Positions 1 to 64,000 of a DNA stretch of 64,000 bases are shown here, one piece after another. Each line of letters starts with the position of its first letter. The stretch's first letter is position 1. The stretch comes from Psococerastis gibbosa. Taxonomy: Eukaryota; Arthropoda; Insecta; Psocodea; Psocidae. The stretch is taken from NCBI GenBank assembly GCA_963971405.1, contig OZ020490.1:6000874-6064873 (forward strand), written 5' to 3'. A program made the translations under genes and the position numbers. The notes below the pieces were generated by a model. It searched no databases. It worked only from the letters and a program-made list of their open reading frames with translations, and was not told where the DNA came from.

Positions 1-290
1 ATCTTGGGGCACCCCAAGGGCAGACTCCTTCACCTTGGGGAGAAGGGGAGTTGACTGACAGGGCGGACCTCCTAATTATAGTGGATTCCGAACCACTTGG
101 GGGACTTGGTAAAGTCACACGATTAATTCGGAGGTGACCCGGACTCGACACGCACGTAGAATGACTGGTATAGTCTCAGCGCGTTATCATGTCCCACCAT
201 GTTCCCCTGCTAGCGCTGTGCGCACCAAGGTTTCTGAAGTTTGGAACAGGCTCCATTCTGGTGGAATCAACTGGGTATGGCCGTTTTTGA
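1..290 (+). repeat. Interspersed repeat family A, copy 1
   Basis: This is one of at least seven copies of a short interspersed repeat of about 300 bp. Shared landmarks in order are a block near GGCACCCTAAGGGCAGACTC, the segment TGGATTCCGAACCACTTGG, the segment AGTCACACGATTA followed by CGGAGGTGACC, and an end near ATTCAACTTGGTATGGCCG. Many copies are preceded by a G-run and AGTGAGTCTGTTAA. The segment GTGGTTCGGAATCCAC on the reverse strand loosely resembles a pol III B box, but I see no convincing A box, so I do not call it a SINE. The copy is cut by the window start. Confidence 0.7.
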
Positions 291-515
291 CCCCTCATTA
301 ATCAATATTTCTAGTGAAATTTGAATTTATGCCCTCGTACGGGATTTCCCCCCAACTGCCTCATGAGTGCATCGTCCAACTTAGTAACTTCCAGACTAGC
401 CAATTAAAAATCCAGTGTTATGCATATGAATGAATGAATGAATGTAAAATTATAATGTCAAAATCGTCGAGACAATTATACATTCGTCAATTTAGTACAA
501 TACAAAATACAGCAC

Positions 516-898
516 TTAAGGCTGAGTGTTCAAAATGTTTTGTAAACAAGAAATTATCGTAATTTTTGGACGAAATTAATTAATTGCTCGTTCGACAGCC
601 AAAAAGATATGAAAGGGAATAGATGAAAAAATCTTAAAAAATACGAGCTTTCTGTGAAAGCTGTCTATTTCCCCTACAGGTTTACAACTGTGCTAAAAAA
701 TGAGTTTAAGGCTCTTTGTCCCATTTTTTTAAGGTAATAATATTTCGATTCAAAAAATGTAAACTTCCTGCGATAACTCGCATTTTTTATGAGTTTTTTA
801 TCTGGTCACTTTGTATCTGTGGAACGAGCAATAAATTAGTTTCGTCAAAATTCACCAAAATTTCTTGTTTACAAAACATTTTGAACACTCAGGCTTAA
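516..898. mobile_element. Inverted-repeat MITE, about 380 bp
   Basis: The ends TTAAGGCTGAGTGTTC and GAACACTCAGGCTTAA are inverted copies. The inverted similarity extends about 70 bp inward, through TTTTGTAAACAAGAAATT and a GAACGAGCAATAAATT-like segment. There is no coding capacity, as expected for a non-autonomous DNA element. Pieces of a related copy appear at about 23741-23802 and 24562-24640, separated by a family A repeat and a SINE. Confidence 0.65.
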
Positions 899-944
899 CC
901 ATTTCAAAACACACAGTATACGAAAACTACCTATCCTGTAACCA

Positions 945-1323
945 GTGTAGAGCCCGTAGGAAAGTGGCAGCCCGAAATTTAATACTTTTTATTTTCTATT
1001 TAATTAACTAAGCATGTTATTAAAGATTTGGCTCAACAAAGTTGTAGAAGACTACTTCATGCATCATAAAATAAGGTATTTTTAGTTTTCGAAATTGTAG
1101 TATTTTTATAAAATCGATTATACGTGAAATGTTATTGTTTATAAAATTTTGCATGTTTATTAAAAAACTACAATTTCGAAAACTAAAAATACCTTGTTTT
1201 GTGGTGCATGAAGTAGTCTTCTGCAACTTTGATGAGCCAAATCTTTAATAACATGCTTAGTTAATTAAATAAAAAATATAAAGTAATAAATTTCGGGCTG
1301 CCAACTTCCTACGGGCTGTACAC
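945..1323. mobile_element. Long-arm palindromic MITE
   Basis: Two inverted arms of roughly 150 bp run from GTGTAGAGCCCGTAGGAAG inward to TTTTCGAAATTGTAG and are separated by a loop of about 65 bp. The predicted transcript would be one long hairpin. A fragment of the right end recurs at about 29300-29332 as CTACGGGCTGTACACTC. I see no protein-coding content. Confidence 0.75.
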
Positions 1324-2256
1324 TCGTAACAGTAAATCTACATTTCAAGACATACCAAAAGTTGAGTTAAAGGTCAGAGAGAGCGAGGTATAAGCTTTCC
1401 TTATGAGGATCCCTTAACTTTCGACCTAAATGCGTTTAATAGCAATGCTCTCGTTTCCTGGTTTATGTTAAACATAGAAATCCACGAATTATTAAATCAT
1501 CACAATTTATTCAGAACGCCTTCAAATAAAACGAAAATGGGAACCATTTTGCGGAAGATGGAATAAACGGTTCCATTCTTTATAAAAACATGAGAAAAGA
1601 AAAGCACTTAGAAGATGAAGTCCAAGCTCTAAAAATAAACGGCGTTCCTTATATCCCATTGAATTCCAACAAAAAAATACCTTTTAGGTCGGGAAAATTT
1701 GAAAAGAAATGCAAATAAACCTTTGGCCTTTCTAGTCCTTATTGTAATGGAGTCGATGCTCCTAAAATTCAAATTCTCTCGGAAAATAAACGCAATCACC
1801 ATGAAAATGGCGTCGCCGAAGGCTGAATTATTTTTTTGAAGAGCTTTTTATGAAATAGCATATTTGTACTAGTCCATTGAGCCACACTCTACACTACACT
1901 ATACTGACTACTCAGATTTTTCGGACATAATTGGTATTTGATGAACCAGGAGAGAATCCAGGCTGACAGGCCCCGTTAATCTTCTTAAAGTGTACTTCCA
2001 TACGTTTTGTCAACATGGTTGGTTGAAATTTTCAGAGGCACTTAAGGGAATTCAAAAAGAAAATTGTGGAGGATGTAAAAAATAAGAGGACATAGAGCAG
2101 TAGTTTCATGGATTAAACATTAGTGCGATGCACAACTTTAAACCACAACTACTGCTACTACAACTGAGTAAAGGCATTTAAAGAAGAATTCCGGTATAAT
2201 AATTAAAATAATAATGACTAAAATAAAAGGATGTTCGGCGTGATACACCTTGTATA
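1324..2256. other. Intergenic, no gene seen
   Basis: No reading frame with family features is visible. At about 1946-2040 there is a degenerate copy of a repeat whose hallmark is an AAACGTTTCGTCAACA-like segment; better copies lie near 14060-14310 and 45260-45410. Confidence 0.5.
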
Positions 2257-2685
2257 GTCCACGCAAAATGAGAAAAGTATGGACATGGAATGTTTTGATC
2301 CTGTGCAACACTGTAAAAATATTCCTTGCAACATTTTGTGTTACCTTGATGCATTGGATGCATCCCGTGGCTGGAGACCGTTATCAATATGGATGCTAGT
2401 GTAGCTTGCACAAGCTAAGTACAGAGTTTTTGACCGGGTCCAGGTATCCGTTCTGCTATGCTGCAATAAGTATGACCTCGATATTTTTTGCGTTGGTACT
2501 TATCTCTGATAGTTGGCTTATGGTTAACGGGTGCCTCGTGAGGCATATTATGGCTCCCGACGCTCCAGTTAAGATATTTCCATGATTGGATGCGAGGCAT
2601 AACAAAAATTGTGCAAAGAATAATTTTACAGTGTTGCACAGGATCAAAACATTCCATGTCCATACTCTACTCATTTTGCGTGGAC
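2257..2685. mobile_element. Palindromic MITE B interrupted by element C
   Basis: The termini are GTCCACGCAAAATGAGAAA and its inverted copy, flanked by TA on both sides. The arms run through TGTTTTGATCCTGTGCAACA. An uninterrupted copy lies at 44764-44960, and comparison shows that about 2362-2583 is foreign. That insert is element C, also present alone at about 39104-39356, and begins near CTGGAGACCGTTATCAATAT and ends near GACGCTCCAGTT. Confidence 0.75.
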
Positions 2686-2715
2686 TAGGCCTATACTATA
2701 TATCATCAGTTTTAA

Positions 2716-2910
2716 ATAAAATAAATAAATAAGGAAATTTTTGTTCCACTGCTAAGCTACTAGTGGAGTTAGAGCTGTAAAGCCCTCGCTTACACTCAAC
2801 TAGGAAGGCCCGGGACCGCCCTCAGAAGTATGGCCAGAAATTGTAGCCAGTGTGGGACTCGAACCAACAACCTTTCGGGGGAAAGTCAAAGTCCATGCCC
2901 CAGTTTTAAC
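2716..2910 (-). mobile_element. tRNA-derived SINE, minus strand
   Basis: On the minus strand it has the family B box (GGTTCGAGTCCCACAC), then the body ending in GAGTGTAAGCGAGGGCTTTA, and an AT-rich TTTATTTATTTTATTT tail. The middle of the body is shortened by a deletion relative to the copy at 20464. Confidence 0.75.
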
Positions 2911-3529
2911 TGTAAATGTATTCCGGTAGAATTTATAATACAATATAATTCAGTAAATTCACTGCACTTTTACTATTCATAAATTCAAAAGAAACCTGTG
3001 GTTTAAAGACTTGGAAAGAACTCAGGGCATATAAATATTCTTCTCCAATTGTATTATTCATAAAATATCTCCAACCACCCCCCCCCCCTCCCTACTTTCG
3101 CCCCGGGAGATGTTGAGGCTTACCACGAAGCCACCTCAGCAAAGTCTTTCTTTTTCCCCTCAAAGGTTTCTCACTTTTTTTTTCAACAAAAATCAACGAA
3201 GTAATTTCATTCTTTAATTTAAAAAAAGCTTTTCTTTTGACTTTATTTTGTGTATACGCTCTCTTTGATGTGCTTTGCTGGTCTTTAATTATCGCGTGTT
3301 TCCGTGTGTCTGAAATTACAGCTGGAAGGGTTACTTTATATTTGCTCTTTGGCATATTTTTGAGATAGGATTGGGTGTCTTTAAAGAAAGGTTGATTTGT
3401 TCAAGAGACATTAAATAGGTATCAGACGAAGGATCAGTCGTCGAGAATAGAGATATATTTGTCAAGAGTTATTATTATTATTTTTTTTTCATTCTTTGGA
3501 TAACTTCATTTTGGGGAGTTACATACCAC

Positions 3530-3895
3530 AAAAACCCCTCAAAAAAACTAGAAAAAGTTTTCTCAAAAACGGTTCAAAATGTCTTTAAATTTCACATGCA
3601 TTGCATAATTCTAATTAATGTCAACAAAACTCACTAGGTCGCATTCCCCTTGATAGTTTGGTTCAGGGCACAAAAAAAAAAATACATAAAAAATCTCAAT
3701 TTTCATGAAAAATTGCTTTCAAAAATATAAAAAAAAATCTCAGGAACCATTCTATCGATGCTTTTTACTTTAAGGTATGTTTTAGGTGCTAAATAGAGTA
3801 ACAAAATAGAACAGGGTGCTTTGGTTCTGACGGAAAAAATTATTTTTTGAAGATATGGATAATTCAAGACCCATGCATTGCATGTCATACCATTA
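3530..3895. repeat. Dispersed repeat F, copy 1
   Basis: It shares a long collinear but diverged match with 36560-36945. Common landmarks are TAGTTTGGTTCAGGG, a stretch near TCATGAAAAATTGC, TAGGTGCTAA, AACAGGGTGCTTT and a CCATGCATTGCAT-like end. The class is unknown, and the reading frames here are AT-rich and not protein-like. Confidence 0.5.
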
Positions 3896-4479
3896 TTATT
3901 GTGATGTAGGATTGTATTATAAGCTTACCCATTCTATTCTATGCAATTGTCCCATCGGTCAATCCAGTGTTTTAGCACAGGGAAAATATAGTGACAGTCG
4001 ATATTTAACCACGGAATAATTTTTTACCACAGGACTATTACGATACCCATTCTTTTTCTTCTTTAAATGCCTCTTCTGTCGGAGGTGGCCATGGCAATTT
4101 GGGCCTTGGAGACTGCTGCTCTGAAAAGTCGTGCTCTTGCCAAACCCCGTTTTTCAACCAGGATGTTTTTCTTCTGCCGAGAGCCTTCTGTTCTTTATCT
4201 TCTCTTGTATTATTACAAGCAGAAGACGATACTTTTCGTTCCTCTTCGCATCTCCAAAGTTTCCGTCTCTTAACTATCAGCAATTCAGCAGCAACTTGGG
4301 TTCTTTATCCATTCGTATCAGGACCTCAGCATTAGGGACACGATCTCTCCAAGACGCTATGGGAGCAAAGGGCCAATGTCCGGTATTAATAAAATATATT
4401 AAAAGCGACCGGTTTCGGCAGTAGGCCATCGTCAGGCTATAGACATACAGACATGTATGTCTTCCACTCCCTACATACA

Positions 4480-5275
4480 GACATGTAGAGTAGTGGTAAG
4501 GACTCTGACTTACACCCGAAAGGTTGTTGGTTCGAGTCCTACACTTGCTACATTTTCTGGGCATGCTTCGGAGGGCATGTAAAGCAGGCGGTCCCGGGCC
4601 TTCCTAGTTGAGTGTAATAGAGGGCTTCATAGCCCTAACTCCGCTAGGTTGGCTTTTTTTTTTTTTTCCTTCGTGGGGCCTACTCATTTGAGTTCCTATA
4701 AGCGTCGACCTAGAAGGTCTTTTGCTTCCACGTTTGCCGTCTACGCCCATCTTATAACACCAGTCTTTTTGATAAATTCTAGTGTTTTTGTGATGGGATT
4801 AGATCGGATGGTTTCCTCTTCAGACCTAGGGTGGCCAAGAGTTTGGTATCGAGTTTGTCCCAGCGCTTCACATTCAAAGAGAATGTGTTCAGCTGTTTCC
4901 TCTTCAACTTCACACAGTCTGCATCTACTGTCGTTTTTCACGCCAACCCTATGCATGTGTTTGTTGAAGTGGCCGTGGCCCGTAAGCGTGCCAACCACAC
5001 TTCTAGCTTGCTCTCTACTTAAAGAGAGAGGCTGATCGGTGAGCTTCTTACTAGGACCCGGAATAACCTTCTTAGCAAATCTGCTTTCCGGGACTTTCTT
5101 CCATTCCTCTGCAGTTTTTCTCTGCACCCATTTTTGTACAGAAGTACGGGCCTGGCAATAAGCCATCCCGTACTTAGGTTCTGCACCAATGAATGGCGTT
5201 TCTGCACCTTTTCGAGCCAGTTGGTTGGCTTAGTAATAGAACAACAAAAAGTCCTTATTTATTTATTTATGTAAG
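4480..5275 (+). mobile_element. tRNA-derived SINE split by a LINE insertion
   Basis: This is the reference copy of the dominant SINE. It has a tRNA-like head with an A-box-like segment (GTAGAGTAGTGGTAAGGA) and a B box (GGTTCGAGTCC), then the body GCTTCGGAGGGCATGTAAAG, then AGTTGAGTGTAATAGAGGGC and CCTAACTCCGCTAGGTTGGC. The tail TAGTAATAGAACAACAAAAA plus TTATTTATTTATTT resumes only after 5222, because a LINE 3' end occupies 4656-5222. Confidence 0.85.
4656..5222 (-). mobile_element. 5'-truncated LINE (3' end of ORF2) with target-site duplication
   Basis: This is a retrotransposed 3' fragment on the minus strand. A 14-T run at its left end is the complement of a poly(A) tail. The 9-bp duplication GGTTGGCTT flanks it at 4647-4655 and 5223-5231. 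The open frame 5166-4741 (141 aa) encodes the tail of a LINE polyprotein: a LTGHGHFNKHMHRVG segment, then the zinc-knuckle-like CRLCEVEEETAEHILFECE, a C-x2-C-x7-H-x4-C arrangement that follows RNase H in many insect LINEs. Reverse transcriptase and endonuclease parts are absent. The intact frame and clear duplication suggest a fairly recent insertion. Confidence 0.85.
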
Positions 5276-6096
5276 TTAGTAAATTAACTCACGCCCCTCA
5301 TGACACGTACCTGTACTTGATTAAGTCATGATTTCGCCTGTTACATTCCGTCAATGGTGAGCTTCTCTCCATTATAGCTTGTAGTTTCCGTTTCTTAACC
5401 GTCAGCAACTCGGCATTTACGGCAACGGCACTGCAATCTACCAATGCATAGCGGTGCCGTGCTGATAGGCCCTTTGTAACAAACCTCTGTATAGTGGCTG
5501 CAGTATGAATTCAATATCCTGTCAATCTCTGTAGGGAACCATATGAGGGATATTAAGGGGTATTATCCCCTGGGATTAGACATCTCCGCCCCCCATAACA
5601 ATGGCTGCATCCCCTTAATAATCCGCAATATATCCCATGTGGGATTACCATGTATTGCCGTCTCAACTTGAAAATTCAGTCAGGGTCGCATTTAGCTCTT
5701 GGGATGGATAAATGGCTTTGCATGCGGGTATTTAATGCTTAGTGATGGACGAAGAACATTTCTAAGCGTTTTTCGCATGTTAGGATGCGGAACCTGCTCT
5801 GAACTCAAGAGAACGGCCCAGGCCAGAGATTAATGGATAAAGAGGTAATTTTGTCTTAAGGATTTTTTAAGACCCTGGCCTAGTTATAGCCCATAGGTGC
5901 CTTGTTCAATGCTAACGACCCCATGGATTTCGGACGTTATTTGTATTGTTTCCGTATGCATTTTTGGCCACTGACAAACTGGTATACGTTCTCGATGTCA
6001 ACCTACACCGGCTGCAAGTGATAATCGACAAGCTGAGACATGCTTACCATTAACGCAATAAAACAGGCGAAAGCATGACTTAACCAAGTACAGACA
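5276..6096. other. Intergenic, no gene seen
   Basis: I see no exon-like frame, RNA gene or clear repeat here beyond short AT-rich stretches. Confidence 0.4.
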
Positions 6097-6830
6097 GTGC
6101 CGGATTAACCCCTGGGGGGCCGGGGGCACAAGATCTGGGGGGGCCGTGGGTGTAAACCAGAGACGGACGAGGCGGTCCCACACCTCATAAAAGGGGGAGG
6201 CACTTGTCAGTGGCGTAACGATAGGTTTTCGAAGGTGTGGTATAATTTGGTGCCTCTGCACCCATTTTCATAAAAGTTGCTCAGAAGACAGAGGGCTGAA
6301 ATATTGAGATTTTCCACAATTTGAGAGCAAGAATGATTACCTACATATTACAAAGAATCAATACAATTAAGGACAAGGGGGGCCCGGGGAGAAATTTTTT
6401 GAAAAATATGGCTGAAATTGTGGGGTTTTGAGAGCAATATGAATTATATATTAGAATGAATAAATATAATTGTGGATAAGGGGGGCCCGGGGGAGAAACG
6501 TTTGAAAAAATAGGGCTGAAACCGTGAGGTTTTGCGCATTTTGAGTGCTGTAACACTTAGATTTTAGAGGCAAAGAATTATAACTGCCTTCCAAAGGGGA
6601 GAGAGGGGCGATAGCAGGTCGCTTCGTCAGCCTCTGGTGCAAGTTGCAACCTCCTCTAAAATTCATAAATCTTCCTACCAGCATTGCAGGAAAAAAATAA
6701 CACTATTTCCCGCCAATTTTAAAACTTTTAATTTCTAATTTTTTAAATTTTAATCTAAAAATATGTCATTCTGGGGGGGGGGGGGCCGGGGGCCTGTGCC
6801 CCAAGTGCCCATGGGTTAATCCGACACTGT
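6097..6830. mobile_element. Non-autonomous hAT-like element with CAGTGCCGGATTAA ends
   Basis: The ends CAGTGCCGGATTAACCC and GGGTTAATCCGACACTG are imperfect inverted copies, a terminal type common among hAT-like elements. The interior contains a roughly 113-bp unit repeated in tandem around 6365-6540 (GGGGGGCCCGGGGAGAAA recurs) and long G-runs. No transposase frame is seen. A matching 8-bp target duplication could not be fixed with certainty. Confidence 0.6.
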
Positions 6831-7680
6831 ACTGTACTGTACAGATACGAGTCTATTTTATTTATGGATAAAACGTTGGACGATTTGTTGTAAGCCAATC
6901 GTGAGATTGCGACTCTGGGCGAAGACTGATAAATAAATCATATTGTTGATACTCATTAGGTATTTAACATGCTAAACCGTGTTAAATATGTTGAATCGAT
7001 AATCCCATTCTCGAACGTAAATTATAACAATAGAAAATTATTTAGCACGACACGGAAATTTAGGTTCGCTAAATCCATCCTAAATGTAAACTTGTCATTA
7101 AATTTTTTAATTTTTTTACCAGCGGATATTTAGAGTGTGAGTGGTTAATTTTTAATTATTTATTATTATTTTCTTATATAAGTAATAATTTATTTAAATT
7201 TTAGCAGGACTATAATATATAAAGTTATCTACACGATGTTTAAATTTCCAAATTTAAAATTGTAAACATTCAGCAAGCTGAATCACATGGTGAATACCCG
7301 TATTGTTGCGTTAAATTTCAAACTGAAAGATAGAGTGGTGAAAAACAGCACGAATTATTTCTCAGGCAAAACCACAAATTCAAAACTGACATTTATACGA
7401 ATGTATATACCTAATAGGTATACTCAGTGTACACTGCGGTTATACGTTGTACCTTGTACATTTTGTCTTCATGGGTGACAGATTTCACCTGGAAATTATC
7501 CAGCTTTTCACAATGTTTACTCTTAACTGATGTCCACAGTTCCAATGCAAAATGTGTGGGCTTTTGTAGCTGTGTAAATTATTTTTGAAACTTCAAAGTG
7601 TACATTAACTATGTTATTAATGGGGGGCAGTTATCCCCCCCCCCCCCCCCGCATCCTCCCATTTTTGGTTGTAGTATGGT
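6831..7680. other. AT-rich intergenic, no gene seen
   Basis: There is a short reading frame at 7287-7478 (63 aa) without recognisable motifs. It is probably chance. Confidence 0.4.
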
Positions 7681-7905
7681 TGGACACAGTCCCACGTCAC
7701 GGTGTGGGCCCATAGGACAGTGGACCTCCTGATTATAGTGGATTCCGAACCACTTGGGAAACACAGTGAAGTCACACGATTAGTTCGGAGGTGACCAGGA
7801 CAAGTCCTACCATGCGTTTCCCTACCGGCACTGTGCACACAACCAAGTTATCTGCAGTTTTGAACCTGCTCTGGTCCGCTGGATTCAACTTGGTATGGCG
7901 GCCGG
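7680..7905 (+). repeat. Interspersed repeat family A, young subfamily
   Basis: It is nearly identical to 56325-56515 over about 190 bp, sharing GACAGTGGACCTCCTGATTA and the diagnostic GGGAAACACAGTGAAG, where other copies read GGGGAACATGGTAAAG. High identity between distant copies marks a recently spread subfamily. Confidence 0.7.
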
Positions 7906-8429
7906 CGCATCCTCCCATAACTATACAGCACTTTTGCAAATTCGAAAGCAAAATTCAGTGTCTACAACTCGCGGGCGCCTCCGGTCCCTTTCACTCCATC
8001 AAACCCTTTCCCCAAAAGGTTGAAGAGCGAATCGCACCTTTTCAAGATAGAAGGATCCACATTACAATACTTAACTTATACCCTCTCTCTTCTTTAATGC
8101 GTAACCAGGTTGAATCGCAATTGGGGTTGACCACAACTTACCCCTGCAGTGTAGCCTGAGATATCGCGTGCTGGCAAACCTTCCAGACCCTTAGGCTGTA
8201 CTTGGGAGCCTGAATTTAGTTCTCTCTTGGTTGAATTTTCAAGAAGTTGGTTTTCGAATCTATCGTGTTGTGTAGAGAAGTTGGGACTTTGCAGCAGTGG
8301 AGGGTCTGAGGGGGGGGGGGGGGCTATGTATTGTTTTATCTTACATGTGGAAACTTGAGACAAACTGAAACTATTGAGTTTTGGCGGTAATTCCAACAGC
8401 GACAGTTACACTCATTGCAGGATAAAACC

Positions 8430-8555
8430 TTCTAAGATTTTATCTCAGTTACTGCTGAGCCTCTAAAATACAATCTTACAAGACTACGTAGTTCCACTGA
8501 TGATGCCGACCGCAGATGCTGGCGAAACGTTTGGAAGTAACTCGGATTCTACTGC
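8430..8555. repeat. Fragment of the AAACGTTTGGAAG repeat
   Basis: The segment CTTCTAAGATTTTATCTC and the end GCGAAACGTTTGGAAGTAAC match parts of the repeat at 14060-14310. A LINE 3' end was inserted immediately to its right. Confidence 0.5.
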
Positions 8556-8890
8556 CTTTTTTTATTTTTTATTTGCGGTGCAGGTGTTACCTATGTGCAC
8601 TTAAGCCTATTGGGCATATTGTGCCCCCTACAACAAAGTATCTACATCACTTCCTCGAGGCCTATCTCCCTCAGGAGGGCCAGGACCTTGAGGGGATTTA
8701 GAAGCGGTAGGTCTTTTACATGTAACTGCAAACTTCCCAAGCATGCTGCTCTTCTTCGTGCGATTGCGAGGGCTTCCCCGACACTGCAAAAAGGTTCAGG
8801 TCCCATAAATGGGGACAACTGGTCAGCAACCTTGATAGCCTTTGTTACTATACATTTAGGATGTAATTCCAACAAGGGCAGAAACACGTA
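8556..8890 (-). mobile_element. LINE 3' end fragment (ORF2 C-terminus)
   Basis: The minus-strand frame 8887-8642 ends in ARRRAACLGSLQLHVKDLPL and LALLREIGL, a pattern typical of the extreme C-terminus of R1/Jockey-like LINE proteins after the RNase H and zinc-knuckle region. A T-rich run at about 8556-8572 stands for the poly(A) tail. A sister copy lies at 12535-12735. It is truncated and not functional. Confidence 0.65.
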
Positions 8891-9029
8891 TTATATTGGT
8901 GCTCTACAGAACCTTGCTCTATATGTACGGGTGTCTTAATATTTTGCCATGGCGAAATTTCATACATATACTCGTAACTTTATCCTACTTTTTTTTTAAG
9001 CAAAAAGATTAATCGCATACAAACAATTT

Positions 9030-9120
9030 AATGAATGTATCGGATTGACCTCTTCAGTCGCCTCTGTAGGTTAGTACCCGTGTTGAGTTAGGACACGTCT
9101 CCGATCGCAAGGCGTGTAAA
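9030..9120. repeat. Dispersed repeat, inverted match to 22845-22940
   Basis: AATGAATGTATCGGATTGAC and CTCTTCAGTCGCCTCTGTAG match, in inverted orientation, the segment just right of the 194-bp satellite. The same flank beside a satellite and alone here suggests that both belong to one larger mobile unit. Confidence 0.55.
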
Positions 9121-9249
9121 GGCTCGCACAAGTGCCAGTACGTTACCACCTAGCCATCGAAGTCGGTCATTAAACTCGGTAGATTTCATTTGGGACTACT
9201 TCTGATCCCCCCCCCCCCTCGTTCCTGAACTTGGCGAAGTCATGCTTAA

Positions 9250-9365
9250 GCGGCGTTTCCACCGACCTCGTTTTGCATAATGCAAGTGCATGACGTGGTA
9301 GCAGACATCATTAATAAGTCTGTACCATATTATAACTTAATTTATAATAGATAAGTTAAGCATCT
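9250..9365. mobile_element. Half of a palindromic TA-MITE
   Basis: It begins GGCGTTTCCACCGACCTCG, contains the family core TGACGTGGTAGCAGACATCA, and continues into TTATAACTTAATTTATAATA as in the element at 15365. The opposite arm is missing, so it looks truncated or recombinant. Confidence 0.55.
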
Positions 9366-9885
9366 ACAGGAAAGAGGAAGAATAGACGAAGACATGGGTA
9401 TAATTTAAATTGAGATTGGTCTTCTACATCTGCCCAAAAAATTGCTTTAAAGCCGCGATGAGCATAACGGGTGAGTGTCACGCATCGGGGTCACACTTTT
9501 TCGTGCATGCACCCAGTGTTCCAGCAAGCGCTCATCGGTTTATTAGACGTTGTCACGTCAAAAAAATTATGGATTAAAGGTTTTCCATGTATTGCACCTT
9601 GTCCGGGGATACTCGACAAGGAAAAATGTGAAGTGATTATTGGTTATAGAACGCTGTGGACATGCTTCAATTGCAATATTCCCACCCAAGCTGATGCCAG
9701 TCTGTTGCGTGTCGTCCTCAGCACCCGATTGTTCCCACATTCCAATCGGACGTAGTAAAAAATTTAATTCAGCAATGTGTGAATGTTTAGAGTAAGTTCG
9801 TTTCCTGTCTAGTTGCAAGTGTCCTACTTAACTATCGGTAAAGCATTCATCCAGTGAATGTTCTTTTTCTGATGAAATTTACGAG

Positions 9886-11796
9886 ATGGACTTTAAGATT
9901 AGCCCATGTCTACTGAGAATTATTTATTTATTAATATTTATCAACTTATTTGTCACTGGCCAGAGCGAAAGTCGATTGGAAATGTGCACAGAAGAAATAT
10001 TCCATAAATATCTACACCATGGAGACTTCATTGCTTATTTTACTCCTTCTATCAGTGGGATTGAAATAAATTGGAAAGCAACAAGACGTCCCTTAGTGGG
10101 AGTACTAACATCAGACCTGTCATCTATTGTTCTACGGCATTTAATGAACAATTCCTCACAGCATATAAGAGTGTTTTCGCCGAATTTAAAAGAAGTAAAT
10201 CCATCTGAACAAATTAAACAAACAGATGCTGCCATGGTTATTTTTTGGATCAATTCTCTACATCCCGAAAGCTTTGTAAAACTTTTAAGAGCCATTAGAA
10301 CATTGCGAATAATTGGTTCTTACAGTAAAATTCTCGTCATCTTTGAAGAATCGGATATTGTCGTAGAAAGCGATGTTTCACAACTCCTTCAGATTTCATG
10401 GGACATTCTTCGAGCTTTAAACACGACAATCCTTGTTACTCGGCAGGGAAAAATTTATTTTTACTCATATTTTCCCTATCGTAGCCCTGAGGCTCTGCAG
10501 CTTGGTGGTGACATCGATGGTAAGGGTTGCTCGACCATAATCTGCTTTCCTCCGAAGCTTCCAGCCAATTTCAATGGGTTTCCTGTAATAGTTACTGGAG
10601 ATGAACTGCCTCCTTTCGTTATAGCTTCCAATGAGCCATCGCGGCCTTTTTCAGATGGTTCCGAATTTCAGCTTTTGGAAGCCGCTACCAAGTATTTTAA
10701 TTTGTCAACAAAATACCTGAAGTACAACCATTTGAATAGGCAACCAATTGTAAATGGCAGTCGTAGTGGGTATTTTGGTATGCTTCACAACCAACAACTA
10801 GACATTATTTTTGGTGGAATTTCCCTGTCCTCTGCACGATCGACCATGTCTGTCCCGTTAATTTATACAGCTATAGAGAATTATTTCATTTGGGCACCAT
10901 CTCCAACCATTTTAATCGACTGGAGAAGCCTGCTGGGAACGTTTTCAAATGAAGTTTCAATTTTGATTGGGTCTGTTGCAATTGCGATTACTCTGATGGT
11001 GTACGCCCCGTGGCGTATCTTCCAAGACTCAAACAAGTCTGTCTTTTCAGCAATTTTCATAATATTACTGATCAGTATGGAGCAAGGATTAACTCGCGCC
11101 CATCTTAAATCCATTTATAATCAGATTATCCTCTTTTTGTTTATTTTTTATAACATGCTACCTACTTCATGTTATAAATCTGGCATATACACTACTTTGA
11201 CTTATCCAAAGCCTTCGAATTTGTTATCCAGTGTTGATGAACTTGTGGCCACAGATATAAAACTCAGAACAGGTGCAGCCACTTTAGAATTTATGAAAGA
11301 AAATAATTTCAACGTATATCAGAAGATTGTAGCCAGTGGAAGCTTGTCCGTTGTGCCTAAACTATACGTGAAGAAAGAAAAAAATAACTTCCTTGATAGA
11401 AAACATGCTTATATATCTATGAAACCAATTATGTTGACCGTCTTGGACATGATATTTAATATTACTGGGGAGAGCCCGAAATATTACTATGTTCCTGAAG
11501 TAGTATACATCAATATGGCATACATATATATTTCGCCTGGCAACCCACTGTTTCCCATATTGCGAAGGAAAATGTTGCAACTTTTTGAAGGAGGTTTCTT
11601 TGTTTATTGGACAGATGGGCTTTTGCGCAGATCTTTATTGAAACGCGTACAATCCCATCACAGCACGCAGCCACTTTCATTTTTTCAGTTATCAGTAGTG
11701 TTCTATGTTGCTGTCGCGATGGGTATTTTCAGTTGTTTCACACTTTTATTCGAAATATTTCTTGGCAGAAAAATGTGTCGTAGACATAAATTATAA
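9886..11796 (+). CDS. Divergent ionotropic receptor (IR), intronless
   Basis: This is a chemosensory ligand-gated channel subunit of the insect IR family, relatives of ionotropic glutamate receptors. The 636-aa frame has a hydrophobic signal peptide at residues about 8-26. A ligand-binding lobe S1 spans about 230-335, with FPVIVTGDELPPF at the start and a retained arginine in SARSTMSVPL (Arg318) at the position that contacts the ligand carboxylate in glutamate receptors. Membrane segments lie near 357-376, 408-436 and 602-627, with a pore-loop-like stretch at 386-402 and lobe S2 between the last two. The tail is short and basic (GRKMCRRHKL). Length and layout fit the family. The start follows an upstream region without in-frame alternatives. 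Single-exon structure is typical of divergent, lineage-expanded IRs. No neighbour suggests a co-regulated cluster. Which IR subfamily, and which ligand, cannot be said. Confidence 0.88.
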   Translation: MDFKISPCLLRIIYLLIFINLFVTGQSESRLEMCTEEIFHKYLHHGDFIAYFTPSISGIEINWKATRRPLVGVLTSDLSSIVLRHLMNNSSQHIRVFSPNLKEVNPSEQIKQTDAAMVIFWINSLHPESFVKLLRAIRTLRIIGSYSKILVIFEESDIVVESDVSQLLQISWDILRALNTTILVTRQGKIYFYSYFPYRSPEALQLGGDIDGKGCSTIICFPPKLPANFNGFPVIVTGDELPPFVIASNEPSRPFSDGSEFQLLEAATKYFNLSTKYLKYNHLNRQPIVNGSRSGYFGMLHNQQLDIIFGGISLSSARSTMSVPLIYTAIENYFIWAPSPTILIDWRSLLGTFSNEVSILIGSVAIAITLMVYAPWRIFQDSNKSVFSAIFIILLISMEQGLTRAHLKSIYNQIILFLFIFYNMLPTSCYKSGIYTTLTYPKPSNLLSSVDELVATDIKLRTGAATLEFMKENNFNVYQKIVASGSLSVVPKLYVKKEKNNFLDRKHAYISMKPIMLTVLDMIFNITGESPKYYYVPEVVYINMAYIYISPGNPLFPILRRKMLQLFEGGFFVYWTDGLLRRSLLKRVQSHHSTQPLSFFQLSVVFYVAVAMGIFSCFTLLFEIFLGRKMCRRHKL

Positions 11797-11868
11797 GGAG
11801 ATGTGTGGAGATTGTGTGTAGAGAAATCAGTACTGGTCTCTGCCGTTTGGACATTAATAATCTCAAGG

Positions 11869-12144
11869 AGAGTTTTTGCGCAATTCTTTATTGAAAGGCG
11901 TACAATCACATCATGGCACCCAGCCGCATTCATTTTTTTTTAGTTATCAGTAGTGTTCAATGTTGCTGTCGCGATGGGTATTTCCAGTTGTTTCACACTT
12001 TTATTCGAAATATTTCTTGGCAGAAATATGTGTCGTAGACATAAATTATATGAAGAAATATGTGGAGATTGTGTAGAGACACCAGTATTGGTCTCTACCG
12101 TTTGGACATTAATAATCTCGAGGAGAGGGTTCGTGACGCTCTGA
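11869..12144 (+). pseudogene. Tandem partial duplicate of the IR 3' end
   Basis: About 250 bp downstream of position 11625 are repeated starting near 11869. The copy repeats the last membrane segment (VAVAMGISSCFTLLFEIFLG) and the basic tail. Upstream its frame is broken: a short T-run change before TTATCAGTAGTGTTC shifts phase relative to the IR. The copy reads past the position of the IR stop (HKLYEEICGDCVETP...), while the IR stops after HKL because of a small sequence difference. It has no start, signal or ligand-binding region, so it is a duplicated tail rather than a second gene. Confidence 0.8.
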
Positions 12145-12534
12145 ATCGATTTCAAAATGAAATCAAATTAAGGGGAACCTTGGCTTAAACTTTTAACAAT
12201 ATAGCTAATTATAGAATTTCTCATTCTGATACTGGTAAAAATCTTCCTAGAAGACCTAGTAAAATATGCAGTGGTATTTTCAATGGGTGTTGCATAAACA
12301 AATAGAATACACATTGCTTACCGTTCAGGCAATTACCATCTGGAAAACATTTCTGACGTCGCTAGTTTTGTCCGCTATTGCAGCAAAAAATGTACGCTGA
12401 ATTTGTTTATTTTAAAACTTGCTCTTTACTTGGCAAACTTGCAACATGCAATGAAGGTGATTGTTCTGTATAATTGTGGGTAACCCAGAAAATACCTGGG
12501 GCTTTTCAACGTGTTGCTTTTTTTTAAAAATTAA
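12145..12534. other. Intergenic, no gene seen
   Basis: Nothing recognisable is seen between the IR duplicate and the next LINE fragment. Confidence 0.4.
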
Positions 12535-13165
12535 ATTGGGGTACAGGTGTTACCTGTGTGCACTTAAGCCTATTGGCCTATTGTGCCCCTACAAAAAAGT
12601 ATCTACATCACTTTCTCGAGGCCTATCTCCCTCAGGAGAGCCAGGATCTTGAGGGGATTCAGAAGTGGTAGGTCTTTTACATGTAACTGCAAGCTTCCCG
12701 AGCATGCTGCTCTTCTTCGTGCGATTGCATCGCATCGCAGGTCCTCCGCACCTTCATTACAGGATCTGCAAGACTATAGTTGTCTCCCCAAGAGACTCCA
12801 GATATTTAACCCCAGGACCAAAGACCGGTTCTTGGTTTTGTACTTCCTAGCCCAGAGCCATCAGTAAACCACTTGATTGTGTGACTATTGAGAATTCCTG
12901 CTGATTCGCAGCATTCCTTCATTGTCCCTAATATAGTTTCGAATTCCCTTCTAAAACAGTATTTTGGATGGATTTTATCGCCTGGCATATCCAGGCAGTG
13001 GTCAGACGTAGTCAGAGAGCCTGAGTCTCTCTTAATTGCCCTTCCACTCCTAATAATGCCATTTCGGCTGAAGTTTCCACTGCAACATGGAGGGGTGGGA
13101 AGTCCAGTACTATCTCCATTGCTGCAGTGGGACAGGATTGCATAGCCCCTGTAAAGCATCATGTT
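12535..13165 (-). mobile_element. LINE fragment with start of RNase H domain
   Basis: On the minus strand the frame 13162-12806 contains HTIKWFTDGSGLGSTKPRTG, whose TDGS carries the first catalytic aspartate of a retrotransposon RNase H. The left part (12535-12735) matches the C-terminal LINE segment at 8570-8772. The T-rich left end marks the 3' tail. The two parts are joined by an internal deletion, so this is a dead copy. Confidence 0.65.
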
Positions 13166-13362
13166 AGGGAATACGGGCTTCTGAATGTAGCCATAATTTG
13201 GATTATTCAGAGAAACATTCTCATGTGGTTTGATTTTGCCGTGTCCATGAAGCCATGACCAATGGTATGGTTACAGCAGGGAAAGACAGGCTGTAACGCG
13301 TTGCTTTAGAGTTGCGCCCAGCTCTGCACTAAAATTTATTAGCCCACGAAACGCTCGCCAAA

Positions 13363-13744
13363 CAGGGCCGTGCCGTCCATTGAGGCAATGAGGCATCTGC
13401 TTCAGGGCGGCACTTCCCGATGGGCGGCAAAACGGCAAAAATTAATTAAATAATTCACAAACTATAAATTTTTAAAAAATTAAAAATAAATAAAGCATAA
13501 ATGTTTTAAACATTTGTGGGATTTACTTCAGAAAATAGATCCCGCGTGATTAACCGGGAGCAATAAGTAAAATATCAAAACAATATTTGAACTTTTACGC
13601 GCGAAATTAACTTTTTGTCCTATCAGTAAACTGTGGTACGTGTGTGTTATTCTTGAGAAAAGAGAAAAAATGCAAGACGTCAAGGGGTGGCATTTTCTGA
13701 CTTCACAAAAAAAAAAAAAAAAAAAAAAACATGGCACGGCTCTG
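13363..13744. mobile_element. Non-autonomous hAT-like element
   Basis: The left end CAGGGCCGTGCCGTCCAT and the right end ATGGCACGGCTCTG are imperfect inverted copies. A 23-A run sits just inside the right end. No transposase is encoded, and I could not identify a matching target duplication. Confidence 0.55.
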
Positions 13745-14059
13745 GCCCCCGGATTCAATGACTCCCGTTTTTCATCGGGGCCCCTCAGAGCCAGTTCAAA
13801 TGAGCCTCAAAATGTTTCTTCTAACGAAGATTGGCGATAATCAACATCATGTAAACAAGTAAAGTTAGTTTGATGGTAACTGTCTACTGTATCATATTTT
13901 ACGACTTTTAGGTCTGTTCGCAAATAATTGATTACCGTATTTATTTATTTATTTTATATTTTATTTTTATAGAAGCGAATGAACAATACTTAGTCATGAT
14001 GACTGTACTAGCGAATTGTAATTCTGTGGTTTCCCGTTGCCTTCTGCAACCTTATGTTG

Positions 14060-14310
14060 TTGTAACAGCAAAGGCTTTCACGGCCGGTGCCGAATGTTGA
14101 ACCAGTAGAATCCGGGCTGATGGGCCGTGGTCGAAATGAATGCGAACTTCCAAACGTTTCGTCAACAACTGCGGTTGACATCTTCAGAGCAACTGCGTAG
14201 ACTTCTAAGATTTTATCTCGGAGGCTCAGCAGCGACTGTGTGGGCAGGGGGATGTGTTCTGATATTTATACTAAGCTGCGGGGTGGTGGGGGGTGGAGGC
14301 GGAGTCATCC
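14060..14310 (+). repeat. Repeat with the CTTCCAAACGTTTCGTCAAC motif
   Basis: Landmarks are GGCTTTCACGGCCGGTG, CCAGTAGAATCCGGGCTGAT, CCAAACGTTTCGTCAACA and CTTCTAAGATTTTATCTCGG. Parts recur at 1946-2040, 8430-8555, 42865-42900, 43240-43310 and, as a short palindrome, 45260-45410. The class is undetermined. Confidence 0.6.
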
Positions 14311-14359
14311 TCACCCCAGATTGGCTCCCTACTACCTCAACCTGATTTTCGGATGATTA

Positions 14360-14435
14360 TGTTGTTGACGATTCATTGAGTTCCTCCGCCTTCGGGGCCC
14401 AACCCCAGTACAAAAGAGTGCCCTAGTAGTGGTTG
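14360..14435 (-). repeat. Dispersed repeat E, fragment
   Basis: It is an inverted match to the repeat at 25075-25170 (TTGAGTTCCTCCGCCTT and AGAGTGCCCT are shared). Confidence 0.45.
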
Positions 14436-14679
14436 CTTATTTAGTGGCGGCAACTATTCGCCCCGTCACATAGCCATCCTCGGGCTACTGTGGCTTCTTC
14501 CAGGCAAGCCAGCACCACCAGACCGATACCATACCCTCCGATTATGCCGCTGCTTATTTGTTATATTCGCAATTAGCCACCGTATCTGGTGGCTTTTTCG
14601 CTATCCGCCACTTGCGAACCTGCTAGTCGTCTGCAGCTCAGCCCTATTGTGTGTTATCAATGCTCTCAATTTTCCCAAT

Positions 14680-14815
14680 ATAGGGACAGCGCAAACGAAG
14701 AATTAGCTCTGGGTACCTCTGATCCTGCTGAAGATAGACAAAGATGGAGGGAATCTGTCATAGCGGCCAAAAGTCCTCCTGGGCTGATCGCGCCTAATTA
14801 AGTCAATCCAGTCAA
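14680..14815 (+). mobile_element. LINE 3' end scrap
   Basis: The plus frame ends in ALGTSDPAEDRQRWRESVIA followed by AKSPPGLIAPN and a stop. This is the style of the very C-terminus of a LINE polyprotein. The fragment at 35585-36090 ends with related SPPGLIAPN coding on the other strand, so both come from one LINE family. Confidence 0.6.
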
Positions 14816-14889
14816 GTAGCTCTGACGTCATGATGTTTGTTTCCAACGTCTCAACGTCTGCTTTTAGCATTTATGCTTTTAAGCAACCC

Positions 14890-15072
14890 TGTCAGCCTGG
14901 CGGGGGGGGGGGGGGAGTGAGTCTGTTAACTTGAGGCACCCTAAGGGCCGACTCCTTCACCTCGGGGAAGGGGAGTTGACTGACCGGGTGGACATCCTGA
15001 TTACAGCGGATTCCGAACTACTTGGGGAATATGGTAGTCACACGATTAAATCTGAGGTGGCCAGGTTCAGTT
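14890..15072 (+). repeat. Interspersed repeat family A, copy
   Basis: It starts after a G-run with AGTGAGTCTGTTAACTTGAG and carries the GGATTCCGAACTACTTGGGG landmark. It stops abruptly at about 15072, where the TIR element of 15073-18963 begins without its own left end. Confidence 0.65.
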
Positions 15073-15364
15073 CAGGTTTGACCGCCACCATCTTTGTTTT
15101 TGTCGATTTCTCGATTATCGATTTGAAACACGCGTTTAAAATTTAGTAGTATTTAATAATTAATAATAATAATATATACGTGTGTTTACAATATTTATAC
15201 ATTAATTTGTAATATTTATTATGCCACAAGCAATTGCCGTAAATACTTAAAAATATAATAACCAAAAGGAACAAAAAATCTAAACAAATGTGGCACTAGA
15301 ATAGGGTTCTGCCACTTTCTTTAAAACTGTGCCACCAACGTCCTGACTGCTACCACGTTGTTTA

Positions 15365-15633
15365 GGCAGCAATTCCACCGGCGAATTTACTTCATTTTTG
15401 ATTTGAGATTTATTGTTTGTTTTATTTTAAGGAGACTATTATGTAGACACTAAACTAATCTATTATAAATTAAGTTATAGTATGGTAGAGACTTATTCAT
15501 GATGTCTGCTACCATATTATAAGTTAATTTATAATAGATAAGTTAAGTATTGACATAATAGTCTCCTTAAAATAAAACAAACAAAATATCACAAATCACA
15601 AATGAAGTAAATTCGCCGGTGGAATTGCCGCCT
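15365..15633. mobile_element. Palindromic TA-MITE inserted in TIR element
   Basis: The arms are GGCAGCAATTCCACCGGCG and its inverted copy, about 120 bp each, with the hairpin core carrying GATGTCTGCTACCAT. TA flanks both ends, and the empty site reads GTTGTTTACTCTG in the copy at 34860. It is long and nearly symmetrical without coding capacity. Confidence 0.8.
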
Positions 15634-15906
15634 TACTCTGCTAAATATTTTCGAATTCGATATAGCATGATAACTCGACCCCCAACCCCCAAGGTCCACT
15701 CACGATTGTGTGTTAACTTGGATAGCAGATCTAACTCGATTTTTTTCTTTTTTTTTTTTCTATTTATTTAATGTTTTTGTCAGGATGTCTGAAGTCTTGC
15801 AAGACCAATGGGTCTGTCTGCAAGTTCTTCACTATATGTACTTGTACCTTTTTGAGACGTCTGTAGGCCATGTCTAGTATTCTGTTATTTTAATTTTAAT
15901 TAAAAT

Positions 15907-17706
15907 TTATTCGATTTTACTATGGAGCCATGACTTTACTTGTTGTTTTATTTCCCTGTATTTTTTCAGATCTTTTATTGTATTTGGTATATCATTGAAA
16001 ATGTGAGGTATCATGTATTTTAATGTCTGTCTTCCGTAGTTGTTCGTTATGGTGGGTGTGAGCAGTCTTGATTCGGTTATAGATCTTGTTTCTATGTCAT
16101 GTGTTACTGGTTGTTTGTATTCTGTTTTATAAAAGTACTTAATGATGGTAATGTATTTGAAAAGAGCCGTCACTGTTAGTACGTTATATTTATTGAATAG
16201 GTCTTTTTTGCTCAATTTGTTATATTTATTTGTTTTATCTGAGTTTTTTATAATCTTCAGTATTCTATATTGTATATTTTCAATGTTCTGTATTTGTGAT
16301 GGTGTTGTGTTTCCATATGCTTGTATTCCATATCGTATAAGAGATTCTACTAGTGCTTTATAAATCACTATCATTGTATCATAGTTTAAATAAAATTGGA
16401 TATGGTAAAAAGCGTATAAACATGATCTGAGTCGTTTATTTACATTATTGATATGTATGTCAAATTTGAATCTGTAGTCAATTGTTATTCCCAGGTATCT
16501 GTATTCATCTACTGTTTCAAGTATTTCTGTGCATTCGCATTCATATGTTTGTTTATTTTCATGTAGACATTTGTTATCGTGTTTTATAACCCTCATTAGT
16601 TCAGTTTTATATTGTGGTGATCTGATATGCATTAGTTTAGTTTTTTTACCGTTTATCGTAAGTTTGTGGTCGTGTGAGTATTTTTGTAGTAGTTCGAATT
16701 TTTCTTTCATAATTTGTACTGCGTTGCCTAAGTTTTTCTCATATACTACTATTGCTGTATCATCCGCAAACATAAATACTGTTGATTTGTCCGTAGTTAG
16801 TCCATCAGGTAAATTGTTTGTATATATTAAGTACAACAAAGGTGCAAGGACTGACCCTTGTGCAATGGCTGTTGTCGTGATTTGTTCACTACTGATTTTA
16901 TTTTTATATTTAACTATGTATTTTCTGTTTGTCATGAAATTTTGGAACCATTTTAGGAGTTTTCCCTCAATCCCTATTTTTTTTAGCTGTTGTATCATTA
17001 TTTTACAATCAAGTAAGTCAAATGCCTTGGAGTAGTCTATAAATGTTACTAGTACATGTTCTTGTTTGTTTAGACGGTTATTTATGAGATCTGAAAATTC
17101 TGTTAGAAGTGTTTCTGTGCTTCTGCCTTTTTGGAATCCATATTGATGTTTGGTGATTATTTCATGGTCAGTGAGATATTTTCTTAGTCTATCAGCTATG
17201 TAAGTTTCTATTATTTTGTCTATGGCTGTTAAGTTGGCTATTTGTCTGTAGTTATTGTAGTCTAAGTAAGTTCCTGTCTTGTGAATCGGTCTATGTATGG
17301 CAATTTTTAGCATTTGTGGAATGTGTTCTGTTTGCATTGATACGTTTATTAGGTGAGCTATGACCGGGCTGATGTTTGTTTTTATTGTTTTTATATCATT
17401 TATTCTTATTCCGTCTAGTCCGGGTGATTTGTTTGTTTTTAGTCTATCAATTATTTCTTGTATAACCGTTGGTTGGACTTTAGGTAAGTACATTTGTCTG
17501 TCGCATGTGTAATTCAATACTGTAGTATTTGTTATTATATCACAGTCGTGTTTAATTTTATAAACATTTTCAAGGTATGATTTTGCGAATTGATTTACAA
17601 TCGTATCATCTGAGTATTTTTGTCCTAAATGTTTTTCAATGATTGTGTCTATATTATTTACTGTTCTTCCCAGTATTTTGCTAACCAAATTCCAAGTTTC
17701 TCTCAT
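15907..17706 (-). CDS. LINE ORF, reverse transcriptase part
   Basis: This frame of 599 aa from its first ATG carries the RT palm. It has NKSPGLDGI near residues 92-100, QYGFQKGRSTET near 188-199, FIDYSKAFD at 222-230 with the first catalytic Asp, a degenerate AQGSVLAPLLYLIY at 282-295, and FADD at 313-316. The thumb-side YRYLGITID motif follows. Coding sequence upstream of this ATG is open back to the frame change at about 17912 and encodes the linker to the endonuclease. The usual PQG of motif B' reads AQG here. There is no RNase H or zinc knuckle after residue 560, and the protein ends in WLHSKIE. Confidence 0.87.
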   Translation of the reverse strand: MRETWNLVSKILGRTVNNIDTIIEKHLGQKYSDDTIVNQFAKSYLENVYKIKHDCDIITNTTVLNYTCDRQMYLPKVQPTVIQEIIDRLKTNKSPGLDGIRINDIKTIKTNISPVIAHLINVSMQTEHIPQMLKIAIHRPIHKTGTYLDYNNYRQIANLTAIDKIIETYIADRLRKYLTDHEIITKHQYGFQKGRSTETLLTEFSDLINNRLNKQEHVLVTFIDYSKAFDLLDCKIMIQQLKKIGIEGKLLKWFQNFMTNRKYIVKYKNKISSEQITTTAIAQGSVLAPLLYLIYTNNLPDGLTTDKSTVFMFADDTAIVVYEKNLGNAVQIMKEKFELLQKYSHDHKLTINGKKTKLMHIRSPQYKTELMRVIKHDNKCLHENKQTYECECTEILETVDEYRYLGITIDYRFKFDIHINNVNKRLRSCLYAFYHIQFYLNYDTMIVIYKALVESLIRYGIQAYGNTTPSQIQNIENIQYRILKIIKNSDKTNKYNKLSKKDLFNKYNVLTVTALFKYITIIKYFYKTEYKQPVTHDIETRSITESRLLTPTITNNYGRQTLKYMIPHIFNDIPNTIKDLKKYREIKQQVKSWLHSKIE

Positions 17707-17885
17707 GTTTCCTTGGTGTGTTTTAAATTTGATTTTATAGTAATTGTTTTTTGCGTTTTTTATATATTTGTTCAGTTTATTTCTATATCTATTGTATTCT
17801 TGCCTATACGCAGGATTTTTTGGATTATGTTTATGCTTTCTGAATAGTAAGTCCCGCTTTATTATTCCAATTTTTATTTCTTCCG

Positions 17886-18863
17886 TTATCCAGTCTTTAT
17901 TAGGTCTGTTTTTTTAATCTTTATTGACGTTGTACATTGTGTTTGTATACTGGTAATATTGTCTCTTATTGTATTATAAATAGAATCTGCATTATCTAGA
18001 TTCATTGCATCCTTCCATTTTATTTCGTTAAGTAATCGTGTCATTTTTGATTCGTCTATTTTGTTTATAGTTTTATTATTTAGTTGATTTATTTGGTTCT
18101 TCTCTATTTTAAAATTAATCACTATCATGTAATGGTCAGAGATTTTATGTTTTATAACTCCACTTCTGTTTTTTGCTTCATTCCCTCTAGTGTACATTAG
18201 GTCAATGCAAGATTGCGTTAGTTTTTCGTTTCTTACTTCTTCTCTAGTATAATCTTTAATTTCTTGTATTAGTCCGTAGTTACATGTCATATTTGCGAGT
18301 CTTGTTTTATAAATATTTTTAGATTTCATATCTATGTTGAAATCTCCTAAAACCAGCATAGGCATTTTATTGTTAATATTTGTTCTTATTTGTGTTTCCA
18401 ATTCTATTATGAAGTTATTTTTGTCAGTGTTAGGTGGTCTGTATATGCTTATAATGTCTATAATTTTTGTTTTATTTAGTAATTTTATGTGTATTTGCTC
18501 GTAAGTTTGTCTTTCTTCTGTATCTATGCATTGTACTGTTAGTGTATTTTTACTATATCTTAAAATTCCTCCCCCTCTTCTGTTTTTTCGGTTGTAAAAA
18601 TGTTGTTCGTATCCATCTAATGTATATAGACTCATGTTCTCTGTTATTGTATTTGTTTCTGTTAGTACTAGTATATCAAATGTGTACCCTTCTTTTCCCT
18701 TCAGTATGACATTTAGTTCGTTCCAGTTCTTATGAATTGATCGAATGTTTAAACATATTATTTCGAGTCCTATGTTTGACTGTTTGTCAGTTAGCCATGT
18801 TTCGTACGTTTCGTAAGTCTTAAAATGGGTATTTCCGTTATGTTGCACGTAATGTCCGTCCAT
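17886..18863 (-). CDS. LINE ORF, apurinic-like endonuclease part
   Basis: This 325-aa frame holds the endonuclease that nicks target DNA for target-primed reverse transcription. The visible family pattern is LEIICLNIRSIHKNWNEL at the start, then a VLTETNT motif with the catalytic Glu, IDIISIYRPPN, MLVLGDFNIDM with the active-site Asp-Phe-Asn, and the terminal KISDHYMIVINF with Ser-Asp-His. All key positions of the fold are present. The frame stops at 17886 just after a run of A's on the coding strand, and the next frame continues without a gap as DWITEEIKIGI..., so the stop is the result of a single-base length change. Confidence 0.85.
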   Translation of the reverse strand: MDGHYVQHNGNTHFKTYETYETWLTDKQSNIGLEIICLNIRSIHKNWNELNVILKGKEGYTFDILVLTETNTITENMSLYTLDGYEQHFYNRKNRRGGGILRYSKNTLTVQCIDTEERQTYEQIHIKLLNKTKIIDIISIYRPPNTDKNNFIIELETQIRTNINNKMPMLVLGDFNIDMKSKNIYKTRLANMTCNYGLIQEIKDYTREEVRNEKLTQSCIDLMYTRGNEAKNRSGVIKHKISDHYMIVINFKIEKNQINQLNNKTINKIDESKMTRLLNEIKWKDAMNLDNADSIYNTIRDNITSIQTQCTTSIKIKKTDLIKTG

Positions 18864-19097
18864 TTGTATTTGTATTAGGCCAATCTGACGTTTACACTAA
18901 TTTGTCTAAGTGTTTTTCGTTTTCTATGACAATCGTAACACCAACACTGTGAAGACCCCTACTACGACAGTGACGCTGAAACCAATTATTAGTAATTTGA
19001 TTGATATTGGTATTCACAGAAGAAGAGTAGATTTTACATTGCATGCTGCACTCAAATTGGTTGTTTATTTTCTGTCGTGTCATGATTTTCGTGTTTA

Positions 19098-19590
19098 ATG
19101 GCAATAAATTGCACCGGTTTTACCCTAGAACTTAATCGCAAATGCGTAATTTATTCAATAGACTATTTTTTGGGGGGCACATTGTTTATGGCTGCTCTTG
19201 TTGCCCTATTTTCTGGCATTCGATCCACGTGCCTTAGCCACCTGATGTGGGCTCTCTCGATGTCAGCGACTATCGTAGGTACTTGGTATATCACTTCACG
19301 CCGACTCGTTTTCTCCCTTGAAGCACTCTGTGCAAGGCTGCTCTTGTATCCCTATTTTTTGGCATTCGTGCCACGTGCCCTATAGCCACCTGATGTGGGC
19401 TCTCTTGATGTCCGGATTTACGGATGTTGGCCACGCTCCCCATCTCCATCGCCACAAGTGAGCAGAGTTCCTCCTCCACGCTGCGCCGCTTGGAGGACTG
19501 GCTGCGCAGCTCAATGGTTGAGAAGCGTCTAGTCGGCCTGGCGCTCATGAATATACACAGGGACATTGAATTAAATGTCGATAAAATCAT
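19098..19590 (-). mobile_element. LINE C-terminal fragment, degenerate
   Basis: The minus frame includes VAIGHVARMPKNRDTRAAL, the W-x-GHV-x-RMP motif found near the end of many LINE ORF2 proteins. A second, partial and broken version of the same motif appears at about 19190-19290, so the fragment is internally duplicated. Confidence 0.6.
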
Positions 19591-19739
19591 CCACAGATTT
19601 GCAAAAAGTGGAAACAGAAAAAATAATTAATTATTTAAATAAAAAATGGTGAAGTAAAAAATTTCGTTTTTTTTACCAAAAAAGCAGGTTAGTTAGGCCT
19701 ACGTATAGTCTATAAGTAGGTACGTCTACAGATTCAGCG

Positions 19740-20250
19740 GATCTCGCCCCCTTTCCCTCTTCTCACACCTGAGACCCCAAAAACATATGCATACAGCGAG
19801 ATCAAATGCGCTAGGTAACTCTGATGGCTTGCACCGGACAACAGCATCAATATAAAAAAACTTAGGAGAGTTAAGACGACGCTTGGAAACTGGACGACAT
19901 CTAGCTGAGAACCTAGAAGGGAAGAAGTGGTTATGGCTCGACTCAGAATTGGCCACACAAGGCTTACCCATGGCCACTTAATGGCAGGCGCTCCCTCATC
20001 GCTGCGCAGTTGCGGGGATCAAGCACATTCTGCTTGACTGTCACCTCTTCGCTCATGGCACCCCAAATGTCACTTCCTAGCGACAATGAAAACAAAACAA
20101 CTGCAGTCTTAAACTTTATATCCTCATCTGGTTTGATGACCCAAATATAACTAGGGAAAGCCATTCGCAGCGGGCGTAAAAGAAAGATGCAACTTGCAAA
20201 CGCCCTTAAACAAAAAAAATTAAAAGAAGAAAACATCGATTTTATCGTTA
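19740..20250 (+). mobile_element. LINE RNase H/zinc-knuckle fragment, frameshifted
   Basis: Across two plus frames the sequence encodes MARLRIGHTRLTHGHLM, a signature preceding the zinc knuckle in R1/Jockey-type LINEs, then a KHILLDC knuckle remnant. Several stops and frame changes show that it is dead. Confidence 0.65.
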
Positions 20251-20463
20251 AATCGGTAAATACGATAATGTTATAATGTCCAATGGCAACCTTTACCTTA
20301 TTTACCGATCGATAACATCGATGTTCTAATCCACTGAATCTGTCCACTGACCCCCCCCCCCCTAAATTGGAGGCAAAATGCGCCCTTGCTTCAGAGTACC
20401 AATGCCAGGTAGATGGCAAAGAAGGCGTAGGCTGAAGACCTCCAGCAAGATAATATGTATGCA

Positions 20464-20632
20464 TGTCAAGACATGTAGCGCAGTGGTACGGACTCTGACT
20501 TTCACCCGAAAGGTTGTTGGTTCGAGTCCCACACTAGCTACATTTTCAGGCCATGCTTCGGAGGGTGTGTAAAGCAGGCGGTCCCGGGCCTTCCTAGTCC
20601 TAACAACTTAAAGTCCTTATTTATTTATTTAT
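20464..20632 (+). mobile_element. tRNA-derived SINE
   Basis: The head has clean A-box-like (GTAGCGCAGTGGTACGG) and B-box (GGTTCGAGTCC) segments and an ATTTATTTATTTATG tail. Part of the body after CCTTCCTAGT is deleted. Confidence 0.8.
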
Positions 20633-21230
20633 GCATGATCTTGGAGTCGGAACCCAGACCACAATTTCAGCTGAAGTAGACTCTGGCTTGTGTGCACCAA
20701 CTCATTTGATGTAATGACCATAACAGATCTCCCAGCAGATGTGCTGCCTAGAATCCGCCTTTATGTAAAGGGTCTAATAATATAACAGGACATTTATTGA
20801 TCAGTTCTCGTTTACCACTGAGAAATGAAATAAATGGAATTTCATTCCAACCATTGCTGACGTGATTGTTGCGTTAAATGAACCACTCAAATTTTATGAC
20901 CCTCGTTTGTTGTAAAGTCGATTACATGAATAATTTATTAACAATATCATTTTTCGGACACGGAACATAATGATCCAGAATACCATTAAATAAAATGGAC
21001 AAATTATTCCAAACCATCTGAAAAGAGCACAAAGAAGACGCAATTTGTCAGCAGTTGCCAGGTGCTGGTAATTTTCACAGTTAAAAAATAAAATAAAAAT
21101 GAGATCGTGTCCGATTAAACCGGACGTATAATAATGGGGGCTTATAGAACAGAATGTCGACAAAAAGCAGGGGGGGGGGTTGGGCTGGGCCATCATTTAG
21201 AGCACCCCTTAAAATCGACATCTCCCTTAT
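20633..21230. other. Intergenic, no gene seen
   Basis: There is no recognisable coding or repeat structure apart from a G-run just before the satellite. Confidence 0.4.
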
Positions 21231-22790
21231 GGGATCTCATCAATTCCACCTATTGAACAATCATCGCGTATTGCATTGCACACAAATCATGTACAATTTA
21301 TCGGATACAATTTTCAACTGTTACAGGTCTACAAAAGGGGAAAACTTTGTAGTTGTACAAAATGGAATTTCGCCGGAAATATTGATCGTGGAGCAGAAAG
21401 TCTCAAGCTTCCTTGTGAGATCTCATCAATTCCACCTATTGAACAATCATCGTTTATTGAATTGCAAACAAATCATGTACAATTTATCCGATACAATTTT
21501 CAACTGTAATAGGTCTACAGGAGGGGAAAACCTTATAGTTGCACAAAATGGAATTTCGCAAGAAATATCGATCGTGGAGCAGAAAGTCTTAAAATTGACA
21601 TCTCCCTTGTGAGATCTCATCAATTTCACCTATTGAACAATCATCGTTTATTGAATTGCAAACAAATCATGTACAATTTATCCGATACAATTTTCAACTG
21701 TAATAGGTCTACAGGAGGGGAAAACCTTATAGTTGCACAAAATGGAATTTCGCAAGAAATATCGATCGTGGAGCAGAAAGTCTTAAAATTGACATCTCCC
21801 TTGTGAGATCTCATCAATTCCACCTATTGAACAATCATCGTTTATTGAATTGCAAACAAATCATGTACAATTTATCCGATACAATTTTCAACTGTAATAG
21901 GTCTACAGGAGGGGAAAACCTTATAGTTGCACAAAATGGAATTTCGCAAGAAATATCGATCGTGGAGCAGAAAGTCTTAAAATTGACATCTCCCTTGTGA
22001 GATCTCATCAATTTCACCTATTGAACAATCATCGTTTATTGAATTGCAAACAAATCATGTACAATTTATCCGATACAATTTTCAACTGTAATAGATCTAC
22101 AGGAGGGGAAAACCTTATAGTTGCACAAAATGGAATTTCGCAAGAAATATCGATCGTGGAGCAGAAAGTCTTAAAATTGACATCTCCCTTGTGAGATCTC
22201 ATCAATTCCACCTATTGAACAATCATCGTTTATTGAATTGCAAACAAATCATGTACAATTTATCCGATACAATTTTCAACTGTAATAGGTCTACAGGAGG
22301 GGAAAACCTTATAGTTGCACAAAATGGAATTTCGCAAGAAATATTGATCGTGGAGCAGAAAGTCTTAAAATTGACATCTCCCTTGTGAGATCTAATCAAT
22401 TCTACCTATTGAACAATCATCGCTTATTTTATTGCAAACAAATTATGTACAATTTAACCGAGACAATTTTCAACTGTTACAGGTCTACCTGAGGGGTTAT
22501 CCTTATAGTTTGCATAAAATGGAATTTTGCAAGAAATATCGATCGTGGAGCAGAAAGTCTTAAAATTGACATCTCCCTAGTGGGATCTCATCAATTCTAC
22601 CTATTGAACAGTATTGCAAAAAAAATCATGAACAATTTAACCCATACAATTTTCAACTGCTATAAGTCCCGCAGGTGAAAACTTTGTAGTTGTACAAAAT
22701 GGAATTTCGCAGGAAATATCGATCGTGGAGCAGAAAGTCTTAAAATTAACATCTCCCTTGTGAGATCTCATTAATCATTATTAAAAGGTC
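21231..22790. repeat. 194-bp satellite array, about 8 units
   Basis: Units begin GATCTCATCAATTCCACC at about 21231, 21417, 21611, 21805, 21999, 22193, 22387 and 22581, with a partial end near 22766. Landmarks inside each unit are AACAATCATCGTTTATTGAA, TGGAATTTCGCAAGAAATAT and CGATCGTGGAGCAGAAAG. The central five are almost identical, differing by one or two bases, while the first and last two are clearly diverged, as expected from unequal exchange. Short open frames recur in every unit on both strands and reflect the repeat, not proteins. Confidence 0.95.
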
Positions 22791-22844
22791 ATTTGTACAC
22801 CATTCACAAACCAAACATTTCGATGGGAAGGTGGTAACTCTACA

Positions 22845-22940
22845 CGCCATGCGATCGGAGACGTGTCGTAACTCAACACGGGTGCTAACCTACAGAGGCG
22901 ACTGAAGAGGTAAATCGGATACATTCATTTGATTGTTTAT
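22845..22940. repeat. Satellite flank shared with 9030-9120
   Basis: It is an inverted match to 9030-9120, with GAGACGTGTC, AACTCAACACGGGTGCTAAC and ACAGAGGCGACTGAAGAGG. Confidence 0.55.
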
Positions 22941-23740
22941 ATGTGATTAACCTTTTATAAAAAGGAAAATTGTAAAAAAAACATACCCATCATAAAGTAG
23001 TCATGACAAGTCCAGAGAGGCAGACGATAATTTCGGTGAGTTGATAAGTATTAAAGAAAATTCCTATTGTCAGCTCCTAGTACAAGCTACAAAATCCAAA
23101 GTTTTAAAAGCTTACAAGCTCAAAAGCCCTCTCACGTCCAAAGATCAAACAAAAAAGGCTACAATATTGCACACCACTTGTGTCACAATATTGCCTTTGA
23201 CAAGCGACAGGTATCAGAAAAAAAGGGGAATATCGAAGTGGAAATAAATAAAAGGGAATACGAGTTAAGTACCTCTTTGTTTAGTATTGTCCAAGGGATA
23301 GAAGCTCAGCGATGCATGTAACGTAACCATATATTGGGTTTCGGTGTACTCTTTGAACTTTTTAATAAATAACCCAAAAGGCATTCCGCTACGGTAAATT
23401 CATAAACCTATTTTTAATTAAAAATTACCTGGGACGATGAAATAAAAAATGAGAGCCTATTAAATAGAAATTAGTGCAATTGCTGATTTTTTTTATTTTG
23501 CATCGCCTATGCGCACGAAGGGTATAAGTAAAATAAATAAATGTATATTTCTGTTAAATTATACATTGGGGATCTAATGAAAGGTTGGATAACCGTTATG
23601 TGTAGTTTGGTTCAGCATGACCTTATTTTCGGTACAAAACCGCTCAGTGCGCACCTAAAAAACCTAAAAAGCATTCCGCAACGCTTTCCTTATAAGCTTC
23701 ATTTTAATTAAAAATGGCATGAGAGATTAATGGAGAGATT
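22941..23740. other. AT-rich intergenic, no gene seen
   Basis: Frames at 23041-23321 (68 and 84 aa) have no recognisable features. Two related lines near 23380-23440 and 23665-23720 (GGCATTCCGCTACGG-like and GCATTCCGCAACGC-like) hint at an old internal duplication. Confidence 0.4.
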
Positions 23741-23839
23741 TCAAAATATTTTGTAAGCAAGAAATTGCCGTAGATTTTTGACGAAATTAAATAATTCTAC
23801 AATTGTAAATTTGTTTTCGTTTTTGTCTTCTAATGCCTG

Positions 23840-24190
23840 CTTTCAGCATTTTTGCTTTAAGCAACCCTGTCAGACTGGCGGGGGGAGTGAGTCTGTTAAT
23901 TTGAGGCACCCTAAGGGCAGATTCTTTCACCTCGGGGGAAGGGGAGTTGACTGACAGGGTGGACCTCCTGATTATAGTGGATTCCGAACCACTTGGGGAA
24001 CATGGTAAAGTCACACGATAAAATCGGAGGTGACCAGGACTCGACACGCACGTAAACTGACTGGTATAGTCAGCGTGTTATCATGTCCCACCATGTTCCC
24101 CTGCCAACGCTGTGGACATTTCCAAGTTTGCAGCAGTTTGAAACATGCCCTGCTCTAATGGATTCAACATAGTAAGGCCGTTGCAAATTT
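23840..24190 (+). repeat. Interspersed repeat family A, longest copy
   Basis: This copy includes the 5' part (GCATTTTTGCTTTAAGCAAC, CCTGTCAGACTGGCGGGGGG) and the 3' part up to ATTCAACATAGTAAGGCCG. It appears to split the copy of the 516-898 MITE whose pieces lie on either side. Confidence 0.7.
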
Positions 24191-24391
24191 ATAAACATGA
24201 TCAGATAAAAAAAAACATAAAAAATTCAACATTTGAAGTAATTTTACATTTCCTCAACTGAAATATTACTACTTACTTCTGAAAAGCCTGATAAAGTGCA
24301 TTAAACTGATTTTATAGAATAGTTGTAAACCAGTCGGGAAAATTTTGAGAAAGCTTGAATTTTATGAATATCTTTATAAATAGATAAATAT

Positions 24392-24565
24392 TGACTTTTT
24401 GTTCTATTTCTAAGCCAACCTAGCGGAGTTAGGGCCATAAGCCCTCTCTTATACTCAACTAGACAAGCCCGGAACCGCCTGCTTTACATGCCCTCCGAAG
24501 CATGGCCAGAAAATGTAGCAAGTGTGGGACTCGAACCAACAACCTTTCGGGGGAAAGTCGGAGGC
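24392..24565 (-). mobile_element. tRNA-derived SINE, minus strand
   Basis: It carries the reverse complement of the body (CTAGCGGAGTTAGGGC) and of the B box (GGACTCGAACC). The A-box end is missing. Confidence 0.75.
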
Positions 24566-25074
24566 TGTACCTGTATCTTTGCGGCTGTGGAACGAGAAAT
24601 TAATTAATTAAGTCAAAAATACACGGTCATTCCATGTCAACAAAATAATTTGAAATCTGTCACTTAAAGCCGTAGGATTTCAGGCTTTACCAGATAGGCC
24701 GCAGTCCCACCAGCGTGCTTAACTATACAAATTTTGTATTTTAACTGCATGCATTCATTGTATTATACTAGTATTTTAGAATATTGTAAAATTTCCACCC
24801 TAAAACGGGCCTAGCCCATAGGGGAGTGACAAAAAACTGTAAAAATTTTATTTTGGAAATAAATTTTGATTCATTGATTGATTGAACTTTAAGAGGGGCT
24901 TAGTTGCCATGGCAACAATAGACACCACCCATTACAAATTATTGCAGGTGTACTGTTGTGAAGAAAAATAAGCAAAGCTCAGCTACGAGACAATCAGACA
25001 CTCCGTTTTTTAATCTAAATCTACAAATGAAACATTTACAGGAAATATCGGCCAATTTTTTATTTTATTTTCTG

Positions 25075-25175
25075 TGCAGGGCACTCTTTTGTCCTGGGGG
25101 TTGGGAAACTGGTCCCTAAAGCGGAGGAACTAAATGATGAGTGAAGAGCATAAGGATGCCGAAGACATCTAACTA
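25075..25175 (+). repeat. Dispersed repeat E, copy
   Basis: TTCTGTGCAGGGCACTCTTTT and GCGGAGGAACTAAATGATGA match 25800-25900 and 53390-53440. Confidence 0.5.
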
Positions 25176-25687
25176 ATGGAAATAGACGATATTTAAGCAT
25201 TCAATTTTTACCGTAATTTCACCCCCCCCCCCCCCACAAATTTTTTTTTAGCAAATCTTTGAGCAAATTTATTACTCTTTAATTTAATCGATTCCACATA
25301 CGTTTGTTCTATTTTGACCCACAACTCTCTCCCCCCCCCCCCCAAATGGGCTGAATCTGAATCCGTCCCTAGCAGCGTGTCATGCTGGCTTATGGGATCA
25401 GTATTCAGGGCCATGACTGTTGCTTCCTTCAGCTTCCTCTGCTTGAAACCTATAAGAATGATTCTTGCTGACTGCTGTGCCCCATTTGATTTTATGGTCT
25501 TCAGTCCAGTTGCCTTTAATGACCACCACTACAACAGGCAATGTCACCCCAACTAACCCTGTATTAAATAACTCCTTTTTTGTTTCGATAAGATCCGGGT
25601 ATATGCCTACCCATAGCAAAGCCTCTCAACAATCGTCTCATGCGATTACCAACTCTCATCACACCAACAAGCATTTAGATGTCTAGT

Positions 25688-25960
25688 CTTCAGAGTAGCT
25701 GAGCTTATGCCTTATGGTCCCGGAGACGAAAATCTTTAATCTATACCTCCTCTTGGTGAAGATGGAAGCGCCTAATGGCTACTGAACAGATAGGGGATCG
25801 AGTTTGAGCCGGTAAAATCGCAGTCTTTTCTGTGCGGGGCACTCTTTTGCCATGGAGCTGGGAAGCTGACCCAAGGGCGGAGGAACTCAATGAAGAGTCA
25901 ACGGCATAAAGTAGGCAACCGAAAACTACTGCATTACAATGCCCCAGTATTGTCACCATG
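25688..25960 (+). repeat. Dispersed repeat E, longer copy
   Basis: It is collinear with 53232-53460: GTAGCTGAGCTTA, CCTTATGGTC, GGTGAAGATGG, GAGTTTGAGCCGG and TTTTCTGTGC occur in order. The class is unknown; frames in it are not protein-like. Confidence 0.55.
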
Positions 25961-26774
25961 ACTACAATTGCCAAGATGATCGCTAATCTTCGATAGAACA
26001 GACATTAGAAGAAGAAGAAGTAGAAGAACGTCTGGTCCACAAAACATAGGGTTCAGTCGAAACAAAAAACAAACAAATATATAGTATGCACAAAAATCAC
26101 AGGCTCAAAAACCAATACATACCTATTTACAAACATTTTCATCTAAAACCACTTAACTACCATAACCCGTAAGGTAACATTTAATACAAAATGCCTGATT
26201 CGTAGGCATTGTAACGTCTGGTCCATAGGTACGCGGGGAAGCTGTGGGGAGGCCAGGCCCCAAACAGTTGCACACTGAGGGTGGAAAGGGGCGTTTCCCC
26301 CTGTACCATCCCTCCCTCCCTCCCCCCTTCCCAATTCCGCCCTCCTCATCTAGGGTGACCTACTCTCTAGCAGCCTCCGTTCTGGAGCAGCCACGGTGCT
26401 GCTATCTAGCGGCAGACTCGGGAAGCTCTTAATGAGATTGTGAGATATTACGAGGAAACTGCATTTTTCATGTTGCTGTTTTTTTTTTTTCAGGAAGGTT
26501 TTGTCGATTGGTTCAGAGAGGATTTTCTATGTCACTGAGTTTTGTCTGGATAAAAAAAAGTTAGTTAGTTATATGTGCTTAAAAAACAACAAAAATGAGA
26601 AAGTGGGTATTATAAAAAGTTCATTGAAGGTTGTCGATCAGACTTTGACCTCACTTTCTTCGTTATTTTACCTACGGCCAATCGAAGTACCTATACCTAG
26701 ATGTGTTTTTTTACAAAGTCGATTTTCACAGGAAATATCAATCATGGAGCCGTCAAAAAAACAATTTTATTTAT

Positions 26775-26890
26775 TTTATTTAATACAAAGTTACAATGAG
26801 TCCTACGAATCTTGTGGATTGTGGATCCTGAGAAGGTTCCCACGCAAGTTAGAATCTTCAAGAAAGGATGGCGCGACACCAAACTAATAA
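26775..26890. repeat. Left half of a 213-bp-family monomer
   Basis: AAAGTTACAATGAGTCCTAC, GAGAAGGTTCCC and GAAAGGATGGCGCG match the unit of the array at 30030-31165. The monomer continues at 28303, after a LINE insertion. Confidence 0.65.
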
Positions 26891-28303
26891 TAATAATAAT
26901 AATATGTGTATTGAAAACAATTTTACATTACACAGATCAGCAGTAGCCACAACAGCTACATAGCTGATGAAAGAGAATCAACGTACATTATCACTCAAAA
27001 ATTAAAATAGAAATAAATGAAACACAGCATCACATAATAAATTAATTGAATTACATGTTTTTCATTAAATAAATAAATAAATAAAGGATTTATGAGGACA
27101 GGAGGAACTCCACGTTTTCTACTGCACACAGCCAGACCCCAAGTTGACTGGCGAAAGTTCTGGGCTTCATGTCAGGGTCAAAAAAGAAGGGCAGAGCGTT
27201 TAGCAACCTCGGAACCAAATAGTTCGGAGATTTCCCAAAGGGCACCAGGAAACGCTCTGCTCTTCTTAATGTTTGTGCTATAGGGATTCGGATAGGGAGA
27301 TTTTCACATGATTTAAAATATAATTTAAGCAAATTATAGATGTACAAGTGCCGAAGAGGAAGTAATTTGAATTCGGAGAATAAGAGCCATGAAGAGAAGA
27401 ACCTGGGTTTTTTGGCTATGGTACGCAAAATGTACTTTTGAGTCACAAAAAGAGGCTGTAGGTGTGAAAGATAGGTCCCTCCCCATACCGAGATCCCATA
27501 AGCCGCCCTTGATTCGAATAAGGAGCGGTAGAGGAGAAGCAGGTTTTCCTGAGGACAAACATTTCTGAGGAAAAATAATTGACGAAGAAAAAGACGACCG
27601 GATTTGTTAAGTTCTTTCAAATGAGTGTGCCATTTGACATTTGAGTCGTGCCAAACACCGAGGTATTTGGCAAATTCAATTTTACTTATTTCTGGGCAAC
27701 CACCCACGCAATTTGGTAGCATACAGTCTGGAGTATGGCAGCAAATTTTTAGACTCTTTACTTGTTCATCTCGGGTCAGATGAAACGGCAGAAAGCCAGT
27801 TTTTGAGATAATTATCGATAACCCATGAAATTGGAACCACGCATAAAGTTTTTGTAGGTCCTCAGTTGCCTGCCCCTCCACCTCCGCCCAAGAGTCCCCT
27901 GAGTACAGTAAAACCGTGTCATCCGCAAAGGCAACGACTCTACCTCCAAATTTGTGATCACAGAGCTCATTCAAATAAATTATAAAAAGAATTGGACCTA
28001 AAATTGAGCCCTGGGGGACCGAGCAAGTAATGGGCAGTCTATCGCTGAGTAAGCATTGCCCTACGCCGCGCGGGGTCGGTTTGTCAGTCCCAGATATGAG
28101 GGTACACGTACCCTCTGACCCCTGTCACTTAAATAGCTCCTAAACCAGTCAAGGGGCACGCCGCGCACTCCCGCGCGGCACAGAACACTCAGCAGTGCAT
28201 CGTGCTCTACAGAATCAAAAGCTCGGGCCACGTCAAGAAGTAGAGCCGCCACCTTTTTACCTGAATTAATACCAGAATGTACAAAGTGGGAGACATCGTT
28301 CAA
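26885..28303 (-). mobile_element. 5'-truncated LINE with RT domain, decayed
   Basis: The minus-strand LINE sits inside a 213-bp-family monomer, with ACTA/AACTA near both joints. The left end carries an AATAATAATAATAATAAT tract, the complement of an ATT-type 3' tail. Two frames encode RT: 28372-28061 has KKVAALLLDVARAFDSVEHD with the first catalytic Asp, and 27974-27090 has VVAFADDTVLLY with the Asp pair. The intervening SVPQGSILGPILFIIYLNEL is read in the second frame, so one frame change lies near 28075. The endonuclease part is absent. Confidence 0.82.
27090..27974 (-). pseudogene. LINE reverse transcriptase fragment
   Basis: This 294-aa frame is the C-terminal half of an RT. FADD lies at residues 16-19, then a CVGGCPEISKIEFAKYLGVW segment and an LFLRQLFFLRN segment, in the order seen in Jockey-type elements where LFxADD is followed by a KYLGVxxD motif. 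It ends without RNase H. The true upstream coding is open beyond the ATG used here, so that start has no meaning for the element. Confidence 0.8.
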
Positions 28304-28385
28304 AGCCAAAACTATCACTATGACAATGGTTTGGTCCATCCTACGACATGCCCCCTGCCTCTGACCAGACAAAATGGAAACTAAG
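28303..28385. repeat. Right half of the split 213-bp-family monomer
   Basis: CTATCACTATGACAATGGTT, TGGTCCATCCTACGAC and ACAAAATGGAAAC continue the unit interrupted at about 26885. Confidence 0.65.
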
Positions 28386-30029
28386 TAGGAAATGTTTACT
28401 GCTACCCCCTTTAATACAATACAATATATATTTCCTTTAAATGATACAATACATGTAAAGTATAAAATAAAATCGTCCTTGCGTTCGATTCAGGAGTAGG
28501 GAGATTCCGCAGACCCTGCTTTTCCTCTAAGCTACCTACGCTATGTATGTAATAACAAATAAAATACTTCATTATTTTCCCGACCACAATAGCAACACAC
28601 AATACACAAAATGTTCCAAATTTCGAACCACAATGCCGACTATGAACTTTTACTTATCAAATTATTTTCACTTTGACTGGATGCCATCTTAAAATGGTTG
28701 ATTTGTCGTAAGAAGTGGTGAATACCATTATCGTAGATAATAATACGGACTTTCAGTCAGATTTTGATTCATTCCTCTGCAACCAATATTAACTGAGATA
28801 TGAATTATACAAGATTTCAATCGGCAGCCATCTTGTAACTAAATAGTGGATATAGCTGCTTAACGAACTCGATCAGGACATTTGTATGATCAATTTTTGT
28901 GCCAAGTTTCATCAAAATCGGATAATATTTACGGAAGTTAGAGTGTTTCCAAAAATCGATATACACACATACATACTGTATATACAATTGAATCGATTAT
29001 TTATGAACCCAGTTAAGTGACACTTTTCGACATTTTTATTTTTTGTTATTTGTATGTTATTTGTGGCAAGATGCATCGTTGAGTTGTGGAACCAGTGAAG
29101 TCCCGCCCTAACTAATGCGATGGAATCGCCTTGAATATTTCATTTATTTTTGAAACCAGTCATGTCCGGGACTTAACTAGTTTCATAATTAAAACCTGTG
29201 TGAAATTCACAACATGGGAGATGGGACTGCTACCCTTAGGCCTAATTTATACCACGAACACTTTGCCCAGAAGGGTGCAAACGAAGTTTGTTCTTTCGGG
29301 CTGCCAATTTCCTACGGGCTGTACACTCTTAACAGACTCTGGCCGATTTGACAAAATTTACTATCGTCTGCCTATTCGCGGCCACTCTTTTTTTCCTTGC
29401 GATCGGGACTTCGCGTTAATTAAAAAAGTATTAATTGCCAATTCTCAAAGCAAAGTTGAAGATTTGGAAAATTGACAAGTCACGTTCCTGAAGGAATTTT
29501 TTTATTTTATGCCAAGATTTTGAAGTGGCCTACGAGGGAAAGAGAATAAAACTCGTAAAAAAACTAAGTCTGGCATGACTTAATGTCTTATTTGTGATCT
29601 AATGTCTACATGAGAAGCATTAAAGTTTGTAAAACGTAAATGGTTGTGTATTAATTTTTGAAAGCAGTCAAGTCCAGCAACTTTAAAGCTCTCTCTATGT
29701 TAGAAAAAACTATCATTAACCATGCTAAATAGCTCATTATATGCAGCTCATGAAGAGAAACTAGGTGAGCCTAAAGGGAAAAACATAATAGCCGAACTAA
29801 AGAAACTGAACGGTTTTTCATCTCTCCCGAAAAATTTGTGTTTGAGGACAATACATATACATATATATATGTAACATTTTGAACGAACGGTGGTTTTAGG
29901 CTCAGGGGGTCATGAAATGAAAAGTTGTGAAGAAATTTTTCGAAAGTTGAACATTGGTCGCCATCTCAATAGGTAGATGAATCTCCCTAAAAGTAGAAGA
30001 AACCACCATGTAACCCACTCTACAGCCCT
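28386..30029. other. Intergenic, no gene seen
   Basis: The 114-aa frame at 29131-29475 shows no family features and overlaps a fragment of the 945-1323 MITE at about 29291-29332. A short TATATATATATA run lies near 29858. Confidence 0.4.
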
Positions 30030-31165
30030 GATAAAGTTACAATGAGTCATTCGAATCTTGTGGAAGTCAGCAGAAGGTTTTCCCGCAAGTTTGGCAATGG
30101 TTTGGCCCATCCCACGACTTACCTCCCTGACCGGACAGAATGGAAACAAAGATTGAAACTGAAGAAGTAGAGGCAGCCTCCTTATCCCTTCTACGACCCT
30201 GATAAAGTTACAATGGGTCCTTCAAATCATGTGAAAGTCAGCAGAAGGTTTCCCCGCATGTTCGTGCCCTCGAGAAAAGATGGCGCGTCGCCAAACTATC
30301 ACTATGACAATGGTTTGGTTCATCCTACGACTTGCCTCCCTGACCGGACAGAATGGAAACAAATATTGAAACTAAAGAAGATGAAGCAGCCTTCTTATTC
30401 CTTCTACGACCCTGATAAAGTTACAATGAGTCCTTAAAATCATGTGGAAGTCAGCAGAAGGTTTCCCCGCATGTTCATGCCCTCGAGAAAGGATGGCGCG
30501 TCGCCAAACTATCACTATGACAATGGTTTGGTTCATCCTACGACTTGCCTCCCTGACCGGACAGAATGGTAACAAAGATTGAAACTGAAGAAGATGAAGC
30601 AGCCTCCTTATCCCTTCTACGACCCGTATAAAGTTACAATGAGTCATTCGAATCTTGTGAAACTCAGCAGAAGGTTCCCCTGCAAGTTCGTGCCCTCGAG
30701 AAAGGATGGCGCGTCGCCAAACTATCACTATGTCTATGGCAATGGTTTGGTCCATCCTAAGACATGCCTCCGTGACCGGACAGAATGGAAACAAAGATTG
30801 AAACTGAAGTAGATGAAGCAGCCTCCTTATCCCTTCTACAACCCTGATAAAGTTACAATGAGTCCTTAAAATCATGTGGAAGTCTGCAGAAGGTTTCCCC
30901 GCACGTTCGTGCCCTCGAGAAAGGATGGCGCGTCGCCAAACTATCACTATGACAATGATTTGGTTCATCCTACGACTTGCCTCCGTGACCGGACAGAATG
31001 GAAACAAAGATTGAAACTGAAGAAGATGAAGCAGCCTCCTTATCCCTTCTACGACCCTGATAAAGTTACAATGAGTCATTCGAATCTTGTGAAACTCAGC
31101 AGAAGGTTCCCCCGCAAGTTCGTGCCCTCGAGAAAGGATGGCGCGTCGCCAAACTATCAGCAGCC
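30030..31165. repeat. 213-bp tandem array, about 5 units
   Basis: The landmark GATAAAGTTACAATGAGTC recurs at about 30030, 30201, 30414, 30626, 30846 and 31059. The first interval is 171 bp and the others are 212-220. Other shared segments are AGCAGAAGGTTTCCCCGC, CTCGAGAAAGGATGGCGCG and CTGACCGGACAGAATGG. Alternate units share CTTAAAATCATGTG versus ATTCGAATCTTGTG, which suggests that a two-unit block was amplified. A 235-aa open frame on the minus strand (31079-30372) is a by-product of unit length close to a multiple of three. Confidence 0.9.
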
Positions 31166-31359
31166 CTTTGCTGACAATGATTTATCCCTCAAGTCTTCCT
31201 GCTACTTTCTTCAGCTGTCTCTGTCGCCCCTTTCTTTGCTGTTATGCTGTTGTTTGTTATGTTATTTATATTGTCCACTTTAGCTCCGATGCTAGTGCCA
31301 AGTGGGCGTGAGAAACGGGTTATAAAAATTTCGAGGTATTTATTAGAGACTTACTTTAC

Positions 31360-31560
31360 TTTTTCGTGTCCGAGGTAGAGACTCCTTGTTTCTGGTCTCA
31401 GCCAAACCGACGCCATCGTCGGTGCATTCACAAAAGAAGAGGAAGGTCTACAAGAAAGGAGCCTCCACGAAGATCGGTTTTATAAACGTGGACAAAAAAC
31501 CGATCGGGCGCACCCCGGGCAACGTTAAGTGGTAACATCTAGCAGCTAATCCTTTCACCA
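31360..31560 (-). repeat. Probable LINE 3' region fragment
   Basis: ACTTACTTTACTTTTTCGTGTC, AGACTCCTTGTTTCTG and CAAACCGACGCCATCGTCGG recur at 37023-37105, and the first line also opens the LINE fragment at 41704. This suggests a shared 3' untranslated end on the minus strand. Confidence 0.5.
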
Positions 31561-31599
31561 CCGAGACGAGACCTTCCTCTTATTAGAGACAATCCGACA

Positions 31600-31970
31600 G
31601 TAAAGTATAAGTATAAAAACGCCAACGGCCATAACAAGTTGAAGCAACCACAACAGTGCCCGTTCCAAAGTGAGGGAAACTTGGTAGTGTGCACAGCGTT
31701 GGCAGGGGAACATGGTGGGACATGATAACATGCTGAGACTACGATGTACTGGATAGTCTGAGTGCATATCGTGTCCTGGTCTCCTCCGAATTAATGGTAT
31801 GACTTTACTATGTTCCCCAAGTGGTTCGGAATCCACTATAATCAGGAGGTCCACCCTGTCAGTCAACTCCCCTTTCCCCGAGGTGAAAGAGTCTGCCCTT
31901 AGGGTGCCTCGAATGAATAAACAGACTCACTCCCCCCGCTAGACTGGCAGGGTTGCTTAAAAGCAGAGAT
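31600..31970 (-). repeat. Interspersed repeat family A, minus strand
   Basis: It is the reverse complement of the family, from ATGGTGGGACATGATAACA through CAAGTGGTTCGGAATCCAC to GACTGGCAGGGTTGCTT. Confidence 0.7.
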
Positions 31971-32204
31971 ACTGAAAGCTGGAGTTGTAAAACAAAAGCA
32001 AACAAAGACCCGTCCACCTCTTTTATTTCATTTATCACGGGGGATACTGCAATCGGGTGAAAATTTAATTACTAAGCAACGGGTCAAATTATTAATTATG
32101 AATGTGGTTCGATTAACGTATTGCAAACGGGGGCTTTAGAGGAGTCGTAAGCTCACTATCTTGGAATTTGAAAGTAAAAACAAGGGTTGACTTCTTTCTT
32201 CTAT

Positions 32205-32404
32205 TGACTTCTTTGTTCTATTATTAAGCCGACATAGTGGAGTTAGGGCTATAAAGCCCTCCCTTACACTCAACTAGAAAGGCCCGGGACCACTTACTTT
32301 ACATGCCTTCCGAAGAATGGACAGAAAAAGTAGTAAGTGTGGGACTCGAACCAACAACCTTTCGGGTGAAAGATGGAGTCCTTCCCACTACTCTACATGT
32401 CCAG
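32205..32404 (-). mobile_element. tRNA-derived SINE, full head and body
   Basis: This minus-strand copy retains the A-box end (GACATGTAGAGTAGTGGG when read on the minus strand), the B box (GGTTCGAGTCCCACAC) and the body. It is one of the most complete copies here. Confidence 0.82.
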
Positions 32405-33370
32405 ACTTTCCATTTAAAGTTTTTTAGTCATTTGAGTAAGTAAGTAAGTAAGTATACATATAATTGAACAATCAATGAAAATCGAAGCATAAATCCCCAG
32501 CACTAAGTACAAAAATGACTTGTCACGCTGGGGTCAAAAGTTAAGTACAATAAATAATTTAATATTATTATTATTATTATTTTAACTTACAATCCAAAAA
32601 GTATAAAATTGAGTAGAATAAAAAATAAAAAAATGCAATTAAACTTGTAGTCTCTATAAGTTAGGTTCGATGGGCACAAAGCCATTTGAGAAGAGATCTA
32701 TATGAAGAATTCTGAAATATTTGAAGTAAATGTTTATTGTCAGCTTTATTTATAAACATTTTAGATGAATTTAAAAAATTCTTACTTGAGCGGAGAACCT
32801 TTATCTCTATTGGAAGGGAATTGAATAGTTTGCAGGCTAAAAATATTGGAGAGTGTTCAAAAATGCATTTTCTTGCAGGCTCGGAAAAAATATTATGATA
32901 TAGACGATGCCGATTTACGATATAACATTACAAAACAGAGGTTTTTTGTCTGTCCTTTGCCATGCGCGATGCTCATGTGTTGGGCCTAGGAGCAACAGCG
33001 GTCTAAAACCAGTTTTATAAAACAAAGAAATCAACCAAACCCACCAGATAAAAAAGTGCATAACATCAAAAACTTGGAGGGACAACTTCGTTATTTCAAT
33101 TGATTCTGGGGGAGCGGCCACCCCTTGTCCCTGCTGCACCCCCCCCCCCCCACCCAGGAGACCCACCCTTGGTTACGGCTGCAAAGGTACGACTGGGTAA
33201 TAAAAGGAATGTGATGATTGAACTCTGACCTAGATAACCAGTCATGCCCTACATATTCAGACAGGTTGTCTCTCTCCTACCCGCTACTGGGTTACTTAGG
33301 CTCTCTATTTAGAGAGAAATGACATTTACCGTTAGCGCCAAAATCAAAATGCAACTTCAGGCACAAAAAC

Positions 33371-33670
33371 TAAGGCACTATATACCCGGGTGTGGTCATC
33401 CGCCATGTTAAATCCCAAATTTCCTACATGGTAAGTATTGCAAGAAAAGTAAAAGAATTGAAAAATATTGAGAAAAAAAACTAATACACGTTTTAGTAAT
33501 TTTTTATTAAACACTTCCCTAATTGGTAGCACGTTTTTAAAAATAATAATAAATAAACAACGATAAATTACTAAAAATAAATAGGCATTCACCCAATGCT
33601 TGGCTTATACACCAGACTTATAATGGATAGAATATGGCGGATGACAACACCTGTCAAATATAGAGCCCTA
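33371..33670. mobile_element. TIR MITE D, copy 1
   Basis: The ends AAGGCACTATATACCCGGG and TATAGAGCCCT are those of the copy at 51026-51323, in opposite orientation, with GTCATCCGCCAT and ATGGCGGATGACAA inside each end as inverted repeats. The interior is AT-rich and non-coding. Confidence 0.7.
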
Positions 33671-33743
33671 ACAAAAACACATCTATTGTGCGTCATTATT
33701 AGCCAATCGTTTAGACTACTGATGGGTATGCTCCCTGCGACTA

Positions 33744-33885
33744 AGGCGGCTATTCCACCGACGTCGACTTTGAATGTGAATGTGTCATGACGTGGTAGCA
33801 GACATCACAGTGACTTATTAATGATGCCTGCTACCACGTCATGACACTTTCACATTCAAAATCAACGTCGGTGGAATAGCCGCCT
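33744..33885. mobile_element. Short palindromic TA-MITE (core type)
   Basis: This 142-bp near-perfect palindrome has ends AGGCGGCTATTCCACCGACG and their inverse, flanked by TA. It carries the core GACGTGGTAGCAGACATCA and its inverse around a small centre. It is the simplest member of the family that includes 33986, 37244, 55751, 56568 and 58023. Confidence 0.85.
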
Positions 33886-33985
33886 TAGAGGGCATCAGGC
33901 ATCTCCCAAGCAGAAGATTGAGAAGAAGAGAGGAAGAGAGAGCGGCTCCAAGATGTGATTACGGTAAGAGTATTGATATTGTATA

Positions 33986-34366
33986 GGCGCCCATTCCATT
34001 GACCGGCTAGGGCTATTTCCAAAAACGGTGACGTGGTAGCAGACATTCAAGACTTAGGTTGCGTTTCCATCGATCTCGCATTGCCGAATGCAAATGACAT
34101 TGACGGAAATTAGAATTTTTCTTTTTATAGAAATCTATTAAAATGTTTGTACTTAACATATCCCATGACGCCATTTTTTAATTTTAGTTTGTTTGTGATT
34201 TTACTGTATGATCATTGATCAATTTTAACTATGGCATAGAGGAAAATAAACATTTCTGTCAATTCTGCAAAGCGAGGTCGATGGAAACGCCACCTAAGTC
34301 TTGAATGTCTGCTACCACGTCACCGTTTTTGGAAATAGCCCTAGACGGTCAATGGAATGGCCACCA
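33986..34366. mobile_element. Nested palindromic MITE composite 1
   Basis: Outer arms of about 73 bp (GGCGCCCATTCCATTGACCG through GTAGCAGACATTCAAGACTT) enclose an inner element with its own arms (GGTTGCGTTTCCATCGATCT). TA lies at both outer ends and at both inner ends. Removing the inner element leaves the symmetric centre CAAGACTTAAGTCTTG. The inner element has about 200 bp of non-palindromic AT-rich sequence. Confidence 0.85.
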
Positions 34367-34504
34367 TATATCAATCAGTAAGTTCATTTATCTGGTACAG
34401 TCTCTTATATGGTAAAATAAACTTAAACAAAGACATGATATTATTATGATACATTTTTGTGCCAATTTTTATCGAAATCCGACAATATCTCAGGAAGTTA
34501 GTAG

Positions 34505-34988
34505 GGGTCTTCACAGTGTTCGTGTTATCGAGTTCTACCTAGTTAAGTATGTTATATCAAGTTAAGTTAACACACCGATAACCCGATAACCAAGCTAACC
34601 AGCGTGCGATCCTAAACGCACTTTCAAGTTAACGTGTTATTTAGATAGCACTGCGATCGATAGCTCAAGTTTACAGCCGCCATCTTTGTTTTTGTGGTAT
34701 TTACATTTATTTGTATTATTTCTTATGTCACAGGCAATTACCGTAAATACTTAAAATTATGATAACCAAAATGAACAAAAAATATAAATAAATGTGGCAC
34801 TAGAATGGAGTTCTGCCACTTTCTTTAAAACGGTGGCACGAACGTCTGACTACTACCACGTTGTTTACTCTGTTAAATATTTTCGATATAGCATAATAAC
34901 TCACTCCTGAGGTCTACTCATGATTGTGTGTTAACTTGGTTAGCACATCTAACTCGATAACTCGATAACACCAACACTGTGAAGGCCC
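34505..34988. mobile_element. TIR DNA element, complete copy
   Basis: The ends AGGGGTCTTCACAGTGTTCG and AACACTGTGAAGGCCC are inverted copies continuing into a GTTATCGAGTT block on both sides. TTAGT is present on both flanks as a possible 5-bp duplication. It has no coding capacity, and it serves as the uninterrupted reference for the copy at 15073-18963. Confidence 0.75.
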
Positions 34989-35584
34989 TTAGTGTTTCCA
35001 TATACATTTATAACACATTGAACGGGGGTAGTTTTAGGCTCAGGGGGACATGAAATTAAAAGTTGTAAAGAAAATTTCCGGAGTCAAACATTGGTCACCG
35101 TCCCAATAGGTAGATAAAAACTCCCTTAAATGAAAATATACTCCCCTGCACCCTGATCATGGTTAATATAATACCATGCCACGTGATCTTTAAAATAAAT
35201 GAACAGCAAATTTTAGAATTTTTTTAAATTGTGGTGTTGGCAAATGGCAATACTGAAGAACTGAACTGACGCGACGCAGCCGTAGCAAATATAAATAGCA
35301 GATATAAAACACATATATCGCCCTAGAAATAAACAAGTTTTAATTTTGAATTAATCTATTTAGGATTATAAATAATTTGTCTAAATCTAAGGCAGAAAAA
35401 ATGAAGAAAATATAGCCGAAGATAATTCAACTGTTTAAATAGACAAGATTTGAATTTTCCGCGCTTAGCTCTCTTGCGACGATTACCAGCATCAAAAATT
35501 AAAAAAATCGGAAATTTGCGGTTCATTTATTTTAAACAATTGAATTGACACCATCACGTGACATGACTTGACTTACTTGACTTA
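34989..35584. other. Intergenic, no gene seen
   Basis: Just before 35100 a short block (GGTTTTAGGCTCAGGGGG-like) resembles 29890-29960. Otherwise nothing is recognised. Confidence 0.4.
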
Positions 35585-36095
35585 GTTAGGCGCGATCAGC
35601 CCAGGGGGACTTTTGGCCAGTCCGACACTTTCCCTCTATCTTTGCCAATCCTCAGCAGCCGTTGCCCAATCTACTGCCTCGACGCCAACTCGAAGGAGGT
35701 CCCCCTGGAACTGGTCCGCCCATCTTCACCTAGGTCTTCCCCTTGGTCTTCATCCGAGGGTGATTACTGCCCACACGGCCTTTGGGGGTCTGTAGTCCGG
35801 CATCCGGTGCACATGTCCTATCCATTGTAGCATTTTTGCTCTAAGATCGTCAATGACGCTGAGGGCATTGTAGAGCCAATGAATTTCGGCGTTGCATCGG
35901 ATTCGCCAGACTCCGTTGATGATTGTGCCTCCAAAGATCCTGCGGAGCATTTTATTTACGAAAACCGAAAGCATTCTCCGGTCCCAATCAGTCAATGTCC
36001 ATGATTCGACGCCATAAAGAAGTACAGGTTGACATGACATGGTATTAAAATCGCCATGATCAGGCTGCAGAAGCACCAGTAAAATTCGCCCTAGC
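35585..36095 (-). mobile_element. LINE C-terminal fragment
   Basis: The minus frame 36097-35750 encodes CQPVLLYGVESWTLTDWDRR and MLQWIGHVHRMPDYR, the LLYGxExW and WxGHVxRM signatures at the end of RTE/CR1-like LINE proteins. Downstream on the same strand a broken frame ends with SPPGLIAPN-like coding, as at 14680. It is dead and 5'-truncated. Confidence 0.7.
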
Positions 36096-36559
36096 ATTGA
36101 GGAACGCTATATTTCAAGTGTCGCATCTCCCCTGTATAAAACTAGCGCTCCTTCAACTTTCAAACTTTGCCTTCCGTCGAAACTTTCTTTTGTCGTGCTC
36201 GTTAATCTCGAGAACTGTCAACATTCCCATTGAAATAGTGTCGTTTTTTCGAAAGTTTTTCTGCAATTTTTCGTAGAATTATTGACAACAATGCCGTTTG
36301 TAAGCTAATCTTTAACTCATTCTTCAGTATTTTTCTAATGGTATGTTAGTGGAAACGGAGATGGAAAAGTCATTAATTTTGTACCATTTTTCCTTTCCTA
36401 TTTGTACATTATAGATCTTTTATTTTATTTATTTATAGATTATAAGCTTTGTGATGGTCGAAATATTCGATTTCGAGATTGCAACAACGATCGATTTTGA
36501 TAAAATTGGGCATGTAGGTTCACAAAAATCATATCTTGGTACTTTTGCTTTTATTTGAG

Positions 36560-36945
36560 GCTAATTCAATTTTGGGGGGTTTTGCCCTCTGGAAACAGAA
36601 AAGAAAAATTATTTCTAAAAAACAGTTTCCACTATTTTTTTTTTTTTAAATCACATATTGTAGTCAATAAACTCCACTAAACCCCCTCGACAGTTTGGTT
36701 CAGGGTGTAGAAAAATAAAAAAAGTCGAATTTTCTTGAAAAATTACTAAAAAAAATATTTTTAAGTTTCAATAGGTGCTAAGGTAAATACAATAGAATAA
36801 AAAAATTGAACAGGTTGCTTTTTCAGACAAGGTTTTGTTTTAGTAGAAAAAAATATTTTTTTGAATCATTTTGGTAAATCCGTGACCCAAATGCTTGGCA
36901 TACCCTGCCATTAGTACTGTGTTCTGTTATGATGGTCCGCTCGCT
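36560..36945. repeat. Dispersed repeat F, copy 2
   Basis: It is collinear with 3530-3895 (see that entry). Confidence 0.5.
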
Positions 36946-37022
36946 CTAGACTATGCAACTGTCACATCATCGATCAAGTGCTTGGGGGTGGGGTAAATCC
37001 CGGCAGCCCAAATTTAACCCTG

Positions 37023-37105
37023 GTACCTTACTTTTACTATTTCGTGTCCGGGGTAGAGACTCCTTGTTTCTGATCTCAGCCAAACCGACGCCATCGTCGG
37101 TGTAC
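37023..37105 (-). repeat. Probable LINE 3' region fragment
   Basis: It matches 31360-31440. A (AAAT)n microsatellite of about 45 bp follows at 37112-37156. Confidence 0.5.
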
Positions 37106-37243
37106 CATTACATAAATAAATAAATAAATAAATAAATAAAATAAATAAATAAATACATGAACCTACAGTACTCATAATTAACTATTATGGTACCTTGCTT
37201 GGACAGAGCTGCAGGCTACTAGCGGGGTTGCAGATTTTGTATA

Positions 37244-37622
37244 GGCGCGGTTTCCACCGACCTGCTAGTGCTAAATACAAATACAGTGACGTGGTAACAG
37301 ACATTCAAGACTTAGGTGGTTTCCACCGATCTCACACTGCAGAATGCAAATGACATTGACGGAAATTTGAATTTTCCTTTTTATAGACATCTATTAAAAT
37401 GTTTGTACTTAACATACCCCATGAAGCCATTTTTTAATTTTAGTTTGTTTGTTTGTGATTTTACTCAACGATCATTGATCAATTTTAACTATGGCAGAGA
37501 GTAAAACAAACATTTGCATTCTGCAATGCGAGGTCGGTGAAAACCCCGCCTAAGTCTTGAATGTCTGTTACCACGTCACCGTATTTGTATTTAGCACTAG
37601 CAGGTCGGTGGAAACCGCGCCT
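37244..37622. mobile_element. Nested palindromic MITE composite 2
   Basis: The outer ends GGCGCGGTTTCCACCGACCT differ from composite 1 but match the inner element's ends (GTTTCCACCGATCT), which shows that outer and inner belong to one terminal-repeat family. The core AGACATTCAAGACTTAGG and TA boundaries are kept. Confidence 0.82.
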
Positions 37623-37974
37623 TAGCGAAAAGGCAACCAGCTATGGTGGCTACCTGTGAATATAACGAATAAGCCATCCCCGACCAAGCCGCCGCATAAT
37701 CGGAGAGTGTGCTGGCAAGTCTAGTGGCGAAAACTTGTCGAGAAAAACCACTGCAGCCTGAGGACAACTGCACTGAGAGTAGCGAGAAATGCCACTAACT
37801 TCCCGATGTTACTTAGAGACCGTCTCTAAGAGAAAGCTTTCTACACTGCAACTGAGGCACTAGCACAATGACAATGACAGAAATACCTGATTTTGACGAT
37901 ATTTCGACGATTTTACTTCATACTGTCTTGCCGATTACTTGTTGATTACTGAATTGTCTAATTTAAGAGAAAGA

Positions 37975-37980
37975 TTTATT
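37975..37980 (-). terminator. Candidate poly(A) signal of the eEFSec gene
   Basis: AATAAA on the minus strand lies 274 bases past the stop codon at 38254. It is a candidate only; other AT-rich hexamers are near. Confidence 0.4.
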
Positions 37981-38253
37981 TATATTTTTTTATTGCTGCC
38001 CGTTTTAATTTCGGCAGTGACGAGGTGAGGTCAGTCAGGTGAGTAAAGGCGGTATTTTGAATTCTGGGAAAGAAAATAAGAAAAGTACTTCTTTTTGTTG
38101 ATTAGTCGAAGGACAGTCTGCAGTCTAGCGGATGTAAATAGTTACAAATGCCACCGGCGTACATTCGCCGACCATCCAAAAAATTTCGACCATCACAAAG
38201 CTTTCCTTATACTACGTATAAATTGGAAAACAATGAAACGATAAAAACTTGCC

Positions 38254-41200
38254 TTAAGAAGTCTGCAACATTCGCTTGTTGGGATCAAAAATGTATCTCT
38301 TATGAGTGAGCACAATCGCCACTGAGGATTTTTCCTCCCCAGCTTTTCCCTTTCCAGTTGCATTCAGTTGTTCCTGCGTCGTATTCTTTAACCCATCTGC
38401 AAAAAATAACAAAATAAAAGAAGTCTAGTAGATAAGATTCTTAAGCTTTGAATATATTTACACGTTTTGAGGTCCCAGGAACCAAAAAAGTATAATTAAA
38501 TTCCCTTCAATACAATACATTATTACTAGTACATTGTTACATTTTTTCATGGTAAGGGCCCTAAGGGATAAACCCGTGCTGGACCCAAAGGCGCCTATTT
38601 ATTAAATAAAAAAACAAACAAAATTGTCGCCCCGGACCCATTTCCTTGTCGGACGCTATCTCCTTGAGATCGGCTATTGTTTTCCCTCAGACGCTAACGC
38701 TTTGAGCGTTAAGGTCAAACCGGAGGGGGGGCACGTTACTGGCCTGGAAATGGGTTCGTAATATATGTTTTAAACCGCAGTGGTATAGTAAAAATCGATA
38801 GAAGGGTATGGTATACGCGTAGACATGCTTACACTATTGACTAAACCAAAAATTACAATTACATTACGTCTAAAATTTGTGCATGAAGCAATTAAAAACA
38901 TACCTTTTAATATATTTTTACGTGCCCCACAGGGAAGAAAAACCTCCAACTTTTGTAATGAAATGCACTTTAGTCAGAAGTTCAACACTTAACTTGATAG
39001 TAAAGCGCCAGAAATAGGTAAAACTACAATTATTTGAAATAATACAAGTCAAATACGGAACAGGTACGAGACGCGGGGCTTTGTTTATAAAATGGATATT
39101 CAACGATCCCGTGACTGGAGACCGTTATCAATATGGCTGCTAGTGTAGCCTGCACAAGATAAGTACGCAATTCGGCGGGGAAATAGCCTGCACAAGCTAA
39201 CTACTAAACTACAGAGTTTTTGACCGGGTCCAGGTATCCGCTTTGCTATGCTGCAATGTGTAATATTGATATTTTTTGCGTTGGTACTTATCTCTGATAG
39301 TTGGCTTATGGTTAACGGTGCCTCGTAAGGCATATTATGACTCCCGCCGCTCCAGTTCTATTATATTTCTATGTATTCAACGCTCAACGGTCAAGGCCAC
39401 AACCCTCCGGTTTGGCCTTAATGAAAAATAAAAAATCATTATCCAAAAAATGCTTACTCACCTTGAAGACGAACTTTAAACTTTCCACTCTGCCCAAAAC
39501 TGCTTTCAATGACGCCCTTCTCCCCCGTCGACAGCTCAACTTTCAAGCCCAAAAATTTGCTCATATCCGTCGTTTTTTTGAACATATTTTTGCCAATTAC
39601 GTACTGAGTGTCCGCAGCTCTTTCAACCGTACCTTCCCTCGACTTTTCTTTGTAAATCTGAAAAATTTATGGAATAACAAAATACTAGTGACTATTGTCT
39701 ATAACAGTAATAAAAAAAAATGCTGACGCTTCATCACACAGCCGGAGGGGGAAGAGTAAACATCAAATTTGTCAAGAAATGTCGAACTTAGAGCTGTCCA
39801 AAATACATTTTTCTGGGCAATTCGATGCATGATAATGTGTCTCATTCTTACACTGATTGACCGAAATTAGCGACATTGACTTGTCCAAAAAAATGTTGGG
39901 GAGGGCGTCCGGCGGTAGGAGTTCGAAAACTGTTGCCAATGAAGAGACACAAAAACCAGATTGAGGACAATGTCTGAAGAGTAGGAATGGCACCTAGTCA
40001 CAATTTAAATATTGGCGCCTAATTTATCATTCGTTGGCTACTAGTGCGCCACCAATGTTTAAATCTCTTTATAACTTTCACCTTTCAAGTCCACACTCTT
40101 CAATCTACAACAAACTGCCAGTGCTTTTATAATCTTTATAATTTCTACTAAAATAACAAATCTTTTGCCTTTATTATATTATTTAATCGTCAACTGCTAC
40201 TGCCCAACTACTGTACATGCAAGAATCTTACTCAAGATGCAAACGCCAGGTACCGAGCTCGGGAAAGGCTGCACCATATATAGTAAGAGAACAACCATCT
40301 GTAAGCACATCAATTGATCTGTCACCAACTCTGCATAATAATTACTAATTACTTAACTAGCACCAGAAGTGTTGACTATTCAGAAGAAGAGACAAGAGAG
40401 AGTGGAGGAGGCTTACATATCACACCTGAGCAACTTGAACTGGTTATTCATGATAATAATGATACTGACAGCAAGGATGGATACAGGGGGGGGGGGGGGG
40501 GGGTAGGGGGTAGCTGCCCCCCCCTCTAAAAAAATTTGGTAAATCTATTGTAAATTAATTTATTACGCTCTGATTTAATCGATCTTACACATGATTTTCC
40601 TATTTTGACCCACAACTACCCCCCCCCCCCAAAAAATGAGCTGGATCTGTCCCTTGCTGACAGTGAAGTGGTCACTATGTAATAAGATAACACATGGGAC
40701 TGGCAATGCCGAAGAATTAGCTTTATACATTGTGCTTTTGTGTCCCCTATTTACACAAGGAAATATCTGCCTACCTGCCTGACTCCCTCGCTGTACAATA
40801 CTGCCCAACTCGGTTCTCATGGTCAGCGGTGGTCAGCAGATTCAACACACCGGACCCCAAAGTAGGTCAAGCCATCCAACGGCGTACCACTGCCATCGGC
40901 GTACACTTCATACCAATATGAGTATCACATTTTTTATTTATGTTAATTCATCTTACAAGAAGAGTTGTAGGGAAGGGATGTAGGGGCCAAGACATACGTG
41001 GAGCTGAAGAGAGCGTGCCAGGATCGAGGGGAGTGGAGGCATCGAAGTCACATGTTGCTGCCAACCAGCCATCCGGCTGTAACTTGAAGACAAGAAGAGT
41101 CAGGAGGTAGTGGAGGAGACTCTCGTATCACACCCGGGCAACTGGAGGTGATTATATTGATGATAATGATGTAGACAAGTAGTCTAATTAACCCAGAATA

Positions 41201-44200
41201 GAATTCTTATTTTAATAAAATAAGCCAATCCGTACCTTTAGAACTGCCAATTCATCATTTCTATACGTTTTCGACGTATATGACGCCTGCATACGTCCAT
41301 AGAACGCCATGCGACACGAAGTTGTATTTCTATCTAGATCCAGTCGCGCCCCAATCGCCCATGCACTGTCAGCGATTACCACAGGCTTCTCGAATTCCAG
41401 CAGGGCAAATAAGCGGCGGGGCTCATCGTCTTTTTCACAACTTTGCACAAATTTGTACTCCCGTATTTTGTCAAATTCACCGCTTTCCTCACCTGAGAAA
41501 GTTAATGGTTAATTAGCCTTAGTGCACAAAATATCTTGGCTTGCCAACGGTATAAGGACCAGTAAGTTTCTGCGCACTTGGCTCGCAATCTAAATAGCTT
41601 TATTATGACTGTAGTTATCTTATAAAGAGAACCTTCACGCTTAATCTCAGTCACTACTTAGAGCTGCTCCATTGCATTGCTGTGGGTAGCATTTACCCGC
41701 AGGAACTTACTTTTATTTTTTCGTGTCCGAGAGATGGAGACTAGGCAAATCTTTGGGCCCAGTGCTGTGCCGTCTGGACGCCAGCTTCAGTGCAGTTCCA
41801 AAGGTCGTCCTGTGTACAGTTGGTCGGGCACAGGGTGCACTGCAGCAGGTGCTCAGTATCCTGTATTTCTGCTCCACATTCGCAGGATATGTCAGGGATG
41901 TGTAGCTGTCCCCACCTGGCTCGGTTCTTCTTTGTAGGTGCGACCCCAGTTCGGAGTTGGTTTAAGGTGGCCCACGTTCTCCAGTCAAGGTCTAGACCCG
42001 CATTTACCCGCAGGAAATATAACTCCTACTTGGCGGAAACCGAAGGTAAAAGGCTCGACCCAAGTTGGAAGACGTCGACTGAGATGGCTCAAATATTCAA
42101 GTTTTAAATCTAGTTTAAATGCCATTCGTGCTATTAGGCCTGTAGAGCCAGAACTATTTTCATTCTGAAGCGGTAACCACACTATGCCACCGTTGGCTGT
42201 TGGCACTGCCAATACAATGTGGACGTCGCTGTTGTCCGTTGGCCGCTGAGCCAACGGTTTCCCGATAAAAATCGCCAAAGTGTCGGTCTCCATCAAAGAA
42301 GGCCGCGGAGAGCGGGTAGTGGGGACGAGCCAACCGTTGGCTCCATGCATACTCCAACTATGACATCCTCCTCGGCTGAATGCCAACTCTCGGTGTATAT
42401 GGGAGGCCACCAATCAGATTTGCAGCGTTGGCTTTGCCAAATTGGCAGTGCCAACAGCCAAAGGCGGCATAGTGTGGACACCACTTTACATACCCGATAA
42501 ATCTTCAAAGAGCATCACCGTTGCAATCACAGTCTCATGTCCAATGGCCACGTGAAACCGCGCACGGGACGATATCGTGCTGCCATAGTAACGGACTCTA
42601 GTAAAATCAAAGATGGCCGCGTATACGGGAGCTAGAAGTTTGGGTTGTCCGACGAGCCCGCGCTCTAGCGTCTTCGGGTCGAACTGTGTAACGCAGATGC
42701 CCACTCGGTCACCCTGAGAGGCTTGGTTTACGGACTGACGAAAGACTTGGATAGATTTGACTTTCTTACATGCTTTGATGGCAGGAATTTCGACGTCGTC
42801 GCCTACGCCTATGGTACCTTGAAGGACTGTGCCTAAAAAAAGAATAAAGCTTGCTTTATAAAACATTATTACAAAGGCTCTCACGGCCGGAGTCAGATGA
42901 AATTACGTAGTCAGAGGAAAATCAAGTTGAGTTGGCAGCGAGCCCATCAGGGACCAGTATTTGCTTACCGCTTCAGCCTAAACAGTTGCTACCGTGCTTC
43001 CGAAATACAATGTTCGAAGTTTAGTGCCACTTTTGCAAAGAAGAGACTGGCTGGCACATTTTAACTACCCATCCCTATGGCGTCTTTGCTGGCGACATCT
43101 TGGAATAGGCGTACAGGAGAACACTACAGGCTACAGCTATAGCAAACTTCGCTAAAGAACTGGCTATGTAGTCGCATTGCCCTTGTCAGTTCTATGGACC
43201 CTCGAGGCCTAAGTCTATCGCAAAGACATTTACTACTACTACAACTAGTTCCACTGAAGATGCCGACGGCATATTGTGTTGAATCGTTTGGACGAACGCT
43301 TTCAGATTGAACACGGCCAATCAACCCAGACTCTCATGTTCCAATTAATAGACAACACCTCGTGTATAAGCTTCCTCATTATCCTCAAGCTCGCCAAAAG
43401 CCAGCCTTTCTTTCAAATCAAATCAAATATATATTTATTCCAATTTTTTCCAACAAGAGAAGTATACATAAAATGACAAAATTAATATTAACTTTAAATA
43501 CGCTAAAATACTTAAGTTATATTACATTCAATACTTTACAAGGAATTATAACCAGCCCAACTGTGTTTCCACGTGCTAGGGCCGGTACAGCATTTCAGTT
43601 TAACTCCGATTTGTTACGACAGTGTGCAGGTACTGTATGTGTTACGTATGTAAAAGTGTATATGCTAGAAAAGAGTTAATAGAAAAATAAGTTTTGTTCT
43701 TTAAGTTGAGTAAAAAAATGTTGATGAAAATATATTTTTATCGTTCTACATGGAATAGTAAGTTTTCTAAATCTGTTTTTTTCTCATGAAGCCATAAGTT
43801 TAGTAGGTGTTTAAAAGAATAATCTTTAATCGCCATGTGCGAAGCTATGAACACAATTGCCAGACAGGGAAGCCTTTTTTGTGATTCGAAAGTGTTAGGC
43901 GAGACTTATGCCCCTAAAATCAGCAATTATGGTTTGGCCCTTATTTTACCATTTAGCTGCGCCCTTTTCTATCGGGTCCTTCCGCTGTGCCTTCGATGAT
44001 GGTGTGTACCAGATTTTTGTGTCTTAATAAATATACTACTAATTCCGCTTTTCTACATTTGACATGACGTAGCAGCTGTCTCTCTTCTTCAGTAGCCTCT
44101 AGCACTCTTTAATTGGTCACGTGGTCCTTCCAGCTAATCCGTAGCATCTTTCTTTTACACTACATTTCAAATGCTTCAAGCCAGTTCAGTTCCTTATCTG

Positions 44201-47200
44201 CGATAGTCCAGATTTCACATCCGTATTATAAAACAATCTATACGCAGGTTTTAAGGAATAGATTCAAGATGCTTAGTCTTTTGTTGGCAGATCCCAGTAT
44301 CTTGAATTTTTTTTATTGAATGTCACTTTCGCTTGCTGAATACGGTTGTTTATTTCATCTACCGAGCTATATTGTCTTCAGCTATTGTACTGCCCAGGTT
44401 CTTAAAATACTTCACACTGGTTTTCTTTATTCTTGACCATCATGACTTTGGTATTGTATTTATTTATAGTCATACAACTCATCGCTAATATGTCTTTCCG
44501 AGTTATCAAGGCACGCTTCAATTTACCATCATCATCTGCGATAAGTGCATGTTATCAGCGAAACGTACCATGTCAATCTTTTCCCCATGCACTCTCACAA
44601 CTCTTACGTCATGCAGCGATTCCCTCATCTCGTTCAAGGCCATCTGTATGCAAATATTAAATAGAGGGTCGATTACGCATCACACCTACGAAATCTCATA
44701 AAATAAAAGACTGCAACCATCAGCAGTATACATAAAAAATTATGTAAAAAAAATGTAAGTACAGTCCACGCAAAATGAGAAAAGTATGGACATGGAATGT
44801 TTTGATCCTGTGCAACACTGTAAAAATATTCTTTGCACAATTTTTGTTATGCCTTGCATCCAATGCAACAAGGTAACACAAAATGGTGCAAGAAATATTT
44901 TTACAGTGTTGCACAGGATCAAAACATTCCGTGTCCATACTTTTCTCATTTTGCGTGGACTATACCTGTCAGCACAGTTCCTTTTCCCTGTATCCCAAAG
45001 CAGTGATCAACAGCAAACAGGAAAAGCGCACTGGCATTCCTCTCAGCCACGAAAGCCTTTTCTTTGAGACAATTTATGACGCCTTCAACGGAGCCTTCTG
45101 CAGCACTGGCACACACTATGGGACAACCCTTGAAGGATAGGCCATCCACAGTTGCCCTCATCTTCTTTTGAACTTTCTCCTCATGTTCCTACGACAAACA
45201 AATTTTACAATCTTTTAAGAACCATTTAAGAAATAAAAATAATAGTACTGGCGAGTTGTAAACAAAAATGAAGAACCAGTAGAATCCGGGTAGATGGGCC
45301 GCGGTCGAAATGAAAGTGGGCTTCCAAACGTTTCGTCAACATTTCGACCACGGCCCATCAGTCCGGATTCTACTGGTATTTCATTCGACTCCGGCCGTAA
45401 AAGCCTTTGCAGTTACATTGTTCACAAAAGGCTCACCTTTGATTTAAGAAGATCTACCTTATTGAGCACAACTATCATTTGCTTTCTCGTAATTTCAGCA
45501 AGGACTAAGCACTCGGCAGTCTGAGTTTGCACTCCTTTCGTGGCGTCAACGACTAGAATCATTAAGTCTATAATTTGAGCTCCACCTGAAAATTAGAAAT
45601 AAAATAAATATTGCACTATAGTAATAAAACTTTCTACATTTTCTGGCCATGCTTTGGAGGGCTTGTAAAACAGGCGGTCCCGGGCCTTCCTAGTTGAGTG
45701 TAAGAGAGGGCTTTATAGCCCCAAATCCGCTAGGGTGACTTAGTAATAGAACAAAAAGTCCTTATTTATTTCTTAATTTAAAGACATGTCATGATTTTTT
45801 GTATATTCAATACACGTTTCATTAATTGATAGTACTCTATAGTCTATTGAGAATAATAACTAACACCGAACCTTGAATAACTTAAGTTAATACCAGAAGC
45901 CATTAAAAACATCAGAACTTCCACCTAGGAAGCTAAATTACCTCTGGCAGGTCGAACCAAGAGATAGAGTGCACCAAGCGAAAGTGGCTTTGAAAAAAAA
46001 CTAAATTTTTTAGTCAAACAACATAAGCCTGGGAATAAGGAAACGAATGTTGAAGTCTCTGGTTTGGAGCATTGCACTGTACGGATGTGAAACATGGTGT
46101 ATAAGTGAGTAATACCAAAAAGAGAAACTCGAAATATTTCAGATGTGGTGCTATCGTCGCATGCTACAAAAACCTTGACAAGCCCATGTTACCAATGAGG
46201 AGGTTCCAACCAGAATTAGCGAAAGCAAGACTCTAGTTTCATCGACACATACAAGAAGAACTCGCTGGATGTGACATTTTCTACGACACGGGAATACCGT
46301 CAGCTACATCATAGAAGGAACCATGGAAGGCGTCAACCGACCTGGGCACCCAAGAAAAGAGTATCTGCAGCAAGTGATGGAGGATGTAGGGACAGAGACA
46401 TATGTGAAGCTCAAGAGGGCGTGCCAGGATCGAGGGGAGTGGAGGCATAGATGTCACAGGTTGCTACCAACCAGCAGCCCGACGGCTGCAATTTGTTGAA
46501 GAAGGTTTTGTCCATGCTTCGGAGGGAATGTAAAGCAGGCGGTCCCGGGCCATCCTAGTTGAGTGTAAGAGGGGTTTTTATAGCCCTAATTCTGCTAGGT
46601 TGGCTTAGTAATAGAACATTTTATTTATTAAAGCCAACACTGATGAATTCGGTAAGACATGTAACATTTGGAGATGTAGCAGAAACTATTTCACAAGGAT
46701 GTGTGAAGGATGTCTGCTAATCGACCACAATAGGAAGCTATTGTTAGGGACGCCTACCCATTCAGGTATGGATAAATGTAGTGCTAATAAGGAACCCACG
46801 TTCCTGTTCAAAATAAAAAATATTTCCAGAATTTTACAATTTACACTGATGCATTATTTCAGTAATTTTTTTCACATTCACTTTGTTATACATCGTCAAA
46901 GTAAAAAATAAAATAACTTTGTCAAGCATGACTAAAAAATATGTTTAAAGCAACTGATTTCAACACTAGGTCATCGTCAGTCTACAGGCATGCAAGCAAG
47001 ACTACATAAATTAACAAATAGAAAGGTCGTTTTAAATATATAAATCTAGTAATACTTGACAAAGTCATATTACCGATAACTGTGCTAATGAGAGAAGCAT
47101 GTCCAGGACAATCGACTAATGTAAACTGCAGTATTTTGTATTCTTTTAAATGAGGTGGAGCTTCCGTTTTGAATGAACTGAAGCCCAAGTCAATGGTGAT

Positions 47201-47983
47201 GCCCCGCTCTTGTGCCTGAGGATGCTTGTCGAAGCTAGCTGTGCTTGCCACCTGCAAAAATAAGTTTCTAAATTATTTATGGTTATAATACGTAATAATA
47301 CACTTGCCATTGGAGGTTAGAACGGCTAATTCACTCAGTAGCTTTAAGAAAATAATTAAAATATATCTTACATAACGTTTGACACTCTCTCCGGACTGGT
47401 AATGGTGAAGACAATGGACCCCCCCCCCCCCCCTCCGCAAACAATTTATCCTTTTTTTTTTCTTTTTTTCTCTTCCGTTTTATTTTTTATTTTTATTTTT
47501 TTAATAATTTTAATAATTAATAATAATATGTATTATTTTCAGGGTTAGCACGATAACAAGACTTTCTAGCCTCATTGTTCGCCTTTTGATACGTTAATAA
47601 AGACGTTTTTCATTTCATTGAATATTACTTTGAGTGCTTGTGCTAATACATGCAGTTGTTGTCTGCGAATATGAGCAGCGTAGAAACGCTAATTGTCTCA
47701 CTCTCCATACAATCACTTATATTATATATTATATAATCACAAATTCACTAGTCTGTGCACTTACGCAATACTTCGCTTAGGGCTAAACGGAGGGGTCTAA
47801 GCTAATCCAATTGCTTAATAAGTAGCACAGTCTAGTCTGTTCCATTTCAGTTCTTTAGTGCTTACATGGGGTGCCGGTAAGAAAATGCAAACGACAACTC
47901 ACCTGGCTCATTGCTTTGGCTAAAGATGTTTTACCAGAGTCAACATGACCTAACAACCCAACATTAATATTTAATGTCCCCAT
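38254..47983 (-). CDS. EEFSEC: Selenocysteine-specific elongation factor eEFSec, 8 exons
   Basis: This GTPase delivers selenocysteinyl-tRNA to UGA codons in selenoprotein mRNAs. Exons on the minus strand, in coding order, are 47983-47903, 47251-47074, 45585-45437, 45188-44966, 42832-42494, 41492-41236, 39657-39462 and 38396-38254. All have GT..AG borders and matching phases, giving 521 aa. The GTPase domain has GHVDSGKT (12-19), RGITIDLGF (43-51), DCPGH (74-78) and NKVD (128-131). Then follow the FAVDHCFGIQGKGTVLTG beta-barrel start, GDRVGICVTQFD, LFALLEFEKPV, and the eEFSec-specific C-terminus with VIESSFGQSGKFKV and HKRYIFDPNKRMLQ. No key residue is missing. EF-Tu or eEF1A is excluded by the C-terminal domain. 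The introns hold SINEs, LINE fragments and MITEs, two of which touch donors. Confidence 0.96.
39104..39356. mobile_element. Element C, solitary copy in eEFSec intron 7
   Basis: It runs from CCCGTGACTGGAGACC to CGCCGCTCCAGTT, collinear with the insert in the MITE at 2257. The terminal inverted similarity is short (CTGGAG / CTCCAG). It lies about 105 bases downstream of the exon 7 donor. Confidence 0.6.
39722..40960. other. eEFSec intron 6 sequence, no gene seen
   Basis: Notable only are the 17-G run near 40487-40503 followed by C-runs at 40515 and 40619, which could form a hairpin. The frames here have no family features. Confidence 0.4.
40960..41110 (+). mobile_element. LINE C-terminal scrap
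   Basis: ACGTGGAGCTGAAGAGAGCG and CCAGGATCGAGGGGAGTGG closely match 46400-46450 and encode the ELKRACQDRGEWRH-like end of a LINE protein. Confidence 0.6.
41704..41999 (-). mobile_element. LINE 3' fragment with 15-bp target duplication
   Basis: On the minus strand it encodes TWATLNQLRTGVAPTKKNRA and then HIPDISCECGAEIQDTEHLL, the LNxLRTG plus C-x-C-G-x-H zinc-knuckle end of a LINE protein. The 15-bp sequence GCATTTACCCGCAGG lies on both sides (41689-41703 and 42000-42014). The tail is AT-rich with TTTTATTTTTT on the plus strand. It lies in eEFSec intron 5. Confidence 0.85.
42172..42486. mobile_element. Palindromic MITE G abutting the eEFSec exon 5 donor
   Basis: Ends of the form AAG(C/T)GGT...CCACACTATGCC are followed on both sides by GGCTGTTGGCACTGCCAAT, in inverted orientation. 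There is no coding capacity. Its right end lies 8 bases inside intron 5, next to the donor GTATGT at 42493-42488. Confidence 0.72.
42833..44039. other. eEFSec intron 4, 3' part
   Basis: It contains fragments of the AAACG repeat (42865-42900, 43240-43310) and an AT-rich stretch from about 43400 that may be a LINE 3' region. No gene is seen. Confidence 0.4.
44040..44690 (-). mobile_element. Degenerate LINE RT C-terminal region
   Basis: Across shifting minus-strand frames it reads as NTKVMMV, a GQYNS..YSSVDEINNRIQQAK segment, YGCEIWTIADKEL and EAFEMKCKRKMLRISWKDHV, in the order typical of the region after FADD in RTE/CR1-like LINEs. Many stops are present. Confidence 0.65.
44764..44960. mobile_element. 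Palindromic MITE B, intact, at the eEFSec exon 4 donor
   Basis: Two arms of about 75 bp (GTCCACGCAAAATGAGAAA through TGCAACACTGTAAAAATATT) form a hairpin. The right end meets TA at 44961-44962, and the exon 4 donor GT lies at 44965-44964, so the intron begins GTATA and then the MITE. Confidence 0.85.
45260..45410. repeat. Short palindrome of the AAACGTTTCGTC repeat
   Basis: CCAGTAGAATCCGGGTAGAT and its inverse TCCGGATTCTACTGG surround GACGAAACGTTTGG-type sequence in eEFSec intron 3. It is related to 14060-14310. Confidence 0.6.
45637..45775 (+). mobile_element. 5'-truncated SINE
   Basis: The body from TACATTTTCTGGCCATGC to the AACAAAAAGTCCTTATTTAT tail is present and the tRNA head is absent. 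It lies in eEFSec intron 2. Confidence 0.75.
46020..46500 (+). mobile_element. LINE C-terminal fragment, frameshifted
   Basis: Plus frames encode MLKSLVWSIALYGCETWCIS, then RRMLQKP, and near the end RKEYLQQVMEDVG and LKRACQDRGEWRHRCHRLLP, a standard order for the end of RTE/CR1-like proteins. It is disrupted by stops, in antisense to eEFSec, in intron 2. Confidence 0.72.
46510..46640 (+). mobile_element. 5'-truncated SINE next to LINE fragment
   Basis: Only the body (ATGCTTCGGAGGGAATGTAA) and tail (TAGTAATAGAACATTTTATT) are present. It directly follows the LINE fragment. Confidence 0.7.
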
Positions 47984-48967
47984 AGTAATGTATATTAATT
48001 AATTAAATTTTATCAAGCTTGAAATCTATAAAATAATCAAAATAAACACACGCTGGCACCATTTTGAATTTATGATTATCGCGACAGTGCGGCGTATTTT
48101 TGTTTTACATGTCGCACATTAGCTAACTTTGGCGCCAAAAAGTTGTAAAAAATTTATTAAAACTGAGGGGCCAATCCCTTTTTTGCCCAGATAGAGCTGA
48201 CCAGTGGACTGAAGAATATTATAGAATAAGTTAATAACAGCTTAATTATTTGAGAAGAAGCCTGCATGACTTGCAGCTGGATTTATGATAATGTGCCACA
48301 CTACCGTTAAACTGCATAGCAATAATAAATTAATAATATTGTTCCATATGTTTATCTACCATCTGCCTCCGTAATAAACCATTTCTCCTAGTTCTTGGAC
48401 CTAGTTCTCTACCACCTGGCAGAGGCGTATTATTTATTTTATTTTGTGCTTCATGCCGCCCTGTAGCCTTGGGTTATTTACCGAAAGTCAAAATCAATAC
48501 TTTATTTTGGTCCTTTTTTTTTACATGTAGGCCTAAGCGTAGCCTTAGACCAAAGAAGTTCTAATAATAATATAATATAACAATTAGACTACCTAACTGC
48601 TTTTCACCCATTTTTTTTCTTGCCATTCTAACAATAAATAGGTAGGTACCGTATGTAAATTTAAAAAAAAACAGAAAGGATGCCACCGTAAGATTTCGCG
48701 GGTAGCCTACTTGATTTGATTGAAGGATTACAGTATGATGAATGAATGACTAGGTATTTTAGAAGAATATTTTGAATAAAACAGGAATGTGAAATAGTAG
48801 AGATATCAGGTTTCGGTGCCCAACATCAATAGTTGTTGTAATTGTCGGTAGAGTGCTAACCAAGCAGCGGCTTTCAGGTTCGCGTCGTGTACAACACTGG
48901 AATCTTTGTTTATATTTGCTATTTAGTGCCGTGTTTTTTGTTCAGTGCCTTAATTTTAGGATTTACC
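47984..48967. promoter_or_regulatory. Head-to-head intergenic region (eEFSec / tetraspan gene)
   Basis: The two coding starts are 984 bases apart and diverge, so both promoters must lie here unless further 5' untranslated exons exist. I see no TATA box at a fixed position and no clear repeat. A bidirectional promoter is possible but unproven. Confidence 0.4.
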
Positions 48968-51900
48968 ATGGCTGGAGAAGTGAGGAAGTCAAAACAGACC
49001 ATCCCAATCCTTTGCAAAGTCGTCGAATTGGTAAGTTTAGCAAAAATTGGGTAAGGTTTGGAAGCGTACCTGCCACGCCTTTCTGCTTGTTTACATTTAA
49101 TTTTCGTTATATTTTGTAATTTTATGAAAATCCTAAGCGAATTTATAGGTCTTCTGTATGTGGTTTTGTACAATATTATTAATTTAAAAGCTGGTTGATA
49201 CGTTGACAAGTATAAGATAAGTCTAAAACAGGATTTATTGTGTTTGTGCCTAACCTAAAAATGAAGTGCTGGTCGTTGATTTGACATGATTCATTACGCT
49301 TAATTGCAGGCCTAAACAATGCAAATGACCACTCATACAGTAATAAAAGCATTGCACATTAGTCTAGAAACTTAAAACCTGTTTCATGGTTCAAATTTAA
49401 TGTAACGTCAAAAGAAACGCTGATACTACAATATGTTATATTGGTCTATGCTATGACTACGACTGTCTTTTGACCACTGTTTAATTTGGGATGTTGTGGT
49501 CTGCAACCGGCTTCTCCATTGAGTTTCGTACGGAAACAATACAAATAATGTCCAAAATCCATGGGGTTGTAGGCCTGGGTCCATGAAAAGTCCTAACTAA
49601 CTAACGTAATAGCCCTTGGGGGGCTAAAGTACGCCTTTTTCGAAGTTATTCATTCACTAATTAGTGTGTGGTTTTTTTAGTGCCTTACAATCGTTATCGT
49701 CGGGCTGATAGTTGATCCTACCAACAGTGGAATTCTTCGGTTTGATCAAAACCATTCGGGGATAGTCTACGTGTCATGGCCGGGCTACATTCTCATCAAC
49801 ACAATTCTTCTCATAGGTTACGTCATCGGCGACAGAATTCCGAAAAGAACGGTAAGTTGTTTATAATTATTATTGTATACAAGCACAGCTGCTGGAGATC
49901 CAAGAGGGATGCGTATCCGTAAAAATGATAAGGGCTACGCGATATACCAAGTACCTACGATAGTAGCCGAAATCAAAGGAAAAAATGGCGCCCGTACTGT
50001 CGTACCCTACATGGCGGAGCCTGAATAGGCTAAGAACGGGGGTCACAAGATGCCGTGCGAACTTGTGTAGGTGGGGACTGGCGGAGGTCCCAACTTGCGA
50101 GTGCGGACAAGTGCAGGACGACGGTCATCCAGGCCGCAACGTTTTGGATCAACGTGTCCTAGGCCCGGACACGTTAAGTAAGTAAGCCGAAATTAAGAGA
50201 GCCCGCATCAGTTGGCTAGGGCACGTGGAACGAATGCCAGACAATAGGGCTACAAGAGCAGTCATACACAAGGTGCCCCATGGGAGAAGACGAGTGGGAC
50301 GAGCACAGATGCGATAGCTGGACAACGTCGAGGTGGATTTAGTGATCCTTGGTGTCGATGACTAGCGTAGGAGAGCGCAGGCTACCGCGATGTTGCAGAA
50401 CAAATGCCAAGGAGTAATTAAGTAAGATTGAGATCCTCTTCAAGCTGAGTCCAAAATAGGGCACCTAAAGTATTCACTGCTCAAATTATATCGCTGGAAA
50501 TTCAGGTATTAGACTGCATGGTGAGGTAAGCCCTGATACCCATCAACAGCCTTCATTCCGGTGTAAGTACCTAGCTTCTATTCACCTATCTCAGTATCAT
50601 TCGTATTTTATAAGGGTAGTTTAAAATAAGAAGTCAAGGGTCCTATGAGTATCGTAAGATCAATTTCGGTCCGGGTGTGGAGCATTCTAGGGCCATAAGT
50701 GGTAGCTCTGGTGGTCACAATCTCAACGATTGTTTTGCAGCAACTCCCTGCATATCATCCTCCAGCTCTCTCGGTCATCAGCTCTTGGTACGTTCGAGCT
50801 CTTGTGTCCTCTTTCAGTTGATCCATGAATTCCTCCTTTGGCTGTCAGCTCTATGCTTATTATGCAATGTATTTAAGCGTTATGTAAAGTTGTAGACCAT
50901 CCCCAGCAACTGTACTCGCTGTAGTAGCTTGCCGAATGGCCACAGGACAGACCACAGCCATCTCCACAGAAAGGGAAGAAAACGCTCCTCTTCGTTTGTT
51001 ATCTAATTGCTCCATTACATTTTTAGTAGGGCTCTATATTAGACAGGTATTGTCATCCGCCATTTTGAATCCATTTTTAAGTCTGCTCTGAAAGCAAAGC
51101 ATTGGGTGTTTACCTATTTATTTTTAGAAATTTATCGTTATTTATTATCATTTAAAAAACGATCTACCAATTAGGGAAGTGTTTAATAAAAAAAAATACT
51201 AAACCACCGTGTTTTCGTTCTTTTCAATCTTTTACTTTCTTAACTTAATACTTCAATACTTGCCATATAGGAATTATAGGATACAAAATGGCGGATGACA
51301 ATACCCGGGTATATAGTGCCTTAATTTTTAGCATCTTTTTGTAACACCACATCTCACAGAGTTCCTACTCATTTTTGTCTTTTCAACGCATCTTGCCATG
51401 AAGAGAAATACTGCAAATTAAGTGTTTCAAACGGCCCAAATTAAAGTCAAATTTTCGATGTTAAATTAGATTCGAAGAACTTTTCTGGAGAAATTAGATT
51501 TTTTGTGTGTAGAATAAATAGCCTAAATGGCTCCTTATTCTTATTGTCTGCATGTAATCTTATAAATACACACCATTAATTTCACAAAGCATAATCTTCT
51601 AAATGCACACCATTAATTTCGCAAAGCAAAATCATCTAAATACACACCATTAATTTCACAAAGCAAAATCTTCTAAATACACACCATTAATTTCACAAAG
51701 CAAAATCTTCTAAATACACACTATTAATTTCAAAAAGCATAATCTTCTAAATGCACGCCATTGATTTCACAAAGCATAATCTTCTAAATATACACCATTA
51801 ATTTCACAAAGCATAATCTTCTAAATACACACCATTAATTTCACAAAGCATAATCTTCTAAATGCCCACCATTAATTTCTTATAGCATAATTTTCTAAAT

Positions 51901-52247
51901 ACACACCATTAATTTCACAAAGCATAATCTTCTAAATGCACACCATTAATTTCTTATAGCATAATCATCTAAATAAACACCATTAAGTTCACAAAGCATA
52001 ATCTTCTAAATGCACACCATTAATTTCACAGAGTATAATCTTCTCACTAGTGGGTGCATGTATTTTCATCGCTTCATCCGGCGTCTCTCTGGCTGATTGG
52101 GTCAAGACCCACAAAGAGGACGGCACTAACACCTTCTACAAGTTCGTTCAGCAGTACAACGACCAGACCATCGCTGCCGGCATATTGTCGCTGTTTACCG
52201 CTGTTGTCTTTCTGGTGGACGTCGTGCTGACGTTCAAGCTGGCATAG
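48968..52247 (+). CDS. Four-pass membrane protein, alternative isoform a
   Basis: It shares exons 48968-49030 and 49681-49851 with isoform b, then uses a terminal exon 52032-52247, giving 149 aa. The exon joins in phase 0 after an acceptor TTTCACAG and begins SIIFSLVGACIFIASSGVSL. It encodes its own TM3 and TM4 (ILSLFTAVVFLVDVVLTFKL) in one piece and ends KLA-stop. It aligns residue by residue with isoform b's two exons (FSLVG / FSFVG, DW near the loop, AVVFLVD / ALIMFID), so it is a duplicated cassette. Longer loop here (KEDGTNTFYKFVQQYND). Alternative use requires transcript proof; a decayed exon is unlikely because the frame and splice site are intact. Confidence 0.8.
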
Positions 52248-55200
52248 GATGAGGAGTCTAGAGCGGTGGTGAGTGTCTCTTATTCCGCGGCACCTACTGA
52301 AGATGGGGTGAAAAGTGACGAAACTGAACCGTGTTAAACTATTTGGAAGTTAAGGGGCATTTAGACCCCCCACTATCCACCTTTTAAGTGTAACTTCCTA
52401 TGGCTTCGGGTCAGGTTTACTCATACGAATGATTGTATGTTTCAGAAACTTGTCACTAGGTGTTTAATTACCACTGCTCTAGACCTCGGATGTTAATTGT
52501 TAAAATTATTTTATTTCTTATTAATTAGGCTTATATTTTTATTGCGTAGGCATTTTAGGATATGGCATTGAATTATTGAATTTAATTATTATTGTATAAT
52601 CTATGTATTTTTTAGCCCTTAAAATAGTGTCAAAACGGAATTGACGGTTTATAGATACTGAATATACTTGTACTTGTCTAATTTCAAATATTATATAGTC
52701 TAGGATTTATTCGAACCGTCCCATGCTTGTGTGTGTGAGTGAGTGAGTGAGTGTTTTAGTCTTACGGAATTTTTTTCTTTCGCCCTTGTATTGCAAATTT
52801 ATACAGTTTATACTATTTTTGTTGCTGACCTCTAGTTGAGTGAAAGAGAGGGCCTCATGGCCCTAACTCCGCTAGGGTGGTCTCAGCTACAATAAAGTCA
52901 TTATTTATTTATTTGTAGTATTCGGCCATTGTGAAAATGCAATTTTCTTTCTTTTCTTTCTATCTATTGTAAAATCAACACAATCTGCATGATTTGGGTT
53001 GGTTAGTGAATTATGACCGTAGGCTAGGTAGCTAAAATTAACTGTAATTTCCACAAGTACTGTATGTACATAAGTTACTTTTTTTGTAATGGCCTTGCAT
53101 TAGAATGTTGTATGTAACTGATGGCTGCGCATTATTTTCTTAACCTGCATGTAACCCTCGAAAGTTCTCAGTACTAGGAGTTCAAGGTTTCCCATTTTTG
53201 CCTACATTACCCTACCTTAGCCGTTCTTCAAAGTAGCTGAGCTTAGTAATGCCTTATGGTCTCACAGGTGAAGACGCGAAAATCTCTGGTCTGCACCTCG
53301 TCGTGGTGAAGATGGGAGCGCGTGATGAGGACTCAACAAATAGGGGGCTGAGTTTGAGCCGGGAGAAGCGAAAAACAGTATTTTCTGTGCAGGGCACTCT
53401 AAAAGAGGCATTACAGGAAAAAGCTGTTGGAAGAAAAGAAACTCAATGAGGTCTAGGCCTGGCAGAAGGTCCTCTCTCATGACGACTCCTCGATTGAGGA
53501 TGTTCTGGTCAGTAATATGGCCGGCAGTCGCGTTTTTTAAATAAATAATTAATTACTTTTTGTTCTATTGTATTACTAAGCCCTCTCTTACACTCAACTA
53601 AGAAGGCCCGGGTCCACCTGCTTTACATGCCCTCCGAAGCATGGCCAAAAAATGTAGCAAGTGTAGGACATGAACCAACATGACCTGACAAGTTTTTTGC
53701 CATCTGCATAGTAAAAAGAAACACCATTCCAGAATTATTTATAGTCACTTAGACCCATCTGGAATTAAAACGACGCCATTGAAGCATCAATTTATCTGCT
53801 TCATTCGGTTAAATTGAAGATGTGAGCTTATGACCCGGCTATATTAGTCTAGCGTTCATGAAACGGTCTATAAAGCATATGGGTTGGCTGATTCACATTC
53901 GAGAACTGTCTGAAATGGGTCCACACTCCAGTGTAGACGCAATGAATGAATGATGAATGAAAGTCAAGACATGTAGAGCAGTGGTACGGACTCCGACTTT
54001 CACCCGAAAGGTTGTTGGTTCGAGTACCACACTTGATACATTTTCTGGCCATGCTTCGGAAGGCATGTAAAGCGGGCGGTCCGGGGTCTTCCTAGTTGAG
54101 TGTAAGTGAGGGCTTTATAGCCCTAACTCCGCTAGCTTGGCTCAGTAATAGAATAAAAAGTCAATACCTGTATGTATGAATGTATGTAAGCGCAGTCATG
54201 GTTGCGTCATCTATTAAGACCTGGTCCCACCATCGCTTGGAGAGTATCCTGCAGTAAGTGCAGTATTTCTCGCAGAGGCTTCTTAAACGATAGTGGGCAC
54301 TGTCCTAAGTCTGTCAACATAGTTGTTTTCTTAAATTGTTATTGTTGTTGCAGATGATGATGTTCTCATTTGTGGGCGGAGTTCTGTACATTGCAGCCGC
54401 CAGTGTTGCCATTCATGATTGGCGACAAAATCAGGTTTGTAAATTTTATGGGGAGAAACCTTACGGGTGTTGATTTTATTTTTTATCTTCTCTCTTAAAA
54501 AAAAAATCATTTATTTGTAAATAAACCTAAAGGCTAAAAGTCCAATAAAATGCAAATCTTAGCCGAAATTAGAGGATATAGAAAAAACTGGACTTGGCGA
54601 GATTCGAACCCACGATCTACACCTATCCGGGGCATCGTCTTAACCGCTGGATCATAAGCGAGACAAGTATAGTGCTACTAAATCCTCTACTTAGGCTATA
54701 TGCTCCTATTGACACGATTCGTATTCCTAAACAGGTTAGCACAGCTGTACAACTATCTAAGCGAACAAGTCTGTGGGCTTACTTTATTGCATAAAGGCAT
54801 TGCTTTATTCAATATACTGCAACCTTCTCGTTATAACCGAAATTAGAGGATATGGAAAAACTTCTTTATCTTGTAAGCACCCCCTTCAGGGTGTCAAGGG
54901 ACCCTCCAATGAGGTTCATTTGTGACGTCATTTTGTAGATGGCAGCACCAGTTGCTAAGATATCAAACCATAGACATAGTAAAACTATAGACTCATCGTA
55001 AACATTCGGGTTGAAGCCGCTTGACTTCGGCTATTTCCGTAGTATAGGACCAGATTGAGCCTTTTGCCATTTGATACCACGTTAACATTTTATTTTTTAT
55101 TTGATTATTTAAAGATTATTTAGAACGGAAAATCATGCCAACTAACCAGCAATATTTTTATGCAGAACTTGGAGTACTTTTAATTTAAATTTTAAACAAT

Positions 55201-57241
55201 ATATATAATAAATGTAAATAATAAAAATAATTATATATGAAACAAAAAAGAAAACTATAAAGAAACCATGTAATAAAACTATTAAATTTGAATTTCCCGC
55301 CAAAATGCACCTATAAGTAGGCGTGGTCATGGCTTCAGTCTTGCAGCACAGCCGAAATACGACATGGTGGCTCCATAGGTTTATTAGCTCCATGTATCAA
55401 ACCGTTGATTTTTCCATAAGCCTCAATAATATAATTAATAATAAAATTATTTTGTTTATGTATTATTTTAAAGTGATATTTTTCTATAAATCATGGAGAA
55501 TATATATATTAAATTATATGCAGTGAAATAAGGTCCAGGCATAGTAAAAACATTATAAAAAATATTAAAATAATTAATTAGATGCTAAGAGCTTAGTTTT
55601 CACATGCAAACGGCGGCCATTTTGAATAATATGGGTATCGGTTTGTCGTCAGCGAACCTAGTGACCAAAACTGTCCCTACAGAACCTCATTATACACCAT
55701 AAAATGGGAATGGGAAGTCTTAAATTAAAATTAATCTGTTTACCTTTTTAAGGCGGGGTTTCCACGCATGTCAATGGTAAAAAAGTAAATTCGTGTCGGG
55801 GTGGTACTACCCGTGGTACAGGAGTTTTCAGGTTGCATCAACAGCCTCCTGTTTAACCTATCGACAGTCAGGGAAGACTGCCGGGACCGCCGGCTTTACA
55901 TGCCCTCCGAAGCATGGTAGTCAGAAGATAAATAATTGTACCACTAGAAAATTTTGGCATTCGGGTGGGACTCGAACCAGTCACCTTCTGGATGATAGTC
56001 CGAGTCGTTACCTCTACGCCATTCTGACTACTATGTCAATGGTCAATGAGAAATATGAAATTGACGTTTTAGCAGACATTAAAGATATACTAGAAATGTC
56101 TGCTACCACGTCTAAACCATATTTCTCATTGACCATTGACGTATGTGGAAACCCCGCCTAACCCCAGATTAACCCAGTTAAGTACTCTATCGCCCATAGT
56201 TAAATTATTACCAAACGGCATTGTAGTAGTAGTAGTAGTAGTAGTAGTGTTCGTCGGGTTAATAACGACTTAGGCCTCATATTTGGGCCCGTAGAGCGAC
56301 CCCGACTTGACTGTCCTACGCCAGCCCATAGGACAGTGGACCTCCTGATTATAGTGGATTCCGAACCACTTGGGAAACACAGTGAAGTCACACGATTAGT
56401 TCGGAGGTGACCAGGACAAGTCCTACCATGTTTCCCTACCGGCACTGTGCACACGACCAAGTTATCTGCAGCTTTGAACCTGCTCTGGTCCGCTGAATTC
56501 AACTTGGTATGGCGGCCGGTTCTAACGGCATAGTAATTCCACTGATTATGTAGTGGCTTAATGTATAGGTGCCCATTGCATTGACCGGCTAGGGCTATTT
56601 ACAAAAACAATGACGTGGTAGCAGACATTCAAGACTTAGGTGGCGTTTCCACCGACCTCGCATTGCAGAATTGACGGAAATGTTTATTTTCATCTATGCC
56701 ATAGTTAAAATTGATCAATGATCATACAGTAAAATCACAAACAAACTAAAACTAAAAAATGGCTTCATGGGATATGTTAATTACAAACATTTTAATAGAT
56801 TTCTATAAAAAGAAAAACAAACATTTCCGTCAATGTCATTTGCAATCTGCAATGCGAGGTCGGTGGAAACGCTACCTAAGTCTTGAATGTCTGCTACCAC
56901 ATCACCGTTGTTGGAAATAGCCCTAGCCGGTCAATGCAATGGGCGCCATAGCGGACTAATGCGATGGCTGGGTGACGTCGAGACGGATCTGGCGACCCTG
57001 ACGATGACTCGTGAAGAAGTAAGTAAGTAAGGTATAGTATTATTAAAGCCTATCAAGGACCTCACGCTTTACACGTCCTCTTCTTTTTGTTCAGGTTACA
57101 CCGCAGGGGGGCCGCCCTAGTAAGCAGTATCAAGACATGACCATATCAGCGTCTGTTCTCGCCATCTTCACAGCACTTATAATGTTCATTGACACGGCAA
57201 TCACCGGATTCTATGTTGAAGAGGACGAGGAGCTGGACTAA
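48968..57241 (+). CDS. Four-pass membrane protein, long isoform b
   Basis: Exons 48968-49030, 49681-49851, 54354-54434 and 57095-57241 are all phase 0, with GT..AG borders. They encode 153 aa. TM1 lies about residues 13-33 (VVELCLTIVIVGLIVDP). A loop with a possible N-glycosylation site (NHS) follows, then TM2 about 51-73, TM3 in exon 3b (MFSFVGGVLYIAAASVAIHD) and TM4 in exon 4 (ISASVLAIFTALIMFIDTAI). The cytoplasmic tail is acidic (EEDEELD). Size and layout resemble small MARVEL-like or Snakeskin-like insect tetraspan proteins of epithelial junctions, but I cannot assign a family firmly. Introns 2 and 3 hold SINEs and MITEs. Confidence 0.85.
49985..50430 (+). mobile_element. LINE C-terminal fragments in intron 2
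   Basis: 49985-50180 encodes WRSLNRLRTGVTRCRANLCR and then CECGQVQDDGHPG, the LNxLRTG plus zinc-knuckle end of a LINE. 50183-50430 encodes a second type, ISWLGHVERMPDNRATRAVI followed by HGRRRVGRAQMR. Two different LINE ends lie side by side, separated by AAGTAAGTAAG. Confidence 0.7.
51026..51323. mobile_element. TIR MITE D, copy 2
   Basis: It is an inverted-orientation copy of 33371-33670. The terminal inverted repeats contain TATTGTCATCCGCCATTTTG and CAAAATGGCGGATGACAATA, longer and cleaner than in copy 1. Confidence 0.75.
51545..52031. repeat. 37-bp minisatellite ending in a splice acceptor
   Basis: About 13 units of the form CATAATCTTCTAAAT, then GCACACCATTAATTTCACAAAG, run directly into exon 3a. 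The last unit is TTAATTTCACAG / AGTATAATCTTCT, where the slash marks the functional acceptor. The array therefore repeats both the intron end and the first dozen bases of the exon. Other units end in CACAAAG and would be weaker acceptors. Confidence 0.93.
52832..52915 (+). mobile_element. SINE 3' end in the isoform a 3' region
   Basis: Only the 3' part (CTAGTTGAGTGAAAGAGAGG to TTATTTATTTATTTG) is present. Confidence 0.7.
52891..52896 (+). terminator. Candidate poly(A) signal supplied by SINE (isoform a)
   Basis: AATAAA 644 bases after the isoform a stop is the first canonical hexamer I find in this 3' region, and it lies in the SINE tail. Confidence 0.35.
53232..53460 (+). repeat. Dispersed repeat E, copy
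   Basis: It is collinear with 25688-25960 (see that entry). Confidence 0.55.
53535..53690 (-). mobile_element. SINE, minus strand, partial
   Basis: The body and a decayed B box (GGTTCATGTCCTACAC on the minus strand) are present. It forms an inverted pair with the plus-strand copy about 270 bases further on. Confidence 0.7.
53963..54170 (+). mobile_element. SINE, full length
   Basis: It has head, B box (GGTTCGAGTACC, one change), body and a TATGTATGAATGTATG tail. It lies about 185 bases upstream of exon 3b. Confidence 0.8.
54575..54665 (-). mobile_element. tRNA-like SINE head of a second family
   Basis: The minus strand reads TGATCCAGCGGTTAAGACG (A-box-like) and, about 35 bases on, GTGGGTTCGAATCTCGCC (B box). 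Acceptor-stem halves do not pair, so this is not a working tRNA gene. AACCGAAATTAGAGGATATAG-like sequence beside it recurs at 54835. Confidence 0.45.
55751..56158. mobile_element. Palindromic TA-MITE split by a SINE
   Basis: The ends are AGGCGGGGTTTCCACGCATG and its inverse, flanked by TA. The core AGCAGACATTAAAGATATAC / AAATGTCTGCTACCACGTC is kept. The left arm is interrupted at 55779 by a SINE, so the palindrome resumes at 56033. Confidence 0.82.
55779..56032 (-). mobile_element. tRNA-derived SINE variant with 11-bp target duplication
   Basis: ATGTCAATGGT occurs at 55768-55778 and 56033-56043. The minus strand has an A-box-like GGCGTAGAGGTAACGACTC and a B box GGTTCGAGTCCC. The body retains TGCTTCGGAGGGCATGTAAA but differs elsewhere from the main SINE, so it is a separate subfamily. 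Confidence 0.82.
56325..56515 (+). repeat. Interspersed repeat family A, young subfamily
   Basis: It is nearly identical to 7700-7905. A (GTA)n microsatellite precedes it at 56224-56247. Confidence 0.7.
56568..56948. mobile_element. Nested palindromic MITE composite 3
   Basis: The outer ends GGTGCCCATTGCATTGACCG and GGTCAATGCAATGGGCGCC flank an inner element with ends GGTGGCGTTTCCACCGACCT, in the same plan as 33986. The inner AT-rich sequence is inverted relative to that copy. Confidence 0.82.
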
Positions 57242-57484
57242 ACCGCACAAGTTGTCAATTTACAAGTGATAAGGACTGTAGTGCGTTTTTCATAGCGCTT
57301 AGAGTTAAATCTGGGCTTTCCAGGTCTGAGCAGTTAAACCTTGGTTTTTGTTAAAGTTTAGGTTAGGGTAGGCCCCGGGATCGGGTTCCAATACATGGCG
57401 GTGCTGTATGATATTTTTGTAGTTTACAGTGACAGTGATTGTGAAAACATTCCAAAGATTTCCTCGACAGTCAATATTAGGTCC

Positions 57485-57490
57485 AATAAA
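57485..57490 (+). terminator. Candidate poly(A) signal, isoform b
   Basis: AATAAA lies 244 bases after the isoform b stop codon. Confidence 0.5.
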
Positions 57491-58022
57491 TATTCGACAG
57501 TTTAATTATAATAATAATTAATTTGTATTTATTACTCAGTTTACTGTGCAATTATTTAGAGATTTAGTCTATTCAAGTTGTAGAAATATTCCTTCATCAT
57601 ATCATAGGGTATTTTAATTGTTTTGTGTTGTAATTATCTCATGAAAATTAGTTAGGGCTAAATACCTCTACAACTGGAATAGACTCAATATTAAGAACTT
57701 GGGTAGTAAGTTAAAAAAAAATATATATAAACTGTCTGATTTTAAAGTGATCCCAGGGGTGGCCAATGTTGGCGTTCCATATTCTCTTAAGTTAGTAAGA
57801 AAAAAACCGAGGTTTAGCTGCTCCGTCTGTATGTTCGATGTCATATATGGCAGTGGCGTATATAAGCCCCCCCGAAATGCGAAAATGTAAGGCGAAATTA
57901 ACTTGTACGTATGTTTTAATGCATTATTTGCCAGACCTAATAGAAGTTCGGGTCAACTGACAACAGTGAAAGGTAAGGGGTTTGGCTTGTAGAATTTATC
58001 GAAGGCAAGAAGTTGATATCTA

Positions 58023-58390
58023 AGGCGCCCATTCCACCGACCGGCTAGGGCTATTTACAAAAACAGTGACGTGGTAGCAGGCATTCAAGACTTAGGTGGC
58101 GTTTCCACCGATCTCGCATTGCAAAATGTTTATTTTCCTGTATTTAGAATTGATCAATGATCATACAGTAAAATCACAAACAAACAAACAAAAATTAAAA
58201 AATGGCGTCATGGGATATGTTAAGTACAAACATTTTAATAGATTTCTATAAAAAGAAAAATTCTAATTTCCGTCAATGTCATTTGCATTCTGCAATGCGT
58301 GGTCGATGGAAACGCCACCTAAGTCTTGAATGTCTGCTACCACGTCACCGTTTTTTTTAAATTTTAAGCCGGTCGGTGGAATGGGCGCCT
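58023..58390. mobile_element. Nested palindromic MITE composite 4
   Basis: The ends AGGCGCCCATTCCACCGACC and their inverse are flanked by TA. The inner element is in the same orientation as composite 3. Part of the right outer arm is replaced by a T-run. Confidence 0.82.
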
Positions 58391-60830
58391 TAGGGCGATC
58401 TTATGTTCTTATTTGCCCCCTCCCCCAATATTATGTATATACGCCACTGATATAAGGCAATGTTTAACTTGTGCTACAAGGCCGTGACAACCTAAAGCAT
58501 GCAGGGTTGTACTCCATACTTGCCAGATTTTTTAGTGGTATATGTATACTGGATATTGTTCATTGTTCACATATATAATGCATAGAGTGATGTTTTTCTG
58601 ATTTAGTAGGCCTAGCACTGGTATATAAGGCTAACTTCGTTAACACGTTCACGTACTTGGTCAATTCAAGTTAACGCTTGTTAAAATGTCAATTTCTGAG
58701 CTTGCCCCTTGGCACTTGTAGTCGGTGGGGTTGACATCGAGGAGTGAACCAGTTTTCCAGTGGCTTAAAATTCATTCGGGAAATTTTTTAATAATGCCTG
58801 GCCACAGGTGGGGTCATTGGCAGGGAAAGGTACTAAGGGCCACTTCAAGTTAATTTAGGTATAAACAAATACGTCAAAAAAATAAAAATTAAACCCAGTA
58901 CTGCTAAATTACCACTAATCAAAAAAGGGTAAAATTTAAAATGGATATTCTGATCAATGTTAACATAGCGTATTATTGTTTAGTATATTGAACATATTGC
59001 ATAATGTCAATATTGCAAAGATTTTTCATAGCCCTTACGTCCAGAAACACTTGAAACGTAACCCAATGTTTCAAAGCTGTGTTTAAAACACTTTACCCCT
59101 GGGGGAAATACCCGCCCTTTGCTAGGCCTTTAGAAAACCTAGAAACCCCCTCTATGCAAATTACAGTATAATTTTTCATGAAAAAAAAAAATCATTGAAA
59201 CATTGGAGTAATTAACACAAATTTGTATTTTTTTTTTGTCATTACTGACTATATTTTTTGTAATATGTTTTATTATGTATTTATGTTTTGTATTCGCGTG
59301 CGACTTTAGTTTATTTTGATACCAAAACATTGCGTGATTCAGCCGCACAAATTGCAATCAGGGCATTTTTAAATAAATCATAATATTGTCATTTATATAT
59401 AAATTATATGTTTATTATTAGGTTTACTTTCTTAATTTATTAGCTCGCCAATAGTAGGCTATCTACGCAGAATAATCACAATTGCTGCAAATCTCTGTAG
59501 TTGTTCCGTTGTTGTAGGTATTTGTTATCTGTAAAAACGCATTGAACGCCAAAAATGTCAAATTCTACTACTGTATTAATATAAAAATTAAGCTACTGTA
59601 TGTGTTAGGCGATGGATAACAAACTCAGATGCTACCCTGACTTACTGTAAGTCCGCTTCGCAAGGGCGTTGGAACTGCATTCTATCATAGACCACAGAGT
59701 AAAATAAACATAGCAGCCCATTTTACGGAATTTGGTACTTGTATATATATATATTTTTTCCTTGTCCAGTACTCCCTGGACAAGGAGCATATATTACACA
59801 AGACAATAAGGTACATAATAATAACAATCCGCATCCCCAAGCAAGCGCTTATTTGGGACAAAAGGCTCATACAGTGCTGCTAAACAAAGCTTCATCATAT
59901 TTTTGTTATTTATTTATACTGTTTATTTTATTTACTTATTTTTTTTTTAAATATAATAATATAAATAATAAAAGTCTTTATTGAAAAATAAATAAATTCA
60001 GATGCAGCTTGATTCTTGGGCCTAGGGCTCTCTTCCGCCTAACTTTACATATCAACTAGCTCATAGTGGGCTATGTGAAAATACCAGAAGAACTAGGCTC
60101 CGATGTCCATTTTACTCTATGGTCTATGATATAGTGCAGTCGCGTAGAAAACGCCTTAGTGCGCTGGGCAGTATAAAGATCAAATCACGTCAGTTTTACA
60201 CCTATATTTTTTTAATGTACGTAAATTCCCCTTATTACACACTCCAATAAATATGAGTAAGAAAAATTGGAATGTGTAATACCTAAATTCCGATTCAGTT
60301 CGTAAACTTCAGTTCGAAACTTCAACATAAACATTCCAAATGTTTCTTCGATGAATAAATATTGAAGTGTGAATTCAGGGTCCATGTTTGGTTTTTGATA
60401 GATTTTTTACTTCAAGGTGAACGCCTATGCAATGTGTTCTCATTTAAAACGAATTCCGTCCAATAACAATGATATTAGATATTATTATAAATACAGTAGA
60501 TGTTTTAGAATAGTTATCGAATATACTGTGAGTCTCAGAATTGAATATCGATAGGGAAGAAACGACCAACGCTCGATAAGTTTACTGTTTATCTTAATAG
60601 ATACAGATACCTTTTTTCCATTGCTTTGATCTATTTTGATATAGCTAATCCTGTTGGTCTCAAATTTGGCATGATACAAGTATTATTTTGATTAAAGCAG
60701 ATTTTTTAAGGCAGCAGTTTTAATTTGTGTTTATAGTATTTGAAATTAGTTGGACTTACATTGATTGCCTGCTGTGTTAACAGTCATTAAAGGCATAGAC
60801 CTCATAGTCATCGAAAGGGCGCAGCCTGTT
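58391..60830. other. AT-rich intergenic, no gene seen
   Basis: No coding exon, RNA gene or clear repeat family is recognised over about 2.4 kb. Frames at 59139-59357, 59685-59984 and 60485-60679 are low-complexity. Confidence 0.45.
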
Positions 60831-61127
60831 GTCAGGGGAAGGGGGGACGTTTTGGGAGTGGGTGCTACTCCCATCATCAGGCCAAGTCTTGAGAAGAGCT
60901 GATGATTTCTGGACGATTGACTCATTGCTGTTGTATTCTACTCTGAATTATTTGAGTAAATCCGATTTCCTTGAGGATTCGAACTACCGTTCTCCAGATT
61001 TAATTGCAATCTCTCTAACCACTCAACGTCCAGAAACCATCAGGACTAAACCATTAGTCCCTCTCATGACTTGTCCTGATGATGGGAGTAGCACCCACTC
61101 CCGAAACGTCGCCCCCTTCCCCCTGAC
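60831..61127. mobile_element. TIR element containing a tRNA-like segment
   Basis: The ends GTCAGGGGAAGGGGGGACGT and CCCCCTTCCCCCTGAC, followed by GGGAGTGGGTGCTACTCCC on both sides, are inverted. Inside, the minus strand has TTGAGTGGTTAGAGAGA (A-box-like) and GTAGTTCGAATCC (B box) about 35 bases apart. Either a SINE inserted between the repeats, or the element captured a tRNA-like gene. Confidence 0.6.
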
Positions 61128-61274
61128 AAAGCAAGCCAGGCCATGCAAGTACAACTAACCCTTTGTAAAATAATAAACGTTTACTTCATCCAAATAGAGC
61201 GCTAATCAAAGGAGAGGATTATCTACCAGACCTCAGACGTACTGCCGTATTTTCCTTCGTAATCTGAATCAATT

Positions 61275-61560
61275 CAACAATGGTGGGACATGATAACCAG
61301 CTTTGGCAATCTAAGCGCGTGTCGAGTCCTGGTCACATCCGAATTAATCGTGTGACTTTGCTATGTTCCCCAAGTGGTTCGGAATCCACTATAATCGGGA
61401 GGTCCACCCTGTCAGTCAACTCCCTTTCTCCCCGAGGTGAAGGAGTCTGCCCTTAGGGTGCCTCAAGTGAATAAACGAATAAACAGGCTCACTCCCCCCC
61501 CCCCCCCCCCCGCCTGGCCGACCGACAGGGTTGCTTAAAGCAGAAATGCTAAAAGTAGGC
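61275..61560 (-). repeat. Interspersed repeat family A, minus strand
   Basis: The order is the reverse of the copy at 23840, ending in a C-run of about 18 at 61495-61512. It lies just downstream of the CUB/LDLa gene. Confidence 0.7.
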
Positions 61561-61649
61561 TTTGGAGAACAAACAAACAATTATTTTCAAATAGCCTATA
61601 TTATTACAAATAAAGTCATTCAACTAAAAAACTAAGTTATTTCCGTAAT

Positions 61650-63280
61650 CTAGTAAGGCACGTGGATATTGTTATTGGAGCGCTTGTGGCAGCAGGACCG
61701 GCAGAGCAGTACCAGACAGACGACAGCAAAGCCGATACCTCCAGTCGCACCCACTGCTACAGCCACCCAGCTGTCCGACAGTTGCTCAGATTCTGTCTTG
61801 GCGCAGAACTCGGGCAATTCGTCTTTGCTGGGACCACCTGGAAAAGAATTTTTAATTTTACTACAACCAAAAGGAGAGGACATTAAAATAAAGGCGGCTG
61901 CGATGATGTTCAAACACGAATAACATTCCAATAGAAGATAAGTAGGGACCGGACTTGAATATAAGTTAGGAAGACCTTTGGTGGCATTGATAGCGAGAAG
62001 CCAATGAGACTGCAGTAGTTCGGGCATGTAAAACGAATGTACATAACAGCAGGTGCGAAAGAAACAGAAAGAGCGAACACGAAGAAAGAGGCAGAAACCA
62101 GATTGCGGGCCACCTCAGCAGAGTGGGGCTAGTACTTTAGGAAATGGAGATGATGACAACTCACCTGTAATATTAGGACAATTTGCAACTCCATTGCAGA
62201 CAAGGCTAGAAGGAATGCAGAACTCTGGTTCCCCAGGACACGCGAAGTCACATCCTTCGTTGTTCTGTAACAATACCGCAAAATACCATAATTTATTACA
62301 GGACAAGAGCGTCTTTCCACGGTTGCACAGCTTCGAATAGCCTCCGTGCCAAGTACGGGCTAAGGTAAAATAAGAGTCTTCACTCTCCCAGATCAATATT
62401 GCTGTTGCTGGCCTTTTTGACTTTATCAACTTACCTCCAACTCAGTGAGGCGCGAGGTGACAAGACTAGCGGCACTACGGTCCATATGGAAGAGCTCGGT
62501 CCACGCAATCTTGAAGGCAGCGCGGGCAGGGGTCCCACTCCCTTGGAATTCGACGAAGACGACCTTAGGGTCGCCAGGCTTTAGCCCTTCCCCCAGCTCG
62601 GTGCTCGTGAGAATGGGCATTTCTTTTAGGGCACTCACGTTCTCCCCACACACGGTGAGGATGGCGTCCTGCTTGCCTACAAGCAAACAAGGAATTGTGC
62701 AGGTGCATTTGAGAATGGAAGCCCGGACGCCATGGTCTTCACTCTTCAGAGGGCAAACTCCCTATGTCCAATCGAGAATGTGTGCTGAACCATCAAGAAG
62801 TCACACGAATGGGCCAGACCATCGCATCGCAATAATACTTATTGCAGTGTCAGAGTGTTGGAAAGAGATCGCTAGAGAGCTCCCTCTACCTATCTGTAGT
62901 CTGGAACCTAGACCTAGACTCTCGGTTGTAGACAGGTTACTTGGGGTTATACCCGGTATACTAAAATATACTGCTTAACCTACTTGACGTTATTTGAACT
63001 TCTTAAAGGTAAAATGCCTACACAAAATTTTGAACAAAGATACATACCTGGCAGGTAGACCCTCAGCCTGCCATCATCACAACTTCTAGACGTGAACATA
63101 AACTTATCAAAATGCAGCCAAATGTCCCTGTTTTCATTGACGCGGATTTCCCAATAACATCTCAACGTTCTGGGCGGTTCCCCGAACCCAACGGCCTCGT
63201 AGTACGGGAAGTGGAGCTCTCCTTCAGTGGCTGGGTGAAGAACTGAAGGACCGCAAAGGGGTTCGTGGGCAAACTCGTAC
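61650..63280 (-). CDS. CUB + LDLa single-pass membrane protein, last four exons
   Basis: This is the 3' end of a cell-surface protein whose first exons lie beyond 64000. Exons in coding order are 63280-63048, 62676-62435, 62264-62165 and 61837-61650; all phases agree. The first two encode a CUB domain: LCGPSVL, LRCYWEIRV, CDDGRLRVY, LTVCGEN. The third and the start of the fourth encode an LDLa-like module with six cysteines (GCDFACPGEPEFC, LVCNGVANCP, then KDELPEFC) split by the intron. A membrane segment (VAVAVGATGGIGFAVVCLVLL) and a 16-residue basic tail ending HVPY follow. CUB-LDLa-TM order recalls Neto and LRP12-type proteins, but the tail is much shorter than theirs, so I give no gene name. 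Confidence 0.88.
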
Positions 63281-64000
63281 CTGAAATGTGGAAATAAAGG
63301 AATTTAACAATAATTTCCGGAGAAATTAAGATATGCAATTGTGTGAGAACCGGGTTATTTTTGTAAAACGCAACTTCTGGGAGTAGTAGCTCTTTCAGTT
63401 TATGGTAGGACTAAAAGAAAACCGGGATGGTTCGTGGGCAAACTCGTACCTGAAATGTGGAAATAAAGGAATTTAACAATAATTTCCGGAGAAATTAAGA
63501 TATGCAATTGTGTGAGAATCGGGTTATTTTTGTAAAACGCAACTTCTGGGAGTAGTAGCTCTTTCAGTTTATGGTAGGACTAAAAGAAAACCGGGATGGT
63601 TCGTGGGCAAACTCGTACCTGAAATTTGGAAATAAAGGAATTTAACAATAATTTCCGCAGAAATTAAGATATGCAATTGTGTGAGAACCGGGTTATTTTT
63701 GTAAAACGCAACTTCTGGGAGTTGTAGCTCTTTCAGTCTATGGTAGGACTAAAGGAAAACTGGGATGGTTCGTGGGCAAACTCGTACCTGAAATGTTGAA
63801 ATAAAGGAATTTAACAAAACTTTCTGCAGAAATTAAGTTATGCAATTGTGTGAGAACCGGGTTGTTTTTGTAAAACGCAACTTCTGGGAGTTCAGTCTAT
63901 GGTAGGACAATTTAGGCGAACCGAGGTGGTTCGTGGGCGAAAATGCGGAAATATAGGCATTTAATCATAACTCTGCGGAAATTAAATTATACAATCTTGT
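63261..64000. repeat. 169-bp tandem array containing a splice acceptor
   Basis: Units start GTTCGTGGGCAAACTCGTAC at 63261, 63430, 63599 and 63768, and in decayed form at 63929. The period is 169, then 161. The first unit overlaps the 5' end of the exon ending at 63280, so each of the next three units also carries CCACATTTCAG (or a near copy) plus the first 20 exon bases in minus-strand sense. The array runs off the window. Confidence 0.93.

Follow-up and report, generated by a model that had tools for sequence, protein, structure and literature searches.

We describe what appears to be a single gene for a MARVEL-type tetraspan protein in which the 3' half, encoding the third and fourth membrane spans (TM3-TM4), is an old and well-formed duplication that most likely gives rise to two proteins. 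The gene lies within a 64-kb stretch of DNA (the window; positions 6000874-6064873 of contig 15, in a genome of 409 Mb and 68 contigs), and its two homologous downstream cassettes, A and B, are each able to complete the same upstream half. The reading we favor, with a probability of roughly two in three, is that an ancient duplication in place produced the two versions of the TM3-TM4 half and that the choice between A and B is made at the level of splicing. Joining of exon 2 to cassette A would give a 149-residue protein (isoform A) with a short KLA tail, and splicing from exon 2 past A to the two exons of cassette B (B1 and B2) would give a 153-residue protein (isoform B) with an acidic tail. 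The switch would lie in the inclusion or skipping of A through its middling acceptor at 52032; when A is included, its own TAG would end translation, and the transcript could then either be spliced from 52269 to B1, leaving B as 3' UTR, or be cleaved within the intron, with the odds tilting slightly towards splicing.

The features of the gene are listed in Table 1. The initial annotation had proposed that exons 1 and 2 encode TM1-TM2 and that either A or B then supplies TM3-TM4 in phase 0, and the frames and borders read just so: all of the listed exons have GT and AG borders and are in phase 0 throughout. It had given only the end of exon 2, for which both ends are now placed. An intron is present in B alone (54435-57094), as had been noted, and A is uninterrupted. 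The earlier distinction between an outer and an inner half is loosely worded, the halves being N-terminal (TM1-TM2) and C-terminal (TM3-TM4 plus tail). The two cassettes share their phase and the alignment column at which they start, each immediately after an AG.

Table 1. Features of the tetraspan gene and its surroundings, in window coordinates.
Feature	Position	Strand	Content
Exon 1	48968-49030	+	ATG, N-terminus, start of TM1; 21 codons
Exon 2	49681-49851	+	Remainder of TM1, TM2, loop after TM2; 57 codons
37-bp minisatellite	51555-52044	+	13.2 copies; last unit is the predicted A acceptor
Cassette A	52032-52247	+	71 codons and TAG; TM3-TM4 in a single exon
Putative extension of exon A	52248-52268	+	DEESRAV if read on; its start is the counterpart of the B acidic tail
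Candidate poly(A) signal AATAAA, weak	52891-52896	+	644 nt past the A stop, within a dispersed repeat
Cassette B, exon B1	54354-54434	+	TM3; 27 codons
Cassette B, exon B2	57095-57241	+	Loop, TM4, acidic tail EEDEELD, TAA; 48 codons
Candidate poly(A) signal AATAAA	57485-57490	+	244 nt past the B stop

Splice sites were scored with frequency tables that are approximate and taken from general knowledge. On this scale the donors of exon 1 (TTG/gtaagt), exon 2 (ACG/gtaagt, phase 0, at 49852) and B1 (CAG/gtttgt) fall within the top 0.8%, 0.14% and 4% of 7047 GTs respectively. Among 7177 AGs, the B2 acceptor is in the top 0.13%, that of B1 in the top 1.6%, that of cassette A in the top 6.9% and that of exon 2 in the top 14%, such that the A acceptor is weaker than those of B1 and B2 but stronger than that of exon 2.

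Either product is predicted to be a MARVEL-type tetraspan. Isoforms A and B match the Pfam MARVEL profile over most of their length with 32.5 bits (E 1e-7) and 30.5 bits (E 4.3e-7), an assignment that is borderline because these scores lie 0.3 and 2.3 bits below the cut-off of 32.8; both exceed the cut-off of 25 for the Pfam profile DUF7775 (30.3 and 26.5 bits respectively). Cassette A on its own scores 17.9 bits against MARVEL with HMMER, on a scale that differs from that of the BLAST bits given below, and Pfam scans of exon 2 alone or B2 alone, fragments too short for the test, gave no MARVEL match. Kyte-Doolittle profiles contain four hydrophobic spans in both isoforms, with peaks at about 14-32, 48-70, 80-98 and 125-144, the weakest being TM2 with a hydropathy of 1.65. 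A sequence search for relatives of isoform A with solved structures returned a single match, to a peptidase (E 1.3), which we judged to be a chance one. In a prokaryote contig collection, none of 50 pattern-matching stretches encodes a relative of isoform B, as expected there. We also looked for DUF7775 relatives elsewhere in the same genome; the 26 weak matches are all below the cut-off, and 25 of them contain at least three in-frame stops and resemble a dispersed repeat.

The four exons of human MAL comprise 31, 56, 42 and 24 codons and are all in phase 0 (PMC8145151), and isoform B resembles MAL in having four spans, a length of about 150 residues and four phase-0 exons (21, 57, 27 and 48 codons). 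The second exon of this gene encodes 57 residues, and that of MAL 56. The third exon border is placed differently, about 21 residues before TM4 in this gene but inside TM4 in MAL, and MAL isoforms are described as arising by skipping of exons II and/or III (PMC8145151), not by homologous alternatives as proposed here.

The homology of the two cassettes is clear. With B as the query against the window, A is recovered with E 2.6e-11 (49 bits by BLAST; 35% identity over 75 columns), and the global alignment score of 105 (z 9.9) is reached by none of 2000 residue-class-preserving shuffles, in agreement with the earlier proposal that the cassettes align along their length. Exon 2 scores just 9 against A and 4 against B on the same scale, and the homology is therefore not a generic likeness of membrane segments. 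When isoform B was used to search the 409-Mb genome, all five matches were at this locus, namely its own four exons and cassette A, the latter (E 1.8e-6, 37%) being the sole match beyond the isoform B exons. The equivalent search with isoform A gave three matches, all to its own exons, and the B exons were not retrieved; the genome search thus acts as a filter, which distant MARVEL genes may escape. Neither the window search nor the genome searches revealed a third cassette.

The age of the duplication can be gauged from the 68 aligned codons, 23 of which specify the same residue. Identity at codon positions 1, 2 and 3 is 0.46, 0.72 and 0.32 respectively, and at conserved four-fold residues the third bases agree in 3 of 12 cases. 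Synonymous likeness has thus been lost while the protein pattern has been kept, from which it follows that the duplication is old and that both copies have been long constrained. This saturation under protein constraint argues against A being long dead, present use being a separate question. The open frame of A is weak evidence when taken alone, since shuffling the bases of A leaves the frame open in 227 of 5000 cases.

The predicted acceptor of A is embedded in a minisatellite, the unit of which consists of the last 24 nt of the intron and the first 13 nt of exon A. There are 13 full units, and in the 12 upstream of the last the AG is replaced by AA (10 units) or AT (2 units), suggesting that the array grew out of the A splice acceptor. 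Two units carry a TTATAG with scores of 2.13 and 1.58, compared with 1.75 for the real acceptor, and splicing at either of these decoys leads to a stop after 8 codons. Two observations count against the use of A: its acceptor ranks below those of B1 and B2, and two rival AGs of similar score are present in the array. The inclusion of the splice site of one ending within a tandem repeat is what is unusual here, and with an acceptor-born minisatellite the effect of repeat growth on a splice choice could be put to the test. We also scanned the first 400 nt of intron 2 against five 400-nt cassette regions for docking and selector RNA pairing and saw no excess: in none of the five region pairs was the best duplex stronger than the average of 12 shuffles by more than about 1 SD. 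In Drosophila PGRP-LC the 3' region is described as being chosen by competing RNA structures (PMC9013439), and within this limited 400-nt scan such a mechanism is therefore without support here.

The initial annotation had suggested that the choice is made by intronic polyadenylation against splicing. Its proposal of a single gene that can end in either of two homologous 3' cassettes is supported by the single TM1-TM2, the lack of a start in A and the matching border and phase. Intronic polyadenylation is a candidate for how the choice is made, but it is not required for two endings. The AATAAA hexamer occurs every 498 nt per strand on average, and one within 650 nt is therefore expected (P 0.73). 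The dispersed repeat in which it lies has AATAAA in two, and AACAAA in four, of the eight copies listed. A donor, GTG/gtgagt at 52269, is located 22 nt past the A stop and is equalled by 22 of the 7047 GTs on both strands; the chance of a donor this strong is about 0.004 within 22 nt of the stop and 0.017 within 100 nt, although both values are post hoc. The interval 52032-52268 is 237 nt long, so inclusion of A keeps the frame into B1, and with a strong phase-0 donor so close to its stop, A may be a stop-carrying internal exon spliced to B1. This is one of two ways in which alternative stop-coding exons are described as arising, and in Drosophila Mhc, as in the putative A, a stop-carrying exon can be spliced in ahead of the downstream coding end (PMC3228551); Mhc, however, is an established gene model and our proposal derives from the donor at 52269.

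In a sub-case of the favored reading, A would be a genuine terminal exon, with cleavage and polyadenylation inside intron 2 competing against the splice to B1. We regard this as possible but doubtful. The AATAAA at 52891 speaks for it, and human CapZ beta is described as having terminal exons that are homologous alternatives, with more than one poly(A) site (PMC3228551), but both the chance expectation and the repeat-family context of that AATAAA weigh against it, as does the strong donor just beyond the stop.

The two tails had been distinguished as KLA and EEDEELD, which is how they read, but the alignment runs on past the A stop. In this segment GCATAGGATGAGGAG and GAAGAGGACGAGGAG agree in 12 of 15 bases, an agreement found at one of 63,956 window positions and reached by 2 of 20,000 shuffles. 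Following a common F codon, A reads AAG CTG GCA TAG GAT GAG GAG and B reads TAT GTT GAA GAG GAC GAG GAG; the next 15 bases agree in one, so the likeness of the tails is short. By this alignment, the start of the B acidic tail has a counterpart beyond the A TAG, and one stop codon cuts it off in A. The DEE codons past the stop would fit a late-gained stop, some readthrough, or selection to keep a purine-rich splicing enhancer. In Drosophila, regulated readthrough has been described. To our knowledge, UAG followed by G, the context at the A stop, is not counted among leaky ones. The 29-codon open frame past the A stop was set aside as evidence, as 834 of 5000 shuffles are equally open.

The acidic codons past the A TAG would also fit a recent stop in a decaying copy. 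A would then be a dying cassette that has gained a stop (TAG, where B has GAG) and suffered growth of the repeat over its acceptor, with B alone being made in earnest. Such decay is consistent with the near base-for-base match of the DEE codons to B and with an acceptor lying among two decoys of similar score, but it is unlikely given that all 71 codons are intact, that the second half of the MARVEL match is kept and that the TAG leaves all four membrane spans in place; moreover, a short tail is sufficient in MAL, where it is described as 6 residues (PMC8145151).

Retroposition is another explanation for the lack of B's intron in A: part of a B-type mRNA, or of another MARVEL gene, would have landed in intron 2 in intron-free form and then been exonised. 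Age would hide any poly(A) tail, but the start of A coincides with the homologous exon border, where it has an AG and the same phase, and no other genomic place was matched in the genome searches, making this origin improbable.

Several observations bear on whether A and B belong to one gene. Exon 2 is the sole exon of the TM1-TM2 type detected in the genome searches, and within their sensitivity no second TM1-TM2 was found either there or in the window (next best E 0.18). No in-frame ATG occurs in the open frame of A (52002-52244, 81 codons). A therefore depends on a preceding exon that ends in phase 0, and none other than exon 2 was seen. Exon B1 starts with three ATG codons, such that a short B-only product is conceivable, if speculative. 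Between the A stop and B1, no hydrophobic frame is present on the plus strand among the three open frames of at least 45 codons, the size to which this list was confined (peak hydropathy at most 0.95). Two tandem genes, with A or B part of a neighbor whose TM1-TM2 exons escaped detection, are highly improbable on this evidence, even though tandem copies are described as a known source of false alternative exons (PMC3228551), the genome search was a first look in which isoform A missed the B exons, and the list of open frames began at 45 codons. An elaboration of the favored splice-level choice, to which we give only a very slight chance, is a repeat-tuned, three-way gene in which a varying array copy number would set how often A is included and occasional readthrough of its TAG would add a third protein form. 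In that event A would be joined through the 52269 donor to B1, and a six-span hybrid of about 232 residues containing both TM3-TM4 halves would be made alongside the two four-span forms.

Homologous alternative 3' cassettes are already known as a gene arrangement. Drosophila CG1637 has homologous alternative 3' sets with differing intron positions and is described as trans-spliced (PMC3228551), and the terminal exons of Drosophila pip fall into eight homologous clusters (PMC9013439). As described, these genes and PGRP-LC share with this one the use of common 5' exons with one of several 3' sets, but they encode other protein families. In CG1637, as in cassettes A and B, the sets are homologous despite unequal intron positions. 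Insect serpins such as PpSerpin-1 likewise combine one N-terminal body with C-terminal cassettes that have been duplicated, although PpSerpin-1 is described as having 21 C-terminal forms and yields soluble inhibitors (PMC10513286), unlike the two cassettes and membrane bundle here. No MARVEL gene with homologous alternative endings was among the matches listed in the literature searches.

If both cassettes are used, one gene would yield two membrane organisers that share their first half but differ in the second loop and tail. The two second halves may confer different membrane or partner behavior, and the pair would serve as a clean natural experiment on whether the first or the second half of a MARVEL protein determines its partners.

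Several other features of the window were noted. On the minus strand at 42486-47272 are exons of a eukaryotic selenocysteine-specific elongation factor, with two of the three submitted frames matched (euk_SelB_III, E 9e-11; GTP_EFTU, E 8e-9), and the lineage seems to keep its selenoprotein machinery. A 654-codon open frame at 9832-11796 on the plus strand has a weak ionotropic-receptor match (Lig_chan, E 4.5e-4), and its 3' end is inside a two-copy 255-bp tandem repeat at 11621-12127. The elongation factor and the receptor-like frame together suggest that the DNA is from an insect. Two long frames on the minus strand at 15907-18896 resemble, by eye, a non-LTR reverse transcriptase and endonuclease. 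Further tandem arrays are located at 21208-22775 (8.2 copies of 194 bp, with open frames running through), at 30095-31159 (213-bp units) and at 63260-63891 (169-bp units). The last of these overlaps the end of an open frame matching CUB, one of a group of minus-strand frames at 61650-63303 with matches to CUB (E 6.7e-5) and, weakly, to LDL-receptor class A (E 0.0017), along with a third that is unmatched; the CUB and LDL-receptor class A frames are perhaps exons of one gene. Within the introns of the tetraspan gene there are large MITE-like inverted repeats at 56568-56947 (102-nt arms, 93% complementary) and 51046-51305 (27-nt arms), and a MITE-like inverted pair of a dispersed repeat at 53578-54115.
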